Made by a program: the position numbers and the translations under genes
Shown here: positions 1 to 51,559 of the stretch, piece by piece
How the letters are laid out: the number at the start of each line of letters is the position of its first letter
How positions within the stretch are numbered: the first letter of the stretch is position 1
Origin: Gracilibacter sp. BRH_c7a
GTDB lineage: Bacteria; Bacillota; Desulfitobacteriia; Desulfitobacteriales; Syntrophobotulaceae
Direction of reading: 5' to 3'
DNA length: 51,559 bases
Assembly (NCBI GenBank): GCA_001516055.1
Contig: LOEZ01000086.1
Location: 1-51,559, forward strand
Notes under the pieces: model-generated
Database searches by the model: none
What the model saw: only the letters and a program-made list of their open reading frames with translations
What the model was told of the DNA's origin: nothing

Positions 1-200
1 AAGTCGTTGCGACGGAACACGATGTTCCTAGTGTCGTGCCTGCCATGGACGGCATAAGGCACGACCGACGTCCATGGATGCGTTAAGGCCTTAGATGGCC
101 TTAACGAGTGCCGCGGTGCCATGGATGGCAAGGAGCGGCGAATACTGCTTTGCGGGAAGGTAAGTCGTTGCGATGGAACAAGATGTTCTTAGTGTCCTGC
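1..200. repeat. Cluster of five palindromic hairpins with flanking direct repeat
   Basis: Five hairpins stand side by side: GGAACA/TGTTCC at 14-28, GTCGTGCC/GGCACGAC with inner TGCC/GGCA at 33-65, CGTTAAGGCC/GGCCTTAACG at 81-106, GCCGC/GCGGC with inner TGCC/GGCA at 110-139, and GGAACA/TGTTCT at about 175-189. The outer 39 bases (1-39 and 162-200) are a direct repeat with four mismatches. The order is roughly mirror-symmetric about the third hairpin. No coding frame is evident. It looks like a dispersed intergenic repeat of the BIME type; the left side may be cut by the window edge. Confidence 0.6.
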
Positions 201-252
201 AATCACAAAATATTCAGAAATAAACATCTTTAATATTTTTGATTAAAAATTA

Positions 253-333
253 TTGACAAAAGTCTATTGCAAATGTTACTCTCTTTTTAGGGATGGAAAA
301 CGTTTTCTGAAAACGTTTGCGGAAAACGTTTTT
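253..333 (+). promoter_or_regulatory. Promoter-like region and three tandem LacI-type operators
   Basis: TTGACA lies at 253-258, with a weak -10 (TGTTACT, about 274-280). Downstream are three copies of an AAAACGTTT-type palindrome, with central CG at 301-302, 314-315 and 327-328, spaced exactly 13 bp apart. A CG-centred palindrome is the normal LacI/GalR-family operator, so the adjacent regulator probably represses its own operon. The middle copy also fits a CcpA cre site fairly well (TGAAAACGTTTGCG), so catabolite control is an alternative. Confidence 0.6.
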
Positions 334-393
334 GGAGTAAACAAACGGGAAAGCGGAATATTATTTAAAAAGGGGGAATAAGACAGTCAGATA

Positions 394-1389
394 ATGGTAA
401 CTATCAAAGACGTTGCAAAACATGCCAATGTTTCAATCACAACTGTTTCTAGAGTACTTAACCAAACTGAACATAGCGTCAATTCTGAAACAAGAGAAAG
501 AGTTCTCAACGCCATTAAGGAATTGAGGTTTTATCCCAATGCCATGGCTCGCGGACTTCATCTTAATAAAACCAAGACTATTGGTTTAATTGTTCAAGAT
601 ATCTCTAACCCATACTATCCTAGCATAGTTCGTGGGGTGGAGGACGCTGCTCAAGAACTAGGATACACAGTAATACTTGCTAATGCTTATCGTTCTAGAG
701 AAAGAACTACAAAATATCTAAATGTACTTAGAGAAAAAAGAGTTGATGGAATAATATTTACAGGCGGTGGAGCAGTTAAAGATGCAGCAGAAGATAATTT
801 CTTCGAACGCAATCCTGTCTCAACCGTTGTAATCGGCAAGTCTTTCAATGCCAAAATACCTTCAGTCCAAGTCAATAATGTTCAGGCATCCCGGGAAGCG
901 TGCGAACATTTAATTCGGCAAGGACATAGGCAAATAGTAACCGTTACCGGACCAGAAGATTCCACTACAGCTATTGATCGGCTCGAAGGCTATCGACAGG
1001 CTTTGATGGCTAATGGGATAGACTATAGAGAAGAGTTAGTCCTAAGGTGCAACTTTGAATTTGATGAAGGATACAAGGCTGTAGAAAAATTTCTTGATGT
1101 AAGTAATGATAAGGCAACCGCTGTTTTTGCCCAAAATGACATGATGGCCATTGGAATCATGAAAGCGCTTCAGGAAAAAGGACTCAAAGTACCCGAAAAT
1201 GTCGCAGTTATCGGTTTTGATAATATCCCGCTTGCTTCATTTGTAACTCCTATGCTGTCCACAGTAGCTGTACCAATTTACGAACTAGGAAGAACTGCAA
1301 TGAGAATCATGTCTGACCTTCAATCTGGTCACGAAATTTCAAGAATTACAACACTTCCGACAAAGCTATTGTTAAGGCAATCCTGTTAA
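394..1389 (+). CDS. LacI family transcriptional regulator
   Basis: A 331-residue LacI/GalR repressor. The N-terminal helix-turn-helix (residues about 3-25, TIKDVAKHANVS...TVSRVLN) is followed by the hinge helix (PNAMARGL) and a periplasmic-binding-protein-like effector domain (about 60-330) starting TIGLIVQDISNPYYPSI. The length is normal. The ATG start puts the HTH at the usual position, but the G-rich ribosome site (372-378) is about 15 nt away, longer than ideal. Three operators lie just upstream and the creatininase and aldolase genes follow on the same strand, so it is the likely local regulator of the catabolic cluster. The effector is unknown, probably a sugar or sugar-acid-like ligand. 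Confidence 0.9.
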   Translation: MVTIKDVAKHANVSITTVSRVLNQTEHSVNSETRERVLNAIKELRFYPNAMARGLHLNKTKTIGLIVQDISNPYYPSIVRGVEDAAQELGYTVILANAYRSRERTTKYLNVLREKRVDGIIFTGGGAVKDAAEDNFFERNPVSTVVIGKSFNAKIPSVQVNNVQASREACEHLIRQGHRQIVTVTGPEDSTTAIDRLEGYRQALMANGIDYREELVLRCNFEFDEGYKAVEKFLDVSNDKATAVFAQNDMMAIGIMKALQEKGLKVPENVAVIGFDNIPLASFVTPMLSTVAVPIYELGRTAMRIMSDLQSGHEISRITTLPTKLLLRQSC

Positions 1390-1416
1390 AAGAATTAATA
1401 ATGGAGGTAGACACAC

Positions 1417-2274
1417 ATGGTTATGAGACATAATCTTCTGGAATGTGCATTTACAGATGCAATCGAATGGTTCAAAAAAACTGATACTGTAATGGTACCT
1501 GTCGGCAGTTGCGAAAAGCATGGTGCTCATGTTCCCCTCGGAACAGACAGCTTTACAACAATCAACGTTGCTGAGAGAGCTGCTAAAATAGCTGATTGCC
1601 CTTACACTCCTCTTATGCCTTTCGGCTATTCTCCTCATCACATGGGAAGATGCGGAGAAGGTGCTGGTACAGTAACACTCTCTGCTGATACTTATCGTGC
1701 AGTTCTTACTGATATTGCTCGCAGTTTAATCTATCATGGTGCTAATAAAATTGTCTTCGTTACTCATCATGGTTCCAACACCAAACCAATTGACGAATTT
1801 ATGCGTCAAATCCGTTATAAATATGGTGCTTTTGTGGCATTCTATAAAACACCAACTGAAAGAGAATGTGAAGTTGTTAAAGGTATTTTGGAAGGACCTC
1901 CTGAAGAAACACCAGGTTGGCATGCTGGCGAAATGGAAACTGCTCAAATGATGGCACATGACATGAGTCTTGTTGACATGAGCCGTGCTGTTAACGACAG
2001 AGCACATGCTCCTAAGTGGATGGGTGACAAGTTCTCCAAAATTGACGGAACCATCACTGTTAAATTCGGTGGATCCGAAAACATCTATGTACCTATGGAA
2101 CATCATGAGTACAGCGACCATGCTACAATCGGAAATCCTTTCCGCGGTACTCCTGAAAAAGGCATTGCTCTTTTCGAAAAAGAAGCAGAACATCTTGCTG
2201 CTTTCATTGAAGAAGTTAGAAAGTTCCCATTCAAAGTCAAAGACGAAGATCGTCAATTCCCAGAAAGAGCATAA
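1417..2274 (+). CDS. Creatininase family protein, copy 1
   Basis: A 285-residue member of the creatininase/amidohydrolase family, metal-dependent enzymes that open cyclic amides or cleave formamide-type bonds. Family metal-binding signatures are visible: EKHGAHVPLGTD near residues 33-44, THHGSN near 115 and HAGEMETA near 170. GGAGGT precedes the ATG at the right distance. It follows the LacI gene by 27 nt and precedes the aldolase gene, so it is probably in their operon. A second copy at 12365-13222 differs at only about 18 residues. The true substrate is not creatinine for certain; the context (aldolase, sugar isomerase-like, RidA) suggests a step in degrading an imported acid, lactam or lactone. 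Confidence 0.85.
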   Translation: MVMRHNLLECAFTDAIEWFKKTDTVMVPVGSCEKHGAHVPLGTDSFTTINVAERAAKIADCPYTPLMPFGYSPHHMGRCGEGAGTVTLSADTYRAVLTDIARSLIYHGANKIVFVTHHGSNTKPIDEFMRQIRYKYGAFVAFYKTPTERECEVVKGILEGPPEETPGWHAGEMETAQMMAHDMSLVDMSRAVNDRAHAPKWMGDKFSKIDGTITVKFGGSENIYVPMEHHEYSDHATIGNPFRGTPEKGIALFEKEAEHLAAFIEEVRKFPFKVKDEDRQFPERA

Positions 2275-2296
2275 AGTAAAAAAAGTGTCCTTGCTA

Positions 2297-2329
2297 GGTG
2301 CAACCCGGGGTTCTCCCATGGGTTGTACC
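2297..2329. other. Intercistronic hairpin
   Basis: GGTGCAACCC (2297-2306) pairs with GGGTTGTACC (2320-2329) with one G-U pair, with a second G/C-rich pairing possible inside the loop. There is no U tract, so it is not a classical terminator. It lies between the creatininase and aldolase genes and could protect the upstream message from exonucleases or modulate downstream expression. Confidence 0.45.
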
Positions 2330-2355
2330 AAGAGCGGACCTATGGAGGGTATTTA

Positions 2356-2955
2356 ATGAACATTGACATGAACGTCGTAAACAAATTGCGTAAGGATCTT
2401 GAAGAAGTCAGTAAAAAAATATTTGCTCGTGGTCTTACATCAGGCCAAAGTGGAAATCCAAGTGCCCGTGTTCCAGGATATCCTGATCAAGTACTTATTA
2501 AGGCCAGTGGCAAATGTTTTGGTGATGTCTGTGAAAATGATTTTGTATTAGTAGATCTCGACGGTAATGTTCTTGATGGAAATGCACGTCCTTCCAAAGA
2601 GGTAAAATTCCACTGTGGAATTTATAAAGTACGACCAGAAGTCAATGCTATCGTACATGGACATTCCCCTTATGCAACTGCATATGCAACTGCAAAAGGT
2701 GAGATGCCTGTTGTTACTGCCGCAGCCGAAGCGGGTCTCAATAAAGTTGGGATAGTCGGATTTGCACTGCCAGGTTCTGATGAGCTTGCTGAGATGGTAA
2801 TCAAAGTATTTGATGAAGATAAGACACTTAAAGCGGCTGTCTTAGATAAACATGGATTCGTAACTCTTGGAGATGATATCCATAAAGCTTACTATCTTGG
2901 AGATGTCCTTGAAGACAATGCCAAAACAGCATCAATAATGGCTTCATATAAATAG
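2356..2955 (+). CDS. Class II aldolase/adducin family protein
   Basis: A 199-residue protein of the class II aldolase family (fuculose-1-phosphate aldolase type), metal-dependent lyases that split phosphorylated sugars or decarboxylate keto-acids. It shows GQSGNPSARV near the N-terminus, the SKEVKFH stretch with the catalytic-type Glu, the HGHSPYA zinc-binding pair, and a later DKHG histidine. The ATG at 2356 is chosen over an in-frame upstream one (2323) because GGAGGG sits 6 nt before it. It is the last gene of the LacI-creatininase-aldolase run and is followed by a terminator-like hairpin. The substrate is unknown. Confidence 0.85.
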   Translation: MNIDMNVVNKLRKDLEEVSKKIFARGLTSGQSGNPSARVPGYPDQVLIKASGKCFGDVCENDFVLVDLDGNVLDGNARPSKEVKFHCGIYKVRPEVNAIVHGHSPYATAYATAKGEMPVVTAAAEAGLNKVGIVGFALPGSDELAEMVIKVFDEDKTLKAAVLDKHGFVTLGDDIHKAYYLGDVLEDNAKTASIMASYK

Positions 2956-2985
2956 TGGAACGATAAAGTATCGCAGTATATAAGA

Positions 2986-3021
2986 GTTCAGGATACTGCT
3001 AATTTCATTAGTATCCTGAAC
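2986..3021 (+). terminator. Hairpin terminator after aldolase gene
   Basis: A perfect 12-bp stem (GTTCAGGATACT with AGTATCCTGAAC) has a 12-nt loop and is followed by GTTAAAAATTTTTAT, an imperfect U-rich tail. It separates the LacI-led operon from the next genes. Confidence 0.6.
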
Positions 3022-3167
3022 GTTAAAAATTTTTATCTAATATGTCAGAATCTTAAAAAAATACTTGTATTCAGACTAATATCACAAATTTTTATATAAC
3101 GATAGCGATAATTTTTTATTTATACTAGTTCATGCATGTTTTGAATACGGGTAAAGGAGGAAAATCA

Positions 3168-4085
3168 ATGCAAGGTTCGATGTACGAGTACATGAAAATT
3201 GGAATCGTTCACTTTAAAGCTTTTCCGGAATGTGTAAATGGAGTAGGCCCTTTTGAGGAAACAGTAAGCAAACTATGTGAGGATGATTTTTTTACCGCTA
3301 TCGAAATGGGTACTATTAAAGATGTTCAACAGCGACAAGAGGTGAAAAAATTACTTGACCAGTCCGGATTGGAGGTCGTCTACGCTACCCAACCTGTAAT
3401 GTTTCCAAACAAACTTAGCCTAAACCATTTGGATAATGGGGAGAGAAACAAAGCGATTAAAGCGGTGTTCAACTGCTTAAAGGAAGCTTATGATATCGGT
3501 GCTACAGCTGTCAGAATTCCTGCTGGTAAAGATCCAGGTCCTGAAAAAAGAGAAGAGGCTAAAAAACTTTTAATAGACTCATTCTCTCAAATCTTGGAGA
3601 AAGCAAAAGAATACGGCAATCCTCTTATTACTTTAAAAATATTCGATAGAGATATTGATAAAGAATCTTTGATAGGACCAGCTCCAGATGCCTTAGAGAT
3701 TGCTGAAGCCCTCGCACCTAGTTATGATAGATTTGGCTTACTAACGGATCTTTCTCATTTTCCTCTCTTGGGAGAAGAGATAGAATATACGCTTACTACC
3801 TTGCAAAAGTATCTGAAAGCTTTTCAGATAGGGAATTGTGTTATGAAAGATCGCCTTAATCCAATGTATGGAGACTTGCAGCCGAGATTTGGAGTACCTG
3901 GTGGAGAAGTAGATATGTTGATGGTCAGCAAATATTTCAGGACGCTAGCCGATCTTAATCTCATTGGTAAAGAGACAAGGCCTGTAATGAGTGCGGAAGT
4001 CCGTCCTTTGCTAGCCGGGGAAACTTCAGAAATCGTCATCGCCAACACCAAACGCGTCTATAAGGAAGCTTGGGCGCTGGCCTAA
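3168..4085 (+). CDS. Sugar phosphate isomerase/epimerase-like TIM barrel protein
   Basis: A 305-residue protein of the xylose-isomerase-like TIM barrel superfamily (AP endonuclease 2 fold), which includes sugar epimerases, isomerases and dehydratases. Visible barrel landmarks are FFTAIEMG after the first strand, AVRIPAGKDPG, LLTDLSHFPLLGEE (metal-site Asp/His region), and GDLQPRFGVPGGEVD near the C-terminus. The ATG at 3168 is preferred over one at 3132 because AAAGGAGG lies 7 nt upstream. It is separated from the next gene by 24 nt, so the two are probably co-transcribed. A carbohydrate or sugar-acid isomerisation role is inferred; no specific subfamily was recognised. Confidence 0.7.
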   Translation: MQGSMYEYMKIGIVHFKAFPECVNGVGPFEETVSKLCEDDFFTAIEMGTIKDVQQRQEVKKLLDQSGLEVVYATQPVMFPNKLSLNHLDNGERNKAIKAVFNCLKEAYDIGATAVRIPAGKDPGPEKREEAKKLLIDSFSQILEKAKEYGNPLITLKIFDRDIDKESLIGPAPDALEIAEALAPSYDRFGLLTDLSHFPLLGEEIEYTLTTLQKYLKAFQIGNCVMKDRLNPMYGDLQPRFGVPGGEVDMLMVSKYFRTLADLNLIGKETRPVMSAEVRPLLAGETSEIVIANTKRVYKEAWALA

Positions 4086-4109
4086 AAATGTTAGACAGGA
4101 GTGAAATCG

Positions 4110-5336
4110 GTGGCCCACAAGTCTATTGCAATTATCGTAACAGCAGATACCAAAGAAGCTGAAGCAAGGTTTTTGAATGAATATATCGAGGCTCAGGGGT
4201 TTAATGCTCCTGTTATAGATGTTAGTACCAGGCACCCTCATGATTATAAAGTAGCCTATTGTCGGGAAGATGTATGTAAGTTAGGAAATGTAGAGTATAA
4301 AGATTTATGTAACTTACGCAGAGATAATATGATGAAAACAATGGGTGAAGGTTCGGCGAAAATTCTGCTGGATCTTTATGAAAAAAATGAATTAGCCGGG
4401 GTTTTAGCAGTTGGAGGAAATCAAGGTACCGCGATCGCTTCCATAGCTATGCGTGCTCTCCCTATAGGAGTACCAAAGCTCATTGTTTCAACGGTTGCTT
4501 CTGGGTATGTTAGACCCTATGTAGAATATAAAGATATTATTATGATGTTCTCAGTCTCAGATATTCTCGGTGGAGCAAATACTGTCAGCAGGACAATCTT
4601 AACTAATGCGGCTGGCGCTGTTATGGGGATGGCTCAATATGGTCAGCCTCTAACAAGAGGAGATAAGCCGGTTATTGCTACCACTGCTTTTGGAAATACC
4701 GATGCAGCGGTCAATCAAGCTAGGGTGATACTGGAGGAGAAAGGATATGAAGTAATTGCCTTTCACGCCTCTGGAGCAAGTGGATCTGCAATGGAGTATC
4801 TGATTGAGCAGGGATATGTTCAGGGAGTATTAGACATAACCACTCACGAACTCCTTGGAGAGGTTTTCGGAGATGACATCTATACTCCTTTAAGGCCTAG
4901 ACTAGAAGAAGCGGGCAAGAGAGGAATACCTCAAGTTATTGTTCCAGGTGCAATTGAGTATTTCTGTTTCGGCGGACCTGATACTGTACCGGAAAAATAT
5001 TTAAACAGAAAGACCCATTACCATAATCCATACAATACTAATATACGGGTTACCAAGGAAGAAGCAGAGAAGACCGGAGAAGTTATGGCCCAGAAACTTA
5101 ATAAAGCTAAGGGCCCGGTAGTTGTCCTGATTCCAATGAAAGGGTTTTCCGAGAACGGTAGAGAGGGAAATGTACTGTATGAACCTGAAACGGATGAGGT
5201 ATTCGTTAAGTCTCTAGAAAAACACATAGATTCTAGAGTGAAGATTATCAAAATTGCTGCCAACATAAACGATAAGGAATTTTCTGATAAGGCAGCTCAA
5301 ATAATGCATGATCTTATGTTAGAAGTACAGAAATAG
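4110..5336 (+). CDS. Tm-1-like ATP-binding domain protein (UPF0261)
   Basis: A 408-residue UPF0261/Tm-1-like protein, a two-domain family of unsettled enzymatic function, found in plants as the Tm-1 resistance protein N-terminal half and in bacteria in catabolic clusters. The start IAIIVTADTKEAEARFL, the GVLAVGGNQGTA turn, STVASGYVRPYVEYKDI, and the C-terminal HETTH-like region VLDITTHELLGEVFG with PGAIEYFCFGGPDT match the family pattern. GTG at 4110 has AGGAG 8 nt upstream; an in-frame GTG at 4101 overlaps that site and is less likely. It lies between the TIM-barrel and dehydrogenase genes, and is probably part of the same degradation pathway. Confidence 0.8.
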   Translation: MAHKSIAIIVTADTKEAEARFLNEYIEAQGFNAPVIDVSTRHPHDYKVAYCREDVCKLGNVEYKDLCNLRRDNMMKTMGEGSAKILLDLYEKNELAGVLAVGGNQGTAIASIAMRALPIGVPKLIVSTVASGYVRPYVEYKDIIMMFSVSDILGGANTVSRTILTNAAGAVMGMAQYGQPLTRGDKPVIATTAFGNTDAAVNQARVILEEKGYEVIAFHASGASGSAMEYLIEQGYVQGVLDITTHELLGEVFGDDIYTPLRPRLEEAGKRGIPQVIVPGAIEYFCFGGPDTVPEKYLNRKTHYHNPYNTNIRVTKEEAEKTGEVMAQKLNKAKGPVVVLIPMKGFSENGREGNVLYEPETDEVFVKSLEKHIDSRVKIIKIAANINDKEFSDKAAQIMHDLMLEVQK

Positions 5337-5394
5337 CTTTACATGTTCTTATGGAAAATATATTACTAAAAAATAATTATCTAGGAGGTAAAAC

Positions 5395-6468
5395 ATGAGT
5401 CACGTAATTCCTGAAAAAATGAAAGCTTTAGTTTTATTTGGTAAAGATGATTTTCGTGTTGTAAATGATAAGCCTGTTCCCAAGCCAGGTCATGGTGAGG
5501 TCTTAGTAAAAGTTGAAGCATGTGGTATCTGTGGAACAGATGTTAAGATTATTACCAAAGGTATGCCTAAAATGCCACCATATGGAGAATTTACTCAAGG
5601 ACACGAATGGACAGGCACTGTTGTTGCGCTTGGTGAAACGGTTGATGAATTTGAGGTTGGTGACAGAGTAGCTATTGAGGCTCACAAGGGATGCGGCCGT
5701 TGTCAGAACTGTATCGAAGGATTATACACAAGCTGTTTAAACTATGCTCAAAAAGGTCAAATAGCATCCGGAATGACTCGTGACGGTGGTTTTGCAGAAT
5801 ATGCCGTTCATCATATTAATGCCATTTACAAGATCCCTGATAACGTTGACTTTGTACAAGCTACTTATGTAACTACTCTAGGTTGTGCTCTATGGGCACT
5901 TGATACGAGTGGCGGGTATATAGCTGGAGACACAGTGCTCATTACCGGACCTGGTCCGATAGGTCTTTCTATGGTACAAGCCTGCAAATCCGTTGGAGCA
6001 GAGAAGATTATTCTAGTTGGAACCAAAAATGACAGATTAGAAATTGGTAAGAGTGTTGGGGCTACCCATACAATCAATGTAAATGAAGTTGAAGATCCTT
6101 TAGCTGCTGTAATGGAAATCACTGGTGGTCGTGGTTGTGAAAGAACCTATGAATGTGCCGGAAATGATTCTTCCTTTGATCTCTGTCTGAAATCAACCAT
6201 GCGTGGTCACGTCATGACTCTGGTTTCTTTCTATAAGCAACCGGTTACTGCCGCTTTTGATTATGCAGTGCTTAACGCGATTAGCATTAAGACTGTTCGT
6301 GGAGAAGGTGGAAACAACTGTAAGAGAGCACTCTCTCTAATGAGCCAAGGTAAAATAGATACCAGCCGTATCCTTACTCATACCTTCCCCTTGGATGAGT
6401 TTGCAACAGGGTATGATTACTTTGTCAACAGAAAAGACGGAGCTATGAAGGTTGTCATCACTCCTTAA
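5395..6468 (+). CDS. Zinc-dependent medium-chain alcohol dehydrogenase
   Basis: A 357-residue medium-chain dehydrogenase/reductase similar to sorbitol, threonine and galactitol-phosphate dehydrogenases. The GroES-like N-terminal half has catalytic-zinc residues in CGICGTD (about 43-49) and GHEW, and the structural-zinc cysteines in GCGRCQNCIEGLYTSC. The NAD(P)-binding Rossmann fold begins at GPGPIGLSMVQ (about 185). CTAGGAGGT precedes ATG by 7 nt. It probably oxidises a polyol or hydroxyacid in the pathway encoded upstream. The sequence does not settle which alcohol it uses. Confidence 0.85.
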   Translation: MSHVIPEKMKALVLFGKDDFRVVNDKPVPKPGHGEVLVKVEACGICGTDVKIITKGMPKMPPYGEFTQGHEWTGTVVALGETVDEFEVGDRVAIEAHKGCGRCQNCIEGLYTSCLNYAQKGQIASGMTRDGGFAEYAVHHINAIYKIPDNVDFVQATYVTTLGCALWALDTSGGYIAGDTVLITGPGPIGLSMVQACKSVGAEKIILVGTKNDRLEIGKSVGATHTINVNEVEDPLAAVMEITGGRGCERTYECAGNDSSFDLCLKSTMRGHVMTLVSFYKQPVTAAFDYAVLNAISIKTVRGEGGNNCKRALSLMSQGKIDTSRILTHTFPLDEFATGYDYFVNRKDGAMKVVITP

Positions 6469-6478
6469 GTTATAGATA

Positions 6479-6527
6479 CTTCCCCCGAGAGAATATCATA
6501 GTGCTACCTCAAACCTTTCGGGGGAAG
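6479..6527 (+). terminator. Hairpin after dehydrogenase gene
   Basis: CTTCCCCCGA (6479-6488) pairs perfectly with TCGGGGGAAG (6518-6527). The loop is 29 nt and the tail (ATTAATTACTTTC) is only moderately U-rich, so efficiency is uncertain. It closes the 3168-6468 gene run. Confidence 0.5.
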
Positions 6528-6552
6528 ATTAATTACTTTCATTGAAAAATTT

Positions 6553-6561
6553 TGTTATAAT
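6553..6561 (+). promoter_or_regulatory. Extended -10 promoter of transporter operon
   Basis: TGTTATAAT at 6553-6561 is a consensus extended -10 element; no good -35 stands 17 bp upstream. A symmetric GAAAAAGTTTTTC at 6592-6604 lies just downstream and could be an operator. The leader to the TctC gene is about 155 nt. Confidence 0.5.
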
Positions 6562-6722
6562 AAATCAAATAGTACGTACATACATGCAATAGAAAAAGTT
6601 TTTCATCCAGATCATTTGAACTGGAGAAAATATTAAAAAAAAATAAAGGAGGTCATTTTCGCAAGTTAACTAAAAATTAAAAGGGGACAACTAGTATTTA
6701 TTAAAATTTAGGAGGGGAAACC

Positions 6723-7730
6723 GTGAAAACAAGTAAAATTATGGTTATCGTACTCACAGTACTATTGGCGATTACAATGTTGGCAGGATGTAGTAGTACA
6801 CCTGCAGAAAAACCACCTGCAGACCAACCAGTAGAAACAACATTCCCAGAAAAATCAATTGACTTGACCATTCTTTTCGGTGCCGGTGGTGCGGCTGACG
6901 TAATTGGTCGTAAGCTTGCTGATGGAGCTGCTGAAAAACTTGGGAAGCCAATAGTTGCCAATGTTAGAACTGGTGGCGGTGGAGCTGTTGGTTATCAGTA
7001 TGTTCTTGGACAAGATCCAGATGGTTATAACATAGTATGGAACTCAACTTCTATCTGTGTTACCTATCATCAAGGGAATATGCCAGCAGATCAAGACTTC
7101 AGTGCTTTCAGAGGAGTTGCTAAAATATCAGAAGAAGCAAGTGCAATAGCAGTGAAAGCTGATGCTCCTTGGAAGAACCTAGAAGAGTTTGTTGCCTATG
7201 CTAAAGCTAACCCTGGAAAAGTCACAGTTGCTAACAGTGGCGTTGGTTCTTTTAATCACCTGACTGCAGCAGCTATTGAAGATGCCCTTGGAGTACAATT
7301 CAAACATATCCCTCTAGACAGTAAAGAAAGTGTTACTGCCTTACTGGGTGGTAGAGTCGATGCTATGGTCAACATGGCTTTTGATGCTATTCCTCAGGTA
7401 GAAGCCGGTGAAATGAGAGCTCTTGCTATTGTCGGAACACAGCGTATAGATGCTATGCCAGATGTCCCTACAATGAAAGAACAAGGTTATGATGTTGATC
7501 TTCTCATGTGGAGAGGTATCGCTGTTCCTAAAGATACTCCTGACGAAGTTGTTCTTAAGTTACAGGATGCTTTCTTAGAATCAGCAAATAGTGATGAATT
7601 CAAAGAGTTTGCCAAGAAATATTCATTAACCGTTGCTCCTACTACAGGTGCTGAGTTTGATGCGTATATGGCAGAACAAGATAAGATGATTGCTGATCTT
7701 ATGGAAAAAATAGGTCTTAAGAAACAATAG
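6723..7730 (+). CDS. tctC: TctC-type tripartite tricarboxylate transporter binding protein, copy 1
   Basis: A 335-residue extracytoplasmic solute receptor of the tripartite tricarboxylate transporter (TTT) family. The signal peptide ends in a lipobox (LAGC, Cys about 23), so it is anchored outside the membrane. The Bug/TctC fold is recognised by TILFGAGGAADVIGRKLA, TGGGGAVGYQYV, VANSGVGSFNHL and FRGVAKISEE. The start is GTG with GGAGGGGAAACC upstream. It delivers a carboxylated compound to the TctA/TctB permease encoded at 9043-11081. A paralogue lies at 11281-12261. The ligand cannot be read from the sequence. Confidence 0.9.
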   Translation: MKTSKIMVIVLTVLLAITMLAGCSSTPAEKPPADQPVETTFPEKSIDLTILFGAGGAADVIGRKLADGAAEKLGKPIVANVRTGGGGAVGYQYVLGQDPDGYNIVWNSTSICVTYHQGNMPADQDFSAFRGVAKISEEASAIAVKADAPWKNLEEFVAYAKANPGKVTVANSGVGSFNHLTAAAIEDALGVQFKHIPLDSKESVTALLGGRVDAMVNMAFDAIPQVEAGEMRALAIVGTQRIDAMPDVPTMKEQGYDVDLLMWRGIAVPKDTPDEVVLKLQDAFLESANSDEFKEFAKKYSLTVAPTTGAEFDAYMAEQDKMIADLMEKIGLKKQ

Positions 7731-7744
7731 TTCTTAAATACAAC

Positions 7745-7786
7745 AAGAGGTGGGCTGCTTTAGCCCGCCTCTTCTCTGAGTTTTTT
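7745..7786 (+). terminator. Attenuator or partial terminator after tctC
   Basis: AAGAGGTGGGCT (7745-7756) pairs with AGCCCGCCTCTT (7762-7773) with one G-U pair, and T6 occurs 8 nt later. It lies in a 70-nt gap inside the transporter gene run. Such a position usually lowers permease expression relative to the binding protein. Confidence 0.65.
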
Positions 7787-7800
7787 CTAAGGAGGAATTA

Positions 7801-8946
7801 ATGATGGAGTTTCTCAATTCATTAACAGATGACGCTTACTCGGAGGGTGTTAAAATAGATCAATTCGTATTCTGTGCGGGTGCACGGCCTGTAGATCTTA
7901 AAACTGGAACAGTAATCAATGGTGATTTCAGGACTAAAGTTCGATGTACCCTAGATAATGTGAAAAGGGTTCTTCACCAGGCTAATGCATCCTTGGAGAA
8001 TGTTTTTAGCACTTATGTATACGTAAGAAATATGGCAGATCGTCCAATTGTAAATGAGGTTTTCAAAGAGTATTTTAAAGAAAGAAAATACCCGAATAGG
8101 GTGATAGTTGAGGTATCAAGGCTTTTGGACAATCAGGATATAGAGATTGTTTGTTCAGCTTATATGCCGAAAGCAGGAGAAGAAGTAAAGTATCTAACTA
8201 CTCAACAAGGACAGATACCCACAGGCCCGTTCAGTCAAGGAATCAAGATAGGGCAGTATGTTTTTTGTTCGGGAGTAAGGCCTATTGATTCTACTACTCA
8301 AAAGTTAGTAGTAGGTGATTTTCGCCAAAGAGTAAGACAATGCTTCGATAATTTGAAGGCAGTACTAGCAGAAGGCGAAGCTACTATGGATGATGTATTC
8401 ACTACTATTGTCTATGTCCGAAATATGGCAGATAGGCCTATTGTTAACGAGGTAACTAGAGAATATTTCAGGGAAGGTAACTTCCCTTTAAGGATAATAG
8501 TTGAGATCTCACGGCTTAATGAGGATCATGATCTGGAGATAGAATGCGCAGCTTATCTCGGAGCCAAAGACTTCTTAACTACCCGTAAAGGACAGGTTCC
8601 AACTGGACCATTCTCTCAAGGAGTTAAGATTGGCCATTATGTTTACTGTTCAGGTGTGCGTCCCATAGATCCAATAACTCAAAAACTGGTAGAAGGTGAT
8701 TTTGAAAAAAGAGTTTGCCAATGTCTTGATAACTTAGGGGCTATAATGGCAGAAGGTGGAGCTGACTTTTCCGATGTTTATACAACTACAGTCTATCTTA
8801 GGAACATGTCAAATTTGCCAACAGTTCATAAAGTATTTGCCAAGTACTTTGATGAGAACAGTTATCCAGTGAGGCATAATATTGAAATCAACAGGTTAAA
8901 TGAAGATCATGATATTGAGATAGCATGCTCTGCCTATTTAGAGTAA
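7801..8946 (+). CDS. Triple RidA (YjgF/YER057c) domain protein
   Basis: A 381-residue protein made of three consecutive RidA domains (about 1-127, 128-255, 256-381). RidA proteins are normally about 125 residues and form homotrimers that hydrolyse reactive enamines/imines. Each unit keeps the substrate-carboxylate Arg after a F/YP-x motif (R100, R231, R358) and the E-V/I-x-R-L strand. Repeats 2 and 3 open with TGPFSQG; repeat 1 lacks this stretch and begins more divergently. GGAGG lies 5 nt before the first of two ATGs. It lies between the TctC and TctA genes, so enamine or imine chemistry of the imported compound is likely. A single-chain pseudo-trimer is inferred. Confidence 0.9.
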   Translation: MMEFLNSLTDDAYSEGVKIDQFVFCAGARPVDLKTGTVINGDFRTKVRCTLDNVKRVLHQANASLENVFSTYVYVRNMADRPIVNEVFKEYFKERKYPNRVIVEVSRLLDNQDIEIVCSAYMPKAGEEVKYLTTQQGQIPTGPFSQGIKIGQYVFCSGVRPIDSTTQKLVVGDFRQRVRQCFDNLKAVLAEGEATMDDVFTTIVYVRNMADRPIVNEVTREYFREGNFPLRIIVEISRLNEDHDLEIECAAYLGAKDFLTTRKGQVPTGPFSQGVKIGHYVYCSGVRPIDPITQKLVEGDFEKRVCQCLDNLGAIMAEGGADFSDVYTTTVYLRNMSNLPTVHKVFAKYFDENSYPVRHNIEINRLNEDHDIEIACSAYLE

Positions 8947-9042
8947 AATAAGTTTAAAGGATTAATTGGATGTTTAGTTCTAGATTATCGTAATAAGTTA
9001 ATGTTAGAATGGGAAACCTTATGATGTAAGGAGGTTAACAAT

Positions 9043-10545
9043 TTGCTTGAATATTTGTCACAGGGACTAGGCATAGCCCTACAGTGGGAAAACATTCTTT
9101 TTATGTTCATTGGGACTATCCTTGGATTGGTTTTTGCATCAATTCCGGGATTGACTTTCAGTACCGCCCTAATTCTTATGATTCCTGTAACCTTTGGACT
9201 TGATCCAGTACCTGCAATCTCCGTACTTTTAGGAGTATTCGCAGGTGGTATGTCTGGTGGATCTATATCTGCTATTCTTCTTGGTATCCCGGGCACGCCT
9301 TCTGCTGCAGCTACGGTTATTGACGGCTATGAGATGGCTAAGAGGGGCCAAGCGGGAAGAGCACTTGGTATGGCAGTTTATGCTTCGGTATTTGGTGGAA
9401 TTTTTAGCTTGCTAGTACTTATGCTGGTGGCGCCTCAATTAGCAAAGGTTGCCTTGAAATTCGGTCCAGCAGAGATATTTGCATTGGTTATATTTGGACT
9501 ATCAACAATTGTAAGCTTAAGTGGCACTTCATTGAACAAGGGTTTATTAGCTGGACTCTTCGGACTTTTGCTTACCACAGTCGGCTTAGATCCTGTTATG
9601 GGTTTACAACGTTATACATTCGGCCAATCATGGCTTATGATAGGGATAGGCATTATGCCAGTCATGATAGGGATGTTCGCTTTTCCTGAAATAATCGAGA
9701 CTTTTCAGAGAGCTAAGAACAATAAAGGCGTTAGCAAGGAGCCAACAGATAAACAGGTTGTAAAAGCATCTTTTCCAACGCTAAAAGAAATGAAGAGCAC
9801 GTTCCTATTAATGCTTAAATCTTCAGCCATTGGGACTGGACTGGGAGCGATTCCTGGAACAGGAGGACCGATAGCTTCTTTTCTTGCTTATGATCAGGCG
9901 AGGAGACAGAATCCAAGATGCGGAAAAGGAGCGATTGAAGGAGTAGGAGCTCCGGAGGCTGCTAATAATGGAGTTACCGGGGGCGCAATGATTCCACTTC
10001 TAACATTAGGGATACCCGGAGATAGTGCAACGGCCATTATGTTAGGGGCTTTCTTAATACATGGGTTAGCACCGGGACCTTTATTGTTTCAAAACTATGG
10101 AGACCTTGTTTATGCAATCTTCATAAGTATTCTTATTATCTATGTCATGGTTTTGGTTATTCAATTCTTTGGGATTCGTCTATTTGTAAAGGTGCTCGAC
10201 TTCCCTAAAGTTAACTTGATGATTGCCATACTGGCGATGACAGTAGTTGGCTCGTTTGCGATTAACCTTAACTTCGGAGACGTAATAATCATGTTCTTTG
10301 CCGGATTACTGGGATACTTAATGAAGAGATATGGGTTCCCAATTACTCCTTTAATTCTAGCTTTAGTACTTGGTTATACCATTGAGGATAATTTCCGGAA
10401 AGCATTAGTATATTCTGATGGGAGTCTAGCCATATTCGTGCAAAGTCCGGTTAGTTTAGTTTTCCTTATACTTGCGCTCATAATGCTTCTGGCACCTCTA
10501 ATTAAACCACTGCTTGAAAAAAGGGCCAAAGCAGATAAGGCTTAA
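9043..10545 (+). CDS. tctA: Tripartite tricarboxylate transporter permease TctA
   Basis: A 500-residue large membrane subunit of a TTT transporter with about ten or more hydrophobic segments. The family motifs PGLTFSTALILMIPVTFG, GVFAGGMSGGSISAILLGIPG and the second-half repeat GAIPGTGGPIASFLAYDQAR, EAANNGVTGGAMIPLLTLGIPG are present; the two halves show the internal repeat typical of the family. The start is TTG with TAAGGAGG 9-12 nt upstream. It moves the substrate captured by TctC together with the small subunit TctB next door, driven by an ion gradient in characterised members. Confidence 0.95.
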   Translation: MLEYLSQGLGIALQWENILFMFIGTILGLVFASIPGLTFSTALILMIPVTFGLDPVPAISVLLGVFAGGMSGGSISAILLGIPGTPSAAATVIDGYEMAKRGQAGRALGMAVYASVFGGIFSLLVLMLVAPQLAKVALKFGPAEIFALVIFGLSTIVSLSGTSLNKGLLAGLFGLLLTTVGLDPVMGLQRYTFGQSWLMIGIGIMPVMIGMFAFPEIIETFQRAKNNKGVSKEPTDKQVVKASFPTLKEMKSTFLLMLKSSAIGTGLGAIPGTGGPIASFLAYDQARRQNPRCGKGAIEGVGAPEAANNGVTGGAMIPLLTLGIPGDSATAIMLGAFLIHGLAPGPLLFQNYGDLVYAIFISILIIYVMVLVIQFFGIRLFVKVLDFPKVNLMIAILAMTVVGSFAINLNFGDVIIMFFAGLLGYLMKRYGFPITPLILALVLGYTIEDNFRKALVYSDGSLAIFVQSPVSLVFLILALIMLLAPLIKPLLEKRAKADKA

Positions 10546-10607
10546 GACAGAAATCGGTATATCATTATTTACGTTTTGCCTTACGTGCAAAGGAGAGGAT
10601 ATTAAAA

Positions 10608-11081
10608 ATGAAGCAAAACCGAATAATAGCTACTATTTTGTTGGTTTTCATTATTTTTTGGGCTTATCTAACTACCAAACTACCTGAAACAACCATGCTA
10701 GGGGAACCTGGGCCTAAGTTTTTTCCTGCTGTAGTGTTAGCCTTAATGGCTATACTAAGTATATCTCTCTACTTCACAAAGGATTTGGAAAAAACAGAAG
10801 TGATAGAAGCAGATGAGATTGACCAAGTAACAGAGCCAGAAGAAGAATTACCAATGAATGGTGCTTTAAAACTCTTTGCAGTATTCTTTGCTGGGATAAT
10901 TCTTATATATTTTGTGGGATTCAATATAGGATTAATCGTAAGCCTAAGTGCAATGCTCTGGATGATAGGATGGAGATTGTTTCCACGTGCCATTCTCTTC
11001 TCAGCTTCGGTGACACTGGTTATTTACTTTTTGTTTTCCTGGGCATTGAAAATTCCTTTACCCAAGGGTACTCTATTTTAA
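10608..11081 (+). CDS. tctB: Tripartite tricarboxylate transporter small subunit TctB
   Basis: A 157-residue membrane protein with four hydrophobic segments (about 6-20, 37-54, 84-100 and 105-150 containing two). The GPKFFPAVVL motif after helix 1 is characteristic of TctB. An acidic loop (residues 60-80, rich in E and D) separates the halves. AAAGGAGAGG precedes the ATG. It follows tctA by 62 nt and is followed by a strong terminator, closing the transporter operon. Confidence 0.9.
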   Translation: MKQNRIIATILLVFIIFWAYLTTKLPETTMLGEPGPKFFPAVVLALMAILSISLYFTKDLEKTEVIEADEIDQVTEPEEELPMNGALKLFAVFFAGIILIYFVGFNIGLIVSLSAMLWMIGWRLFPRAILFSASVTLVIYFLFSWALKIPLPKGTLF

Positions 11082-11160
11082 CAAAATAAAAGAAAGTTTA
11101 TTAAACCTAGCCGATAAAGGTACAAAATTTAAACGAATAAAATATAAGTATTACTTTAAA

Positions 11161-11184
11161 AACTCCCGAATTTCGGGAGTTTTT
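11161..11184 (+). terminator. Rho-independent terminator after tctB
   Basis: AACTCCCGA pairs with TCGGGAGTT around a 3-nt loop and is followed by a T5 run; an A tract precedes it, so it may work in both directions. It ends the transporter operon before the second tctC. Confidence 0.85.
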
Positions 11185-11280
11185 AATTATATAAAGGATA
11201 GATTTTCTATGTCTAAAAAGAGAGTTTGTGGAAGAAACTAAACAATGTGAATAACAATTTAGTCAAGGGAGGTGTCAAAA

Positions 11281-12261
11281 ATGAGAATAAAAAAGTTACT
11301 TGCTCTGGTACTGGCAGTTATTTTGATTTTGGTAACGGGATGCACGGCTGCTGATAATGAGCAAAAACCTGAATATCCTACCAAAGTTATTGACATGTCG
11401 GTTTTATTTGGTGCCGGTGGCGGTGCAGATGTGGTAGGCAGAAAACTTGCAGATCTGGCTTCTAAGGAATTAGGTCAACCTATTGTTGCGAACAATCGAG
11501 TAGGTGGTGGTGGTGCAGTCGGATATCAGTATGTTTTAAACGCTGAACCTAATGGGTACAGTATTGTCTGGAATTCAACTTCTATTTCAACTTCTTATCA
11601 TGCAGGTAACATGCCAGAGGGACAAGATTACAGTGCTTTTCGTGGGGTAGCTAAGGTTACGGATGAAGCATCAGCGCTAGCTGTGAAAGCAGATGCTCGC
11701 TGGGAAACTATCGAAGATTTTATCGCCTATGCCAAAGCTAATCCTGAGCAAGTTACAGTAGCAAACAGTGGAGTTGGCTCATTTAACCATTTAAACGCAG
11801 TATTGATTGAACAGGCTACAGGAGTAAAATTCAAACATATTCCAATGGATGCTACAACAAGCACCACATCATTGATAGGCGGCAGGGTGGATGCCATAGT
11901 AAATATGGCTTTTGATATCATCCAGCAAGAACAAGCGGGTAACGTAAGGGCATTGGCAGTGGTTGCCGATACACGTCAAGATTCATTACCGGATGTTCCA
12001 ACATTTAAAGAACGGGGCTTCGATGCTGATTTAACTATGTATAGAGGGATAGCAGTTCCTAAAGAGACACCAGACGATGTAGTAAAAATTCTCGAAGATG
12101 CTTTTATAAAAGCGGGTAAAAGTGATGAATTCAAAGAATTTGCAGGAAAATATGGTGTAACAGTAAATGTATTGGGTGCGAAAGAATTTGAAGCTTTAAT
12201 GAAAGAACAGGATGAGCAGGTCGCTAAAGCAATGGACTTAATTGGAATGAAAAAGCAGTAA
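11281..12261 (+). CDS. tctC: TctC-type binding protein, copy 2
   Basis: A 326-residue lipoprotein paralogue of the protein at 6723-7730, roughly two thirds identical by eye, sharing VLFGAGG, GGGGAVGYQYVL, WNSTSI and VANSGVGSFNHLN. The signal peptide ends LVTGC. The ATG at 11281 is chosen because GGGAGG stands 7-8 nt before it; an upstream in-frame GTG (11272) overlaps this site. No second TctA/TctB follows, so it probably shares the permease or works as an alternate receptor. It is followed after 103 nt by the second creatininase gene. Confidence 0.9.
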   Translation: MRIKKLLALVLAVILILVTGCTAADNEQKPEYPTKVIDMSVLFGAGGGADVVGRKLADLASKELGQPIVANNRVGGGGAVGYQYVLNAEPNGYSIVWNSTSISTSYHAGNMPEGQDYSAFRGVAKVTDEASALAVKADARWETIEDFIAYAKANPEQVTVANSGVGSFNHLNAVLIEQATGVKFKHIPMDATTSTTSLIGGRVDAIVNMAFDIIQQEQAGNVRALAVVADTRQDSLPDVPTFKERGFDADLTMYRGIAVPKETPDDVVKILEDAFIKAGKSDEFKEFAGKYGVTVNVLGAKEFEALMKEQDEQVAKAMDLIGMKKQ

Positions 12262-12364
12262 AAAAACCCAAAAAATGCTTCTACTAAAAAATAATAAGGA
12301 AGTAAACAATAAGGATGGATGACTGAACAGTATTAATAAATCAAAAATGGAGGTGTTTTTTTAG

Positions 12365-13222
12365 ATGGTACTAAGACATAATCTTTTAGAAGGCGCATTT
12401 ACAGATGCAATCGAATGGTTTAAGAAAACTGATACTGTAATGGTACCTGTAGGGAGTTGTGAAAAACATGGAGCCCATGTTCCACTAGGAACGGATAGTT
12501 ATACAACCATCAATGTTACCGAGAGAGCAGCGAAAATTGCGGATTGTCCTTACACTCCTCTCATGCCTTTTGGCTATTCCCCTCATCATATGGGTAGAAT
12601 GGGAGAAGGCGCAGGAACAATTACTTTATCTGCTAACACGTATCGTGCTATGCTCACGGATATAGCTCGAAGCTTAATCTATCATGGTGCCAATAAAATA
12701 ATTTTTGTCACTCATCATGGTTCTAACACGAAACCTATCGATGAATTCAACCGCCAAATCCGATATAAATACGGTGCTTTTGTAGCCTTCTATAAGACCC
12801 CGACAGAAAGAGAATGTGAAGTTGTATCTGGTATCTTAGAAGGTCCACCTGAAGAGACCCCTGGCTGGCACGCTGGTGAAATGGAAACTGCTCAGATGAT
12901 GGCTCATGATATGAGTTTGGTTGATATGAGCAGAGCGGTTGATGACCGAGCGCATGCTCCTAAGTGGATGGGACCAAACTTTTCTAAGATGGATGGTACG
13001 ATTACAGTTAAATTCCGTGGCTCTGAGAATATCTATGTGCCAATGGAGCACCACGAATATAGTGACCATGCTACTATTGGTAATCCTTTCCGAGGTACAC
13101 CAGAAAAAGGATTGGCTTTATTCGAGAAAGAAGCTGAACACCTTGCAGCTTTTATTGAGGAAGTAAGAAAGTTTCCATTCAAAGTCAAAGACGAAGATCG
13201 TCATTTTCCCGAAAGAGCATAG
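12365..13222 (+). CDS. Creatininase family protein, copy 2
   Basis: A 285-residue close paralogue of the protein at 1417-2274. By manual comparison only about 18 positions differ (about 94% identity), none in the metal-binding motifs EKHGAHVPLGTD, THHGSN and HAGEMETA. At DNA level many codons differ silently, so the duplication is not very recent or the DNA has been under purifying selection. GGAGGTG precedes the ATG by 10 nt. It follows the second TctC gene, forming a TctC-creatininase pair. Confidence 0.85.
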   Translation: MVLRHNLLEGAFTDAIEWFKKTDTVMVPVGSCEKHGAHVPLGTDSYTTINVTERAAKIADCPYTPLMPFGYSPHHMGRMGEGAGTITLSANTYRAMLTDIARSLIYHGANKIIFVTHHGSNTKPIDEFNRQIRYKYGAFVAFYKTPTERECEVVSGILEGPPEETPGWHAGEMETAQMMAHDMSLVDMSRAVDDRAHAPKWMGPNFSKMDGTITVKFRGSENIYVPMEHHEYSDHATIGNPFRGTPEKGLALFEKEAEHLAAFIEEVRKFPFKVKDEDRHFPERA

Positions 13223-13250
13223 CTCTAAGAGGGTTGTTATTTAAACTAAG

Positions 13251-13288
13251 TCAGAAACCTCTTTTGTTATGCAAAAGAGGTTTTCTGA
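13251..13288 (+). terminator. Terminator closing the catabolic region
   Basis: TCAGAAA-CCTCTTTTG pairs with CAAAAGAGG-TTTTCTGA around a short loop (TTATG). It sits 29 nt after the second creatininase gene and marks the end of the cluster. Confidence 0.75.
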
Positions 13289-13383
13289 TATATGTATATT
13301 ACTTAAAACAGAAGGATTTATTTCTAATATGTAGAAAAATAAAAGAAAGAGGCAATTAAAAGCTTTTTTAGAAAGGAAAACAT

Positions 13384-13836
13384 ATGTCTGAGAGTTTTAA
13401 ATCTAAGGAATTTGCAAAACCAATGATTGGAGATCAAGAGATAGGCCGCTGGAAAAAGAAAGCCAAGCAATACATAGACAATCCAAGTAAGGTAAAAGAT
13501 TTACTGACTAAAGCAATATCAAAAGCTGAAAATAATAAACAGCTGGCTATTTTTAGTAATCTATGGGACAAAATACATCTTCTGTTTTCTCTAATTAAAG
13601 ATTGGTTAAACGGGGGTTATAAGGATATATCGAAATCGGCCATGTTATTAATTATTGCTGGACTGATATATTTCGTTTCACCTATCGATATTATTCCAGA
13701 CTGGATTATAGGCCTTGGATTTGCTGATGACATAGCATTCTTAGCTATGATAATAAATCAGTTAGATAAAGAGCTTATAAAATATAAATTATGGAAGACG
13801 ACAGATACTGATCCTGAAAATAACGCAATAGAATAG
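13384..13836 (+). CDS. YkvA family protein (DUF1232)
   Basis: A 150-residue protein of the YkvA/DUF1232 family, whose function is unknown. The characteristic segment is the membrane-like IIAGLIYFVSPIDIIPDWI followed by GFADDIAFLAMIINQL (about 80-125). The N-terminal 70 residues are charged and helical. GAAAGGAAAACAT precedes the ATG. It stands after the terminator at 13251-13288, and the following esterase gene begins 62 nt downstream, possibly in the same transcript. Confidence 0.8.
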   Translation: MSESFKSKEFAKPMIGDQEIGRWKKKAKQYIDNPSKVKDLLTKAISKAENNKQLAIFSNLWDKIHLLFSLIKDWLNGGYKDISKSAMLLIIAGLIYFVSPIDIIPDWIIGLGFADDIAFLAMIINQLDKELIKYKLWKTTDTDPENNAIE

Positions 13837-13898
13837 GAGGTAACGTCTAAAATCAATAATTATACAAATAAGCTTTGCTTTTAAAAAGGAGTAAGAGA

Positions 13899-14963
13899 AT
13901 GGGAATTGTTGAGGAAAAGGTGGCTGAACTCAAAAAATACCGTCCAAAACTTACAAAACAGGAAGACTTCGAGGACTTCTGGCAATTAGCTATAGAAGAA
14001 CTTTTTCCTGGAGAAACAGGTTCTGCAAGTTGGAAGATAAATGTTGAATCTCAGAAAATTCTTGAAGAATATAAGGTTAGATTTGATTTGGAGTTAGAAG
14101 AGTATCCTTATCCACTGAAACACATAAAAGTATATAAAGCAACTATCGAAGCTTCAGATGGAACCATACTCCACGGTTGGTATCTATCCCCTGTCGAAGC
14201 AGGATCAGATAATAAAGTCCCAGCCCTTGTTCGCTTTCATGGGTATTCTTCAAACAAGGGTAAAATTTGTGAACTCTTACTTTGGGCATTACAGGGCTAT
14301 GCTATTTTAGCTATGGATGTAAGAGGTCAATGTGGAGATACCCCAGATCCTCGAGAATATACGTCAGGATCCTTTTCCGGCTGGATGACTCTAGGGCTTG
14401 ATTCTCCTATGGAATATTATTATAGACAAGTTTACTTGGATAGTATTCAAACAATTGAAGCTCTGGTAAGAAGACCAGAAGTGGATTCAACTAAAATCGG
14501 TCTTTTTGGTAACAGTCAGGGTGCGGCGTTGGCAATAATCTCTTCAGCCCTAATTACAAGGTTTAAAGATAGAGTCGGAGGAATCACAGCTAGAATAGCT
14601 GGGATTAATGCAGGAGTACCGTTTCTTACAGATATGCAGAGAGCATATAAAGAACACACAGATGGTCCTTGGGCAGAGTTTGATTGGTATTTTCGGATGC
14701 ATGATCCATTACATGAAAAAGAAGATGAAATCTTCACCTACTTAAGCTATTTCGATGCTATGAATTTCGCACCATGGGTCAACTCTCCTGTGTTGTTAGC
14801 AGTAGGGCTCAAGGATACAGTTTGTCCACCACCTACAAGCTTCGCGTTATATAATCATTTGGCAGGTAAGAAGGAAATTATGGTCTACCCTGATTATGGG
14901 CATGAAAGTATAGATAGTCATGTAGATAAACAAATTAGTTTCTTCGCATCGTTATTATTATAA
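13899..14963 (+). CDS. Acetylxylan esterase family (CE7) alpha/beta hydrolase
   Basis: A 354-residue alpha/beta hydrolase of carbohydrate esterase family 7 (acetylxylan esterase/cephalosporin C deacetylase). All three CE7 signatures are present: RGQ in VRGQCGD, G-x-S-Q-G in GNSQGAA (nucleophile Ser) and HE in YGHES; the acidic residue is probably in KDTVCPP. There is no signal peptide, so it is intracellular, acting on acetylated oligosaccharides or esters after uptake. The ATG at 13899 is preferred to 13875 because AAAGGAG sits 8 nt before it. It is slightly longer than the usual 320 residues. Confidence 0.85.
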   Translation: MGIVEEKVAELKKYRPKLTKQEDFEDFWQLAIEELFPGETGSASWKINVESQKILEEYKVRFDLELEEYPYPLKHIKVYKATIEASDGTILHGWYLSPVEAGSDNKVPALVRFHGYSSNKGKICELLLWALQGYAILAMDVRGQCGDTPDPREYTSGSFSGWMTLGLDSPMEYYYRQVYLDSIQTIEALVRRPEVDSTKIGLFGNSQGAALAIISSALITRFKDRVGGITARIAGINAGVPFLTDMQRAYKEHTDGPWAEFDWYFRMHDPLHEKEDEIFTYLSYFDAMNFAPWVNSPVLLAVGLKDTVCPPPTSFALYNHLAGKKEIMVYPDYGHESIDSHVDKQISFFASLLL

Positions 14964-15002
14964 ACAAAGTCCAAGATTAGGGTGTCAATAATAGTGCTAA
15001 AT

Positions 15003-15036
15003 ATATCCTGGGAGAACAGAAATGCTCCCAGGATAT
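15003..15036. terminator. Bidirectional terminator between convergent genes
   Basis: A perfect 12-bp stem, ATATCCTGGGAG with CTCCCAGGATAT, with a 10-nt loop and A/T-rich flanks on both sides (TATTATTTTAG on the plus strand). It serves the esterase and the convergent manganese catalase. Confidence 0.75.
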
Positions 15037-15055
15037 TATTTTAGTTAGACATATT

Positions 15056-15736
15056 TTACTGTTTCTGATCGGGTGTACTAAAGCTAGGAGGCTGTGGGTT
15101 CTTAAGCTCATTAAAGTATTTTCCGGGAGTTGATAGGTCAAAGTAAACTTTAGAATCTTGGGTAACACCCCAATCTTTAAGAGAACCTGTATCTTGGAGC
15201 ATATTGAAAGCTTCGCGGAAGAGGGTATTATGAGCTTCTTCTCTATTTAGTAGAAAATCGATGGTTTCACGTACACCTTTGTCATTTATCTGTCTGTAAA
15301 GGTACTCGTAGACTACTTTAGCTCTTTCTTCAGCAGATATATCCGATAAGATATCTGCAGCTAAGTCACCAGTACATTCGATGTATGCTCCTGTCCAGGG
15401 ATAACCGGAAGCATTAGTTAACATGGGGGATAAACCACCAATGATATGTGCTTCTACAGAGCCAACGGTATTATTCATTGCATCGAGATTATGACCGTTG
15501 AGAAGATTAACTGTCTGAGCTACCATCTCCATATGACTTAGCTCTTCGGCAGCTATATCAAGGAATAAATCTTTAATCTTAGGATCTTTGATACGAAAAC
15601 TTTGGGATAAATACTGCATAGCCGCTTTAAGCTCTCCATGTGGTCCGCCTAACTGATCAAGCATCATGGTAGCATAATTGGGATTAGGACCATCAACTTT
15701 TACATCTTTTAACAACTGTTTGTCATGTTTAAACAT
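15056..15736 (-). CDS. Manganese catalase family protein (CotJC-like)
   Basis: A 226-residue manganese catalase family protein, related to the spore-coat protein CotJC. The dimanganese ligand segments are visible: GGPHGELKAAMQYL (Glu), AAEELSHMEM (Glu and His) and NREEAHNTLF (Glu and His). It would break down hydrogen peroxide, probably in the spore coat or under oxidative stress. The start ATG at 15736 has AAAGGAG 8 nt upstream; an upstream in-frame start at 15766 lacks one. It is divergent from the CotF-like coat gene, supporting a sporulation link. Confidence 0.85.
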   Translation of the reverse strand: MFKHDKQLLKDVKVDGPNPNYATMMLDQLGGPHGELKAAMQYLSQSFRIKDPKIKDLFLDIAAEELSHMEMVAQTVNLLNGHNLDAMNNTVGSVEAHIIGGLSPMLTNASGYPWTGAYIECTGDLAADILSDISAEERAKVVYEYLYRQINDKGVRETIDFLLNREEAHNTLFREAFNMLQDTGSLKDWGVTQDSKVYFDLSTPGKYFNELKNPQPPSFSTPDQKQ

Positions 15737-15971
15737 AAAATTCACTCCTTTAAAAAAAGTTTTCAATATAGTTTTTTCAGATTCAGATTTAATATACTTA
15801 GGTTTAGTTAAAAAGAGATTAAATATAATTTGGCTATAACAAATTAAACCGTAAGATTCAAATTTTCCGTATAAATACTAAAGTTTTACAGCAAAATAAG
15901 CTTGGAACATAGAAATCACTGATGTCGGTTCGGTTCCTATCATAAGTACTAAATATAAGGAGGCTGTAATA

Positions 15972-16424
15972 ATGCAATTAAGCCAAAAAGAAAGAATGTT
16001 ATTAGAAGACCTAAAAAGCCATGAAGAAATGTGTATCAAGAAGTATACAAATTATGCCAATCAGGCTCAAGATTCTCAACTGAAACAAATGTTCCAGAAT
16101 CATGCGCAAATTGAGCAAGAACACTATAATACCATCGACCAGATTCTTAAAGGACAGGTTCCTAATATTCAACAGCAAGGCCAGCAACAACAGCAGCAAT
16201 TCCAAGGTCAACAAGCTGGTATGTCTCAACAAAAAGATGCGGATTCTTGTCAGGATATGCTCCAGACTGAGAAATATGTTTCCGGTGCGTACGATACAGC
16301 TATCTTTGAGTTTCAAGATCCTAATGTACGTCAAGTGCTAAATCATATCCAGAGTGAAGAGCAAAAACATGGGGAAGCAATATTTAGCTACATGCAAAGT
16401 AAAGGCCTGTATAAGGTCCATTAG
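15972..16424 (+). CDS. Spore coat protein, CotF family
   Basis: A 150-residue CotF-domain (ferritin-like) spore coat protein. Two helical halves (LLEDLKSHEEMCIKKY..., QDMLQTEKYVSGAYDTAIFEFQDP...) flank a glutamine-rich linker (about residues 63-86, QQGQQQQQQFQGQQ). AAGGAGG precedes the ATG. It is divergent from the manganese catalase and followed by a terminator. The Q-rich linker is a local oddity; the function is structural in the coat by family knowledge. Confidence 0.85.
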   Translation: MQLSQKERMLLEDLKSHEEMCIKKYTNYANQAQDSQLKQMFQNHAQIEQEHYNTIDQILKGQVPNIQQQGQQQQQQFQGQQAGMSQQKDADSCQDMLQTEKYVSGAYDTAIFEFQDPNVRQVLNHIQSEEQKHGEAIFSYMQSKGLYKVH

Positions 16425-16470
16425 GTTATCCTTACAACAAAGGAGAACTAAAAAAGGGAATTTTATAATT

Positions 16471-16497
16471 AAAACGGCAGAAAATCTGCCGTTTTAA
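16471..16497 (+). terminator. Terminator after CotF-like gene
   Basis: AAAACGGCAGA pairs with TCTGCCGTTTT around a 3-nt loop, with A/T flanks on both sides. It is a compact, strong terminator 47 nt after the coat gene. Confidence 0.85.
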
Positions 16498-16554
16498 TTT
16501 AATAATTTAAGTTGAAAGCTACAACTCACATCAAAAAAATATTAGAGGTGAATT

Positions 16555-17685
16555 ATGAAAGCAATTACATATCAAGGGATGAAAGATCTTGAAGTTAAAA
16601 ACATGACAGATCCCATCATTGAAAAAGACGACGATATAATACTTAAGGTTACATCCACTGCGATATGCGGTTCCGATTTGCACCTTTATCATGGAATGAT
16701 ACCTAACATGCCTCAAGACTTCATACTCGGACATGAAACCATGGGCATAGTCGAAGAAGTTGGTAAAGGGGTAAAAAGTCTTAATAAAGGGGACAGAGTT
16801 ATTGTACCCTTCCCTATATCTTGTGGTGAATGCTGGTACTGTGAACATGATCTTTGGAGTCAGTGCGATAATTCTAATCCCAATGGCGAGGCAGGGGCAA
16901 TTTTTGGTTATAGTGATACTTTTGGTGGCTACGACGGCGGACAGGCAGAATACTTGCGAGTTCCATATGCTAATGTTGGACCTACAAAAGTGCCTGAAGA
17001 TTTATCAGATGAACAGGTGCTATTCTTAACCGATATCTTACCTACAGCTTATTGGGGTGTAGATAACGGCGGGGTAAAGATAGGGGATACCGTTGTTGTT
17101 CTAGGATGTGGGCCTGTTGGGTTACTTACCCAGAAATTTGCCGCTCTCAAAGGAGCAGACAGAATTATAGCGGTTGATTATGTAAATTACAGATTGCAGC
17201 ATGCCCAAAAAACAAATGGCGTAGAGACAATAAATTTTGAGTCATATGAGAATACTGGCGAGTATATCAAGGAGATAACAAACGGCGGGGCCGATGTAGT
17301 AATAGACTGCGTTGGGATGGATGGGAATATGAGTATAATTGAGCGGGTGGAGACATTACTCAAATTACAAGGTGGTTCCAAGTCTGCCCTAGTAATGGCT
17401 ACCCAAGCAGTTCGTAAAGGTGGTACAGTTTCTATAGTAGGAGTATATGGTGCCAGATATAATAACTTCCCTCTAGGGGATTTCTTCGCCAGAAATATAA
17501 CGCTTAAGATGGGGCAGTGTCCGGCTCACTCCTATGTTAAATCTATTCTGGAACTTATTCGAGAGAAAAAGATTGACTCAACAGATATTATTACTCATAT
17601 TCTGCCTTTGGAGAAAGGAAAGTTTGCTTACGAAATCTTTGACAATAAAGAAGATGGGTGCATTAAGGTAATTTTGAAACCTTAA
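16555..17685 (+). CDS. Zinc-dependent dehydrogenase, formaldehyde dehydrogenase-like
   Basis: A 376-residue medium-chain dehydrogenase of the glutathione-independent formaldehyde dehydrogenase-like/threonine dehydrogenase group. Catalytic-zinc residues lie in CGSDLHLYHG and GHETMG, structural-zinc cysteines in SCGECWYCEHDLWSQC, and the Rossmann site in VLGCGPVGLLTQ. The insert around GYSDTFGGYDGGQAEYLRV is typical of the subgroup. AGAGGTG precedes ATG. It stands alone between terminators. Its substrate is unproven; formaldehyde or a small aldehyde/alcohol is likely. Confidence 0.8.
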   Translation: MKAITYQGMKDLEVKNMTDPIIEKDDDIILKVTSTAICGSDLHLYHGMIPNMPQDFILGHETMGIVEEVGKGVKSLNKGDRVIVPFPISCGECWYCEHDLWSQCDNSNPNGEAGAIFGYSDTFGGYDGGQAEYLRVPYANVGPTKVPEDLSDEQVLFLTDILPTAYWGVDNGGVKIGDTVVVLGCGPVGLLTQKFAALKGADRIIAVDYVNYRLQHAQKTNGVETINFESYENTGEYIKEITNGGADVVIDCVGMDGNMSIIERVETLLKLQGGSKSALVMATQAVRKGGTVSIVGVYGARYNNFPLGDFFARNITLKMGQCPAHSYVKSILELIREKKIDSTDIITHILPLEKGKFAYEIFDNKEDGCIKVILKP

Positions 17686-17759
17686 ATGGCTAAACGCAAT
17701 ATCATCACTAATACAATTTATGTATAAAAGGTCATAATTGGATATGGGTTGGTCGTTGT

Positions 17760-17788
17760 TTGACAGTATCTTTTTGGGTATGTATACT
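17760..17788 (+). promoter_or_regulatory. Strong sigma-70/SigA type promoter of the symporter gene
   Basis: TTGACA (17760-17765) and TATACT (17783-17788) are separated by exactly 17 bp. Transcription would start near 17795, leaving a leader of about 120 nt that contains the hairpin at 17819-17850. Confidence 0.8.
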
Positions 17789-17818
17789 AATTTGTATAGA
17801 AAACGGACTACTAGTCAA

Positions 17819-17850
17819 AAAAGGTTTGGGCATATAGCTTCAAACCTTTT
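17819..17850 (+). terminator. Leader hairpin: terminator or attenuator
   Basis: AAAAGGTTTG pairs with CAAACCTTTT, loop 12 nt, followed by CTTTAT. It lies after the promoter at 17760-17788 and before the symporter start, so it may attenuate that gene as well as stop read-through from the dehydrogenase. Confidence 0.6.
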
Positions 17851-17918
17851 CTTTATAACAATCATGACTTTAAAATTTAAGGGTAAATTTCACTAAAAGA
17901 ATATAAAGGAGGAGAATT

Positions 17919-19238
17919 ATGCTGGATACTTATTTAAGTAATCTGAACGATTCAGGCCGAAATCTTGTTGGGAATTTGCACCAATTATTAAAGAAGAAGA
18001 TATGGGCTAAAATATTGCTTGGAATGATACTTGGTATCGGAATAGGATTGCTGCTAAGTCCCAGTATGGGATTTGTAGATGAATCTATCAGTTTTCCTTT
18101 AGGGAATTGGTTGGCTTTACCGGGGCGTATCTTTCTAAGCTTAATCCAGATGATTGTGGTTCCGCTAGTCATCGCATCGATCATACGTGGTTTAGCTGCC
18201 AGTGAAAGCATGGAACAATTGCGAAAAATGGGATTCGGGTTAGTAATCTACTTTTTGGCGACCACTACCGTAGCCATAACCATCGGCATGTCTGTCGCTT
18301 TGCTTATAAAGCCTGGCGAGCTTATTGACACTTCATTACTTAATATCACAACTTCAATCTCAGAGGTGGAGAATACTACAGAAATGATGAGTATGTCCTC
18401 ACTTCCTGATGTCATAACCAATATTCTGCCTGACAACCCACTTAGTGCCATGGTCGAGATGCAAATGCTTCAAATCGTTATTTTCTCTATTTTGTTTGGG
18501 GTAGCACTCGTATCTTTAAAACACGAGTCTTCTAAACCTATGTTAGACATCCTAGCTTCTATTCAGGAAGTCAGTATGACTGTTGTTCGATGGGCGATGG
18601 TGATTGCTCCCATTGCTGTATTCGGGCTACTTGCCCAGATCACCATCAGAATTGGGGTAGACGCCATCTTAGGGATGGCGATCTACGTCTTGACAGTTCT
18701 ACTTGGATTATTTATTTTAATTTGTTTTTATTTCCTTATTATATTTATTACCAATAAGAAATCCCCTCTATGGTTTATAAGGAATGTAAGGGACGTACAG
18801 TTACTGGCCTTCTCTACGTCGAGTTCGGCCGCTGTTATGCCTCTTTCCATAAAGACCGCACAAGAAAACCTAAAAGTTAGACCCGCTATAGCTCAGTTTC
18901 TGGTACCCCTAGGAGCAACCATCAATATGGATGGGACTGCACTCTATCAAGGGGCTGCAACCGTATTCTTAGCTCAGGTATATGGAGTGGATTTAAGTGT
19001 TACAGCTTTATTATTGGTCATTGTAACTGCTGTCGGGGCTTCCATCGGGACGCCAGCAACTCCTGGGGTAGGAATAATCATTTTGGCTATGGTTCTACAA
19101 AGTGTAGGGATACCTACTGCGGGGATAGCTCTAATAATAGGTGTGGATAGAATTTTAGATATGGCCAGGACTGCAGTCAATGTTTCCGGTGATTTAACTG
19201 CTTCGTTGGTTATGAATAGATGGATAAAGCAGAATTAA
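17919..19238 (+). CDS. Dicarboxylate/amino acid:cation symporter (DAACS family)
   Basis: A 439-residue secondary transporter of the glutamate/aspartate/C4-dicarboxylate (GltP/DctA) family. Multiple membrane segments, the SLIQMIVVPLVIASII motif, the serine-rich reentrant loop FSTSSSAAVMPL, and the NMDGTALYQGA motif in helix 7 (cation binding) are clear. AAAGGAGG precedes the ATG by 7 nt. A short extra N-terminal cytoplasmic segment (about 25 residues) is present. Its stop codon shares TTAA with the stop of the converging gene. Confidence 0.9.
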   Translation: MLDTYLSNLNDSGRNLVGNLHQLLKKKIWAKILLGMILGIGIGLLLSPSMGFVDESISFPLGNWLALPGRIFLSLIQMIVVPLVIASIIRGLAASESMEQLRKMGFGLVIYFLATTTVAITIGMSVALLIKPGELIDTSLLNITTSISEVENTTEMMSMSSLPDVITNILPDNPLSAMVEMQMLQIVIFSILFGVALVSLKHESSKPMLDILASIQEVSMTVVRWAMVIAPIAVFGLLAQITIRIGVDAILGMAIYVLTVLLGLFILICFYFLIIFITNKKSPLWFIRNVRDVQLLAFSTSSSAAVMPLSIKTAQENLKVRPAIAQFLVPLGATINMDGTALYQGAATVFLAQVYGVDLSVTALLLVIVTAVGASIGTPATPGVGIIILAMVLQSVGIPTAGIALIIGVDRILDMARTAVNVSGDLTASLVMNRWIKQN

Positions 19239-21847
19239 GCAAAGAGACATATCACCTTCTGTTTCATGGTATCAGCAATGACTTGGAGATTCTTGCTGTT
19301 TTCTTTACCGACATCAATAACTTTAATCACATCTTGGAGAGAAGCTTTTCGTGGAACCAATCTAGGCAAGATATTTTCATATTCAGCAAGCAATTCTGTT
19401 TGAAATACTACTCCATTCCGCTCGGGGTATAGAGCAACATAAAAAATCTCACTCTCAACCAGATCCTGAAAGAAGTGCGTGCCAAAGGATACTTCAGGTA
19501 GATAGCCTGCTTTAGGATATGCTATTTCTCCTAGGATAGTCATGTTATTGATTTCAGAGAATAACACGGGAACTCCTAAGGATGGGGTACTGGTTCCCCA
19601 GCGTCCAGGTCCTAGTAAGAGCATGGATATTTCTTTTTTATCAGCCATGTGATTGATTCTTCCAATCGTTCTGGCTATTTCGTATTTACCAGACTCACTT
19701 AAAGAGCTATAGGCCCAGGGATCAATGTATATAATCCTTTGAATATATTGATGGATATTTCCTCCCATGAAACTATTGTTAATTTCGAAGAGGATTTTTT
19801 CGGGAGCTACCTTTTTAGGGAATTCCACTTTGCTTTTCAGCCCTTTGACTTGAAGAGGCCTGCATTGCAATAAATTAACATGGAAAATTCCATTATCTCT
19901 GAAGTTTACAGTGAATTCGATGTCCACAGGGTATTGGTAAACTTTTTCAAGAGATTTGAGCATTTTTTGTAGTACTTTGGCAAAAGACGTAGTTGATAAT
20001 AAACCTTCAAAGGTCATTATCCAAGACTCGCGAGGGGTAATATTCAATTCCTTCATTCTTTTCTCTGCCACGTAATCGCGCTCAGCGAACAAGGATAGAT
20101 TTAAACCCAGACTCTCCTCTATCAGAGTTTGGACGGGGAGGCTTTGCATATCATTTTCGGAGATATTCAATAAATCTACCTTATACTGAGAAAACTGCTT
20201 AAAATCTTCAATATTGGAATAAGGTTTCGATAAAGGTTTGTCCAGGGCTATAACTCGAGCATAGTCGCCTGCCATCCTATTAACTGCTCGGGTACCTAGA
20301 CCAGTAACGATTCGAAGCATCCCCGCCTGAGGGTCCATGTCTTTTTCCCAGACGTAAGTATTATAAGAATATCCAACTCCAGCAAAATCAGGCAAAAAGT
20401 AATGTTTTCTGTAGCAACCGGAAACACGCTGTACCAGTAAGGCCATCTGTTCATCTTGATCAGCCAGACCTCTTTTAAGTCGATACATTAAGGCATCTTC
20501 ATTCATAGTACTAGCAAAAATCTTGCGTACAGCCTCTTCAAATTGACCATACCTTTCTTCCAAAGTACCTTGATTGATACAGAATATGCTTTCGTATTTT
20601 CCGGCAAAAGAATTTCCGAAACCATCCTCCAGAAGACTACTGGAACGGACAATTATGGGGGATTGTCCGAAGTATTCAAGCATTCTCAGAAATTGGTTCT
20701 TGATGTCCTGAGAGAATAAGCCGCTTAACAACTTTGTCTTAAGCGTCGTGGCCATGGAAGAATAGTTCTCGCCTTTTCTTTGCTCCATTCTAAGTTTCCA
20801 GAGGCCGTTTTGAACCAGATAAGTATAAAAAACATCAGAGCCAATATAGAAAGAATCATGGGGTTCAAGGAGTTGGTTATAATCAGTTTCAGAATCTTTA
20901 CTAAGAATTTTTCGGGCTAATAACATTCCTACCGCTTTACCTCCGATGAAACCTGAACCAATCAATCTAGCCTTAATCTGGAGCATATCCTCCAGAGAGA
21001 AGTTATCGGTTAGTAGTCTAACGAATCTTTCATCCTTGCTTAGAATATTCTTACAAAGTTTTTCCACGAGCTCTTTTTCTTCTGTATGAGGGATTTCTCC
21101 CGATCTAACCTGTTGATACACATCCGAGGCATCTAGGAACATTCTGTCCCAATAATCTAGATTTCTTCTTGGGCTGTCATAACCGTGCTGAGATAAATCA
21201 GCGAAAAGTCTGGATGTATCAGCACTGGTCGTCAGTGGAATAAACTTTTCTCCTTTTTCCATATGAGGGAGGAACATAGTAGGAGTAGACCTATTCCATA
21301 CTTTTAAGGGATGAACATAGGTTTGATTTTTAAACTCATAAACATCTAATAAGACCTGAGTTGTTTCTCTGATAGCAGTAATAGTTTCAAAAGAGTTGGT
21401 ATATTTAAGAATCGCAAAATATGCTACAGTGTTAAGTTCAAACAGGTAAGGACAGGTAATAAGAAAAAAGTTACCTATCATCAAATCTGTTGCCCAAACG
21501 TAGAGCAAATCTGATAGACAGTCGAACACATAGAAAACATCTCTTCCCTCCGAAGTAATAATTTGATGTACCTGGGTAGAGAAGGATTCGAATCCATTGC
21601 TGGCATCGATATTATATATAACCACACTCTCTTGATCTGTGATTATAGGGTCATGGGAGGCGAACCTCATATAGACCACTCTTCTCCCAGAAGAGAGACT
21701 ATTTTCCACATAGGGTGATACGAACTTCTTATAATCAGATATATCAGTTACCTGTAAGACAACATTATCACCCATGCGGAGAGAATCTATGATTTCATCA
21801 AGACCTGGAAAGCCTGTGGTGACCCTTTCGCGATCATCCATTATCAT
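19235..21847 (-). CDS. PEP/pyruvate-binding domain protein with degenerate KaiC-like N-terminus
   Basis: A protein of about 870 residues. The N-terminal 200 residues look RecA/KaiC-like (TTGFPGLDEIIDSLRMGDNVVL) but no Walker A GKT is visible. Residues about 310-680 form a pyruvate-phosphate-dikinase N-terminal ATP-grasp domain (GFIGGKAVGMLLARKIL, VRSSSLLEDGFGNSFAGKYES, QCRPLQVKG). The C-terminal part contains LLGPGRWGTSTPSLGVPV and GTHFFQDLVES. There is no phosphohistidine domain (no SHAAIVARE), so full PEP synthase chemistry is not encoded in this chain. The start at 21847 has AAGGA 7 nt upstream; 21850 is an alternative. Confidence 0.75.
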   Translation of the reverse strand: MIMDDRERVTTGFPGLDEIIDSLRMGDNVVLQVTDISDYKKFVSPYVENSLSSGRRVVYMRFASHDPIITDQESVVIYNIDASNGFESFSTQVHQIITSEGRDVFYVFDCLSDLLYVWATDLMIGNFFLITCPYLFELNTVAYFAILKYTNSFETITAIRETTQVLLDVYEFKNQTYVHPLKVWNRSTPTMFLPHMEKGEKFIPLTTSADTSRLFADLSQHGYDSPRRNLDYWDRMFLDASDVYQQVRSGEIPHTEEKELVEKLCKNILSKDERFVRLLTDNFSLEDMLQIKARLIGSGFIGGKAVGMLLARKILSKDSETDYNQLLEPHDSFYIGSDVFYTYLVQNGLWKLRMEQRKGENYSSMATTLKTKLLSGLFSQDIKNQFLRMLEYFGQSPIIVRSSSLLEDGFGNSFAGKYESIFCINQGTLEERYGQFEEAVRKIFASTMNEDALMYRLKRGLADQDEQMALLVQRVSGCYRKHYFLPDFAGVGYSYNTYVWEKDMDPQAGMLRIVTGLGTRAVNRMAGDYARVIALDKPLSKPYSNIEDFKQFSQYKVDLLNISENDMQSLPVQTLIEESLGLNLSLFAERDYVAEKRMKELNITPRESWIMTFEGLLSTTSFAKVLQKMLKSLEKVYQYPVDIEFTVNFRDNGIFHVNLLQCRPLQVKGLKSKVEFPKKVAPEKILFEINNSFMGGNIHQYIQRIIYIDPWAYSSLSESGKYEIARTIGRINHMADKKEISMLLLGPGRWGTSTPSLGVPVLFSEINNMTILGEIAYPKAGYLPEVSFGTHFFQDLVESEIFYVALYPERNGVVFQTELLAEYENILPRLVPRKASLQDVIKVIDVGKENSKNLQVIADTMKQKVICLFA

Positions 21848-22166
21848 CATCACATCCTTATACTTGATAGTCTCTGAATATAGAATAAGAAAAGCCTTTC
21901 CCGAGGCGGACAAACGTGTCGACAGGAAAAGGATTAACTAACATGTCTTGTCTTATTAGTTTATGATTCTATCAGATTATTTAATCGTATCATTATAATT
22001 TAAGTGTTGTCAATAAGGCTGCCTGCAAGGGGAATGAAAGTATACTGAATACTATTTTTTATAATTATTAGAGATACTATAAGAAACATCTCAGTTAGAT
22101 GATTAGAAGTATATTATGGGAATATAAACCGGAGATTTCTCTTAAAAACAAGGAGGCTGTATATTG
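21848..22166. other. Divergent intergenic region without gene
   Basis: An A/T-rich gap of about 320 bases between divergent genes. TATAAT occurs at 21994-21999 on the plus strand but no convincing -35 accompanies it. I see no hairpin terminator, repeat or small gene with a ribosome site. Confidence 0.5.
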
Positions 22167-23006
22167 ATGAGAAATAAAGTAGTTGAAGTATTATCGGCGT
22201 TGACTTCTTCGATGCAAGAAGTTACCACGGATATACTCGTGTTGGAGTTTACCGTGGTCAATGCGATTATAATTGGAATGCCTGGTGCTAAAACAGGAAA
22301 ATGGATATTGATAGACACAGGGCTTGAGAGTTCTGCCGAGTTCATCCTAGACGTTGCCGAGCAACGCTTCGGTGAAGGTAGTCATCCTCAAGCAATAATC
22401 CTTACGCACGGACATTTTGACCATGTTGGCTCAGTCATTAAGCTTTCAGAGATATGGGATGTTCCAGTCTACGCACATCAATTAGAAATGCCATATTTAA
22501 CTGGAAAAAAAGATTATCCATTGGCAGATTCTTCGGTGGATGAGGGTTTGGTTGCCAAGATGTCACCGACCTTTCCCCACACAAGTATTGATATTGGAAT
22601 TCGTGCTGTCCCTCTACCTTCAGGTGGTCACATACCTGGCATGACTGATTGGAGATGGATACCCACGCCCGGCCATACAGAAGGACATATATCATTATAC
22701 CGTGAAAATGACCGTACTCTAATCGTAGGCGACGCATTTACTACGGTCAAACAGGAGTCTCTTTTATCCATGATAACTCAAAAGGAAAATATTAGTGGTC
22801 CTCCAAAATATCTGACTACTGATTGGAAAGTGGCTGAAGAGTCTGTGAATACTCTTCGGGATTTGCAACCTTCTTTGATAATCCCTAGTCATGGACAGCC
22901 TATGCAAGGTGAAGAACTTACTCGACATTTAGAAATGCTGGTAGAACATTTTGATGAGATAGCCGTACCAGAACAAGGTCGCTTTGTAGATAATCCAATT
23001 GACTAA
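22167..23006 (+). CDS. MBL-fold metallo-hydrolase
   Basis: A 279-residue metallo-beta-lactamase-fold protein. The metal motif H-x-H-x-D-H is in LTHGHFDHVGS (about 78-88); later ligands are in TPGHTEGHI, VGDAF and PSHGQP. The N-terminus lacks a signal peptide. AGGAGG stands 10 nt before ATG; an adjacent TTG at 22164 is an alternative start. The family includes hydroxyacylglutathione hydrolases, lactonases and flavo-type proteins; the exact substrate is not recognisable. Confidence 0.85.
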   Translation: MRNKVVEVLSALTSSMQEVTTDILVLEFTVVNAIIIGMPGAKTGKWILIDTGLESSAEFILDVAEQRFGEGSHPQAIILTHGHFDHVGSVIKLSEIWDVPVYAHQLEMPYLTGKKDYPLADSSVDEGLVAKMSPTFPHTSIDIGIRAVPLPSGGHIPGMTDWRWIPTPGHTEGHISLYRENDRTLIVGDAFTTVKQESLLSMITQKENISGPPKYLTTDWKVAEESVNTLRDLQPSLIIPSHGQPMQGEELTRHLEMLVEHFDEIAVPEQGRFVDNPID

Positions 23007-23017
23007 ATTAAATAAAA

Positions 23018-23051
23018 CCCTCTAATAAACATGTTGCAGTTTATTAGAGGG
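23018..23051 (-). terminator. Convergent terminator, best oriented for minus strand
   Basis: CCCTCTAATAAAC pairs perfectly with GTTTATTAGAGGG (13 bp). On the minus strand it is followed by TTTTATTTAATTT, a proper U-rich tail. It stops transcription of the small gene at 23113-23214. Confidence 0.65.
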
Positions 23052-23112
23052 CAAATAAGTTCGAATATTAGTTTTCGCTCCCTCAGTTTATTAATTTATA
23101 AGAAAAAAGATA

Positions 23113-23214
23113 TTACCAACGGCCCCAATAACGGCGATGAGGACGATATCCCCACGGCCTATAACCAAAGAATGGGAATCCCCAGAAAAAAGGATAACCG
23201 AAACCAAAGAACAT
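23113..23214 (-). CDS. 33-residue aromatic/Gly/Arg-rich small protein
   Basis: A short frame of 33 codons on the minus strand starting MFFGFGYPFFW and ending RRYWGRW, unlike a random frame in its strong bias to Phe, Gly, Tyr, Trp and Arg. A tract of eight G at 23222-23229 sits 7 nt before ATG and can act as ribosome site. A sigma-K-type promoter (AC, 17 nt, CATAAAATA) lies at 23257-23284 and a terminator downstream at 23018-23051. Composition and promoter suggest a spore-coat or mother-cell product. The family is not recognised. Confidence 0.6.
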   Translation of the reverse strand: MFFGFGYPFFWGFPFFGYRPWGYRPHRRYWGRW

Positions 23215-23256
23215 TTACTTACCCCCCCCAACATAATTGGCAAAATTTTCCTATGG

Positions 23257-23284
23257 TATTTTATGAAAAAAGACAATCTGTGGT
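23257..23284 (-). promoter_or_regulatory. Sigma-K/E-like promoter of small gene
   Basis: On the minus strand CATAAAATA (23265 to 23257) fits the CATANNNTA -10 of mother-cell sigma factors, with AC 17 nt upstream (23284-23283). It is correctly placed for a leader of about 35 nt before the ATG at 23214. Confidence 0.5.
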
Positions 23285-23320
23285 TAAATGTCTTAGAAAT
23301 TAATATTTGATAGTTCAATG

Positions 23321-23346
23321 GCCTTTCTAACAAAGGCTTTTTTTTT
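23321..23346 (+). terminator. Rho-independent terminator, plus strand
   Basis: GCCTTT-CTAAC-AAAGGC followed by a run of nine T. It is a strong terminator for transcripts from the metallo-hydrolase gene that would read antisense through the small gene. Confidence 0.8.
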
Positions 23347-23467
23347 ATCCAAATATGATAAAACCTTCCTCAAGTTCAGCTGTTGCTTAAAGATAGCGAA
23401 AAGGAAAATATTTATTATGCAATTGTTGATAACATGTTGGAATATTAGACCTGCTTGTCCTGTTTTC

Positions 23468-23495
23468 TTGAGTGATGTAAAATACTGGGTATAAG
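23468..23495 (+). promoter_or_regulatory. Promoter of nitrilase-family gene
   Basis: TTGAGT (23468-23473), 16-bp spacer, TATAAG (23490-23495). This gives a leader of about 30 nt to the start at 23532. Confidence 0.45.
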
Positions 23496-23531
23496 TTAAT
23501 CTATAAATTAAAATGAGAATGGAGAATGGAT

Positions 23532-24368
23532 ATGTCGATTATTAAAACAGCGATAATCCAGATGGCGGTAGGCGAAGATAAATTAGAAAATATTGGGAAG
23601 GCGGGAGATTATCTCCAAAAACTCGCAGACCAGAAGATTGACCTGGCAGTACTCCCTGAAATGTTCTGTTGCCCTTACCAGACGAAGAATTTTCCTGTCT
23701 ATGCTGAAGAAGAGGGAGGAACTTGCTGGCAGTTACTTTCAGATATGGCAGCATCCTTTGGGATATATCTTGCTGCTGGTTCTATGCCTGAGAAAGATGA
23801 AAAAGGTCGGATTTTCAATACTGCTTATGTGTTTGACCGTCAAGGACGTCAGATTGCAAAGCACCGGAAAATGCATCTCTTCGATATTAACGTATCTGGA
23901 GGCCAAAGTTTTATGGAGTCCGAAACGCTTACAGCCGGAGACCGGGTAACTGTGTTTGATACTGAGTTCGGAAAGATGGGGCTTTGTATCTGTTATGATT
24001 TCCGTTTTCCAGAGCTTGCCCGTCTGATGGTAAATGAGGGGGCAAAAGTAATCCTAGTACCTGCTGCATTTAATATGACTACCGGCCCTGCACACTGGGA
24101 AATCATGTTCCGACAGCGTGCAGTAGATAATCAGGTATTTACCATCGGTGCTGCACCAGCACGTGATCCTGCGGCTGACTACATCTCGTGGGGGCATTCT
24201 ATCGCAGTAGCTCCCTGGGGGAATGTGCTAGTACAGCTGGATGATAAGGAAGGCTACACAGTCCAGACACTCGATCTTGGCGAAGTAGATAAAGTACGCA
24301 GGGAACTGCCTTTACTAGCACACCGTAGATCAGATATTTATACATTATGTGAGATTAATTCAAAATAA
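23532..24368 (+). CDS. Carbon-nitrogen hydrolase (nitrilase/omega-amidase family)
   Basis: A 278-residue nitrilase-superfamily hydrolase. The catalytic triad is visible: Glu in LPEMFCCPY, Lys in KHRKMHLFD and Cys in GLCICYDFRFPE. The sequence after it (FNMTTGPAHWE, RAVDNQVFTIG) resembles omega-amidases (Nit2), which hydrolyse alpha-ketoglutaramate/ketosuccinamate. GGAG 7 nt before ATG 23532 supports this start; an in-frame ATG at 23526 is an alternative. It converges on the LuxR gene with a 9-nt overlap of the 3' ends. Confidence 0.85.
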   Translation: MSIIKTAIIQMAVGEDKLENIGKAGDYLQKLADQKIDLAVLPEMFCCPYQTKNFPVYAEEEGGTCWQLLSDMAASFGIYLAAGSMPEKDEKGRIFNTAYVFDRQGRQIAKHRKMHLFDINVSGGQSFMESETLTAGDRVTVFDTEFGKMGLCICYDFRFPELARLMVNEGAKVILVPAAFNMTTGPAHWEIMFRQRAVDNQVFTIGAAPARDPAADYISWGHSIAVAPWGNVLVQLDDKEGYTVQTLDLGEVDKVRRELPLLAHRRSDIYTLCEINSK

Positions 24369-27035
24369 ATCTTTCAATAGCCCCAACTGCTGGGCGTGGG
24401 CCACTGCCTGAGTACGGCTAGCCACTCCTAACTTGCCAAATATATTCTTTACGTGCCATTTAACTGTGCCAAGTGAAATAAATAGCTTCACTCCAATTTC
24501 TTCGTTAGAGAGTCCGGTTGCTAACAAACTTAGAACCTCCAACTCACGTAGACTTAAAGTTTCGATCATCTGTGAATCACGTAAGGATGAAGTGGAGGAA
24601 GTTAACGGAGTGCGCAGCTTTTCAGATTGGTGGGTGAAGTGACCTAAGAGAGAGGTAATGAACTCCGGTCTTACAGACTCAACGGCAAGCAGCAATTCCT
24701 TTACTTCGGATCCTTCACTTAGAAATGGACGTACGTATCCTTCGGCAGCTGCAAAATTTAGTGCTTCCTTCATAGATTCGAGGGCTTCTTGCTGATGGCC
24801 CATAGCCTGTAGCACTAAAGAAGAGACAATATTTACATAAACCAATCTGCCGTATCTTCCTCTTTCCTGGTCAAACTGGCGGATGTTATTCAATATCTCC
24901 CAGGCCTTCTCGTACTGCCCCGCTCTGTATAACGTCCTGGCTATCACCATATAAGGTATCTCTTTGAAAGAGGTAATGTTGTCCTCTGGATTTAAGTTGG
25001 AGGACTGAGCCCAGGCCATAGCCCCTGCTAAATCTCCCTTTTTTAACATCAGATGTACTTCGAAAGCTTTGAATCTATCCCAGATGATTGGGAAAGCTTT
25101 CGAATCGGTATTGGCCTTAGCTTTCTGAAGCAGATCCCATGCCTTCGGTATATCGCCTGAAGCATAGTAGACCAGGGCAAGTGTCTGCTCAGCATCGCCA
25201 CCTAGAATTCTGTTTAACCCTACACTTTGACTGGCTCTAATTCCCTGTTCCAAGGAATACCGTGCCTCCTCTAGGTTGTTACCTTCATATTGGAGAATTC
25301 CTAAAGGTATATATAACAATTTTGCCATTGGCAGAGGTTTGCCTTGGCTATCGACATATTGATTTAAGGCCTGGTTGCACAGTTCAATTGACTCTCTGCG
25401 TCCGCCCTGTATTACTAAATTCATGGTGATATCCAGCAAGGCAGCAAGACATGTAAACATGTGTCCGGCATTACGTGCCGTGTCATAAACCATATATAAA
25501 GTCACTGTAGACTCTGGCATTGGGTCACTCTTTCTTTGAGCATGACCAAGGGACATAAGCGCAATTTCTCGAAAAAAAGGATCTTGGTCTCCAAGCTTCT
25601 CTATTGCCATTAATGCAATCTCTTTAGTTTGCGGATCTTCACGATAATTAGCAATCCAACCTCTTAGTGCTAATAATCTCCCCTCTGCCAAAGGGTCATT
25701 GTTTAAGAGCAGAATTTGCTCAGTTCTTTGCAGAAAGTTTGCTGCCTCTTCGCTTTTACCCAGTAAAAATAACGACCAAGCTTTATAACTTGCTATTTCA
25801 CTATTTGTATCTACAAATTCATCAGGCAGCAAATTGAGCCAATCTAAGAGGGTGACCACTTCTCCCCGTTGAAATACGCGAGTAGCAAGAGTCTTGAGTA
25901 CATCACCCGCAAAATCGTAAGCCCTGGCTGCTAGAGCATATTTGATACCTTCTTCCGGGAAGCCATTGTTAGTGAACCAATGCGCGGCCCGCTGTTGAAT
26001 GGCGATACGTTCCGATTTAGGTAATTCCGTACGTAGGAACTCGGCAAAAAGATGATGATACCTGTACCAACGACACTCATTGTCCAATGGAATCAAAAAC
26101 AGGTTAGCTTGTTCCAACTGGTTAATAATCTCTGAGGCGTTACATTGATCAGTTAGCGTATCACCCAATTCCGCATTAAATCGATCCACGACAGCAGTGC
26201 GGGTAAGAAACACGCGCATTTCTGGATCGGTGCGTTCGATAACCTCTTCCATAAGATAGTCGATAATATAGCGGTGATTACCGCTAAAAGATTTAATAAA
26301 CTCGCTCACCTGTTCTGGAGCCCATCCCTTGATTGAAAGAGCGGCGAGCTGCAATCCAGCAATCCAACCTTCGGTGCGTGCTTCAAGTGCCGCGATCTCC
26401 TCATCTTTCAGCTTGATGCTGGCAGAAGTCGAGAAGAAGTTTCCCGTTTCTGCTAAATCAAAGCGCAAATCATCCATGCGAATTTCCGTCATTTGGTTGC
26501 GAACTCGTAATCTGGGTAGGGAAAGTGCCGGATCTTCTCGCGTTATCATCACCAGATGTAGGCAGGGAGGATGATGATCCAGTAAAGTCTGGACTGCTTG
26601 AAGAATAGATTTATTTTTTATCATATGAAAATCATCTAAGACCAGAATGAAACGTTTAGATATCGTCAGTATTTCATTAAGAAGAGTAAAAACAATAGCT
26701 TGAATCGGTAGCATGCCGGATCCGGATAACATTCTTGCGGCCTCTTGTCCCATATTTATATCCACTTTTTGTAATGCTGCAATCAAGTAAGAAAAAAACT
26801 TAACAGGGTCATTATCCTGTTCATCAAGGGAAATCCAAGCCTGATTGCAGTCAAGTTGCTCAAACCAATTTGAGACTAAAGTTGTCTTACCATAACCTGC
26901 GGGAGCTGCAATCAGGGAAAACGGTTTACCTGATTGCAGTCCTTCATCAAGAAGTTCTAATAGTTTCGAACGTTGAATGAAACCTGAGCGAGGTTTTGGA
27001 ATATAAAGTTTGGTTTTAAGAAGTGCATTTGACAT
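24360..27035 (-). CDS. MalT-like LuxR family transcriptional regulator
   Basis: An 891-residue regulator of the large ATP-binding LuxR (LAL/MalT) class. The N-terminal STAND NTPase has Walker A AAPAGYGKTTLV (about 43-54) and a VLDDFH Walker B; a helical TPR-like middle follows (about 340-800); the C-terminal LuxR HTH is LSLRELEVLSLLATG...TVKWHVKNIFGKLGV (about 828-875). ATP plus an inducer normally drives activation. A G-rich ribosome site precedes ATG. It lies downstream of a terminator after the small membrane cluster it may control. Confidence 0.9.
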   Translation of the reverse strand: MSNALLKTKLYIPKPRSGFIQRSKLLELLDEGLQSGKPFSLIAAPAGYGKTTLVSNWFEQLDCNQAWISLDEQDNDPVKFFSYLIAALQKVDINMGQEAARMLSGSGMLPIQAIVFTLLNEILTISKRFILVLDDFHMIKNKSILQAVQTLLDHHPPCLHLVMITREDPALSLPRLRVRNQMTEIRMDDLRFDLAETGNFFSTSASIKLKDEEIAALEARTEGWIAGLQLAALSIKGWAPEQVSEFIKSFSGNHRYIIDYLMEEVIERTDPEMRVFLTRTAVVDRFNAELGDTLTDQCNASEIINQLEQANLFLIPLDNECRWYRYHHLFAEFLRTELPKSERIAIQQRAAHWFTNNGFPEEGIKYALAARAYDFAGDVLKTLATRVFQRGEVVTLLDWLNLLPDEFVDTNSEIASYKAWSLFLLGKSEEAANFLQRTEQILLLNNDPLAEGRLLALRGWIANYREDPQTKEIALMAIEKLGDQDPFFREIALMSLGHAQRKSDPMPESTVTLYMVYDTARNAGHMFTCLAALLDITMNLVIQGGRRESIELCNQALNQYVDSQGKPLPMAKLLYIPLGILQYEGNNLEEARYSLEQGIRASQSVGLNRILGGDAEQTLALVYYASGDIPKAWDLLQKAKANTDSKAFPIIWDRFKAFEVHLMLKKGDLAGAMAWAQSSNLNPEDNITSFKEIPYMVIARTLYRAGQYEKAWEILNNIRQFDQERGRYGRLVYVNIVSSLVLQAMGHQQEALESMKEALNFAAAEGYVRPFLSEGSEVKELLLAVESVRPEFITSLLGHFTHQSEKLRTPLTSSTSSLRDSQMIETLSLRELEVLSLLATGLSNEEIGVKLFISLGTVKWHVKNIFGKLGVASRTQAVAHAQQLGLLKDLF

Positions 27036-27122
27036 CTCAATTAGCCCCCTTGTATTTCCTATCTTATTATTCTTACAACAAGGGTATTTTCCTTCTATTA
27101 TTTATGAAATATGTCAAAAAAA

Positions 27123-27155
27123 GGCTGTCCCATATCAATCTGATATGGGACAGCC
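27123..27155 (-). terminator. Strong minus-strand terminator
   Basis: A perfect 15-bp stem (GGCTGTCCCATATCA with its complement) and 3-nt loop, followed on the minus strand by TTTTTTT. It ends the three-gene cluster 27175-28569 before the LuxR gene. Confidence 0.9.
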
Positions 27156-27174
27156 TGTCTCATATTTAAAAGTA

Positions 27175-27381
27175 TTAAGCACGAACGTATTTGAAATAGA
27201 GCATACCAATGGTTAAAATAGTTATAACGACTGTCGCAACTCCCAGAGTAACGTGAAAGTTAATTGCATCTTCAGGAATAGCCAGGTTGGCCTTCTGCGT
27301 TTTTATCCAGAGACCACAAATCAGTACTGATAGTAGGGAAAGACCTGATAATGAGGACATTATAATTGTAATAAGTTTCAT
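27175..27381 (-). CDS. Small two-helix membrane protein
   Basis: A 68-residue hydrophobic protein with two predicted membrane segments (about 5-25 and 43-63), separated by WIKTQKANLAIPEDAINFH. GGAGGGG precedes the ATG by 5-6 nt. It belongs to a minus-strand group with the 66-residue and SRPBCC genes and is followed by a strong terminator. The family is unknown to me. Confidence 0.65.
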   Translation of the reverse strand: MKLITIIMSSLSGLSLLSVLICGLWIKTQKANLAIPEDAINFHVTLGVATVVITILTIGMLYFKYVRA

Positions 27382-27441
27382 TTTTACCCCTCCAATTTTT
27401 TAAATGTTTGATTAGCCACCTATAGCATTTGGTTATAGATA

Positions 27442-27642
27442 TCAATTCTTTCGTTTTACCGACAACAACTGTAAACCCATATCCCTAATCCTATTTAAGA
27501 TACCATGTAATGCGGACTGATCCGCTACCTCCCCAGCTAGAAGGCTTTTACCTTCAGGAAGCTGGGTTATTTTAAGTCCTGCAAACCAGTCTTCCCGACG
27601 TTGGTCAATGTGACCCTGAATAATAATCTCGTAATATTCCAT
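27442..27642 (-). CDS. Conserved 66-residue protein
   Basis: A 66-residue soluble protein starting MEYYEIIIQGHID, with GLKITQLPEGKSLLAG, DQSALHGILNRIRDMGL and LLSVKR. I recognise it as a small protein type of unknown function that recurs in several bacterial phyla, often near membrane genes and LuxR-type regulators; this is recall, not a search. GGAGGGAG lies 7 nt before ATG. It lies between the membrane protein and SRPBCC genes. Confidence 0.7.
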   Translation of the reverse strand: MEYYEIIIQGHIDQRREDWFAGLKITQLPEGKSLLAGEVADQSALHGILNRIRDMGLQLLSVKRKN

Positions 27643-27681
27643 CTGCTCACTCCCTCCAATTTACCATTTATGTGTTCTTAT

Positions 27682-28569
27682 TTAGTTCTCTGTTATTCTT
27701 TTTCTAAAGAAATTCTGAAGATTAAATAGTTTCCAAAGTACTAAGAGTTCCAACCCGACTCCGACCCAAATCGGCAAAGGAGAAAACCAAGTTAATAGCC
27801 AGACCACACCTGCAGCTAAGGCTGTAAACCATCTCTTTAACGTAAGTTGACGAACGAGCATTGATAATAAAGTTACTGTAAAGATCAGAGCAGTTAAAAC
27901 GTAAATTAAAACTTCGATGTTATGTTTAGACATAGGTTCTATTTGATTTTCAACCCTCCCTTTCACGCCCTGCAAAATCTCACGAACAGCAAGATAGTCT
28001 GTAAATTCGGTGAATAAGTCAAGAGAAAGCAGACTTGGATCTGTCCAGTGGAAAGACCAGCGAATGCGGCTGACCAAACGAGTATGGTCTTTATCTACAG
28101 GATATAACCCCCATAAAAAACTGCCTTTCTGGTTCGTTCCAGTCCAGATGATATGGCGGTTTGGTTCAATCTCATAGAAAACCATTCGGGCTACAGAACT
28201 GATCGGAACTTCATCGCCAACCTTAAATTGTTGGAATTGCGGCAGGATGCGGTTAGCACTTTGAATCCCCAGTGGACTACCGATATTCTCCACAATATCG
28301 TAACCATAATACCCGGCTCGACCATATCCCATCTGTAGCAGCCAAGGCCAAATTTCTTCCGCTGAACCTGAGATGGTTATAGCCCGCGTAGCGAAGAATT
28401 CTGGATCGGAATCCAAATGATCGCCAGGCATAGCCTGGGTTAATTCTTGATCCGTCGCACCCCAATGAAGCTGATAAGGGCGTGCCCAAAGCATATAGGC
28501 AGCCATAATTAAGGCGAGCAACACCAGCGCAGCCAATAGCCTCTTAAAGAATCTGGATACAGAAGTCAT
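27682..28569 (-). CDS. Membrane-anchored SRPBCC family protein
   Basis: A 295-residue protein with an N-terminal membrane helix (about 9-28), a START/SRPBCC-like soluble domain (about 55-205; ISGSAEEIWPWLLQMGYGRAGYYG, FYEIEPNRHIIWTG) and two to three C-terminal membrane segments (about 220-285). The start ATG at 28569 is preceded by a GGGGGG tract; the longer TTG-started frame to 28593 overlaps it. It would bind a hydrophobic ligand at the membrane. It is the first gene of a minus-strand group. Confidence 0.75.
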   Translation of the reverse strand: MTSVSRFFKRLLAALVLLALIMAAYMLWARPYQLHWGATDQELTQAMPGDHLDSDPEFFATRAITISGSAEEIWPWLLQMGYGRAGYYGYDIVENIGSPLGIQSANRILPQFQQFKVGDEVPISSVARMVFYEIEPNRHIIWTGTNQKGSFLWGLYPVDKDHTRLVSRIRWSFHWTDPSLLSLDLFTEFTDYLAVREILQGVKGRVENQIEPMSKHNIEVLIYVLTALIFTVTLLSMLVRQLTLKRWFTALAAGVVWLLTWFSPLPIWVGVGLELLVLWKLFNLQNFFRKRITEN

Positions 28570-28645
28570 CCTTAAGTCCCCCCAATTAAACAAAAAATAC
28601 TTACACCATATTTATAAACCTTTTGCGTAAGTAGAGGGCCTCTCT

Positions 28646-28683
28646 AAAGTAGGGTTTTGCAACTATCCGAAAGTAGGGTTTTT
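28646..28683. promoter_or_regulatory. Direct repeat, probable regulator boxes
   Basis: AAAGTAGGGTTTT occurs at 28646-28658 and again at 28670-28682, 24 bp apart, with a weaker AAGTAGAGGG at about 28629-28638. They lie upstream of the SRPBCC gene on the minus strand. Tandem boxes are typical for MalT-like activators, so the LuxR protein at 24360-27035 is the candidate ligand. Confidence 0.5.
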
Positions 28684-28821
28684 GGTACGTGGACGGGACA
28701 AAGAGATAGGTAGTATTCTATCCGCTCATCCGGCTGAATAGGATAAAGTATACATTTTGGTTTAAGCATTAGACCCATTGATAGAGTCTGCAATTGGGAT
28801 TTAAATAGTCAGGGAGGACTT

Positions 28822-29901
28822 ATGAAAAAAATAGCTTTATTTCTAATCATATTGCTAATTATAGCTTTTATTGTAGGATGTAATAATACTGAAAAAAGTG
28901 CGCCTGTAAGTCAGCAAGCAGATTCAGTGACAAGTGAAAGAGAGCCAGAAACAGAAAGTACAGAAATAGAAAACACAGACGCAGAGAAAGAACAGGCTGA
29001 TTTTGAAAAGTACAAAGGCGATTGGAAGCTAAAAGTAGAGGGGAATGAAGACCTTTATCGTATAACTTCCTTAGAAGAGTATTTTGGGTCAACCGGGATA
29101 AGTATTACTGAAATAAATAATGGTGAAGTAAAAGGCCGTATTTATTCCATACAGGGAGCACCAAGTTACCGTCAGGCTGAAGTATCTTTTTCCGGCAAAA
29201 TAGAAGATGGAAAACTAAAGGCTGTTTATGAGGATGAAGCCTGGGAGTATTCCGGGAATATAGAATTGACCTTTGGTGAAGACATGATTGCGGCCAAGAT
29301 AACCAGGAACGAGATGAAAATTGTTTCACTGTGGGGAATACCGGAAGGAGAATTCACTTTTCTAAAACCAATCGAAACAGAAAAAGTAAACATCTCAGAT
29401 CAAGAAAAGGAAACTTTAGAACAGTTTTTATTCCCTACTGCTAAAGACGCAATCAAGCCATTTGCTGAAGGTGACTTAACTGACGAGATGGTTATAAATT
29501 TTGTCGGTTATAATCTGGCGTTAGGTTTTCTTGATATAAGTGAATTTGGTAATAAAGTAGAAGGAAACGCTGAGATTGTATTTGATGAGTCCGTAATGAA
29601 TGATTTAGCGGTGAAGTACTTTGGAGTAGAAGTTAAGGAACACAAAACTTATGAGATAGTGACTTATGAAAAAGGAAAGTATACCGTGCCTGCTTTAGGC
29701 GGAGTAACAGAGCATCCTCAAGTCCGGCTTTTGATTAAAGACAAAGAAAACGATGGTGTCTATTACGCAATTGTTGATTATGTATTTGAATATCCGGAAG
29801 AAGGAGAAAAGCTCGAGTACCAGCATCTTATCAAACTGCAAGAGGACAATAACTATACCATAAAAGCTATTATAGAAAATGAATCACCTCTAAACTTTTA
29901 A
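28822..29901 (+). CDS. Lipoprotein of unknown function
   Basis: A 359-residue secreted protein with signal peptide and lipobox (IVGC, Cys 20), a low-complexity Glu/Thr/Ser-rich linker (about 25-60), and a mixed region with GDWKLKVEG and strand-rich turns (about 65-185), then a C-terminal half (195-359). GGGAGGACTT precedes ATG. I do not recognise a family. A strong terminator follows 29 nt after the stop. Confidence 0.75.
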   Translation: MKKIALFLIILLIIAFIVGCNNTEKSAPVSQQADSVTSEREPETESTEIENTDAEKEQADFEKYKGDWKLKVEGNEDLYRITSLEEYFGSTGISITEINNGEVKGRIYSIQGAPSYRQAEVSFSGKIEDGKLKAVYEDEAWEYSGNIELTFGEDMIAAKITRNEMKIVSLWGIPEGEFTFLKPIETEKVNISDQEKETLEQFLFPTAKDAIKPFAEGDLTDEMVINFVGYNLALGFLDISEFGNKVEGNAEIVFDESVMNDLAVKYFGVEVKEHKTYEIVTYEKGKYTVPALGGVTEHPQVRLLIKDKENDGVYYAIVDYVFEYPEEGEKLEYQHLIKLQEDNNYTIKAIIENESPLNF

Positions 29902-29929
29902 ATTGCTTCTATCTACCCCAGCGAAAACC

Positions 29930-29970
29930 AAAGCCGTTTGCTTTATTAAGATTAAAGCAGGCGGCTTTTT
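29930..29970 (+). terminator. Terminator after lipoprotein gene
   Basis: AAAGCCG-TT-TGCTTTA pairs with TAAAGCA-GG-CGGCTTT and continues into a T run. It is a clear rho-independent terminator. Confidence 0.85.
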
Positions 29971-29990
29971 GAAACTTACTTCTGCCTTAG

Positions 29991-30311
29991 CGACATATCT
30001 CCTCGGATTTACTCAGGGGACATACGGATACGATTATCTTGAAGCTATTGATAAGCGGCGATAAATATGGCTATGAAATATCGAAATTGATACATTCTAA
30101 TTCTAGTGGAGAGTATGACCTTAAGGAGGCTACTATGTATTCGAGCCTGAAGAGGCTGGAGAGTGATGGTGGTATAGCTTCATACTGGGGTGATGAGACT
30201 CAGGGCGGAAGAAGAAAGTACTATAAGATTACTGAAAAAGGAAAAAGAACTTATTCTGAAAACAAAAGAAATTGGGAGTCAGCAAAGCGTATTCTAGACC
30301 AATTACTATAG
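29991..30311 (+). pseudogene. PadR family regulator lacking its start
   Basis: The open frame contains nearly the whole winged-helix PadR domain, beginning ISSDLLRGHTDTIIL and continuing through GYEISKLI, ATMYSSLKRLES and GGRRKYYKITEKG. Normal homologues begin with Met one or two residues before this first motif. Here an in-frame TAG (29988-29990) stands there and no ATG, GTG or ribosome site is present. TTG at 30039 would remove the first helix. It is followed by a truncated partner gene, so the pair is decayed. Confidence 0.6.
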
Positions 30312-30332
30312 AAGAAAGGTGGCACTCAAATA

Positions 30333-30452
30333 ATGAATAAAAAATTGAAAAAATATTTAGACGGGTTATTTTTATCCTATGAGGATTTAAATACGGTCAA
30401 GGAATTATCCTTTTTATCTCGCTCAATGAAAAAAACTTGTACTAATGTCTGA
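30333..30452 (+). pseudogene. Truncated PadR-partner membrane protein gene (DUF1700-like)
   Basis: A 39-residue frame starting MNKKLKKYLDGLFLSYEDL, which matches the beginning of the DUF1700-type membrane protein usually encoded after PadR regulators. After TVKEL the similarity stops and the frame ends quickly (FLSRSMKKTCTNV), with no membrane segments. This looks like an internal deletion. AAAGGTGG precedes the ATG. Confidence 0.55.
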
Positions 30453-30473
30453 GTAGCCTTCTTTGAAGGCTAC
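30453..30473 (+). terminator. Terminator after decayed PadR pair
   Basis: GTAGCCTTC-TTT-GAAGGCTAC, a perfect 9-bp stem, followed by TTTCGTGTTT. It directly abuts the truncated frame. Confidence 0.75.
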
Positions 30474-30502
30474 TTTCGTGTTTGCAATAATAAATAGCAT
30501 AT

Positions 30503-30560
30503 TGACCGTTGGTCACTAAAATGTTATTGTTATACTAACCGAAGGTCAGTATAACAATAA
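30503..30560 (+). promoter_or_regulatory. Extended -10 promoter with two TetR-type operators
   Basis: TGACCGTTGGTCA (30503-30515) and TAACCGAAGGTCA (30536-30548) are palindromes 33 bp apart. The second is embedded in a 37-base near-perfect palindrome with 17-nt arms (30524-30540 and 30544-30560). TGTTATACT at about 30528-30536 is an extended -10 overlapped by it. Autorepression by the TetR protein is likely. Confidence 0.75.
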
Positions 30561-30573
30561 GGAGATAATGCCT

Positions 30574-31185
30574 ATGCCGTTACAGCTTTATGACAAAGAA
30601 AAAATATTGGACGCTTGTTTTGATGTGTTTGCCCGATATGGATATGCTAATACCTCGACCACAATGCTGGCAGATGCGGCCGGTATATCCAAAGCACTGA
30701 TCTTTCACCATTTTAAGAGCAAGAAAGAGCTGTATCTAAGCGTTTTGGACAGATGCATCGAAAAAGGAAGGATTGAAATGGGTTTTGATACACTATTGGA
30801 AAACCAGGATTTTTTTGCAGCCAAAGAAAAATTCAGTATAGTCAAATTCCATTATTATAAGAGCAATCCTGGTTTAATGAGAATTATGAGAGAAGCTTTT
30901 TATGCGACACCGGATGAACTTAAAATGGAGATTCAAGCAAAGTATGGAATGCTGCTTGCCAATAATGAAAAAGAATGGAAACGTTTATTCGCAAAGGTTT
31001 CTCTTCGAGAAGATGTGGATCGCGAACAGGCTTTCAGACTAGTCATGCTCACCCTGGATTATTTCGATAACAAGTATTTATTAGAAATAGAGAATACCGA
31101 TGATTTGGAAGAAACCTATCTTCGGGACTTCCTTGAAGAAAGGAACAGTTTTCTTGCTATGATTCGCTTTGGTATTGAAAAGTAA
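30574..31185 (+). CDS. TetR/AcrR family transcriptional regulator
   Basis: A 203-residue TetR protein. The N-terminal HTH is ILDACFDVFARYGYANTS...LADAAGISKALIFHHFKSKKELYL (about 10-55), followed by a helical ligand domain. The ATG at 30574 has AAGGAG 9 nt upstream; 30568 is too close to the site. It is followed by the PEP-utilising enzyme gene 16 nt downstream, so it is probably the local repressor of both. Ligand unknown. Confidence 0.9.
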   Translation: MPLQLYDKEKILDACFDVFARYGYANTSTTMLADAAGISKALIFHHFKSKKELYLSVLDRCIEKGRIEMGFDTLLENQDFFAAKEKFSIVKFHYYKSNPGLMRIMREAFYATPDELKMEIQAKYGMLLANNEKEWKRLFAKVSLREDVDREQAFRLVMLTLDYFDNKYLLEIENTDDLEETYLRDFLEERNSFLAMIRFGIEK

Positions 31186-31201
31186 AGAAAGGAGTGCTTA
31201 G

Positions 31202-33583
31202 ATGATGAATATGGTTATAGGCTTTCAAGATTTGACTCCTAAGCTTCAAGTCTTGGCAGGCGGAAAAGGCGGTATGCTGGCAAAGATGTTCCAGGGCGGA
31301 TATCCCGTGCCGGAAGGTTTTGTTGTTTTGCCGGCGGCTTTTCAGGGAGAAGAGCTGAATAAGAAAGCTTGGGACGAGATACTCATCTTTCTGAACACAA
31401 TCCGAAAGAACAATGAAGGAGTGCTGTTTGCGGTTAGATCCTCCGCCTTAAGCGAGGATTCAGCTCAAGCCTCCTTTGCAGGTGAATTTGAAACCGTTCT
31501 CAATGTGGGAACGGATCATGAGATACATGAAGCCATCTATACGGTTTATAGATCAAGGCAGTCGGAAAGAGTACAGGCCTACAGCACTGCTCAAGGCATT
31601 GATCAAGCTCATCATATTGCTATAGTTGTTCAGTTGATGGTGCCGTCGGAAATCTCAGGGGTATTGTTTACCGCCGATCCGATCACAGGGAGTTTCGCCG
31701 GCATGATCGGGAACTATGTACACGGGCTGGGGGAACAGCTTGTCTCCGGAGAAGTAAATGCCTATGATTTTACATTAAGCAGACCGAAGGGCAAATATCA
31801 TGGTCCTGACGAGTTTAAGAAATATGCCGATAACCTATATCGCTATGCAGCCAAGCTGGAGAAGGAACTGGAAAGTCCCCAGGATATAGAATGGGCTGTA
31901 GCCAAAGGAAAACTTTATATCCTGCAGGCAAGACCGATAACTACCTTAATAGCGGGAAATCTCGACACCTATGACATCAACGAAAGTTTAGCCCGCGATG
32001 ACCTTTGGGTCAATACCAATGTGGGAGAGGCAATCCCTGATGTTATTTCTCCTCTTTCCTGGAGTATTGTAAGGGCTCTGGACGTTGATTCTACTGTTAT
32101 TCCCGGATATTACCTGTGGTCCGGTAATATCTGTGGAAGGATTTACTCCAATATCGGCCAGCGTTTATCCGCCATAATCGCCATGTATGGGAGTGTGAAA
32201 TTCGGGCTGAAAATTCTTAGCGAAATATTTGGCCAAATGCCAGACGGATTAACCATCCCTGTCAGTCCATATACAAGGATGGGCGTCTTAAAATTAATGT
32301 TACCCAGAATCAAACACTACTTCAAAAAGTACCGAGAAACTTCTAAAAGCATGACCCAATATATCCAGGACACTCCGGATTGGTGCAGAAGGACGACGGA
32401 AGAGATAAAAACAATCAATAATAAGGAAGAACTGCTGGCCTTATGGAAAAGTGAGCTTGAACCCTATAATACGAAAGCCTGGTGGGGTCTGTTAACTGGC
32501 GGGACCAATGCTGTGATCGCGTTAACCTTGAGTAAGAAGCTTGCTAAGCTGGTGGGAACTGAAGATGGGAACACCCTTTTATCTAACCTAAGGGGAGATT
32601 CAGAGCTGGCCAGTCTTGGACCAGTCGTGGGCATATCCAAGGTCCTTAAAGGGGAAATGAGCCGTGAGGAGTACCTTAGGCAGAATGGTCATCGAGGACC
32701 TCATGAGTTTGAGTTATCAATCACGGATCCTACGGAGGATGTGAATTGGTTGGAACGACAGATTGAAGAATTTAAAAAGTCGGATACGGATGCAGATGAA
32801 CTTCTGCAGAAGCAGCATACTCAATACGAAGCTGCAAGGAAGAGATTTGGACAGCGTTATCCGAATAAAGTAAAATGGCTGGAAAAACAAACAGCTAAAG
32901 CATCGGCAAGTGCCCGTATCAGAGAAGCGGCCCGTTCAGAGTTCGTAAGGGTATTTAGAGTGATCCGCGCCTTTGCCCTTAAAACTGGTGAAATTACTGG
33001 CATAGGGGATGATGTCTTTTTCCTCTACATGAACGAAGTAGAGGATCTACTGTCGCCTCAAGAGTCTGAAAAAATGTCCAGGGTGGAATCCGCAATCAAG
33101 AACATCCCGGCCAGAAAAGAAAACTATGAAAAATATAAAGCATTGCCGCCATTCCCATCCGTTATCCGGGGACGATTCAATCCTAGCGAATGGGTAAAAG
33201 ATCCCAATAGAAGGATGGACTTTTATGATTCAACAAAGTCAATAGCGATCTCATCTGATTCTGAAACACTAAAGGGTTTTGCCGGAGCGGCGGGCAGGGT
33301 AGAAGGAATCGTACGTATTCTGGCAACCCCCGAAGAAGGTGCAAAGTTTCAGCCAGGGGAGATTTTGGTCGCAGCAACCACCAATGTAGGCTGGACACCT
33401 CTTTTTCCCAGAGCTGCAGCGATAGTTACCGACGTGGGTGCACCCTTATCCCATGCCGCTATTGTAGCCAGAGAGTTGGGTATTCCGGCTGTCGTAGGAT
33501 GTGGTAACGCCACGACAAGACTTAAGACAGGGGATAGAGTTCTGGTTGATGGTGGACAGGGAATTGTGTATATATTGGAATAA
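31202..33583 (+). CDS. PEP/pyruvate-binding and PEP-utilising enzyme (rifampin phosphotransferase-like)
   Basis: A 793-residue protein with the full architecture of a PEP-synthase/Rph-type enzyme: N-terminal ATP-grasp domain (LAGGKGGMLAKMFQGGYPVPEGFV, VRSSALSEDSAQASFAGEFE, VLFTADPITG, LQARPITTL), a long central helical segment (GPHEFELSITDPTEDV), and a C-terminal swivelling phosphohistidine domain (TDVGAPLSHAAIVARELGIPAVV, His about 753). It transfers phosphate between ATP, its His and an acceptor; the acceptor is unknown (antibiotic or pyruvate type). GGAG 7 nt before ATG. It is under the TetR regulator. Confidence 0.85.
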   Translation: MMNMVIGFQDLTPKLQVLAGGKGGMLAKMFQGGYPVPEGFVVLPAAFQGEELNKKAWDEILIFLNTIRKNNEGVLFAVRSSALSEDSAQASFAGEFETVLNVGTDHEIHEAIYTVYRSRQSERVQAYSTAQGIDQAHHIAIVVQLMVPSEISGVLFTADPITGSFAGMIGNYVHGLGEQLVSGEVNAYDFTLSRPKGKYHGPDEFKKYADNLYRYAAKLEKELESPQDIEWAVAKGKLYILQARPITTLIAGNLDTYDINESLARDDLWVNTNVGEAIPDVISPLSWSIVRALDVDSTVIPGYYLWSGNICGRIYSNIGQRLSAIIAMYGSVKFGLKILSEIFGQMPDGLTIPVSPYTRMGVLKLMLPRIKHYFKKYRETSKSMTQYIQDTPDWCRRTTEEIKTINNKEELLALWKSELEPYNTKAWWGLLTGGTNAVIALTLSKKLAKLVGTEDGNTLLSNLRGDSELASLGPVVGISKVLKGEMSREEYLRQNGHRGPHEFELSITDPTEDVNWLERQIEEFKKSDTDADELLQKQHTQYEAARKRFGQRYPNKVKWLEKQTAKASASARIREAARSEFVRVFRVIRAFALKTGEITGIGDDVFFLYMNEVEDLLSPQESEKMSRVESAIKNIPARKENYEKYKALPPFPSVIRGRFNPSEWVKDPNRRMDFYDSTKSIAISSDSETLKGFAGAAGRVEGIVRILATPEEGAKFQPGEILVAATTNVGWTPLFPRAAAIVTDVGAPLSHAAIVARELGIPAVVGCGNATTRLKTGDRVLVDGGQGIVYILE

Positions 33584-33674
33584 TCTCTTAATGTCTAGTT
33601 TACATCGTATATGTTTGCGCATACAACGCATTTCCATCATATTAAATTAATACTTTAGCTTAAAAGCATTCCCT

Positions 33675-35204
33675 CTATGTTTCTAAGACTTCAACAATTT
33701 TCTCAAGTTTCTCTATTGAACCTTTTTTCTGAGACTTAACTCTGGCTTCCTTGTGCAAGAAAAAGCTCACGTACTCCCAGAAAGCGGCAGACATGTTATT
33801 TTCATTGGTAGCAAAAACAACAGATGGTGGTGAAGTTTTTCCAAAGATTACCCCCACATCCTCTTTGGCATAGATCATGGGTACTGCCTTTTCCGGATCA
33901 GTCATAAGATAGACATTATAATTATCAAAGGTCTTAAGCAGCCTGATAATATTCTTAAGGTGCCTACTAAATTCTCCTGGCGTTAAGAATAGTGCTGTGT
34001 CACCAAATATATCTGAAAAGTTGAGCATAACTTGTCCACTTTGTATTTTTTCTAAATCAGGAAGGGTAATAATTTCGGTAAATTTTTGTTTTTGCAAACT
34101 CTCTTCAAACTTTTTTATTCGCATCTCCTGATAAGCTAATACCCGGTCCTTATTATTACTTTCCAGGCGTGAGAGAATACTTTCTGCAACATCAGTAGGC
34201 ATGGTTATGTTTGAAAGTACACCTGTTTTTAGAATACTGTCTGCTTCCGCATTATCAAATTCCTCAAGAATGGACAAAAACCCTTCCTTACTTTCAGGAG
34301 TAAAAATACGCATAAGCGGTCGGCAGAGGGAAAGAAAATTATTAAATTCTTGACTGAGAGCTATAATTGTATCTTTATCTGTAAATAGAAAGTTAGCTGC
34401 ATTTCTTGTATCATCCCCTATGGAATTTGAAGTTACAGCAACGGTATTAGGAGCGATAAATAATGTACGCTTAAACACCCTGTCGCGCATTTTTGGATAG
34501 TAGTAGGGCTCTATGGCTCCTGTCATATAAATTGGCAACCACTCTCTAACAGCCGAAAGCAGTTCCTCAAGGCTGCGGGTAACAGAGTGAATAACTTTTA
34601 TTTTATTACCACTCATAATCACTTGGGAAAATAGAGCTGCCCATTTAGCCCTAAACTCAGGGTTTTCAGTCAACCAATCCATGCTCTCATCGCTGTATAA
34701 AAGCAGTGTTTGAGGGCTTTTGTTTTTTAAAATAAGAGAAAAAAATGCAATAACCGCATTTTGTTTACCCTCTATACCATAAAAAACATCAGACGTTATG
34801 CTTCCATTGATTTTTAATTCGTCAACGTCGGGAATCTGCGGGGGCTTCTTAAAACTAAACTGTGCAATATTGTCAACAAAACTCTCAATAGTTTTTGTGT
34901 CATCTGCTTTTTCCACCAGAAACCATTTATTAATAAGCCTGGTTACTTCCTCAAAATTTGCAGCCGGATTTTTTAATGACACTTTAAGTGCTTCACTCAG
35001 GGCAGCCTTTTGAAATTCTGCGCTGCAATTTCGAGCAAAATATGCGGCCATAGCCATTATGTAATTTTCATTTTTGGCGGGGGTGCGTACCCCTCTGCGC
35101 AAACGGCTTACAAAGGAGGCATCAAGGGAAACACTTCGAGCCAGTGTACTGTTTGATGTACTGGTAATCTTCATCAGCAGATCAAGCTTTTCTCCAAACT
35201 TCAC
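33675..35204 (-). CDS. Large regulator with N-terminal XRE-type helix-turn-helix
   Basis: A 509-residue protein. The first about 55 residues fit a lambda-repressor-like HTH (LDLLMKITSTSNSTLARSVSLDASFVSRLRRG). The remaining about 450 residues contain no domain I recognise; KPPQIPDVDELKINGSITSDVFYGIEGKQNAVIAFFSLILKNKSPQTLLLYSDE is globular and later parts resemble a sensor or effector region. GTG at 35204 has AAGGAGG 8-9 nt upstream. It is divergent from an exported protein gene with a palindrome between. Confidence 0.65.
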   Translation of the reverse strand: MKFGEKLDLLMKITSTSNSTLARSVSLDASFVSRLRRGVRTPAKNENYIMAMAAYFARNCSAEFQKAALSEALKVSLKNPAANFEEVTRLINKWFLVEKADDTKTIESFVDNIAQFSFKKPPQIPDVDELKINGSITSDVFYGIEGKQNAVIAFFSLILKNKSPQTLLLYSDESMDWLTENPEFRAKWAALFSQVIMSGNKIKVIHSVTRSLEELLSAVREWLPIYMTGAIEPYYYPKMRDRVFKRTLFIAPNTVAVTSNSIGDDTRNAANFLFTDKDTIIALSQEFNNFLSLCRPLMRIFTPESKEGFLSILEEFDNAEADSILKTGVLSNITMPTDVAESILSRLESNNKDRVLAYQEMRIKKFEESLQKQKFTEIITLPDLEKIQSGQVMLNFSDIFGDTALFLTPGEFSRHLKNIIRLLKTFDNYNVYLMTDPEKAVPMIYAKEDVGVIFGKTSPPSVVFATNENNMSAAFWEYVSFFLHKEARVKSQKKGSIEKLEKIVEVLET

Positions 35205-35260
35205 ACAGAACACCTCCTTAAGGACAATTTTAACACCTAGTTAAATAACAGAGCAATGAC

Positions 35261-35299
35261 TTTGGCACAAATCGTGTCATGAATTTGGCAATGCCAAAT
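35261..35299. promoter_or_regulatory. Palindromic operator between divergent genes
   Basis: ATTTGGCA-A-TGCCAAAT is a perfect 17-bp palindrome at 35283-35299, and a further TTTGGCA half site occurs at 35261-35267. It is central in the region between the XRE-like gene and the divergent exported protein gene and probably binds that regulator. Confidence 0.55.
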
Positions 35300-35400
35300 C
35301 TCTTAGAGATATTATTTTAAGGAATGTAAGGGTGTTAGAATTGTTTAGAGGGAGAGATATCAGATAGATGGCATAATGGTCCCAAAGAAGGAGGAGTGGA

Positions 35401-36333
35401 ATGCAAATGAGTAGAAAACTGAAAAAACTAGTCTCGGTAGCACTGTTAGCTCTGCTGTTCTTAACTGTGTTCAGTGTGCAAAAGATTGAAGCTGCGGACG
35501 TTACCGAGGACGACCTTATAGGAACATGGGAAGCCCGGCTGAAGATCAACAAACTCGAACTTTTTGGAATAATGGAGAACCAGAGGGATGAGTTGTATAA
35601 ACAGGAGAAGGTTCCTCAAACGCTTTATTTTTCTATGAAGGATAGCAAACTAATGCTAAGCTTTGGCGCAACATCAATGCCTGTGACACTGAGCGGCGGT
35701 AAGCTGAGCGGCACGTATTCCGGGGAATTTATGTTTAATTACAATATTGAGTCGACGCTGAATGGTACGGTGAGTAAGTCAGCAAAAGGTATCGAGCTAA
35801 CCATTAGTACAAAGCAGGAAATGTGGAGTGATAACCAGAAAAACGGCTCTGTTATATCTTGTACTTATACCAGTGCCGGAGCAACTTCTGCGCCGGCAGT
35901 GGCTGCCGAGCCCGAGGAAGAAGTACCGGCAGACGTTGAGGAACCGGTTGAGGAAGAAGAGATTGTCGTAGAATCAATTACCATCGAACCCAAAATAATT
36001 TTCCTCAAAATAGGAGCAACCAGACAGCTAAATGTGAAGATCAAGCCGCCCGGGGCCGATGCCGGTGATGTCGTCGTCGAATCCTACGATAGAAAAATAG
36101 TAGGCTTATATGACAATGCTTCGGTGCGGGGACTAAAGGCGGGCTTTTCGGAAATCACGGCGCAGACACGTGACGGTAAGTTTAAAACTAAAAGCAGGGT
36201 CTTCGTGGGCGAGGATAATAAAGAAGTTGCGGGTATAGTATTGGATACTTTATGGTCTAAAACCAAAAAGTTCCTGCACGGAGACTCTTTTCAAGTGCAA
36301 ACACCGACAGCAACATGCGGGGTGAGGGGATGA
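35401..36333 (+). CDS. Exported protein with Ig-like (BIG2) domain
   Basis: A 310-residue protein with signal peptide (about 1-31, cleavage near VQKIEAAD), an N-terminal beta-rich part with GTWEARLKINK, an acidic linker (about 165-195, EEEVPADVEEPVEEE), and a C-terminal bacterial Ig-like domain (ESITIEPKIIFLKIGATRQL...GLKAGFSEITAQT, about 197-280). AAGGAGGAG precedes ATG. It overlaps the following gene by ATGA, so the two are translationally coupled. Confidence 0.75.
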   Translation: MQMSRKLKKLVSVALLALLFLTVFSVQKIEAADVTEDDLIGTWEARLKINKLELFGIMENQRDELYKQEKVPQTLYFSMKDSKLMLSFGATSMPVTLSGGKLSGTYSGEFMFNYNIESTLNGTVSKSAKGIELTISTKQEMWSDNQKNGSVISCTYTSAGATSAPAVAAEPEEEVPADVEEPVEEEEIVVESITIEPKIIFLKIGATRQLNVKIKPPGADAGDVVVESYDRKIVGLYDNASVRGLKAGFSEITAQTRDGKFKTKSRVFVGEDNKEVAGIVLDTLWSKTKKFLHGDSFQVQTPTATCGVRG

Positions 36334-36905
36334 TGAAAAGAATGAATAAAGTAAAGAATAAGGCTGTTTTTGTTATGATTCTTATACTGGCTTTGGGACT
36401 AATGGGTTGTTCAAGCAAGCCGGCAGTCTCTGAACAATTTGATTATGATGGGGAACTAAAGGGTAACCTTGCCCACGGATTAGGAACCTTATATGAAGAA
36501 GATGTTCTGATTTATGAAGGAGAGTTTAAAAACGGAATAATTAATGGCCAGGGGAAAATATATCAAGACGGTTTACTTAAATACGAAGGACAATTCAAGG
36601 ATGCCCAGGCCTTGGGAAAAGGCATCCTTTACAGTAAGGCCGGCAAGAAAATGTTTGAGGGGACTATTACAGAGAACGACGGCGAGAGCTATAAAGGAAC
36701 AGGCACCCTTTATAACGACGAGGAAGAGCCCGCCTACCAGGGAGAGCTTACAGTTAAAGGTAGCAGGGTGGAGTTTGCCGATAGAGGTAAGATCCTGTAT
36801 CCCACCGGCGATGTATTCTATGATGGTGAACTGAAGGACGGTATGCCGGCTGGAAAAGGGACTTACTATGATCCGGAAGGAAATATATTGCAGGAAAATA
36901 AATGA
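36330..36905 (+). CDS. MORN-repeat lipoprotein
   Basis: A 191-residue exported lipoprotein with lipobox LMGC and several MORN-type repeats (YDGELKGNLAHGLGTLY, YEGEFKNGIINGQGKIY, YEGQFKDAQALGKGILY, YDGELKDGMPAGKGTYY) in the mature part. MORN repeats form extended beta sheets and bind membranes or partners. The start at 36330 overlaps the upstream stop as ATGA; other ATGs at 36333 and 36342 are possible. Confidence 0.8.
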   Translation: MMKRMNKVKNKAVFVMILILALGLMGCSSKPAVSEQFDYDGELKGNLAHGLGTLYEEDVLIYEGEFKNGIINGQGKIYQDGLLKYEGQFKDAQALGKGILYSKAGKKMFEGTITENDGESYKGTGTLYNDEEEPAYQGELTVKGSRVEFADRGKILYPTGDVFYDGELKDGMPAGKGTYYDPEGNILQENK

Positions 36906-36920
36906 ATCAATACAAATGGG

Positions 36921-36949
36921 AAGACAGTATCATCGTATACTGTCTTTTT
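36921..36949 (+). terminator. Terminator after MORN lipoprotein gene
   Basis: AAGACAGTAT pairs with ATACTGTCTT around a 6-nt loop, followed by a T5C tract. It is a clear terminator. Confidence 0.85.
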
Positions 36950-37033
36950 CTTCGTTATGTTCAGTTAAGTGAAATCATCTTGTTCAGTTAATTAAAACCA
37001 TGCTGGAGCTGGAAAATATAATATTTAATAATA

Positions 37034-37042
37034 TGTTATAAT
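37034..37042 (+). promoter_or_regulatory. Extended -10 promoter of iron alcohol dehydrogenase
   Basis: TGTTATAAT lies 32 nt before the start, with no clear -35. Two copies of TGTTCAGTTAA (36958-36968 and 36981-36991), 23 bp apart, lie upstream and may bind an activator. Confidence 0.5.
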
Positions 37043-37073
37043 TTGTATATTCTACTTTGAGGGGGAAATAAGG

Positions 37074-38231
37074 ATGATTAAACCTTTTGATTTTGCATTA
37101 CCCACAAATATTAAATACGGAGTGGGTATAGTTAAAACTCTGGGCGAAGAGTTAAGGTTATTAGCAGCCCAAAAAGTAATGATAATAACGGATAAAGGCC
37201 TTGTAAACGCAGGCCTAGTAAAGAAGATTACCGAAGAAATTGAAAGAGCAGGCATAAGCTATATCGTATATGATGAGATCGAGGCCAATCCAAAAGATTA
37301 TAATGTGGAAGCTTGTGCTGAAAAAGCTAAAGAGGAATTAATAGATACCATCGTTGCCTTTGGAGGCGGAAGCCCGATAGATGCGGCTAAAGCTGTAGCT
37401 GTTTTATCCAGGCAGGGCGGTAAGGTAAAAGACTATCAGGGCAAGGGAAAAATCAAGGATAATTGTCTGCCGATGATAACTATACCTACAACAGCCGGTA
37501 CTGGCAGTGAGGTAACCTTTTCTTCGGTTATAACGGATACAAATGAGAAATTTAAATTTACAATTAAAAGCACTGCAATAGCAGCTAAAACAGCGATAAT
37601 TGACCCTGAACTTACCTTGACTGTTCCGCCCGGTATTACGGCAGCTACGGGGATAGATGCTCTAACTCATGCTATAGAAGGGTATACAGCAAATTGTACT
37701 GAACCAATAGCAGAAGCAGTGGGTTTATATGCAGTTGAATATATAGCCCAAAATATAGTGGTAGCAGTTAAGAATGGGGAAAACATAGTAGCAAGAGATA
37801 AAATGATGATGGGAAGTCTTTTGGCAGGACTATCTTTCAGCCACGCCGATGTCGCTTCAGTACACTGCATGGCGGAAGCACTGGGTAGTATTTATGATGC
37901 ACCGCATGGTATATGCAATGCGATATTGCTTCCCTACGTGATGGAGTATAACCTGCCTTCAGCAGAATACAAATATGCCAGAATAGCAAGAGCCATGGGT
38001 ATCGAAGAAGAAAATGATTTTAAAGCTGCAGTAAAAGGTATAGAACATATTAAAAAATTATCCAAGGAAATCGGGCTCCCTGGAATAAAGTCATTGAATG
38101 TTAATCCTGATGATTTTGAACTTTTAGCAGGAATGTCTGTAAAAAATGGTTCTAACGAAAGTAATCCAAGAAAAATAACCAAGGATGGCTATGTGGAATT
38201 GTTCAATGCAGCATATAATAACCCTTATTAG
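37074..38231 (+). CDS. Iron-containing alcohol dehydrogenase
   Basis: A 385-residue group III (Fe) alcohol dehydrogenase. NAD-binding GGGSPIDAAKAV (about 95), PTTAGTGSEVTFSSVI, DALTHAIEGY and HGICNAILLPYVMEYN with metal-binding His are all visible. GAGGGGG lies upstream of ATG. It reduces an aldehyde or oxidises an alcohol with NAD(P); the substrate is not evident. It has its own promoter and converges on the VWA gene. Confidence 0.9.
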   Translation: MIKPFDFALPTNIKYGVGIVKTLGEELRLLAAQKVMIITDKGLVNAGLVKKITEEIERAGISYIVYDEIEANPKDYNVEACAEKAKEELIDTIVAFGGGSPIDAAKAVAVLSRQGGKVKDYQGKGKIKDNCLPMITIPTTAGTGSEVTFSSVITDTNEKFKFTIKSTAIAAKTAIIDPELTLTVPPGITAATGIDALTHAIEGYTANCTEPIAEAVGLYAVEYIAQNIVVAVKNGENIVARDKMMMGSLLAGLSFSHADVASVHCMAEALGSIYDAPHGICNAILLPYVMEYNLPSAEYKYARIARAMGIEEENDFKAAVKGIEHIKKLSKEIGLPGIKSLNVNPDDFELLAGMSVKNGSNESNPRKITKDGYVELFNAAYNNPY

Positions 38232-38265
38232 CTATATAATTAACTTAATGGAATTTGGCAGATTG

Positions 38266-39579
38266 TCACAATCTTCTGCAGGCTACCATTAAACGCTCCA
38301 AAGTACTACAGTCCAGCATTGTACAATACTTAGCAAAATCCTCCAGACCTTTAATTCCTGTCCAATTCTTTTCCGGTACAGGATTTAGCCACAGAACACG
38401 TTTTACCCTTTTTGAGAGTTCTTTCAGACTATTTACAGCAAGATTATAATCCAGTGTCTTGGCATCACTTACAATTAAAAATACTGTAGATGAGTTGATA
38501 ATTACCGAATTGTTGTCCAGGATTCCGTTCAGTGATACGCCTATATTTGTACCTTTGCCCCAAATAGGGCTCGATTTGACCTGTGTTTCAAAATCCGAAA
38601 GGTCATAGTATAATCTATTGTTCATTCGTATCGCATCATCTGAAAATAGATAACTCTCAGTAGTTGTGAATTCCTTTCCAATACCTGAGATAAACTGAAG
38701 CACAAAGCTTGAAAACTGGAGCATGGATGCTGACACATCACAAAACAGGAAGAGTTTACTTTTGGAATGCAAGCGGTTTTTGTATTTTAATTTAAACAGT
38801 ACCGTTCCGGTACTCAAATTACTTTGAATCGTCTTTTTAAAATCTAGTCTCTTCTTTTTGCCGGTCTTGCGGTATTTTCTGGAAAGTTCTCTTTTTAAAT
38901 TCTCTATAAGCTCGGAAATCAATCTTACAGCAGCAGGCACATCCTCGCTGTTGATTTCGCCTATGTTTCTGTGAAGCAGATCGTTTGCTTTCAGAATCTC
39001 ATCTGAAACCTCAGCGGCGATTATACCGGCCTCTGAAGTATCCTGTGTAAGAATTCCCCTGGTCTGGATCAGTTGTTGTGCATACTTCTGCTTCAGACTT
39101 GTCAGTTTGCCTTTTACAGTACCTTCAGCAAGCTGCTTAAATTCAGCTCTAACATTTTTCCCTGCAGAAGTTGTATTGAGGAAACTCTCCAAATTTATTT
39201 TCTCGGATTCCGGGAGTCCGGCAAAGATTTCTTTATACTCATCGGTTAATTCAACCTGTGTATCTTGAAAGTTCAGGCTTTTAACAGATTCTTCAATTTC
39301 CATTTTCAATGTCTCAATCGTCTCTGCTCTATTGGCGACATATTCATTCCTGACTGCCAGAGGAACAAAGTATAAGTCGAATACCTTGGAAAAAATTTCC
39401 CTTCCCGTTTCGTCTTTAACAAGACATGCTTGCAGAGCAGCCTTGACCTGAACTTTATTAAAAATTTCAACATATTCAAGAGATTCAACTGCAGTGATGC
39501 AATCTGAAACACTAAAACTCATACCCGCCATTCTTAATATTTTAAAAAACTCAACGAGGTTTTTTGTCAAGTAATTCAC
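38266..39579 (-). CDS. VWA domain protein (CoxE-like)
   Basis: A protein of about 437 residues with a C-terminal von Willebrand A-like domain whose MIDAS motif is DVSAS (about 280), and a helical N-terminal part. MoxR-VWA pairs assist maturation or remodelling of metalloenzymes and complexes (CoxD/CoxE in CO dehydrogenase). GTG at 39579 has GAGGG upstream; ATG at 39591 would be 4 residues longer but sits against its ribosome site. Its start overlaps the moxR gene, consistent with coupling. No CO dehydrogenase gene is nearby. Confidence 0.8.
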   Translation of the reverse strand: MNYLTKNLVEFFKILRMAGMSFSVSDCITAVESLEYVEIFNKVQVKAALQACLVKDETGREIFSKVFDLYFVPLAVRNEYVANRAETIETLKMEIEESVKSLNFQDTQVELTDEYKEIFAGLPESEKINLESFLNTTSAGKNVRAEFKQLAEGTVKGKLTSLKQKYAQQLIQTRGILTQDTSEAGIIAAEVSDEILKANDLLHRNIGEINSEDVPAAVRLISELIENLKRELSRKYRKTGKKKRLDFKKTIQSNLSTGTVLFKLKYKNRLHSKSKLFLFCDVSASMLQFSSFVLQFISGIGKEFTTTESYLFSDDAIRMNNRLYYDLSDFETQVKSSPIWGKGTNIGVSLNGILDNNSVIINSSTVFLIVSDAKTLDYNLAVNSLKELSKRVKRVLWLNPVPEKNWTGIKGLEDFAKYCTMLDCSTLERLMVACRRL

Positions 39580-40417
39580 TGAAACCCTCATCCTTCCGTA
39601 TCTCCAGCATATCTTCCCTATTCTTTATGAGGAGTCCAAGCGTCTTTGATATACCATCTTCATCAAGCCTGTTTTTGTCCATAGCCAGCAGGGAAGATAC
39701 CCAATCCAGAGTTTCCGCAACAGAAGGCTTTTTGTAAACCCTGCTGTTCTGTCTCAGGTACGAAACTGCACTGGCGGCATCCTTGGCAAGCCTCTCCGGA
39801 ACACCGGGCAATTTGGCGTTGATTATTCTTATTTCCTTTTCCACATCTGGATAGTTAAGGAAAAGATAGATACATCTTCTTCTCAGGGCATCTGATAATT
39901 GCCTTGTATTATTACTGGTAAGGATAATGACCGGTCTGCTCTTTGCTTTAATAGTGCCAAGCTCAGGTATGGATACTTGAAAATCCGAGAGCACTTCTAA
40001 TAAAAATGCTTCAAATTCTTCATCCGACTTGTCTATCTCATCAATTAGCAGGACATTGCTGGTTTCACTGTTAATTGCCTTGAGCAAAGGTCTTTCGAGC
40101 AGATATTCTTTTGAATAAAGATCGCTTAAGTTCGCTTTAGCGGCAAGTCCTGCCTGGATGGACAGCAGTTGCTTCTGATAATTCCATTCATACAGAGCTT
40201 TGGATTCATCGAGACCTTCGTAACACTGAAGCCTGATCAACTCAACTCCAAGGGCGGATGCCAGCACTTTGGCAACCTCTGTTTTACCCACTCCGGCTGC
40301 TCCTTCAATCAATAATGGTTTGCCAAGTTTTAAGGCAATATGCACAGTAATCAGAAATTCTTCATCAAAAATATAATTTTCAGCTTCCAAAGACCGCCTT
40401 AATGTTATCAAATCCAT
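39551..40417 (-). CDS. MoxR family AAA+ ATPase
   Basis: A 288-residue AAA+ ATPase. Walker A is EGAAGVGKTEVAK (about 38), Walker B LLIDEIDKSDEEFEAFLLEVLSDF, sensor ILTSNNTRQLSDALRRRC. The ATG at 40417 has AAAGGAG 8 nt upstream. It is a chaperone-like partner of the VWA protein encoded next. An extended -10 promoter and a large inverted repeat stand upstream. Confidence 0.9.
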   Translation of the reverse strand: MDLITLRRSLEAENYIFDEEFLITVHIALKLGKPLLIEGAAGVGKTEVAKVLASALGVELIRLQCYEGLDESKALYEWNYQKQLLSIQAGLAAKANLSDLYSKEYLLERPLLKAINSETSNVLLIDEIDKSDEEFEAFLLEVLSDFQVSIPELGTIKAKSRPVIILTSNNTRQLSDALRRRCIYLFLNYPDVEKEIRIINAKLPGVPERLAKDAASAVSYLRQNSRVYKKPSVAETLDWVSSLLAMDKNRLDEDGISKTLGLLIKNREDMLEIRKDEGFSELLDKKPR

Positions 40418-40910
40418 TAAAAAAACTCCTTTAAACGGCAGACAATGCCACAGCATTTTTCACAAGTATAGCATGACAAAACCCAACAGGGAAAATATAA
40501 AATTTCTTGCTGGGTTTTGTCATGTATTATTTAATTTTCTGCTCCAAATTGGTAAATAAATCACTGTCAAAAAAATATCGTAAGCTGATTTGTGCCTTGC
40601 GCAGCAGGGTTGTTAAGCCAGCGAGGATCGTTAAAGTTTAAAATTATCTTATGTTGAGGGAAATAAAAAGAAAAAGCAAAAGGATTATTATCGATTCACA
40701 GCGAAATTACCAGGAAATAGCAAAAATGAAGAAGCAATAACTGTATGTCTGCACGAAGTACCCGAAATCAACAAATAAGCTATCTCATCTGAGGCATCGC
40801 GATAAACTGATTTGCCTCTGCAAATTCATGGTGAAAAAATAACCTAATCACCAGCGTTACATAAAGAACCCGATGATACTACCTTCATGAAAAATAACTG
40901 GAGTGAGTAT
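40418..40910. other. Intergenic region before cas3
   Basis: About 490 bases without a convincing gene. It contains the moxR promoter region on the minus strand: CATGACAAAACCCA (40472-40485) is repeated inverted as TGGGTTTTGTCATG (40511-40524), and TGCTATACT on the minus strand is an extended -10 there. Two loosely similar stretches (40575-40605 and 40794-40824, both with CTGATTTG) and an open stretch around 40690-40780 lack start and ribosome sites. Confidence 0.5.
40472..40524 (-). promoter_or_regulatory. Inverted repeat over moxR promoter
   Basis: Perfect 14-bp arms, 25 bp apart, with the extended -10 TGCTATACT abutting the inner arm on the minus strand. The arms are probably an operator for an unidentified regulator of the moxR-VWA pair. 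Confidence 0.5.
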
Positions 40911-43337
40911 ATGTTTTGCGCTCATATTAACCCGACAAGTTTAAAGGAACAAAGTGTTAAAGACCATTTATATCATGTGGCTATTCTATCTAAAGAATTT
41001 GGCGCTAAGGTTTCTCTGGAGTCAACTGCGGAATTAATTGGTATGCTTCATGATATGGGAAAAGAAACAAACAAATTTAACGCCTATATCCATTACTGTG
41101 CGGCACACCCCAATGACAAATCACTTAGGGGGTCCATCAATCATTCTACTGCCGGTGCCAAGTTTATCTATGATAATTTTTACAAAACAAAGGACCCTTA
41201 TCAAAGGCTTACGGCACAACTCATTTCTCTGGCGATTTGTTCCCATCATGGCGGACTAATAGATTGTTTGGACTTGAAAGGCTTTGATATCTTCACGGAC
41301 AAAATGCACACTGATAAAGAAATCTTCTATGATGAAGCTCTGTCTAATTTCAAGGCAGAATATCAGGACATGGATTATATTCATGAGTTGTTTTTTAGGG
41401 CAAAAGAAGAGATCAAAGCAATTCTTGCCCAAATTAACACAATAGATGGATCTAAAATATTTGGACAGTTTGCGGTGGGAACATTAGAGAAATACATTTT
41501 CAGCTGTGTAATTGATGCCGATCGTTACGATACATATGCCTTTATGGAAGGATGTGAACGGCAGTCTGGTATAGACAAGATTGCTTTATGGAACGAACTT
41601 GCCTCAACCTTGGAAAATAAATTAGAAGGCTTTCCGAAGCGAAGCAAAATTGATTTGCTGAGGGCAGAGATTTCCCAAATCTGTAAAGAATTTGCAAGAA
41701 ACGAGCCAGGAATCTATCAACTTTCAGTGCCGACAGGGGGTGGAAAAACCCTCTCCAGTTTACGGTACGCCTTAGAACATGCAAGGTTATTTAATAAAGA
41801 CCGAATTATTTATATTATCCCGTTCACCACCATCATCGACCAGAACGCCAAAGAGATCACAGAGATTTTAGGACGAGATGATGTCATTTTTGAACATCAT
41901 TCCAATCTTATTATTGATAACAAAAACATAGACAAAAATGAGAATGATGATGAGTATGAAGCTTATAAGCTTTTAACAGAGAGATGGGATAGCCCCATTA
42001 TTCTGACAACCATGGTGCAGTTTCTTGATACTTTATTCAGGGGAGGTACCCGGAGTGTCAGGCGCATGCATAACCTAGCCAATTCGATTCTTATCTTTGA
42101 TGAAATTCAGGCTATTCCCATCAAGTGTATCAACATGTTCAACAGTGCTATCAATTTCTTATCAACTGTTGGCAAGGCTACAGTTATACTTTGCACTGCA
42201 ACCCAACCACTTTTAGAAAAAACGGAAAGGTCTTTAAAACTAAGCGATTATCCGAACATCATTTCCAATAGAGATGACCAATTTAGTCAGTTCAAAAGGG
42301 TAAATTTGCTTGATAAAAGAATTAGCGGGGGATATAGCCCAGCTTTCCTAAAAGAACTTGTCTTGAAAACTATGGAACTAGTAGCCAGTGTCCTGGTAAT
42401 TTTAAATACGAAGAATTCTGCCAGAGAAATTTTTAAGGAGTTAAGGCGAGCCAATACCGATTTACCTCCTGAGAAACAGTACTTGGTTTTTCATTTAAGT
42501 ACGAATATGTGTCCGGCGCATCGTCTGAAGATTCTTCAAAAGATAAAAGAAAAATTAGGACAAACGAGAGTAATATGCATCAGCACCCAGTTGATCGAAG
42601 CTGGTGTGAATATTTCTTTCGGCTGTGTCATCCGCGCGCTGGCAGGGCTTGACAGTATTGCCCAAGCCGCCGGACGCTGTAATCGTCATGGTGAAACTTT
42701 CTGTAGCGACGTTTATATCGTTAACGTAGAGGGAGAAAATGTCGGCAAACTAGCGGACATTAAAGAAGGTCAAAAATGTACCGAAAGAGTACTGGATGAA
42801 TTTGCAGAAAATCCCGGCCTGTTTGATCATGACTTGCTTTCCCCAAAGGTTATGGAAAGGTATTATCAATACTATTTCTATAATAGAAGGAATGAGATGA
42901 ACTACACCTTACCAAAGCCGAATAACGATAAAACTATGTACGGTTTATTATCCGGGAACGAGGAGTCAGCGAATACTTTTACAGAAAGAAATGGTTTTAG
43001 ATCCGAGCTCCTGTTAAAGCAAGCTTTTAAAACAGCCGGTAATACTTTTGAGGTTATTGACCAGAAGACAACAGGAGTGATAGTTCCTTATGAGGAGGGA
43101 AAGGACCTGATAACCCTTATCAATGGTGAAAGAAGTTTAAGAGAATTAAAACATTACTTAAAGAAGGCTCAGCAGTTTTCGGTGAACTTATTTGAAACAG
43201 ATAGAAAAAAGCTTGAAGAAAAGGGCGGGATAGTTTCCTTAAAAGACGGGGCTTTCCTGGCACTTAAAGAAGGATTTTACTACGAGGAGGTTGGGGTAAC
43301 GTTGGAAAACGGTACCATGGAATTTTATAATTACTAA
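40911..43337 (+). CDS. cas3: CRISPR-associated nuclease/helicase Cas3
   Basis: An 808-residue Cas3 with N-terminal HD nuclease ([25 protein letters not shown]) and a superfamily 2 helicase: Walker [14 protein letters not shown] (about 270), [23 protein letters not shown] and [10 protein letters not shown]. It degrades DNA after Cascade recruitment. The ATG at 40911 is chosen because GGAGTGAG lies 3-10 nt upstream; an in-frame ATG at 40887 has no site. It leads a co-directional run with 14 nt or less between most cas genes. Confidence 0.95.
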
Positions 43338-43351
43338 AGGAGGGCGGGAAT

Positions 43352-44089
43352 TTGAAGAAAGAAAACATTATTGAATTTAAAGTCAGCGGGCGCTATGCCC
43401 TATTCAGCGATCCCATCAATCGGATCGGCGGAGAAAAGTTTTCCTATCAAATACCGACGTATCAGGCTTTGAAGGGAATACTCGAAAGTGTCTATTGGAA
43501 GCCCACATTGATTTGGATCATTGACGAAGTAAGAGTGATGAATCCGATTAAGACGCAATCCCAGGGTATCCGCCCCATTAATTATAATGGAGGGAATACG
43601 CTCTCTATCTATACTTATCTGACAGATGTTGAATATCAGGTGAGAGCTCATTTTGAGTGGAATACACATCGGCCTGATTTGGCTAAGGATCGCAATGAAA
43701 ATAAGCATTATATCATTGCCAATAGAATGATCAAATGTGGCGGACGGCGGGATGTCTTTCTGGGAACTCGGGAATGTCAGGCCTATGTGGAGCCTTGTCA
43801 ATTCGGCGAGGGCAAGGGCACTTATGACAATTATGGATCGCTATCCTTTGGCCTGATGTTTCATGGCTTTGATTATCCGGATGAAACCGGCGAAGATGTA
43901 CTTAGAGCCAGGTTCTGGAGGCCGGAAATGAACAACGGCTATATTAAATTTTTAAGACCACAGGAATGCTCGATCCGACGCGAGCTTTCTGAAATGAAGG
44001 CGAAGGTCTTTGCCCCCGGCAACTTTAGCGGCTTGAAGGAATTTGAGAAGGAGGGGGAGATCATTGAGTTGGATTCAGAAGCTTTATGA
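43352..44089 (+). CDS. cas5c: Type I-C Cas5 (Cas5d) crRNA endonuclease
   Basis: A 245-residue Cas5 RAMP protein. In type I-C it processes the pre-crRNA, replacing Cas6. The Lys-His of the catalytic site is visible as KHYI (about 113), and the N-terminal Tyr in SYQIPTYQ (about 30). A glycine-rich loop region SYGLMF-like occurs late. The start is TTG with AAAGGAGGGCGGG upstream. It overlaps the cas8c start. Confidence 0.9.
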
Positions 44090-45986
44090 TACTTACGAAA
44101 ATTGCCGAAGCGAGATAGGGCTTCCAGGAACAGACGAGAGCGTCACTCCACTTCTTCCTATAGCCCATTCTACCCAAAATGCTCAGATCGAGGTCACTCT
44201 TAATGATAAAGGGGATTTTAGAAGGGCAAGAGTTTTAGAAAAAAATGAAGGTGTTACTATTATTCCTGTAACTGAAGATTCAGCTACTAGAAGTGGAACA
44301 AAACCTCCACCTCATCCTCTTTGTGATAAATTACAGTATGTTGCCGGTGATTATGCGAATTATGTGGCAAAGATTAAAGCAGAGAAATTTTACGATGAGT
44401 ATATCACCCAACTGGAAGGCTGGTGCGCCTCCTCATATACCCATAAAAAAGTTGAAGCGGTTTTAAGTTATCTAAAAAAGAAAAGACTGATGCGAGATCT
44501 TATTAACAATAATATCTTGGTATATGAGGCTGGTGCCCAGACACTGGCCAAAGGGGTAAAGATTAACGGTATTGACCAAAGTGATGCTTTTATCCGTTTC
44601 AGGGTGGAAATTTCAGGTGAGAATGAATCTGCAGTGTGGCTCGATCCGCAAATTTATGATAGCTACATTAACTATTACTTAGGTCTTCAAGTCGAGGTCG
44701 AATTGTGTTATGTCCAAGGACAGGTCGTAGCCTGCTCGGAAAAACATCCTGCTAAGATCAGGCATACAGGTGATAAGGCCAAGTTGATTTCGGCCAATGA
44801 CGATACTGGGTTTACTTATCGGGGACGCTTGACGGATAAAGCCCAGGTGGTCAGCGTCGGCTATGAAACTTCCCAGAAGGCGCATAACGCTTTACGCTGG
44901 CTTATTCAAAAACAAGGGTATAAAAATGGCGAGCAGGCGATCATTGCTTGGGGAACCAATAATGAAGCGTTACCGGAAATTTTGGAAGATACGCAGGACA
45001 GTATCTTCGGCCAAGAAGAACATACGATTGTTTCCACAGAAAAGGAATTTGCGGAAAGGCTGAATAAAGCAATTGCCGGATACGGCAACGACTTGGATAC
45101 CAAGGCTGAAATCGCCATCATGGGATTGGATGCGGCAACTACTGGACGCTTATCCATAACCTATTACCGAGAGCTCAACGGAGCGGATTTTCTAAATAGG
45201 ATTAAGCATTGGCATCAAACCTGTGTCTGGCGGCACACCTTTAAAAAAGTCTCTGCCGGACTTGACGAAAAAGGAAAACCGATATCGAAATACATTACAT
45301 TTGTTGGGGCCCCTTCACCTAAGGATATCGCTTATACTGCTTATGGCAATAACATAAGCGACAAATTAAAAAAGTCTACAGTCGAAAGATTATTGCCTTG
45401 CATTATTGATGGTGCCAAACTGCCCTATGACTTAGTTAATTCGGTAGTAAACCGCGTTTCTAATCCAGTCTCCATGGAAAAATGGGAGTGGCAGAAGGCC
45501 TTATCAATAGCGTGCGCATTGGTAAGAAAATATCGTTTTGATAAGTTTAAGGAGGTATGGAAAATGGCACTAGATGAAACTGAAATGGATCGAAGCTATC
45601 TCTTTGGCAGGCTATTGGCGATTGCACAGCAGATTGAGGAATACGCCTTATTTACTACAGGTGAAAAAAGGGATACTAATGCCGAAAGATTAATGCATCA
45701 ATTTAAACTGCATCCGTATAAAACCTGGGGAATTATTACGGATAAGCTTAGACCTTATCAAAGCAGGCTGGGTTCGAAGGGGACAAGCTTAACAGAGCTA
45801 ATGACAAAAGTTAATGCGATGTTGCCTTACGAAGAGTTTACCAGTCCAAAACAGTTAAACGATAGCTATATATTGGGATATTATTGTCAGAGACAAGTTT
45901 TTATTGATCAGAGAAACCAGAGAATACAAGAAAATGCTAAAAAGAAATTAGATTTAATTACTGAAAAGGAGAATGGACATGAGTAG
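44064..45986 (+). CDS. cas8c: Type I-C large subunit Cas8c (Csd1)
   Basis: A 640-residue Csd1/Cas8c protein, the large Cascade subunit that recognises the PAM. The start TTG at 44064 gives [13 protein letters not shown] and has AAGGAGGGGGAG just upstream, while the longer frame starts within that site. [26 protein letters not shown] and the [18 protein letters not shown]-terminal region fit the family. It overlaps cas5c by 26 nt and cas7c by 8 nt. Confidence 0.9.
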
Positions 45987-46839
45987 CTTAATGAATAAGG
46001 TAGATTTTGCTTTGATCGTTTCAGTCAAAAATGCCAACCCCAATGGTGATCCTTTAAACGGAAACAGACCGAGAGAAAATTATGAGGGATTTGGTGAAAT
46101 ATCCGATGTCTGCATCAAAAGAAAAATTCGTAACCGCCTGCAAGATATGGGGAAAGAAATATTTGTACAATCTGACGAGAGAAGAACGGATGGATTCAGA
46201 AGCTTGAAAGACAGGGCGGACGGATGTGCCGAACTAAAAAAAGCGGGTAAGGACAAAGAAGAATATGCTAGAATAGCTTGCAAAAAATGGATCGATATCA
46301 GAAGCTTCGGCCAAGTGTTTGCTTTTAAAAAAGGGGAAGAAGACAATTCTGTTTCAATTGGGATAAGAGGACCTGTTTCTGTTCATTCCGCCATGAGTAT
46401 TTCTCCTATTGAAATCTCAAGTATGCAGATAACTAAAAGCGTTAACGGGGAAACAGGCAAAGACCCTGATAAGAAAAGTCCAGATACCATGGGGATGAAA
46501 CATCGCGTCGAATTTGGTCTATATGTGATTTATGGCAGTATTAATACTCAATTGGCGAGCAAAACCGGTTTCAGTGCGGACGATAGTGAACTTATTAAGA
46601 AAGCGTTAATTACCCTTTTTGAAAACGATTGTTCATCGGCTCGTCCTGACGGCAGTATGGAAGTTTGCAAGGTTTATTGGTGGAAACACAGTACCCAAAC
46701 AGGTCAATATTCTTCCGCTAAAGTCCATCGCACTTTAAAGGTGATACCAACTATCGATATCCCCAAAAGCATTGAGGATTATCAAATATCTCTTGAAACC
46801 TTAGAAGGGTTAACCCCGGAAATATATGCCGGAATATAA
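45979..46839 (+). CDS. cas7c: Type I-C Cas7 (Csd2) backbone subunit
   Basis: A 286-residue Cas7/Csd2, the repeated backbone of Cascade that holds crRNA. DFALIVSVKNANPNGDPLNGNRPR at the start and ISPIEISSMQITKSVNGE are typical. ATG at 45979 has AAGGAG 7 nt upstream, whereas 45973 is against it. Its stop overlaps the cas4 start by 14 nt. A+T content is clearly higher here than in the following genes. Confidence 0.9.
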   Translation: MSSLMNKVDFALIVSVKNANPNGDPLNGNRPRENYEGFGEISDVCIKRKIRNRLQDMGKEIFVQSDERRTDGFRSLKDRADGCAELKKAGKDKEEYARIACKKWIDIRSFGQVFAFKKGEEDNSVSIGIRGPVSVHSAMSISPIEISSMQITKSVNGETGKDPDKKSPDTMGMKHRVEFGLYVIYGSINTQLASKTGFSADDSELIKKALITLFENDCSSARPDGSMEVCKVYWWKHSTQTGQYSSAKVHRTLKVIPTIDIPKSIEDYQISLETLEGLTPEIYAGI

Positions 46840-47494
46840 CGAAGAAGATTTCCTGCTGTTGTCCGGCATCCAGCACTTCTCCTTTTGTAAACGTCAGTGG
46901 GCCTTGATTCACATCGAACAGCAATGGCAGGAAAACCTGCGGACCGTCGAGGGCGGAATTCTGCATGAGAAAACCCATGATAACACGATCAAAGAAAAAC
47001 GCGGGGATATAATTGTTTCCCGGGGGATGGGAATCTTCTCGCGTACCCTGGGAACAACCGGAACGTGTGATGTGGTGGAACTGCACCGGAATCCCGGCGG
47101 CGTCAACATCTTCGGTCGGGAAGGAACGTTTAAGCCGGTCCCTGTAGAGTATAAACGCGGAAAACCCAAAGAAAACGAAGCCGATGCGCTGCAGCTATGC
47201 GCCCAGGCCATGTGCCTGGAGGAAATGCTCTTATGCGAAATTCCGGAAGCGTTTTTGTTCTACGGGGAAACAAAGCGCCGGCTCAAAATTATGCTTGATG
47301 AGGGTTTGCGCGGGCGGGTAAAAACGATGTTTCAAGAAATGCATAACTACTATGGCCGGAGATATACCCCGAAAGTCAAGCCCAATAAAAGCTGCAAGTC
47401 CTGTTCTCTTGCGGAGATCTGCATGCCTAAGTTATGTAAAAACCCCTCAGTCGCGAATTACATCCGAAAAAACCTCCTGGAGGTGACGGAATGA
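46826..47494 (+). CDS. cas4: CRISPR adaptation exonuclease Cas4
   Basis: A 222-residue Cas4 (RecB-like, iron-sulfur). The first cysteine is in FCKRQWAL (about 21), and the C-terminal cluster is CKSCSLAEICMPKLC. The active-site region PVEYKRGKPK is visible. It trims prespacers and checks the PAM. The start overlaps cas7c and its stop overlaps cas1 by ATGA. G+C is notably higher than in cas7c. Confidence 0.9.
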   Translation: MPEYNEEDFLLLSGIQHFSFCKRQWALIHIEQQWQENLRTVEGGILHEKTHDNTIKEKRGDIIVSRGMGIFSRTLGTTGTCDVVELHRNPGGVNIFGREGTFKPVPVEYKRGKPKENEADALQLCAQAMCLEEMLLCEIPEAFLFYGETKRRLKIMLDEGLRGRVKTMFQEMHNYYGRRYTPKVKPNKSCKSCSLAEICMPKLCKNPSVANYIRKNLLEVTE

Positions 47495-48522
47495 GGAAAC
47501 TGCTCAATACACTCTATGTTACTTCCCCCAATACGTATTTATCCTTGGACGGAGAAAATATTGTCATTTTAAAAGAAGACCAGGAAATCTCCAGAATCCC
47601 GCTTCATAATTTGGAAGGAATTGTGGCTTTTGGTTATACCGGCGCCAGCCCGGCGTTAATGGGAGCCTGCGCCAAACGGAATATTGCCTTAAGCTTTATG
47701 AAACCAAGCGGTAAATTCCTGGCTAGAGTGGTGGGGGAGGTACGGGGCAATGTGACGCTCAGAAAGGCCCAGTACAGGCTTGCCGACAACAAGGAGCAAA
47801 GTGCACAGATTGCCAAAAACTTTATTCTGGGAAAGATTTATAATGCCCGTTGGGTGCTTGAACGCGCGACCAGGGACTATGCGATTCGCCTGGATGTCGA
47901 TCAGTTAAAAAAGGTTTCTACAGTTCTTGCCAATTCTTTGCAATTCGTGGACCAATGCGAGGATTTAGAACAACTTCGGGGTTTTGAGGGGGAAGCCGCC
48001 TCTCAGTATTTCAGCGTATTGGACGAGTTAATTCTCCAACAAAAAGAATCTTTCTATTTCAATTACAGGAACAAACGCCCTCCTCTGGACAATGTCAATG
48101 CCATGCTGTCGTTTGTCTATACGCTTTTAGCTCACGATGCCGCCGCAGCCCTGGAAACGGTCGGGCTTGATCCCTATGTCGGCTTTTTACATCGGGACAG
48201 ACCGGGAAGAATTTCCCTTGCGTTTGATCTGATGGAGGAGCTGCGTGCGGTTTATGCTGATCGGTTTGTTATTTCTTTAATCAACAAAAGAGAAGTCAAG
48301 GCGGAAGGCTTTACGCAAAAGGAAAACGGGGCAGTAATCATGGATGACGACACAAGGAAAATCATCCTGAAAGCTTGGCAGAGCAGAAAGCAGGAGATGA
48401 TCACGCATCCGTTTCTACAAGAAAAATTAGAATGGGGACTTGTTCCCTATACGCAGGCAATGCTGCTGGCCAGATTCATTCGCGGTGATTTGGAAGGATA
48501 TCCGCCGTTTATGTGGAAGTAG
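47491..48522 (+). CDS. cas1: CRISPR integrase Cas1
   Basis: A 343-residue Cas1 of type I-C. Metal-binding Glu, His and Asp lie in FEGEAASQYF, GLDPYVGFLHRDRPGR and DLMEELRAVYADRFV (in order about 165, 230 and 248). It starts by ATGA overlap with cas4 and has GGAGGTGACGG upstream. With Cas2 it inserts new spacers at the leader end. Confidence 0.95.
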   Translation: MRKLLNTLYVTSPNTYLSLDGENIVILKEDQEISRIPLHNLEGIVAFGYTGASPALMGACAKRNIALSFMKPSGKFLARVVGEVRGNVTLRKAQYRLADNKEQSAQIAKNFILGKIYNARWVLERATRDYAIRLDVDQLKKVSTVLANSLQFVDQCEDLEQLRGFEGEAASQYFSVLDELILQQKESFYFNYRNKRPPLDNVNAMLSFVYTLLAHDAAAALETVGLDPYVGFLHRDRPGRISLAFDLMEELRAVYADRFVISLINKREVKAEGFTQKENGAVIMDDDTRKIILKAWQSRKQEMITHPFLQEKLEWGLVPYTQAMLLARFIRGDLEGYPPFMWK

Positions 48523-48530
48523 GTGATGAG

Positions 48531-48821
48531 ATGTTAGTGTTGATAACCTATGATGTCAATACGGAAACCCCGCTGGGAAGAAAACGTTTGCGCCAAGTTG
48601 CCAAGCAATGTGTAAACTATGGCCAGCGTGTCCAGAACTCTGTGTTTGAGTGTGTAATGGATGCGGCGAAATGCCGTGAGGTGCAGCATAAGCTGGAGAA
48701 AATTATCGATAAAGAAAAAGATAGCTTGCGGTTTTACAATTTAGGGAATAATTATAAAAGCAAAATTGTACACATCGGGGCTAAGGAGTCATTTGATGTT
48801 GAAGATACAATTATTATTTAG
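48531..48821 (+). CDS. cas2: CRISPR adaptation protein Cas2
   Basis: A 96-residue Cas2, starting MLVLITYDVNTETPLGRKRLR with the conserved Asp in YDV. ATG at 48531 has AGGTGATGAG upstream; the longer frame from 48513 is rejected. RVQNSVFECVMD is the usual second motif. It is the last cas gene and ends directly at the leader. Confidence 0.95.
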   Translation: MLVLITYDVNTETPLGRKRLRQVAKQCVNYGQRVQNSVFECVMDAAKCREVQHKLEKIIDKEKDSLRFYNLGNNYKSKIVHIGAKESFDVEDTIII

Positions 48822-48988
48822 TGCGAATGTCTAGTGCACATGAAATTGCCGGAGCTTTCGCACCGAGATATAATGCAATTCTTTTGTTTAAAAGTAAAAA
48901 ATCGAACAGGAATGATATGTACTTTTTGAATTAAATTAAAAACAAAAGAAAATTATCATTATATTATAGTTTTCTTGTTGTTTTTGCT
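48821..48988 (+). promoter_or_regulatory. CRISPR leader
   Basis: An A/T-rich 168-base leader. GTGCGAA (48821-48827) faces TTCGCAC (48857-48863) around a G-rich core, the conserved motif I recall in type I-C leaders. T tracts follow. It should contain the array promoter and signals for spacer insertion. Confidence 0.75.
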
Positions 48989-51559
48989 GTCGCACCCTTT
49001 GAGGGTGCGTGGATTGAAATTTGGTAGTGAAATGAAAGCCAACACCTCCGCTTTCGTCGCACCCTTTGAGGGTGCGTGGATTGAAATCTATCTATTATCT
49101 CACGTCGCGTCCTTTCTGTCAACGTCGCACCCTTTGAGGGTGCGTGGATTGAAATCGTCCCCTTAATTGCTCCATTAACATGAATAGCGCCGAGTCGCAC
49201 CCTTTGAGGGTGCGTGGATTGAAATCGGTTGACGGCCCGGTTGGCACGGACATTGTATATGTCGCACCCTTTGAGGGTGCGTGGATTGAAATAGGTTGGA
49301 TTGCAGGGCATAATAAGAGTTAGTTTTCAGTCGCACCCTTTGAGGGTGCGTGGATTGAAATGAACAATTAATGTTTTATTTTTAGAATAAATGAAGTCGC
49401 ACCCTTTGAGGGTGCGTGGATTGAAATACTTGAAGGAGGTAGCAAGTGAGCTCAATAGTTAGTCGCACCCTTTGAGGGTGCGTGGATTGAAATTGCATTG
49501 ATGATGTAAAAGACGCCGATACCACAGTCGCACCCTTTGAGGGTGCGTGGATTGAAATTATTGTTGCCGAAATCTTGCCATATTCCGTCTTGGGGTCGCA
49601 CCCTTTGAGGGTGCGTGGATTGAAATTTGCCTATACCACCCTTAATACGGTTGTATATGGTCGCACCCTTTGAGGGTGCGTGGATTGAAATCCTCTTCTG
49701 GGCCTGAAGGATTGTATGGACTCCTTGTCGCACCCTTTGAGGGTGCGTGGATTGAAATAGGAATACGATGTCACCAGTATCGATGAATATAACGTCGCAC
49801 CCTTTGAGGGTGCGTGGATTGAAATATCGGTAGCACCTATTTGAGCTTGTAATCCATTGTCGCACCCTTTGAGGGTGCGTGGATTGAAATTACCAAGAAA
49901 CGTGTTAGTCCAAAGCTGAAGAAGGTCGCACCCTTTGAGGGTGCGTGGATTGAAATGTTTGTGATAATTGGGTTCGTCGATCCTCCAAGGAAGTCGCACC
50001 CTTTGAGAGTGCGTGGATTGAAATATTGGCATAACGCGCTTGGGCTGAGCTGGCGGAGTGTCGCACCCTTTGAGGGTGCGTGGATTGAAATAATTTTTAT
50101 CTCTCCCTTTTTTTCCTTTATTTTGGTCGCACCCTTTGAGGGTGCGTGGATTGAAATTTCTCCTACCATGAATATATCTGCAGCCGCCGAAGTCGCACCC
50201 TTTGAGGGTGCGTGGATTGAAATTCCTCTTCGAAGTCAAATAACGTTGGCATACTTACGTCGCACCCTTTGAGGGTGCGTGGATTGAAATCATTATGTTT
50301 CTAATCCTCCCTATTCCAAATTTTAGTCGCACCCTTTGAGGGTGCGTGGATTGAAATTAATATATAACCGTCTTTTCTAAAGATATAATTGAGTCGCACC
50401 CTTTGAGGGTGCGTGGATTGAAATCACTTGACTATCTCTTTGTAAGTTAAAGTTTGCTGTCGCACCCTTTGAGGGTGCGTGGATTGAAATCTCCGAAGCC
50501 AGGAGTTTTATACGGTAGACTAATCGTCGCACCCTTTGAGGGTGCGTGGATTGAAATTTACCTTTAAATGGATTATCCCCCACGCTAGAAACGTCGCACC
50601 CTTTGAGGGTGCGTGGATTGAAATCAAAAATAGGGATAGTTGTCACAACTACCCCTAGTCGCACCCTTTGAGGGTGCGTGGATTGAAATCGAATTGGTAT
50701 GTTTTTGCTGTTAGCCAAAGCAGGGTCGCACCCTTTGAGGGTGCGTGGATTGAAATACAGCGAACTAAGTGCTTGCACCAAAATAGAGGCGTCGCACCCT
50801 TTGAGGGTGCGTGGATTGAAATCCATAATCATCTTTATAAAGCATGGCATACGGTACAGTCGCACCCTTTGAGGGTGCGTGGATTGAAATATCCTCATCA
50901 TGCACGGAGCATATTTTAGCCTTGGTCGCACCCTTTGAGGGTGCGTGGATTGAAATAGATTATATCAGAGCAGGAGTTGACCAGATGAAATGTCGCACCC
51001 TTTGAGGGTGCGTGGATTGAAATTGGCATGCGCCGAGCTACGTAATCCGAGCAATCCGAGTCGCACCCTTTGAGGGTGCGTGGATTGAAATATATTTTTC
51101 CCTGCCAATCTGTAATGAGCCTTCAAGTCGCACCCTTTGAGGGTGCGTGGATTGAAATAACACCAAAAATGACAAGAAAAGCGTGCCAAAGAGGTCGCAC
51201 CCTTTGAGGGTGCGTGGATTGAAATATGGTATAGAGGCAGTAGGTATAACATTTTATGGGGTCGCACCCTTTGAGGGTGCGTGGATTGAAATTCGAGAAC
51301 GCTGTTTTTAAGGTTTAAGTCCTCAATGTCGCACCCTTTGAGGGTGCGTGGATTGAAATCTGCTGCCGTAAAGCCTAATGTGGCCCAAAGCGGTCGCACC
51401 CTTTGAGGGTGCGTGGATTGAAATTCATTTAATCACGCCCTTGCAATGCTGTAATATTAGTCGCACCCTTTGAGGGTGCGTGGATTGAAATCTGTTTTTC
51501 TTAGTGCCTCAAGTTGCTTTTGTTTTGTCGCACCCTTTGAGGGTGCGTGGATTGAAATC
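48989..51559 (+). CRISPR. Type I-C CRISPR array, 39 repeats, incomplete
   Basis: Thirty-nine repeats of 32 bases, starting GTCGCACCC and ending GTGGATTGAAAT, with an inner palindrome (GCACCC/GGGTGC). The first is at 48989-49020 and the last at 51527-51558, after which a spacer begins and the window ends. The 38 whole spacers are 33-38 bases long. All repeats are identical except number 16 (49993-50024), which has GAGAGTG instead of GAGGGTG. The repeat end GATTGAAAT and the leader position imply plus-strand transcription. Confidence 0.98.

Follow-up and report, generated by a model that had tools for sequence, protein, structure and literature searches.

Three RidA domains are joined in one chain in a 381-residue protein of Gracilibacter sp. 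BRH_c7a, whose gene lies in a conserved cluster of transporter and catabolic genes. We studied it in the 51,559-nucleotide contig LOEZ01000086.1, which is called the window here and is taken at its full length. The explanation that best accounts for our observations is that this protein, hereafter 3x-RidA, forms a single-chain pseudo-trimer and is most likely an imine or enamine hydrolase serving the pathway of its operon; we give this reading as a whole a probability of roughly two in three. The moderate confidence of the structural models, non-canonical pocket residues and the location of one homologue (in genome G001) outside the operon were counted against it.

The gene consists of 381 codons with no internal stop and starts at a tandem ATG preceded by an aaggagg sequence (Table 1). 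Pfam PF01042 (Ribonuc_L-PSP) matches the protein in three separate stretches (E 2e-82, 273.5 bits versus a cut-off of 27.3), as does NCBIfam TIGR00004, ‘Rid family detoxifying hydrolase’ (E 4.8e-79, 262.6 versus 106.25). Our own domain profile, whose seed included these very repeats, places the domains at residues 1–123, 128–254 and 255–381, with 186–200 bits each. The repeats share 50% (1 and 2), 42% (1 and 3) and 62% (2 and 3) identity in protein and only 54–63% in DNA, indicating an old triplication and no assembly artefact. The original prediction of three RidA units in a single chain is borne out by this clean frame with three full domains, and a frame error concealing three separate genes is ruled out by the same one-chain architecture, open in three genomes. 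Membership in narrower families was rejected by score for RutC (TIGR03610; 140.4 versus the equivalog cut-off of 169.1), PRK11401 enamine deaminase (168.4 versus the equivalog cut-off of 222) and chorismatase FkbO/Hyg5 (TIGR04444; 29.2 bits versus 325).

Three RidA domains fused in tandem is also the published definition of an architecture to which the protein conforms. Niehaus et al. 2015 (PMC4433059) named such fused proteins ‘3x-RidA’, with EF_0115 of Enterococcus faecalis as the example, termed them ‘presumably covalently linked trimer units’ and noted that RidA fusions of two or four domains are rarer. The covalent-trimer idea is therefore already in print; no further papers using the name were found in the literature searched.

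Of 25 genomes searched in the bacterial family of the window, three encode the 3x protein at full length, namely the window’s own genome, a same-genus Gracilibacter sp. MAG (G010, 84% identity) and an uncultured Peptococcaceae MAG (G001, 67% identity), with the frame kept in both homologues. Against G010, all three domains are under purifying selection, with dN/dS values of 0.19 (domain 1), 0.07 (domain 2) and 0.10 (domain 3). Outside the family, no match was found at E ≤ 1e-38 in 82 genomes of the class and a sample of 398 genomes of the phylum, a threshold that leaves room for distant 3x proteins such as the Enterococcus one, and a sequence-pattern scan of genome contigs for wider relatives returned two loci only, the patterns being too specific. 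Phages and viral contigs gave no match and plasmids yielded only the distant E. faecalis protein, so that a phage or plasmid origin was rejected.

Within the family of the window, roughly a dozen genomes encode a two-domain Rid protein (2x-Rid) of 233–285 residues; two frames (in G017 and G018) match only weakly. These 2x proteins resemble 3x-RidA in belonging to the same lineage and, in several genomes, to the same operon, but have two domains, of which the first mostly lacks the loop and the second mostly lacks the arginine discussed below. In our domain tree, which is unrooted and gives no order of 2x and 3x forms, the domains of both fall into one group (99/96), within which domain 2 of the 2x proteins joins domain 3 of the 3x proteins (88/96), while the first two domains of the 3x proteins lie on separate branches. 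The three Enterococcus 3x-RidA domains group together at 100/100, amid canonical single RidAs. A joint clade of both 3x kinds is rejected (AU test, p = 0.00135), whereas a wider clade of 2x, 3x and Enterococcus domains passes (p 0.53). Since the domains of each 3x type cluster with others of the same chain or with their 2x relatives, at least two fusions most likely took place, the window-type fusion most likely being independent of the Enterococcus one; judged from sequence, 3x-RidA is an architecture and not a clade.

Our comparison with Enterococcus used an E. faecalis homologue (L013, 7938–9206), which may not be EF_0115 itself. The published protein and that of the window have in common three tandem RidA domains in a single chain and a proposed covalent trimer. 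In contrast, the E. faecalis homologue has Lys at the Arg105 position of domain 1 and Gln at the Glu120 position of all domains, suggesting that its chemistry may differ from that of RidA; it also lacks the G-x-R-P motif. Its gene neighbours encode an aminotransferase, an ornithine cyclodeaminase and PhzF, with no tct genes.

How the three domains pack was approached through AlphaFold, with an alignment of three rows for each run. The best of five models was of moderate confidence for the window protein (pLDDT 69.9, pTM 0.64) and for the G001 homologue (pLDDT 72.0, pTM 0.72), the other four of each run being poor. Each of the two best models matches chorismatases along its entire length (FkbO/Hyg5; PDB 5ag3, 5a3k, 4bps), which belong to the same fold family and are single chains arranged like a RidA trimer: the window protein matches 5ag3_C with Z 18.5 and the G001 homologue matches 5a3k_B with Z 20.4, each over 282 residues at an rmsd of 3.5 Å. 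The same whole-chain fold arrangement is thus predicted for 3x-RidA, although chorismatases share only 14–15% identity with it and it scores far below the cut-off of their family profile. From these whole-chain alignments, together with the published precedent, we infer a trimer-like packing. A crystal structure of a RidA trimer shows an intermolecular sheet, to which one subunit contributes its N-terminal strand and the adjoining subunit its C-terminal segment, with the active site located where the monomers meet (PMC7311433). With the termini adjacent, a linker of only a few residues can suffice to connect subunits where they stand. The model matches, this adjacency and the precedent favour, short of proof, a single-chain trimer, in which the active-site clefts would sit at the three domain–domain interfaces. 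Low confidence of the linker regions in both models would suit a chain whose domains stay apart, each trimerising instead with domains of other chains; we regard this as improbable, given that two separate predictions match a single-chain chorismatase over the whole chain, and that the linkers are only a few residues long where N- and C-termini are neighbours in the RidA trimer. The covalently built trimer originally proposed is therefore plausible by prediction and precedent, but it is not a new idea.

The active-site residues were placed by alignment with what we take to be the E. coli RidA sequence, on which the Arg105, Glu120 and Ile33 positions depend. R100, R231 and R358 align with Arg105, the residue that RidA requires to hydrolyse imines, in agreement with the carboxylate-binding arginine predicted for each repeat, and E115/E246/E373 align with Glu120; both residues have equivalents in every one of the nine domains that the three 3x homologues comprise. 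The domain fold and, mostly, Asn88 are likewise shared with canonical trimeric RidA (YjgF/UK114/TdcF). Unlike the single-domain canonical proteins, however, all nine 3x domains carry [SA]-G-[AV]-R in place of S-G-Q-[ITVL], with an extra arginine at the Ile33 position (R29/R160/R287 in the window protein), which is found in only some 2x second domains. Overall, the pocket deviates from canonical RidA at the Gln32, Ile33, Lys73 and Cys107 positions (Cys/Thr107 and Lys73 being replaced), and the reaction may therefore not be imine hydrolysis.

The starts of the repeats also differ, as had been noticed, with repeat 1 reading LTDDAYSEG where TGPFSQG would be expected; it retains Tyr (Y13) at the Tyr17 position, which is Phe in repeats 2 and 3. 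One loop per chain is degenerate, that of repeat 1 in the window protein and G010 and that of repeat 2 in G001, showing that the affected cleft is not fixed across the homologues. With one of three loops degenerate, the predicted non-equivalence of the active sites holds at the level of sequence. Domains 2 and 3 retain the complete RidA-like signature, and domain 1 keeps Arg, Glu and Tyr but not the recognition-loop core, so that one of the clefts has probably changed or lost its activity. Loss of the loop in domain 1 of the window protein, its degeneracy in domain 2 of G001 and the mostly loop-less first and arginine-less second domains of the 2x relatives could be read as a largely non-catalytic, regulatory or structural Rid assembly whose domains degenerate in turn. 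We consider this unlikely, because all three Arg and Glu residues are conserved among the 3x homologues and the low dN/dS values are accompanied by an intact domain 2 that is the most conserved of the three.

Table 1. The 3x-RidA gene, its domains and the surrounding gene cluster in the window.
Feature	Position	Strand	Remarks
LacI-type regulator	394..1389	+	opens the conserved cluster; synteny shared by G010 and G002
Creatininase-family hydrolase copy A, weakly IolN-like	1417..2274	+	
Class II aldolase	2323..2955	+	
Xylose isomerase-like TIM barrel	3132..4085	+	
UPF0261 protein	4101..5336	+	
Zinc alcohol dehydrogenase (Tdh/IolM-like, below equivalog cut-offs)	5395..6468	+	
TctC solute-binding protein 1	6723..7730	+	
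3x-RidA gene	7801..8946	+	381 aa; three PF01042 stretches; conserved in G010 and G001
Rid domain 1	7801..8184	+	aa 1–128; loop GPF lost; Tyr13, Arg29, Arg100, Glu115 retained
Rid domain 2	8185..8565	+	aa 129–255; loop TGPFSQG, Arg160, Arg231, Glu246; most conserved domain
Rid domain 3	8566..8943	+	aa 256–381; loop TGPFSQG, Arg287, Arg358, Glu373
TctA	9043..10545	+	
TctB	10608..11081	+	
TctC solute-binding protein 2	11272..12261	+	
Creatininase-family hydrolase copy B	12365..13222	+	94% aa identical to copy A

The 3x-RidA gene lies between a TctC gene and the TctA gene, as first described. G010 has the identical gene order from the regulator to TctB, followed by a second TctB-like frame at the contig end. 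Furthermore, multi-Rid genes recur in the operon of tct, UPF0261, alcohol dehydrogenase, creatininase and aldolase genes in five genomes (G000, G010, G001, G002 and G009); the equivalent operon of G002, and in part those of G001 and G009, has, in place of the 3x gene, a 2x-Rid gene that follows a TctA. Elsewhere, 2x genes adjoin a TctC, a homologous TIM barrel or, in two genomes, a class II aldolase, one of these two having a class V aminotransferase and a 2-hydroxyacid dehydrogenase upstream. By comparison, the G001 3x gene stands outside the tct operon, beside genes for a DegV-like protein and a two-component system. Four genomes that we presume to be Dehalobacter-like (G003–G006) carry 2x-Rid, and no UPF0261 homologue was found in them. 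The supposed tie to one imported substrate therefore holds only in part: multi-Rid genes recur in the tct operon, but the G001 3x gene and the Dehalobacter-like 2x genes depart from it. The dehydrogenase and hydrolases weakly resemble the inositol enzymes IolM and IolN, with scores below the equivalog cut-offs; this hints at a cyclitol or sugar-acid pathway, which we offer as a lead only. No literature joining RidA with UPF0261, creatininase and tct was found.

Some further features of the neighbourhood were noted. The two creatininase-family copies bracket the operon with 94% protein and 82% DNA identity, no gaps and unrelated flanks, and both are present in G002 (91–94%). A DUF1232 gene lies near a multi-Rid gene at L018, L057, L061 and L062 and in the window (13384–13836); this pairing, also seen in the Dehalobacter-like genomes without the tct operon, may predate the operon link. 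At locus L056 (416–4129), genes for a class V aminotransferase, a 2-hydroxyacid dehydrogenase, a class II aldolase and 2x-Rid stand in a row, the aminotransferase being a possible imine source. Elsewhere in the window, CRISPR-associated genes at 40887–45986 (Cas3-like helicase, Csd1), with more frames to about 48821, point to a type I-C system. Two genes have PPDK_N ATP-binding domains (19235–21913 and 31202–33583), with a PEP-utilizer mobile domain in the latter and none at the threshold used in the former.

For the hydrolase reading, the substrate is most likely an imine, an enamine or a comparable intermediate with a carboxylate, arising within the catabolic pathway of the operon or next to it, and the extra arginine beside each pocket Ser/Ala-Gly is expected to give a preference for a more acidic or oxygen-rich compound. 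The same neighbourhood, conserved with a TTT transporter, a LacI regulator, a dehydrogenase and hydrolases, could also speak for a specialised catabolic enzyme, in which a fused trimer was recruited to an operon step on an imported acid, as in chorismatase or 2-aminomuconate deaminase, and not for a detoxifying deaminase. The non-canonical pocket with its lineage-specific Arg and the predicted whole-chain fold match to chorismatase are in line with this; nevertheless, the Arg105 and Glu120 equivalents are kept in all domains, the 67% identical homologue is encoded outside the operon, 2x relatives exist in genomes lacking the UPF0261 pathway gene, and the chorismatase match concerns the fold only. 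We thus hold it to be doubtful, though the least improbable of the alternatives to the imine/enamine hydrolase. Slightly more speculative is the possibility that fusion freed the three clefts to diverge, giving a dedicated catabolic enzyme for the acid imported by the adjacent TTT transporter, with a second, lineage-specific pocket arginine and one cleft dispensed with. If true, it would represent a second route, parallel to chorismatase, from a fused Rid trimer to a specialised enzyme.

Beyond the published architecture, our analysis adds that this fusion most likely arose independently, that 2x relatives occur across the family, that the 3x domains carry a G-x-R motif, that the degenerate loop shifts between homologues and that multi-Rid genes are linked to the operon; it also lends the packing model-level support. 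Fusion of RidA trimers into a single chain has most likely happened on two or more independent occasions. The operon places a Rid protein in a candidate pathway, and the one-, two- and three-domain forms that coexist in the family, with their differently degenerate sites, provide a natural set for asking if each of the three RidA clefts is required.
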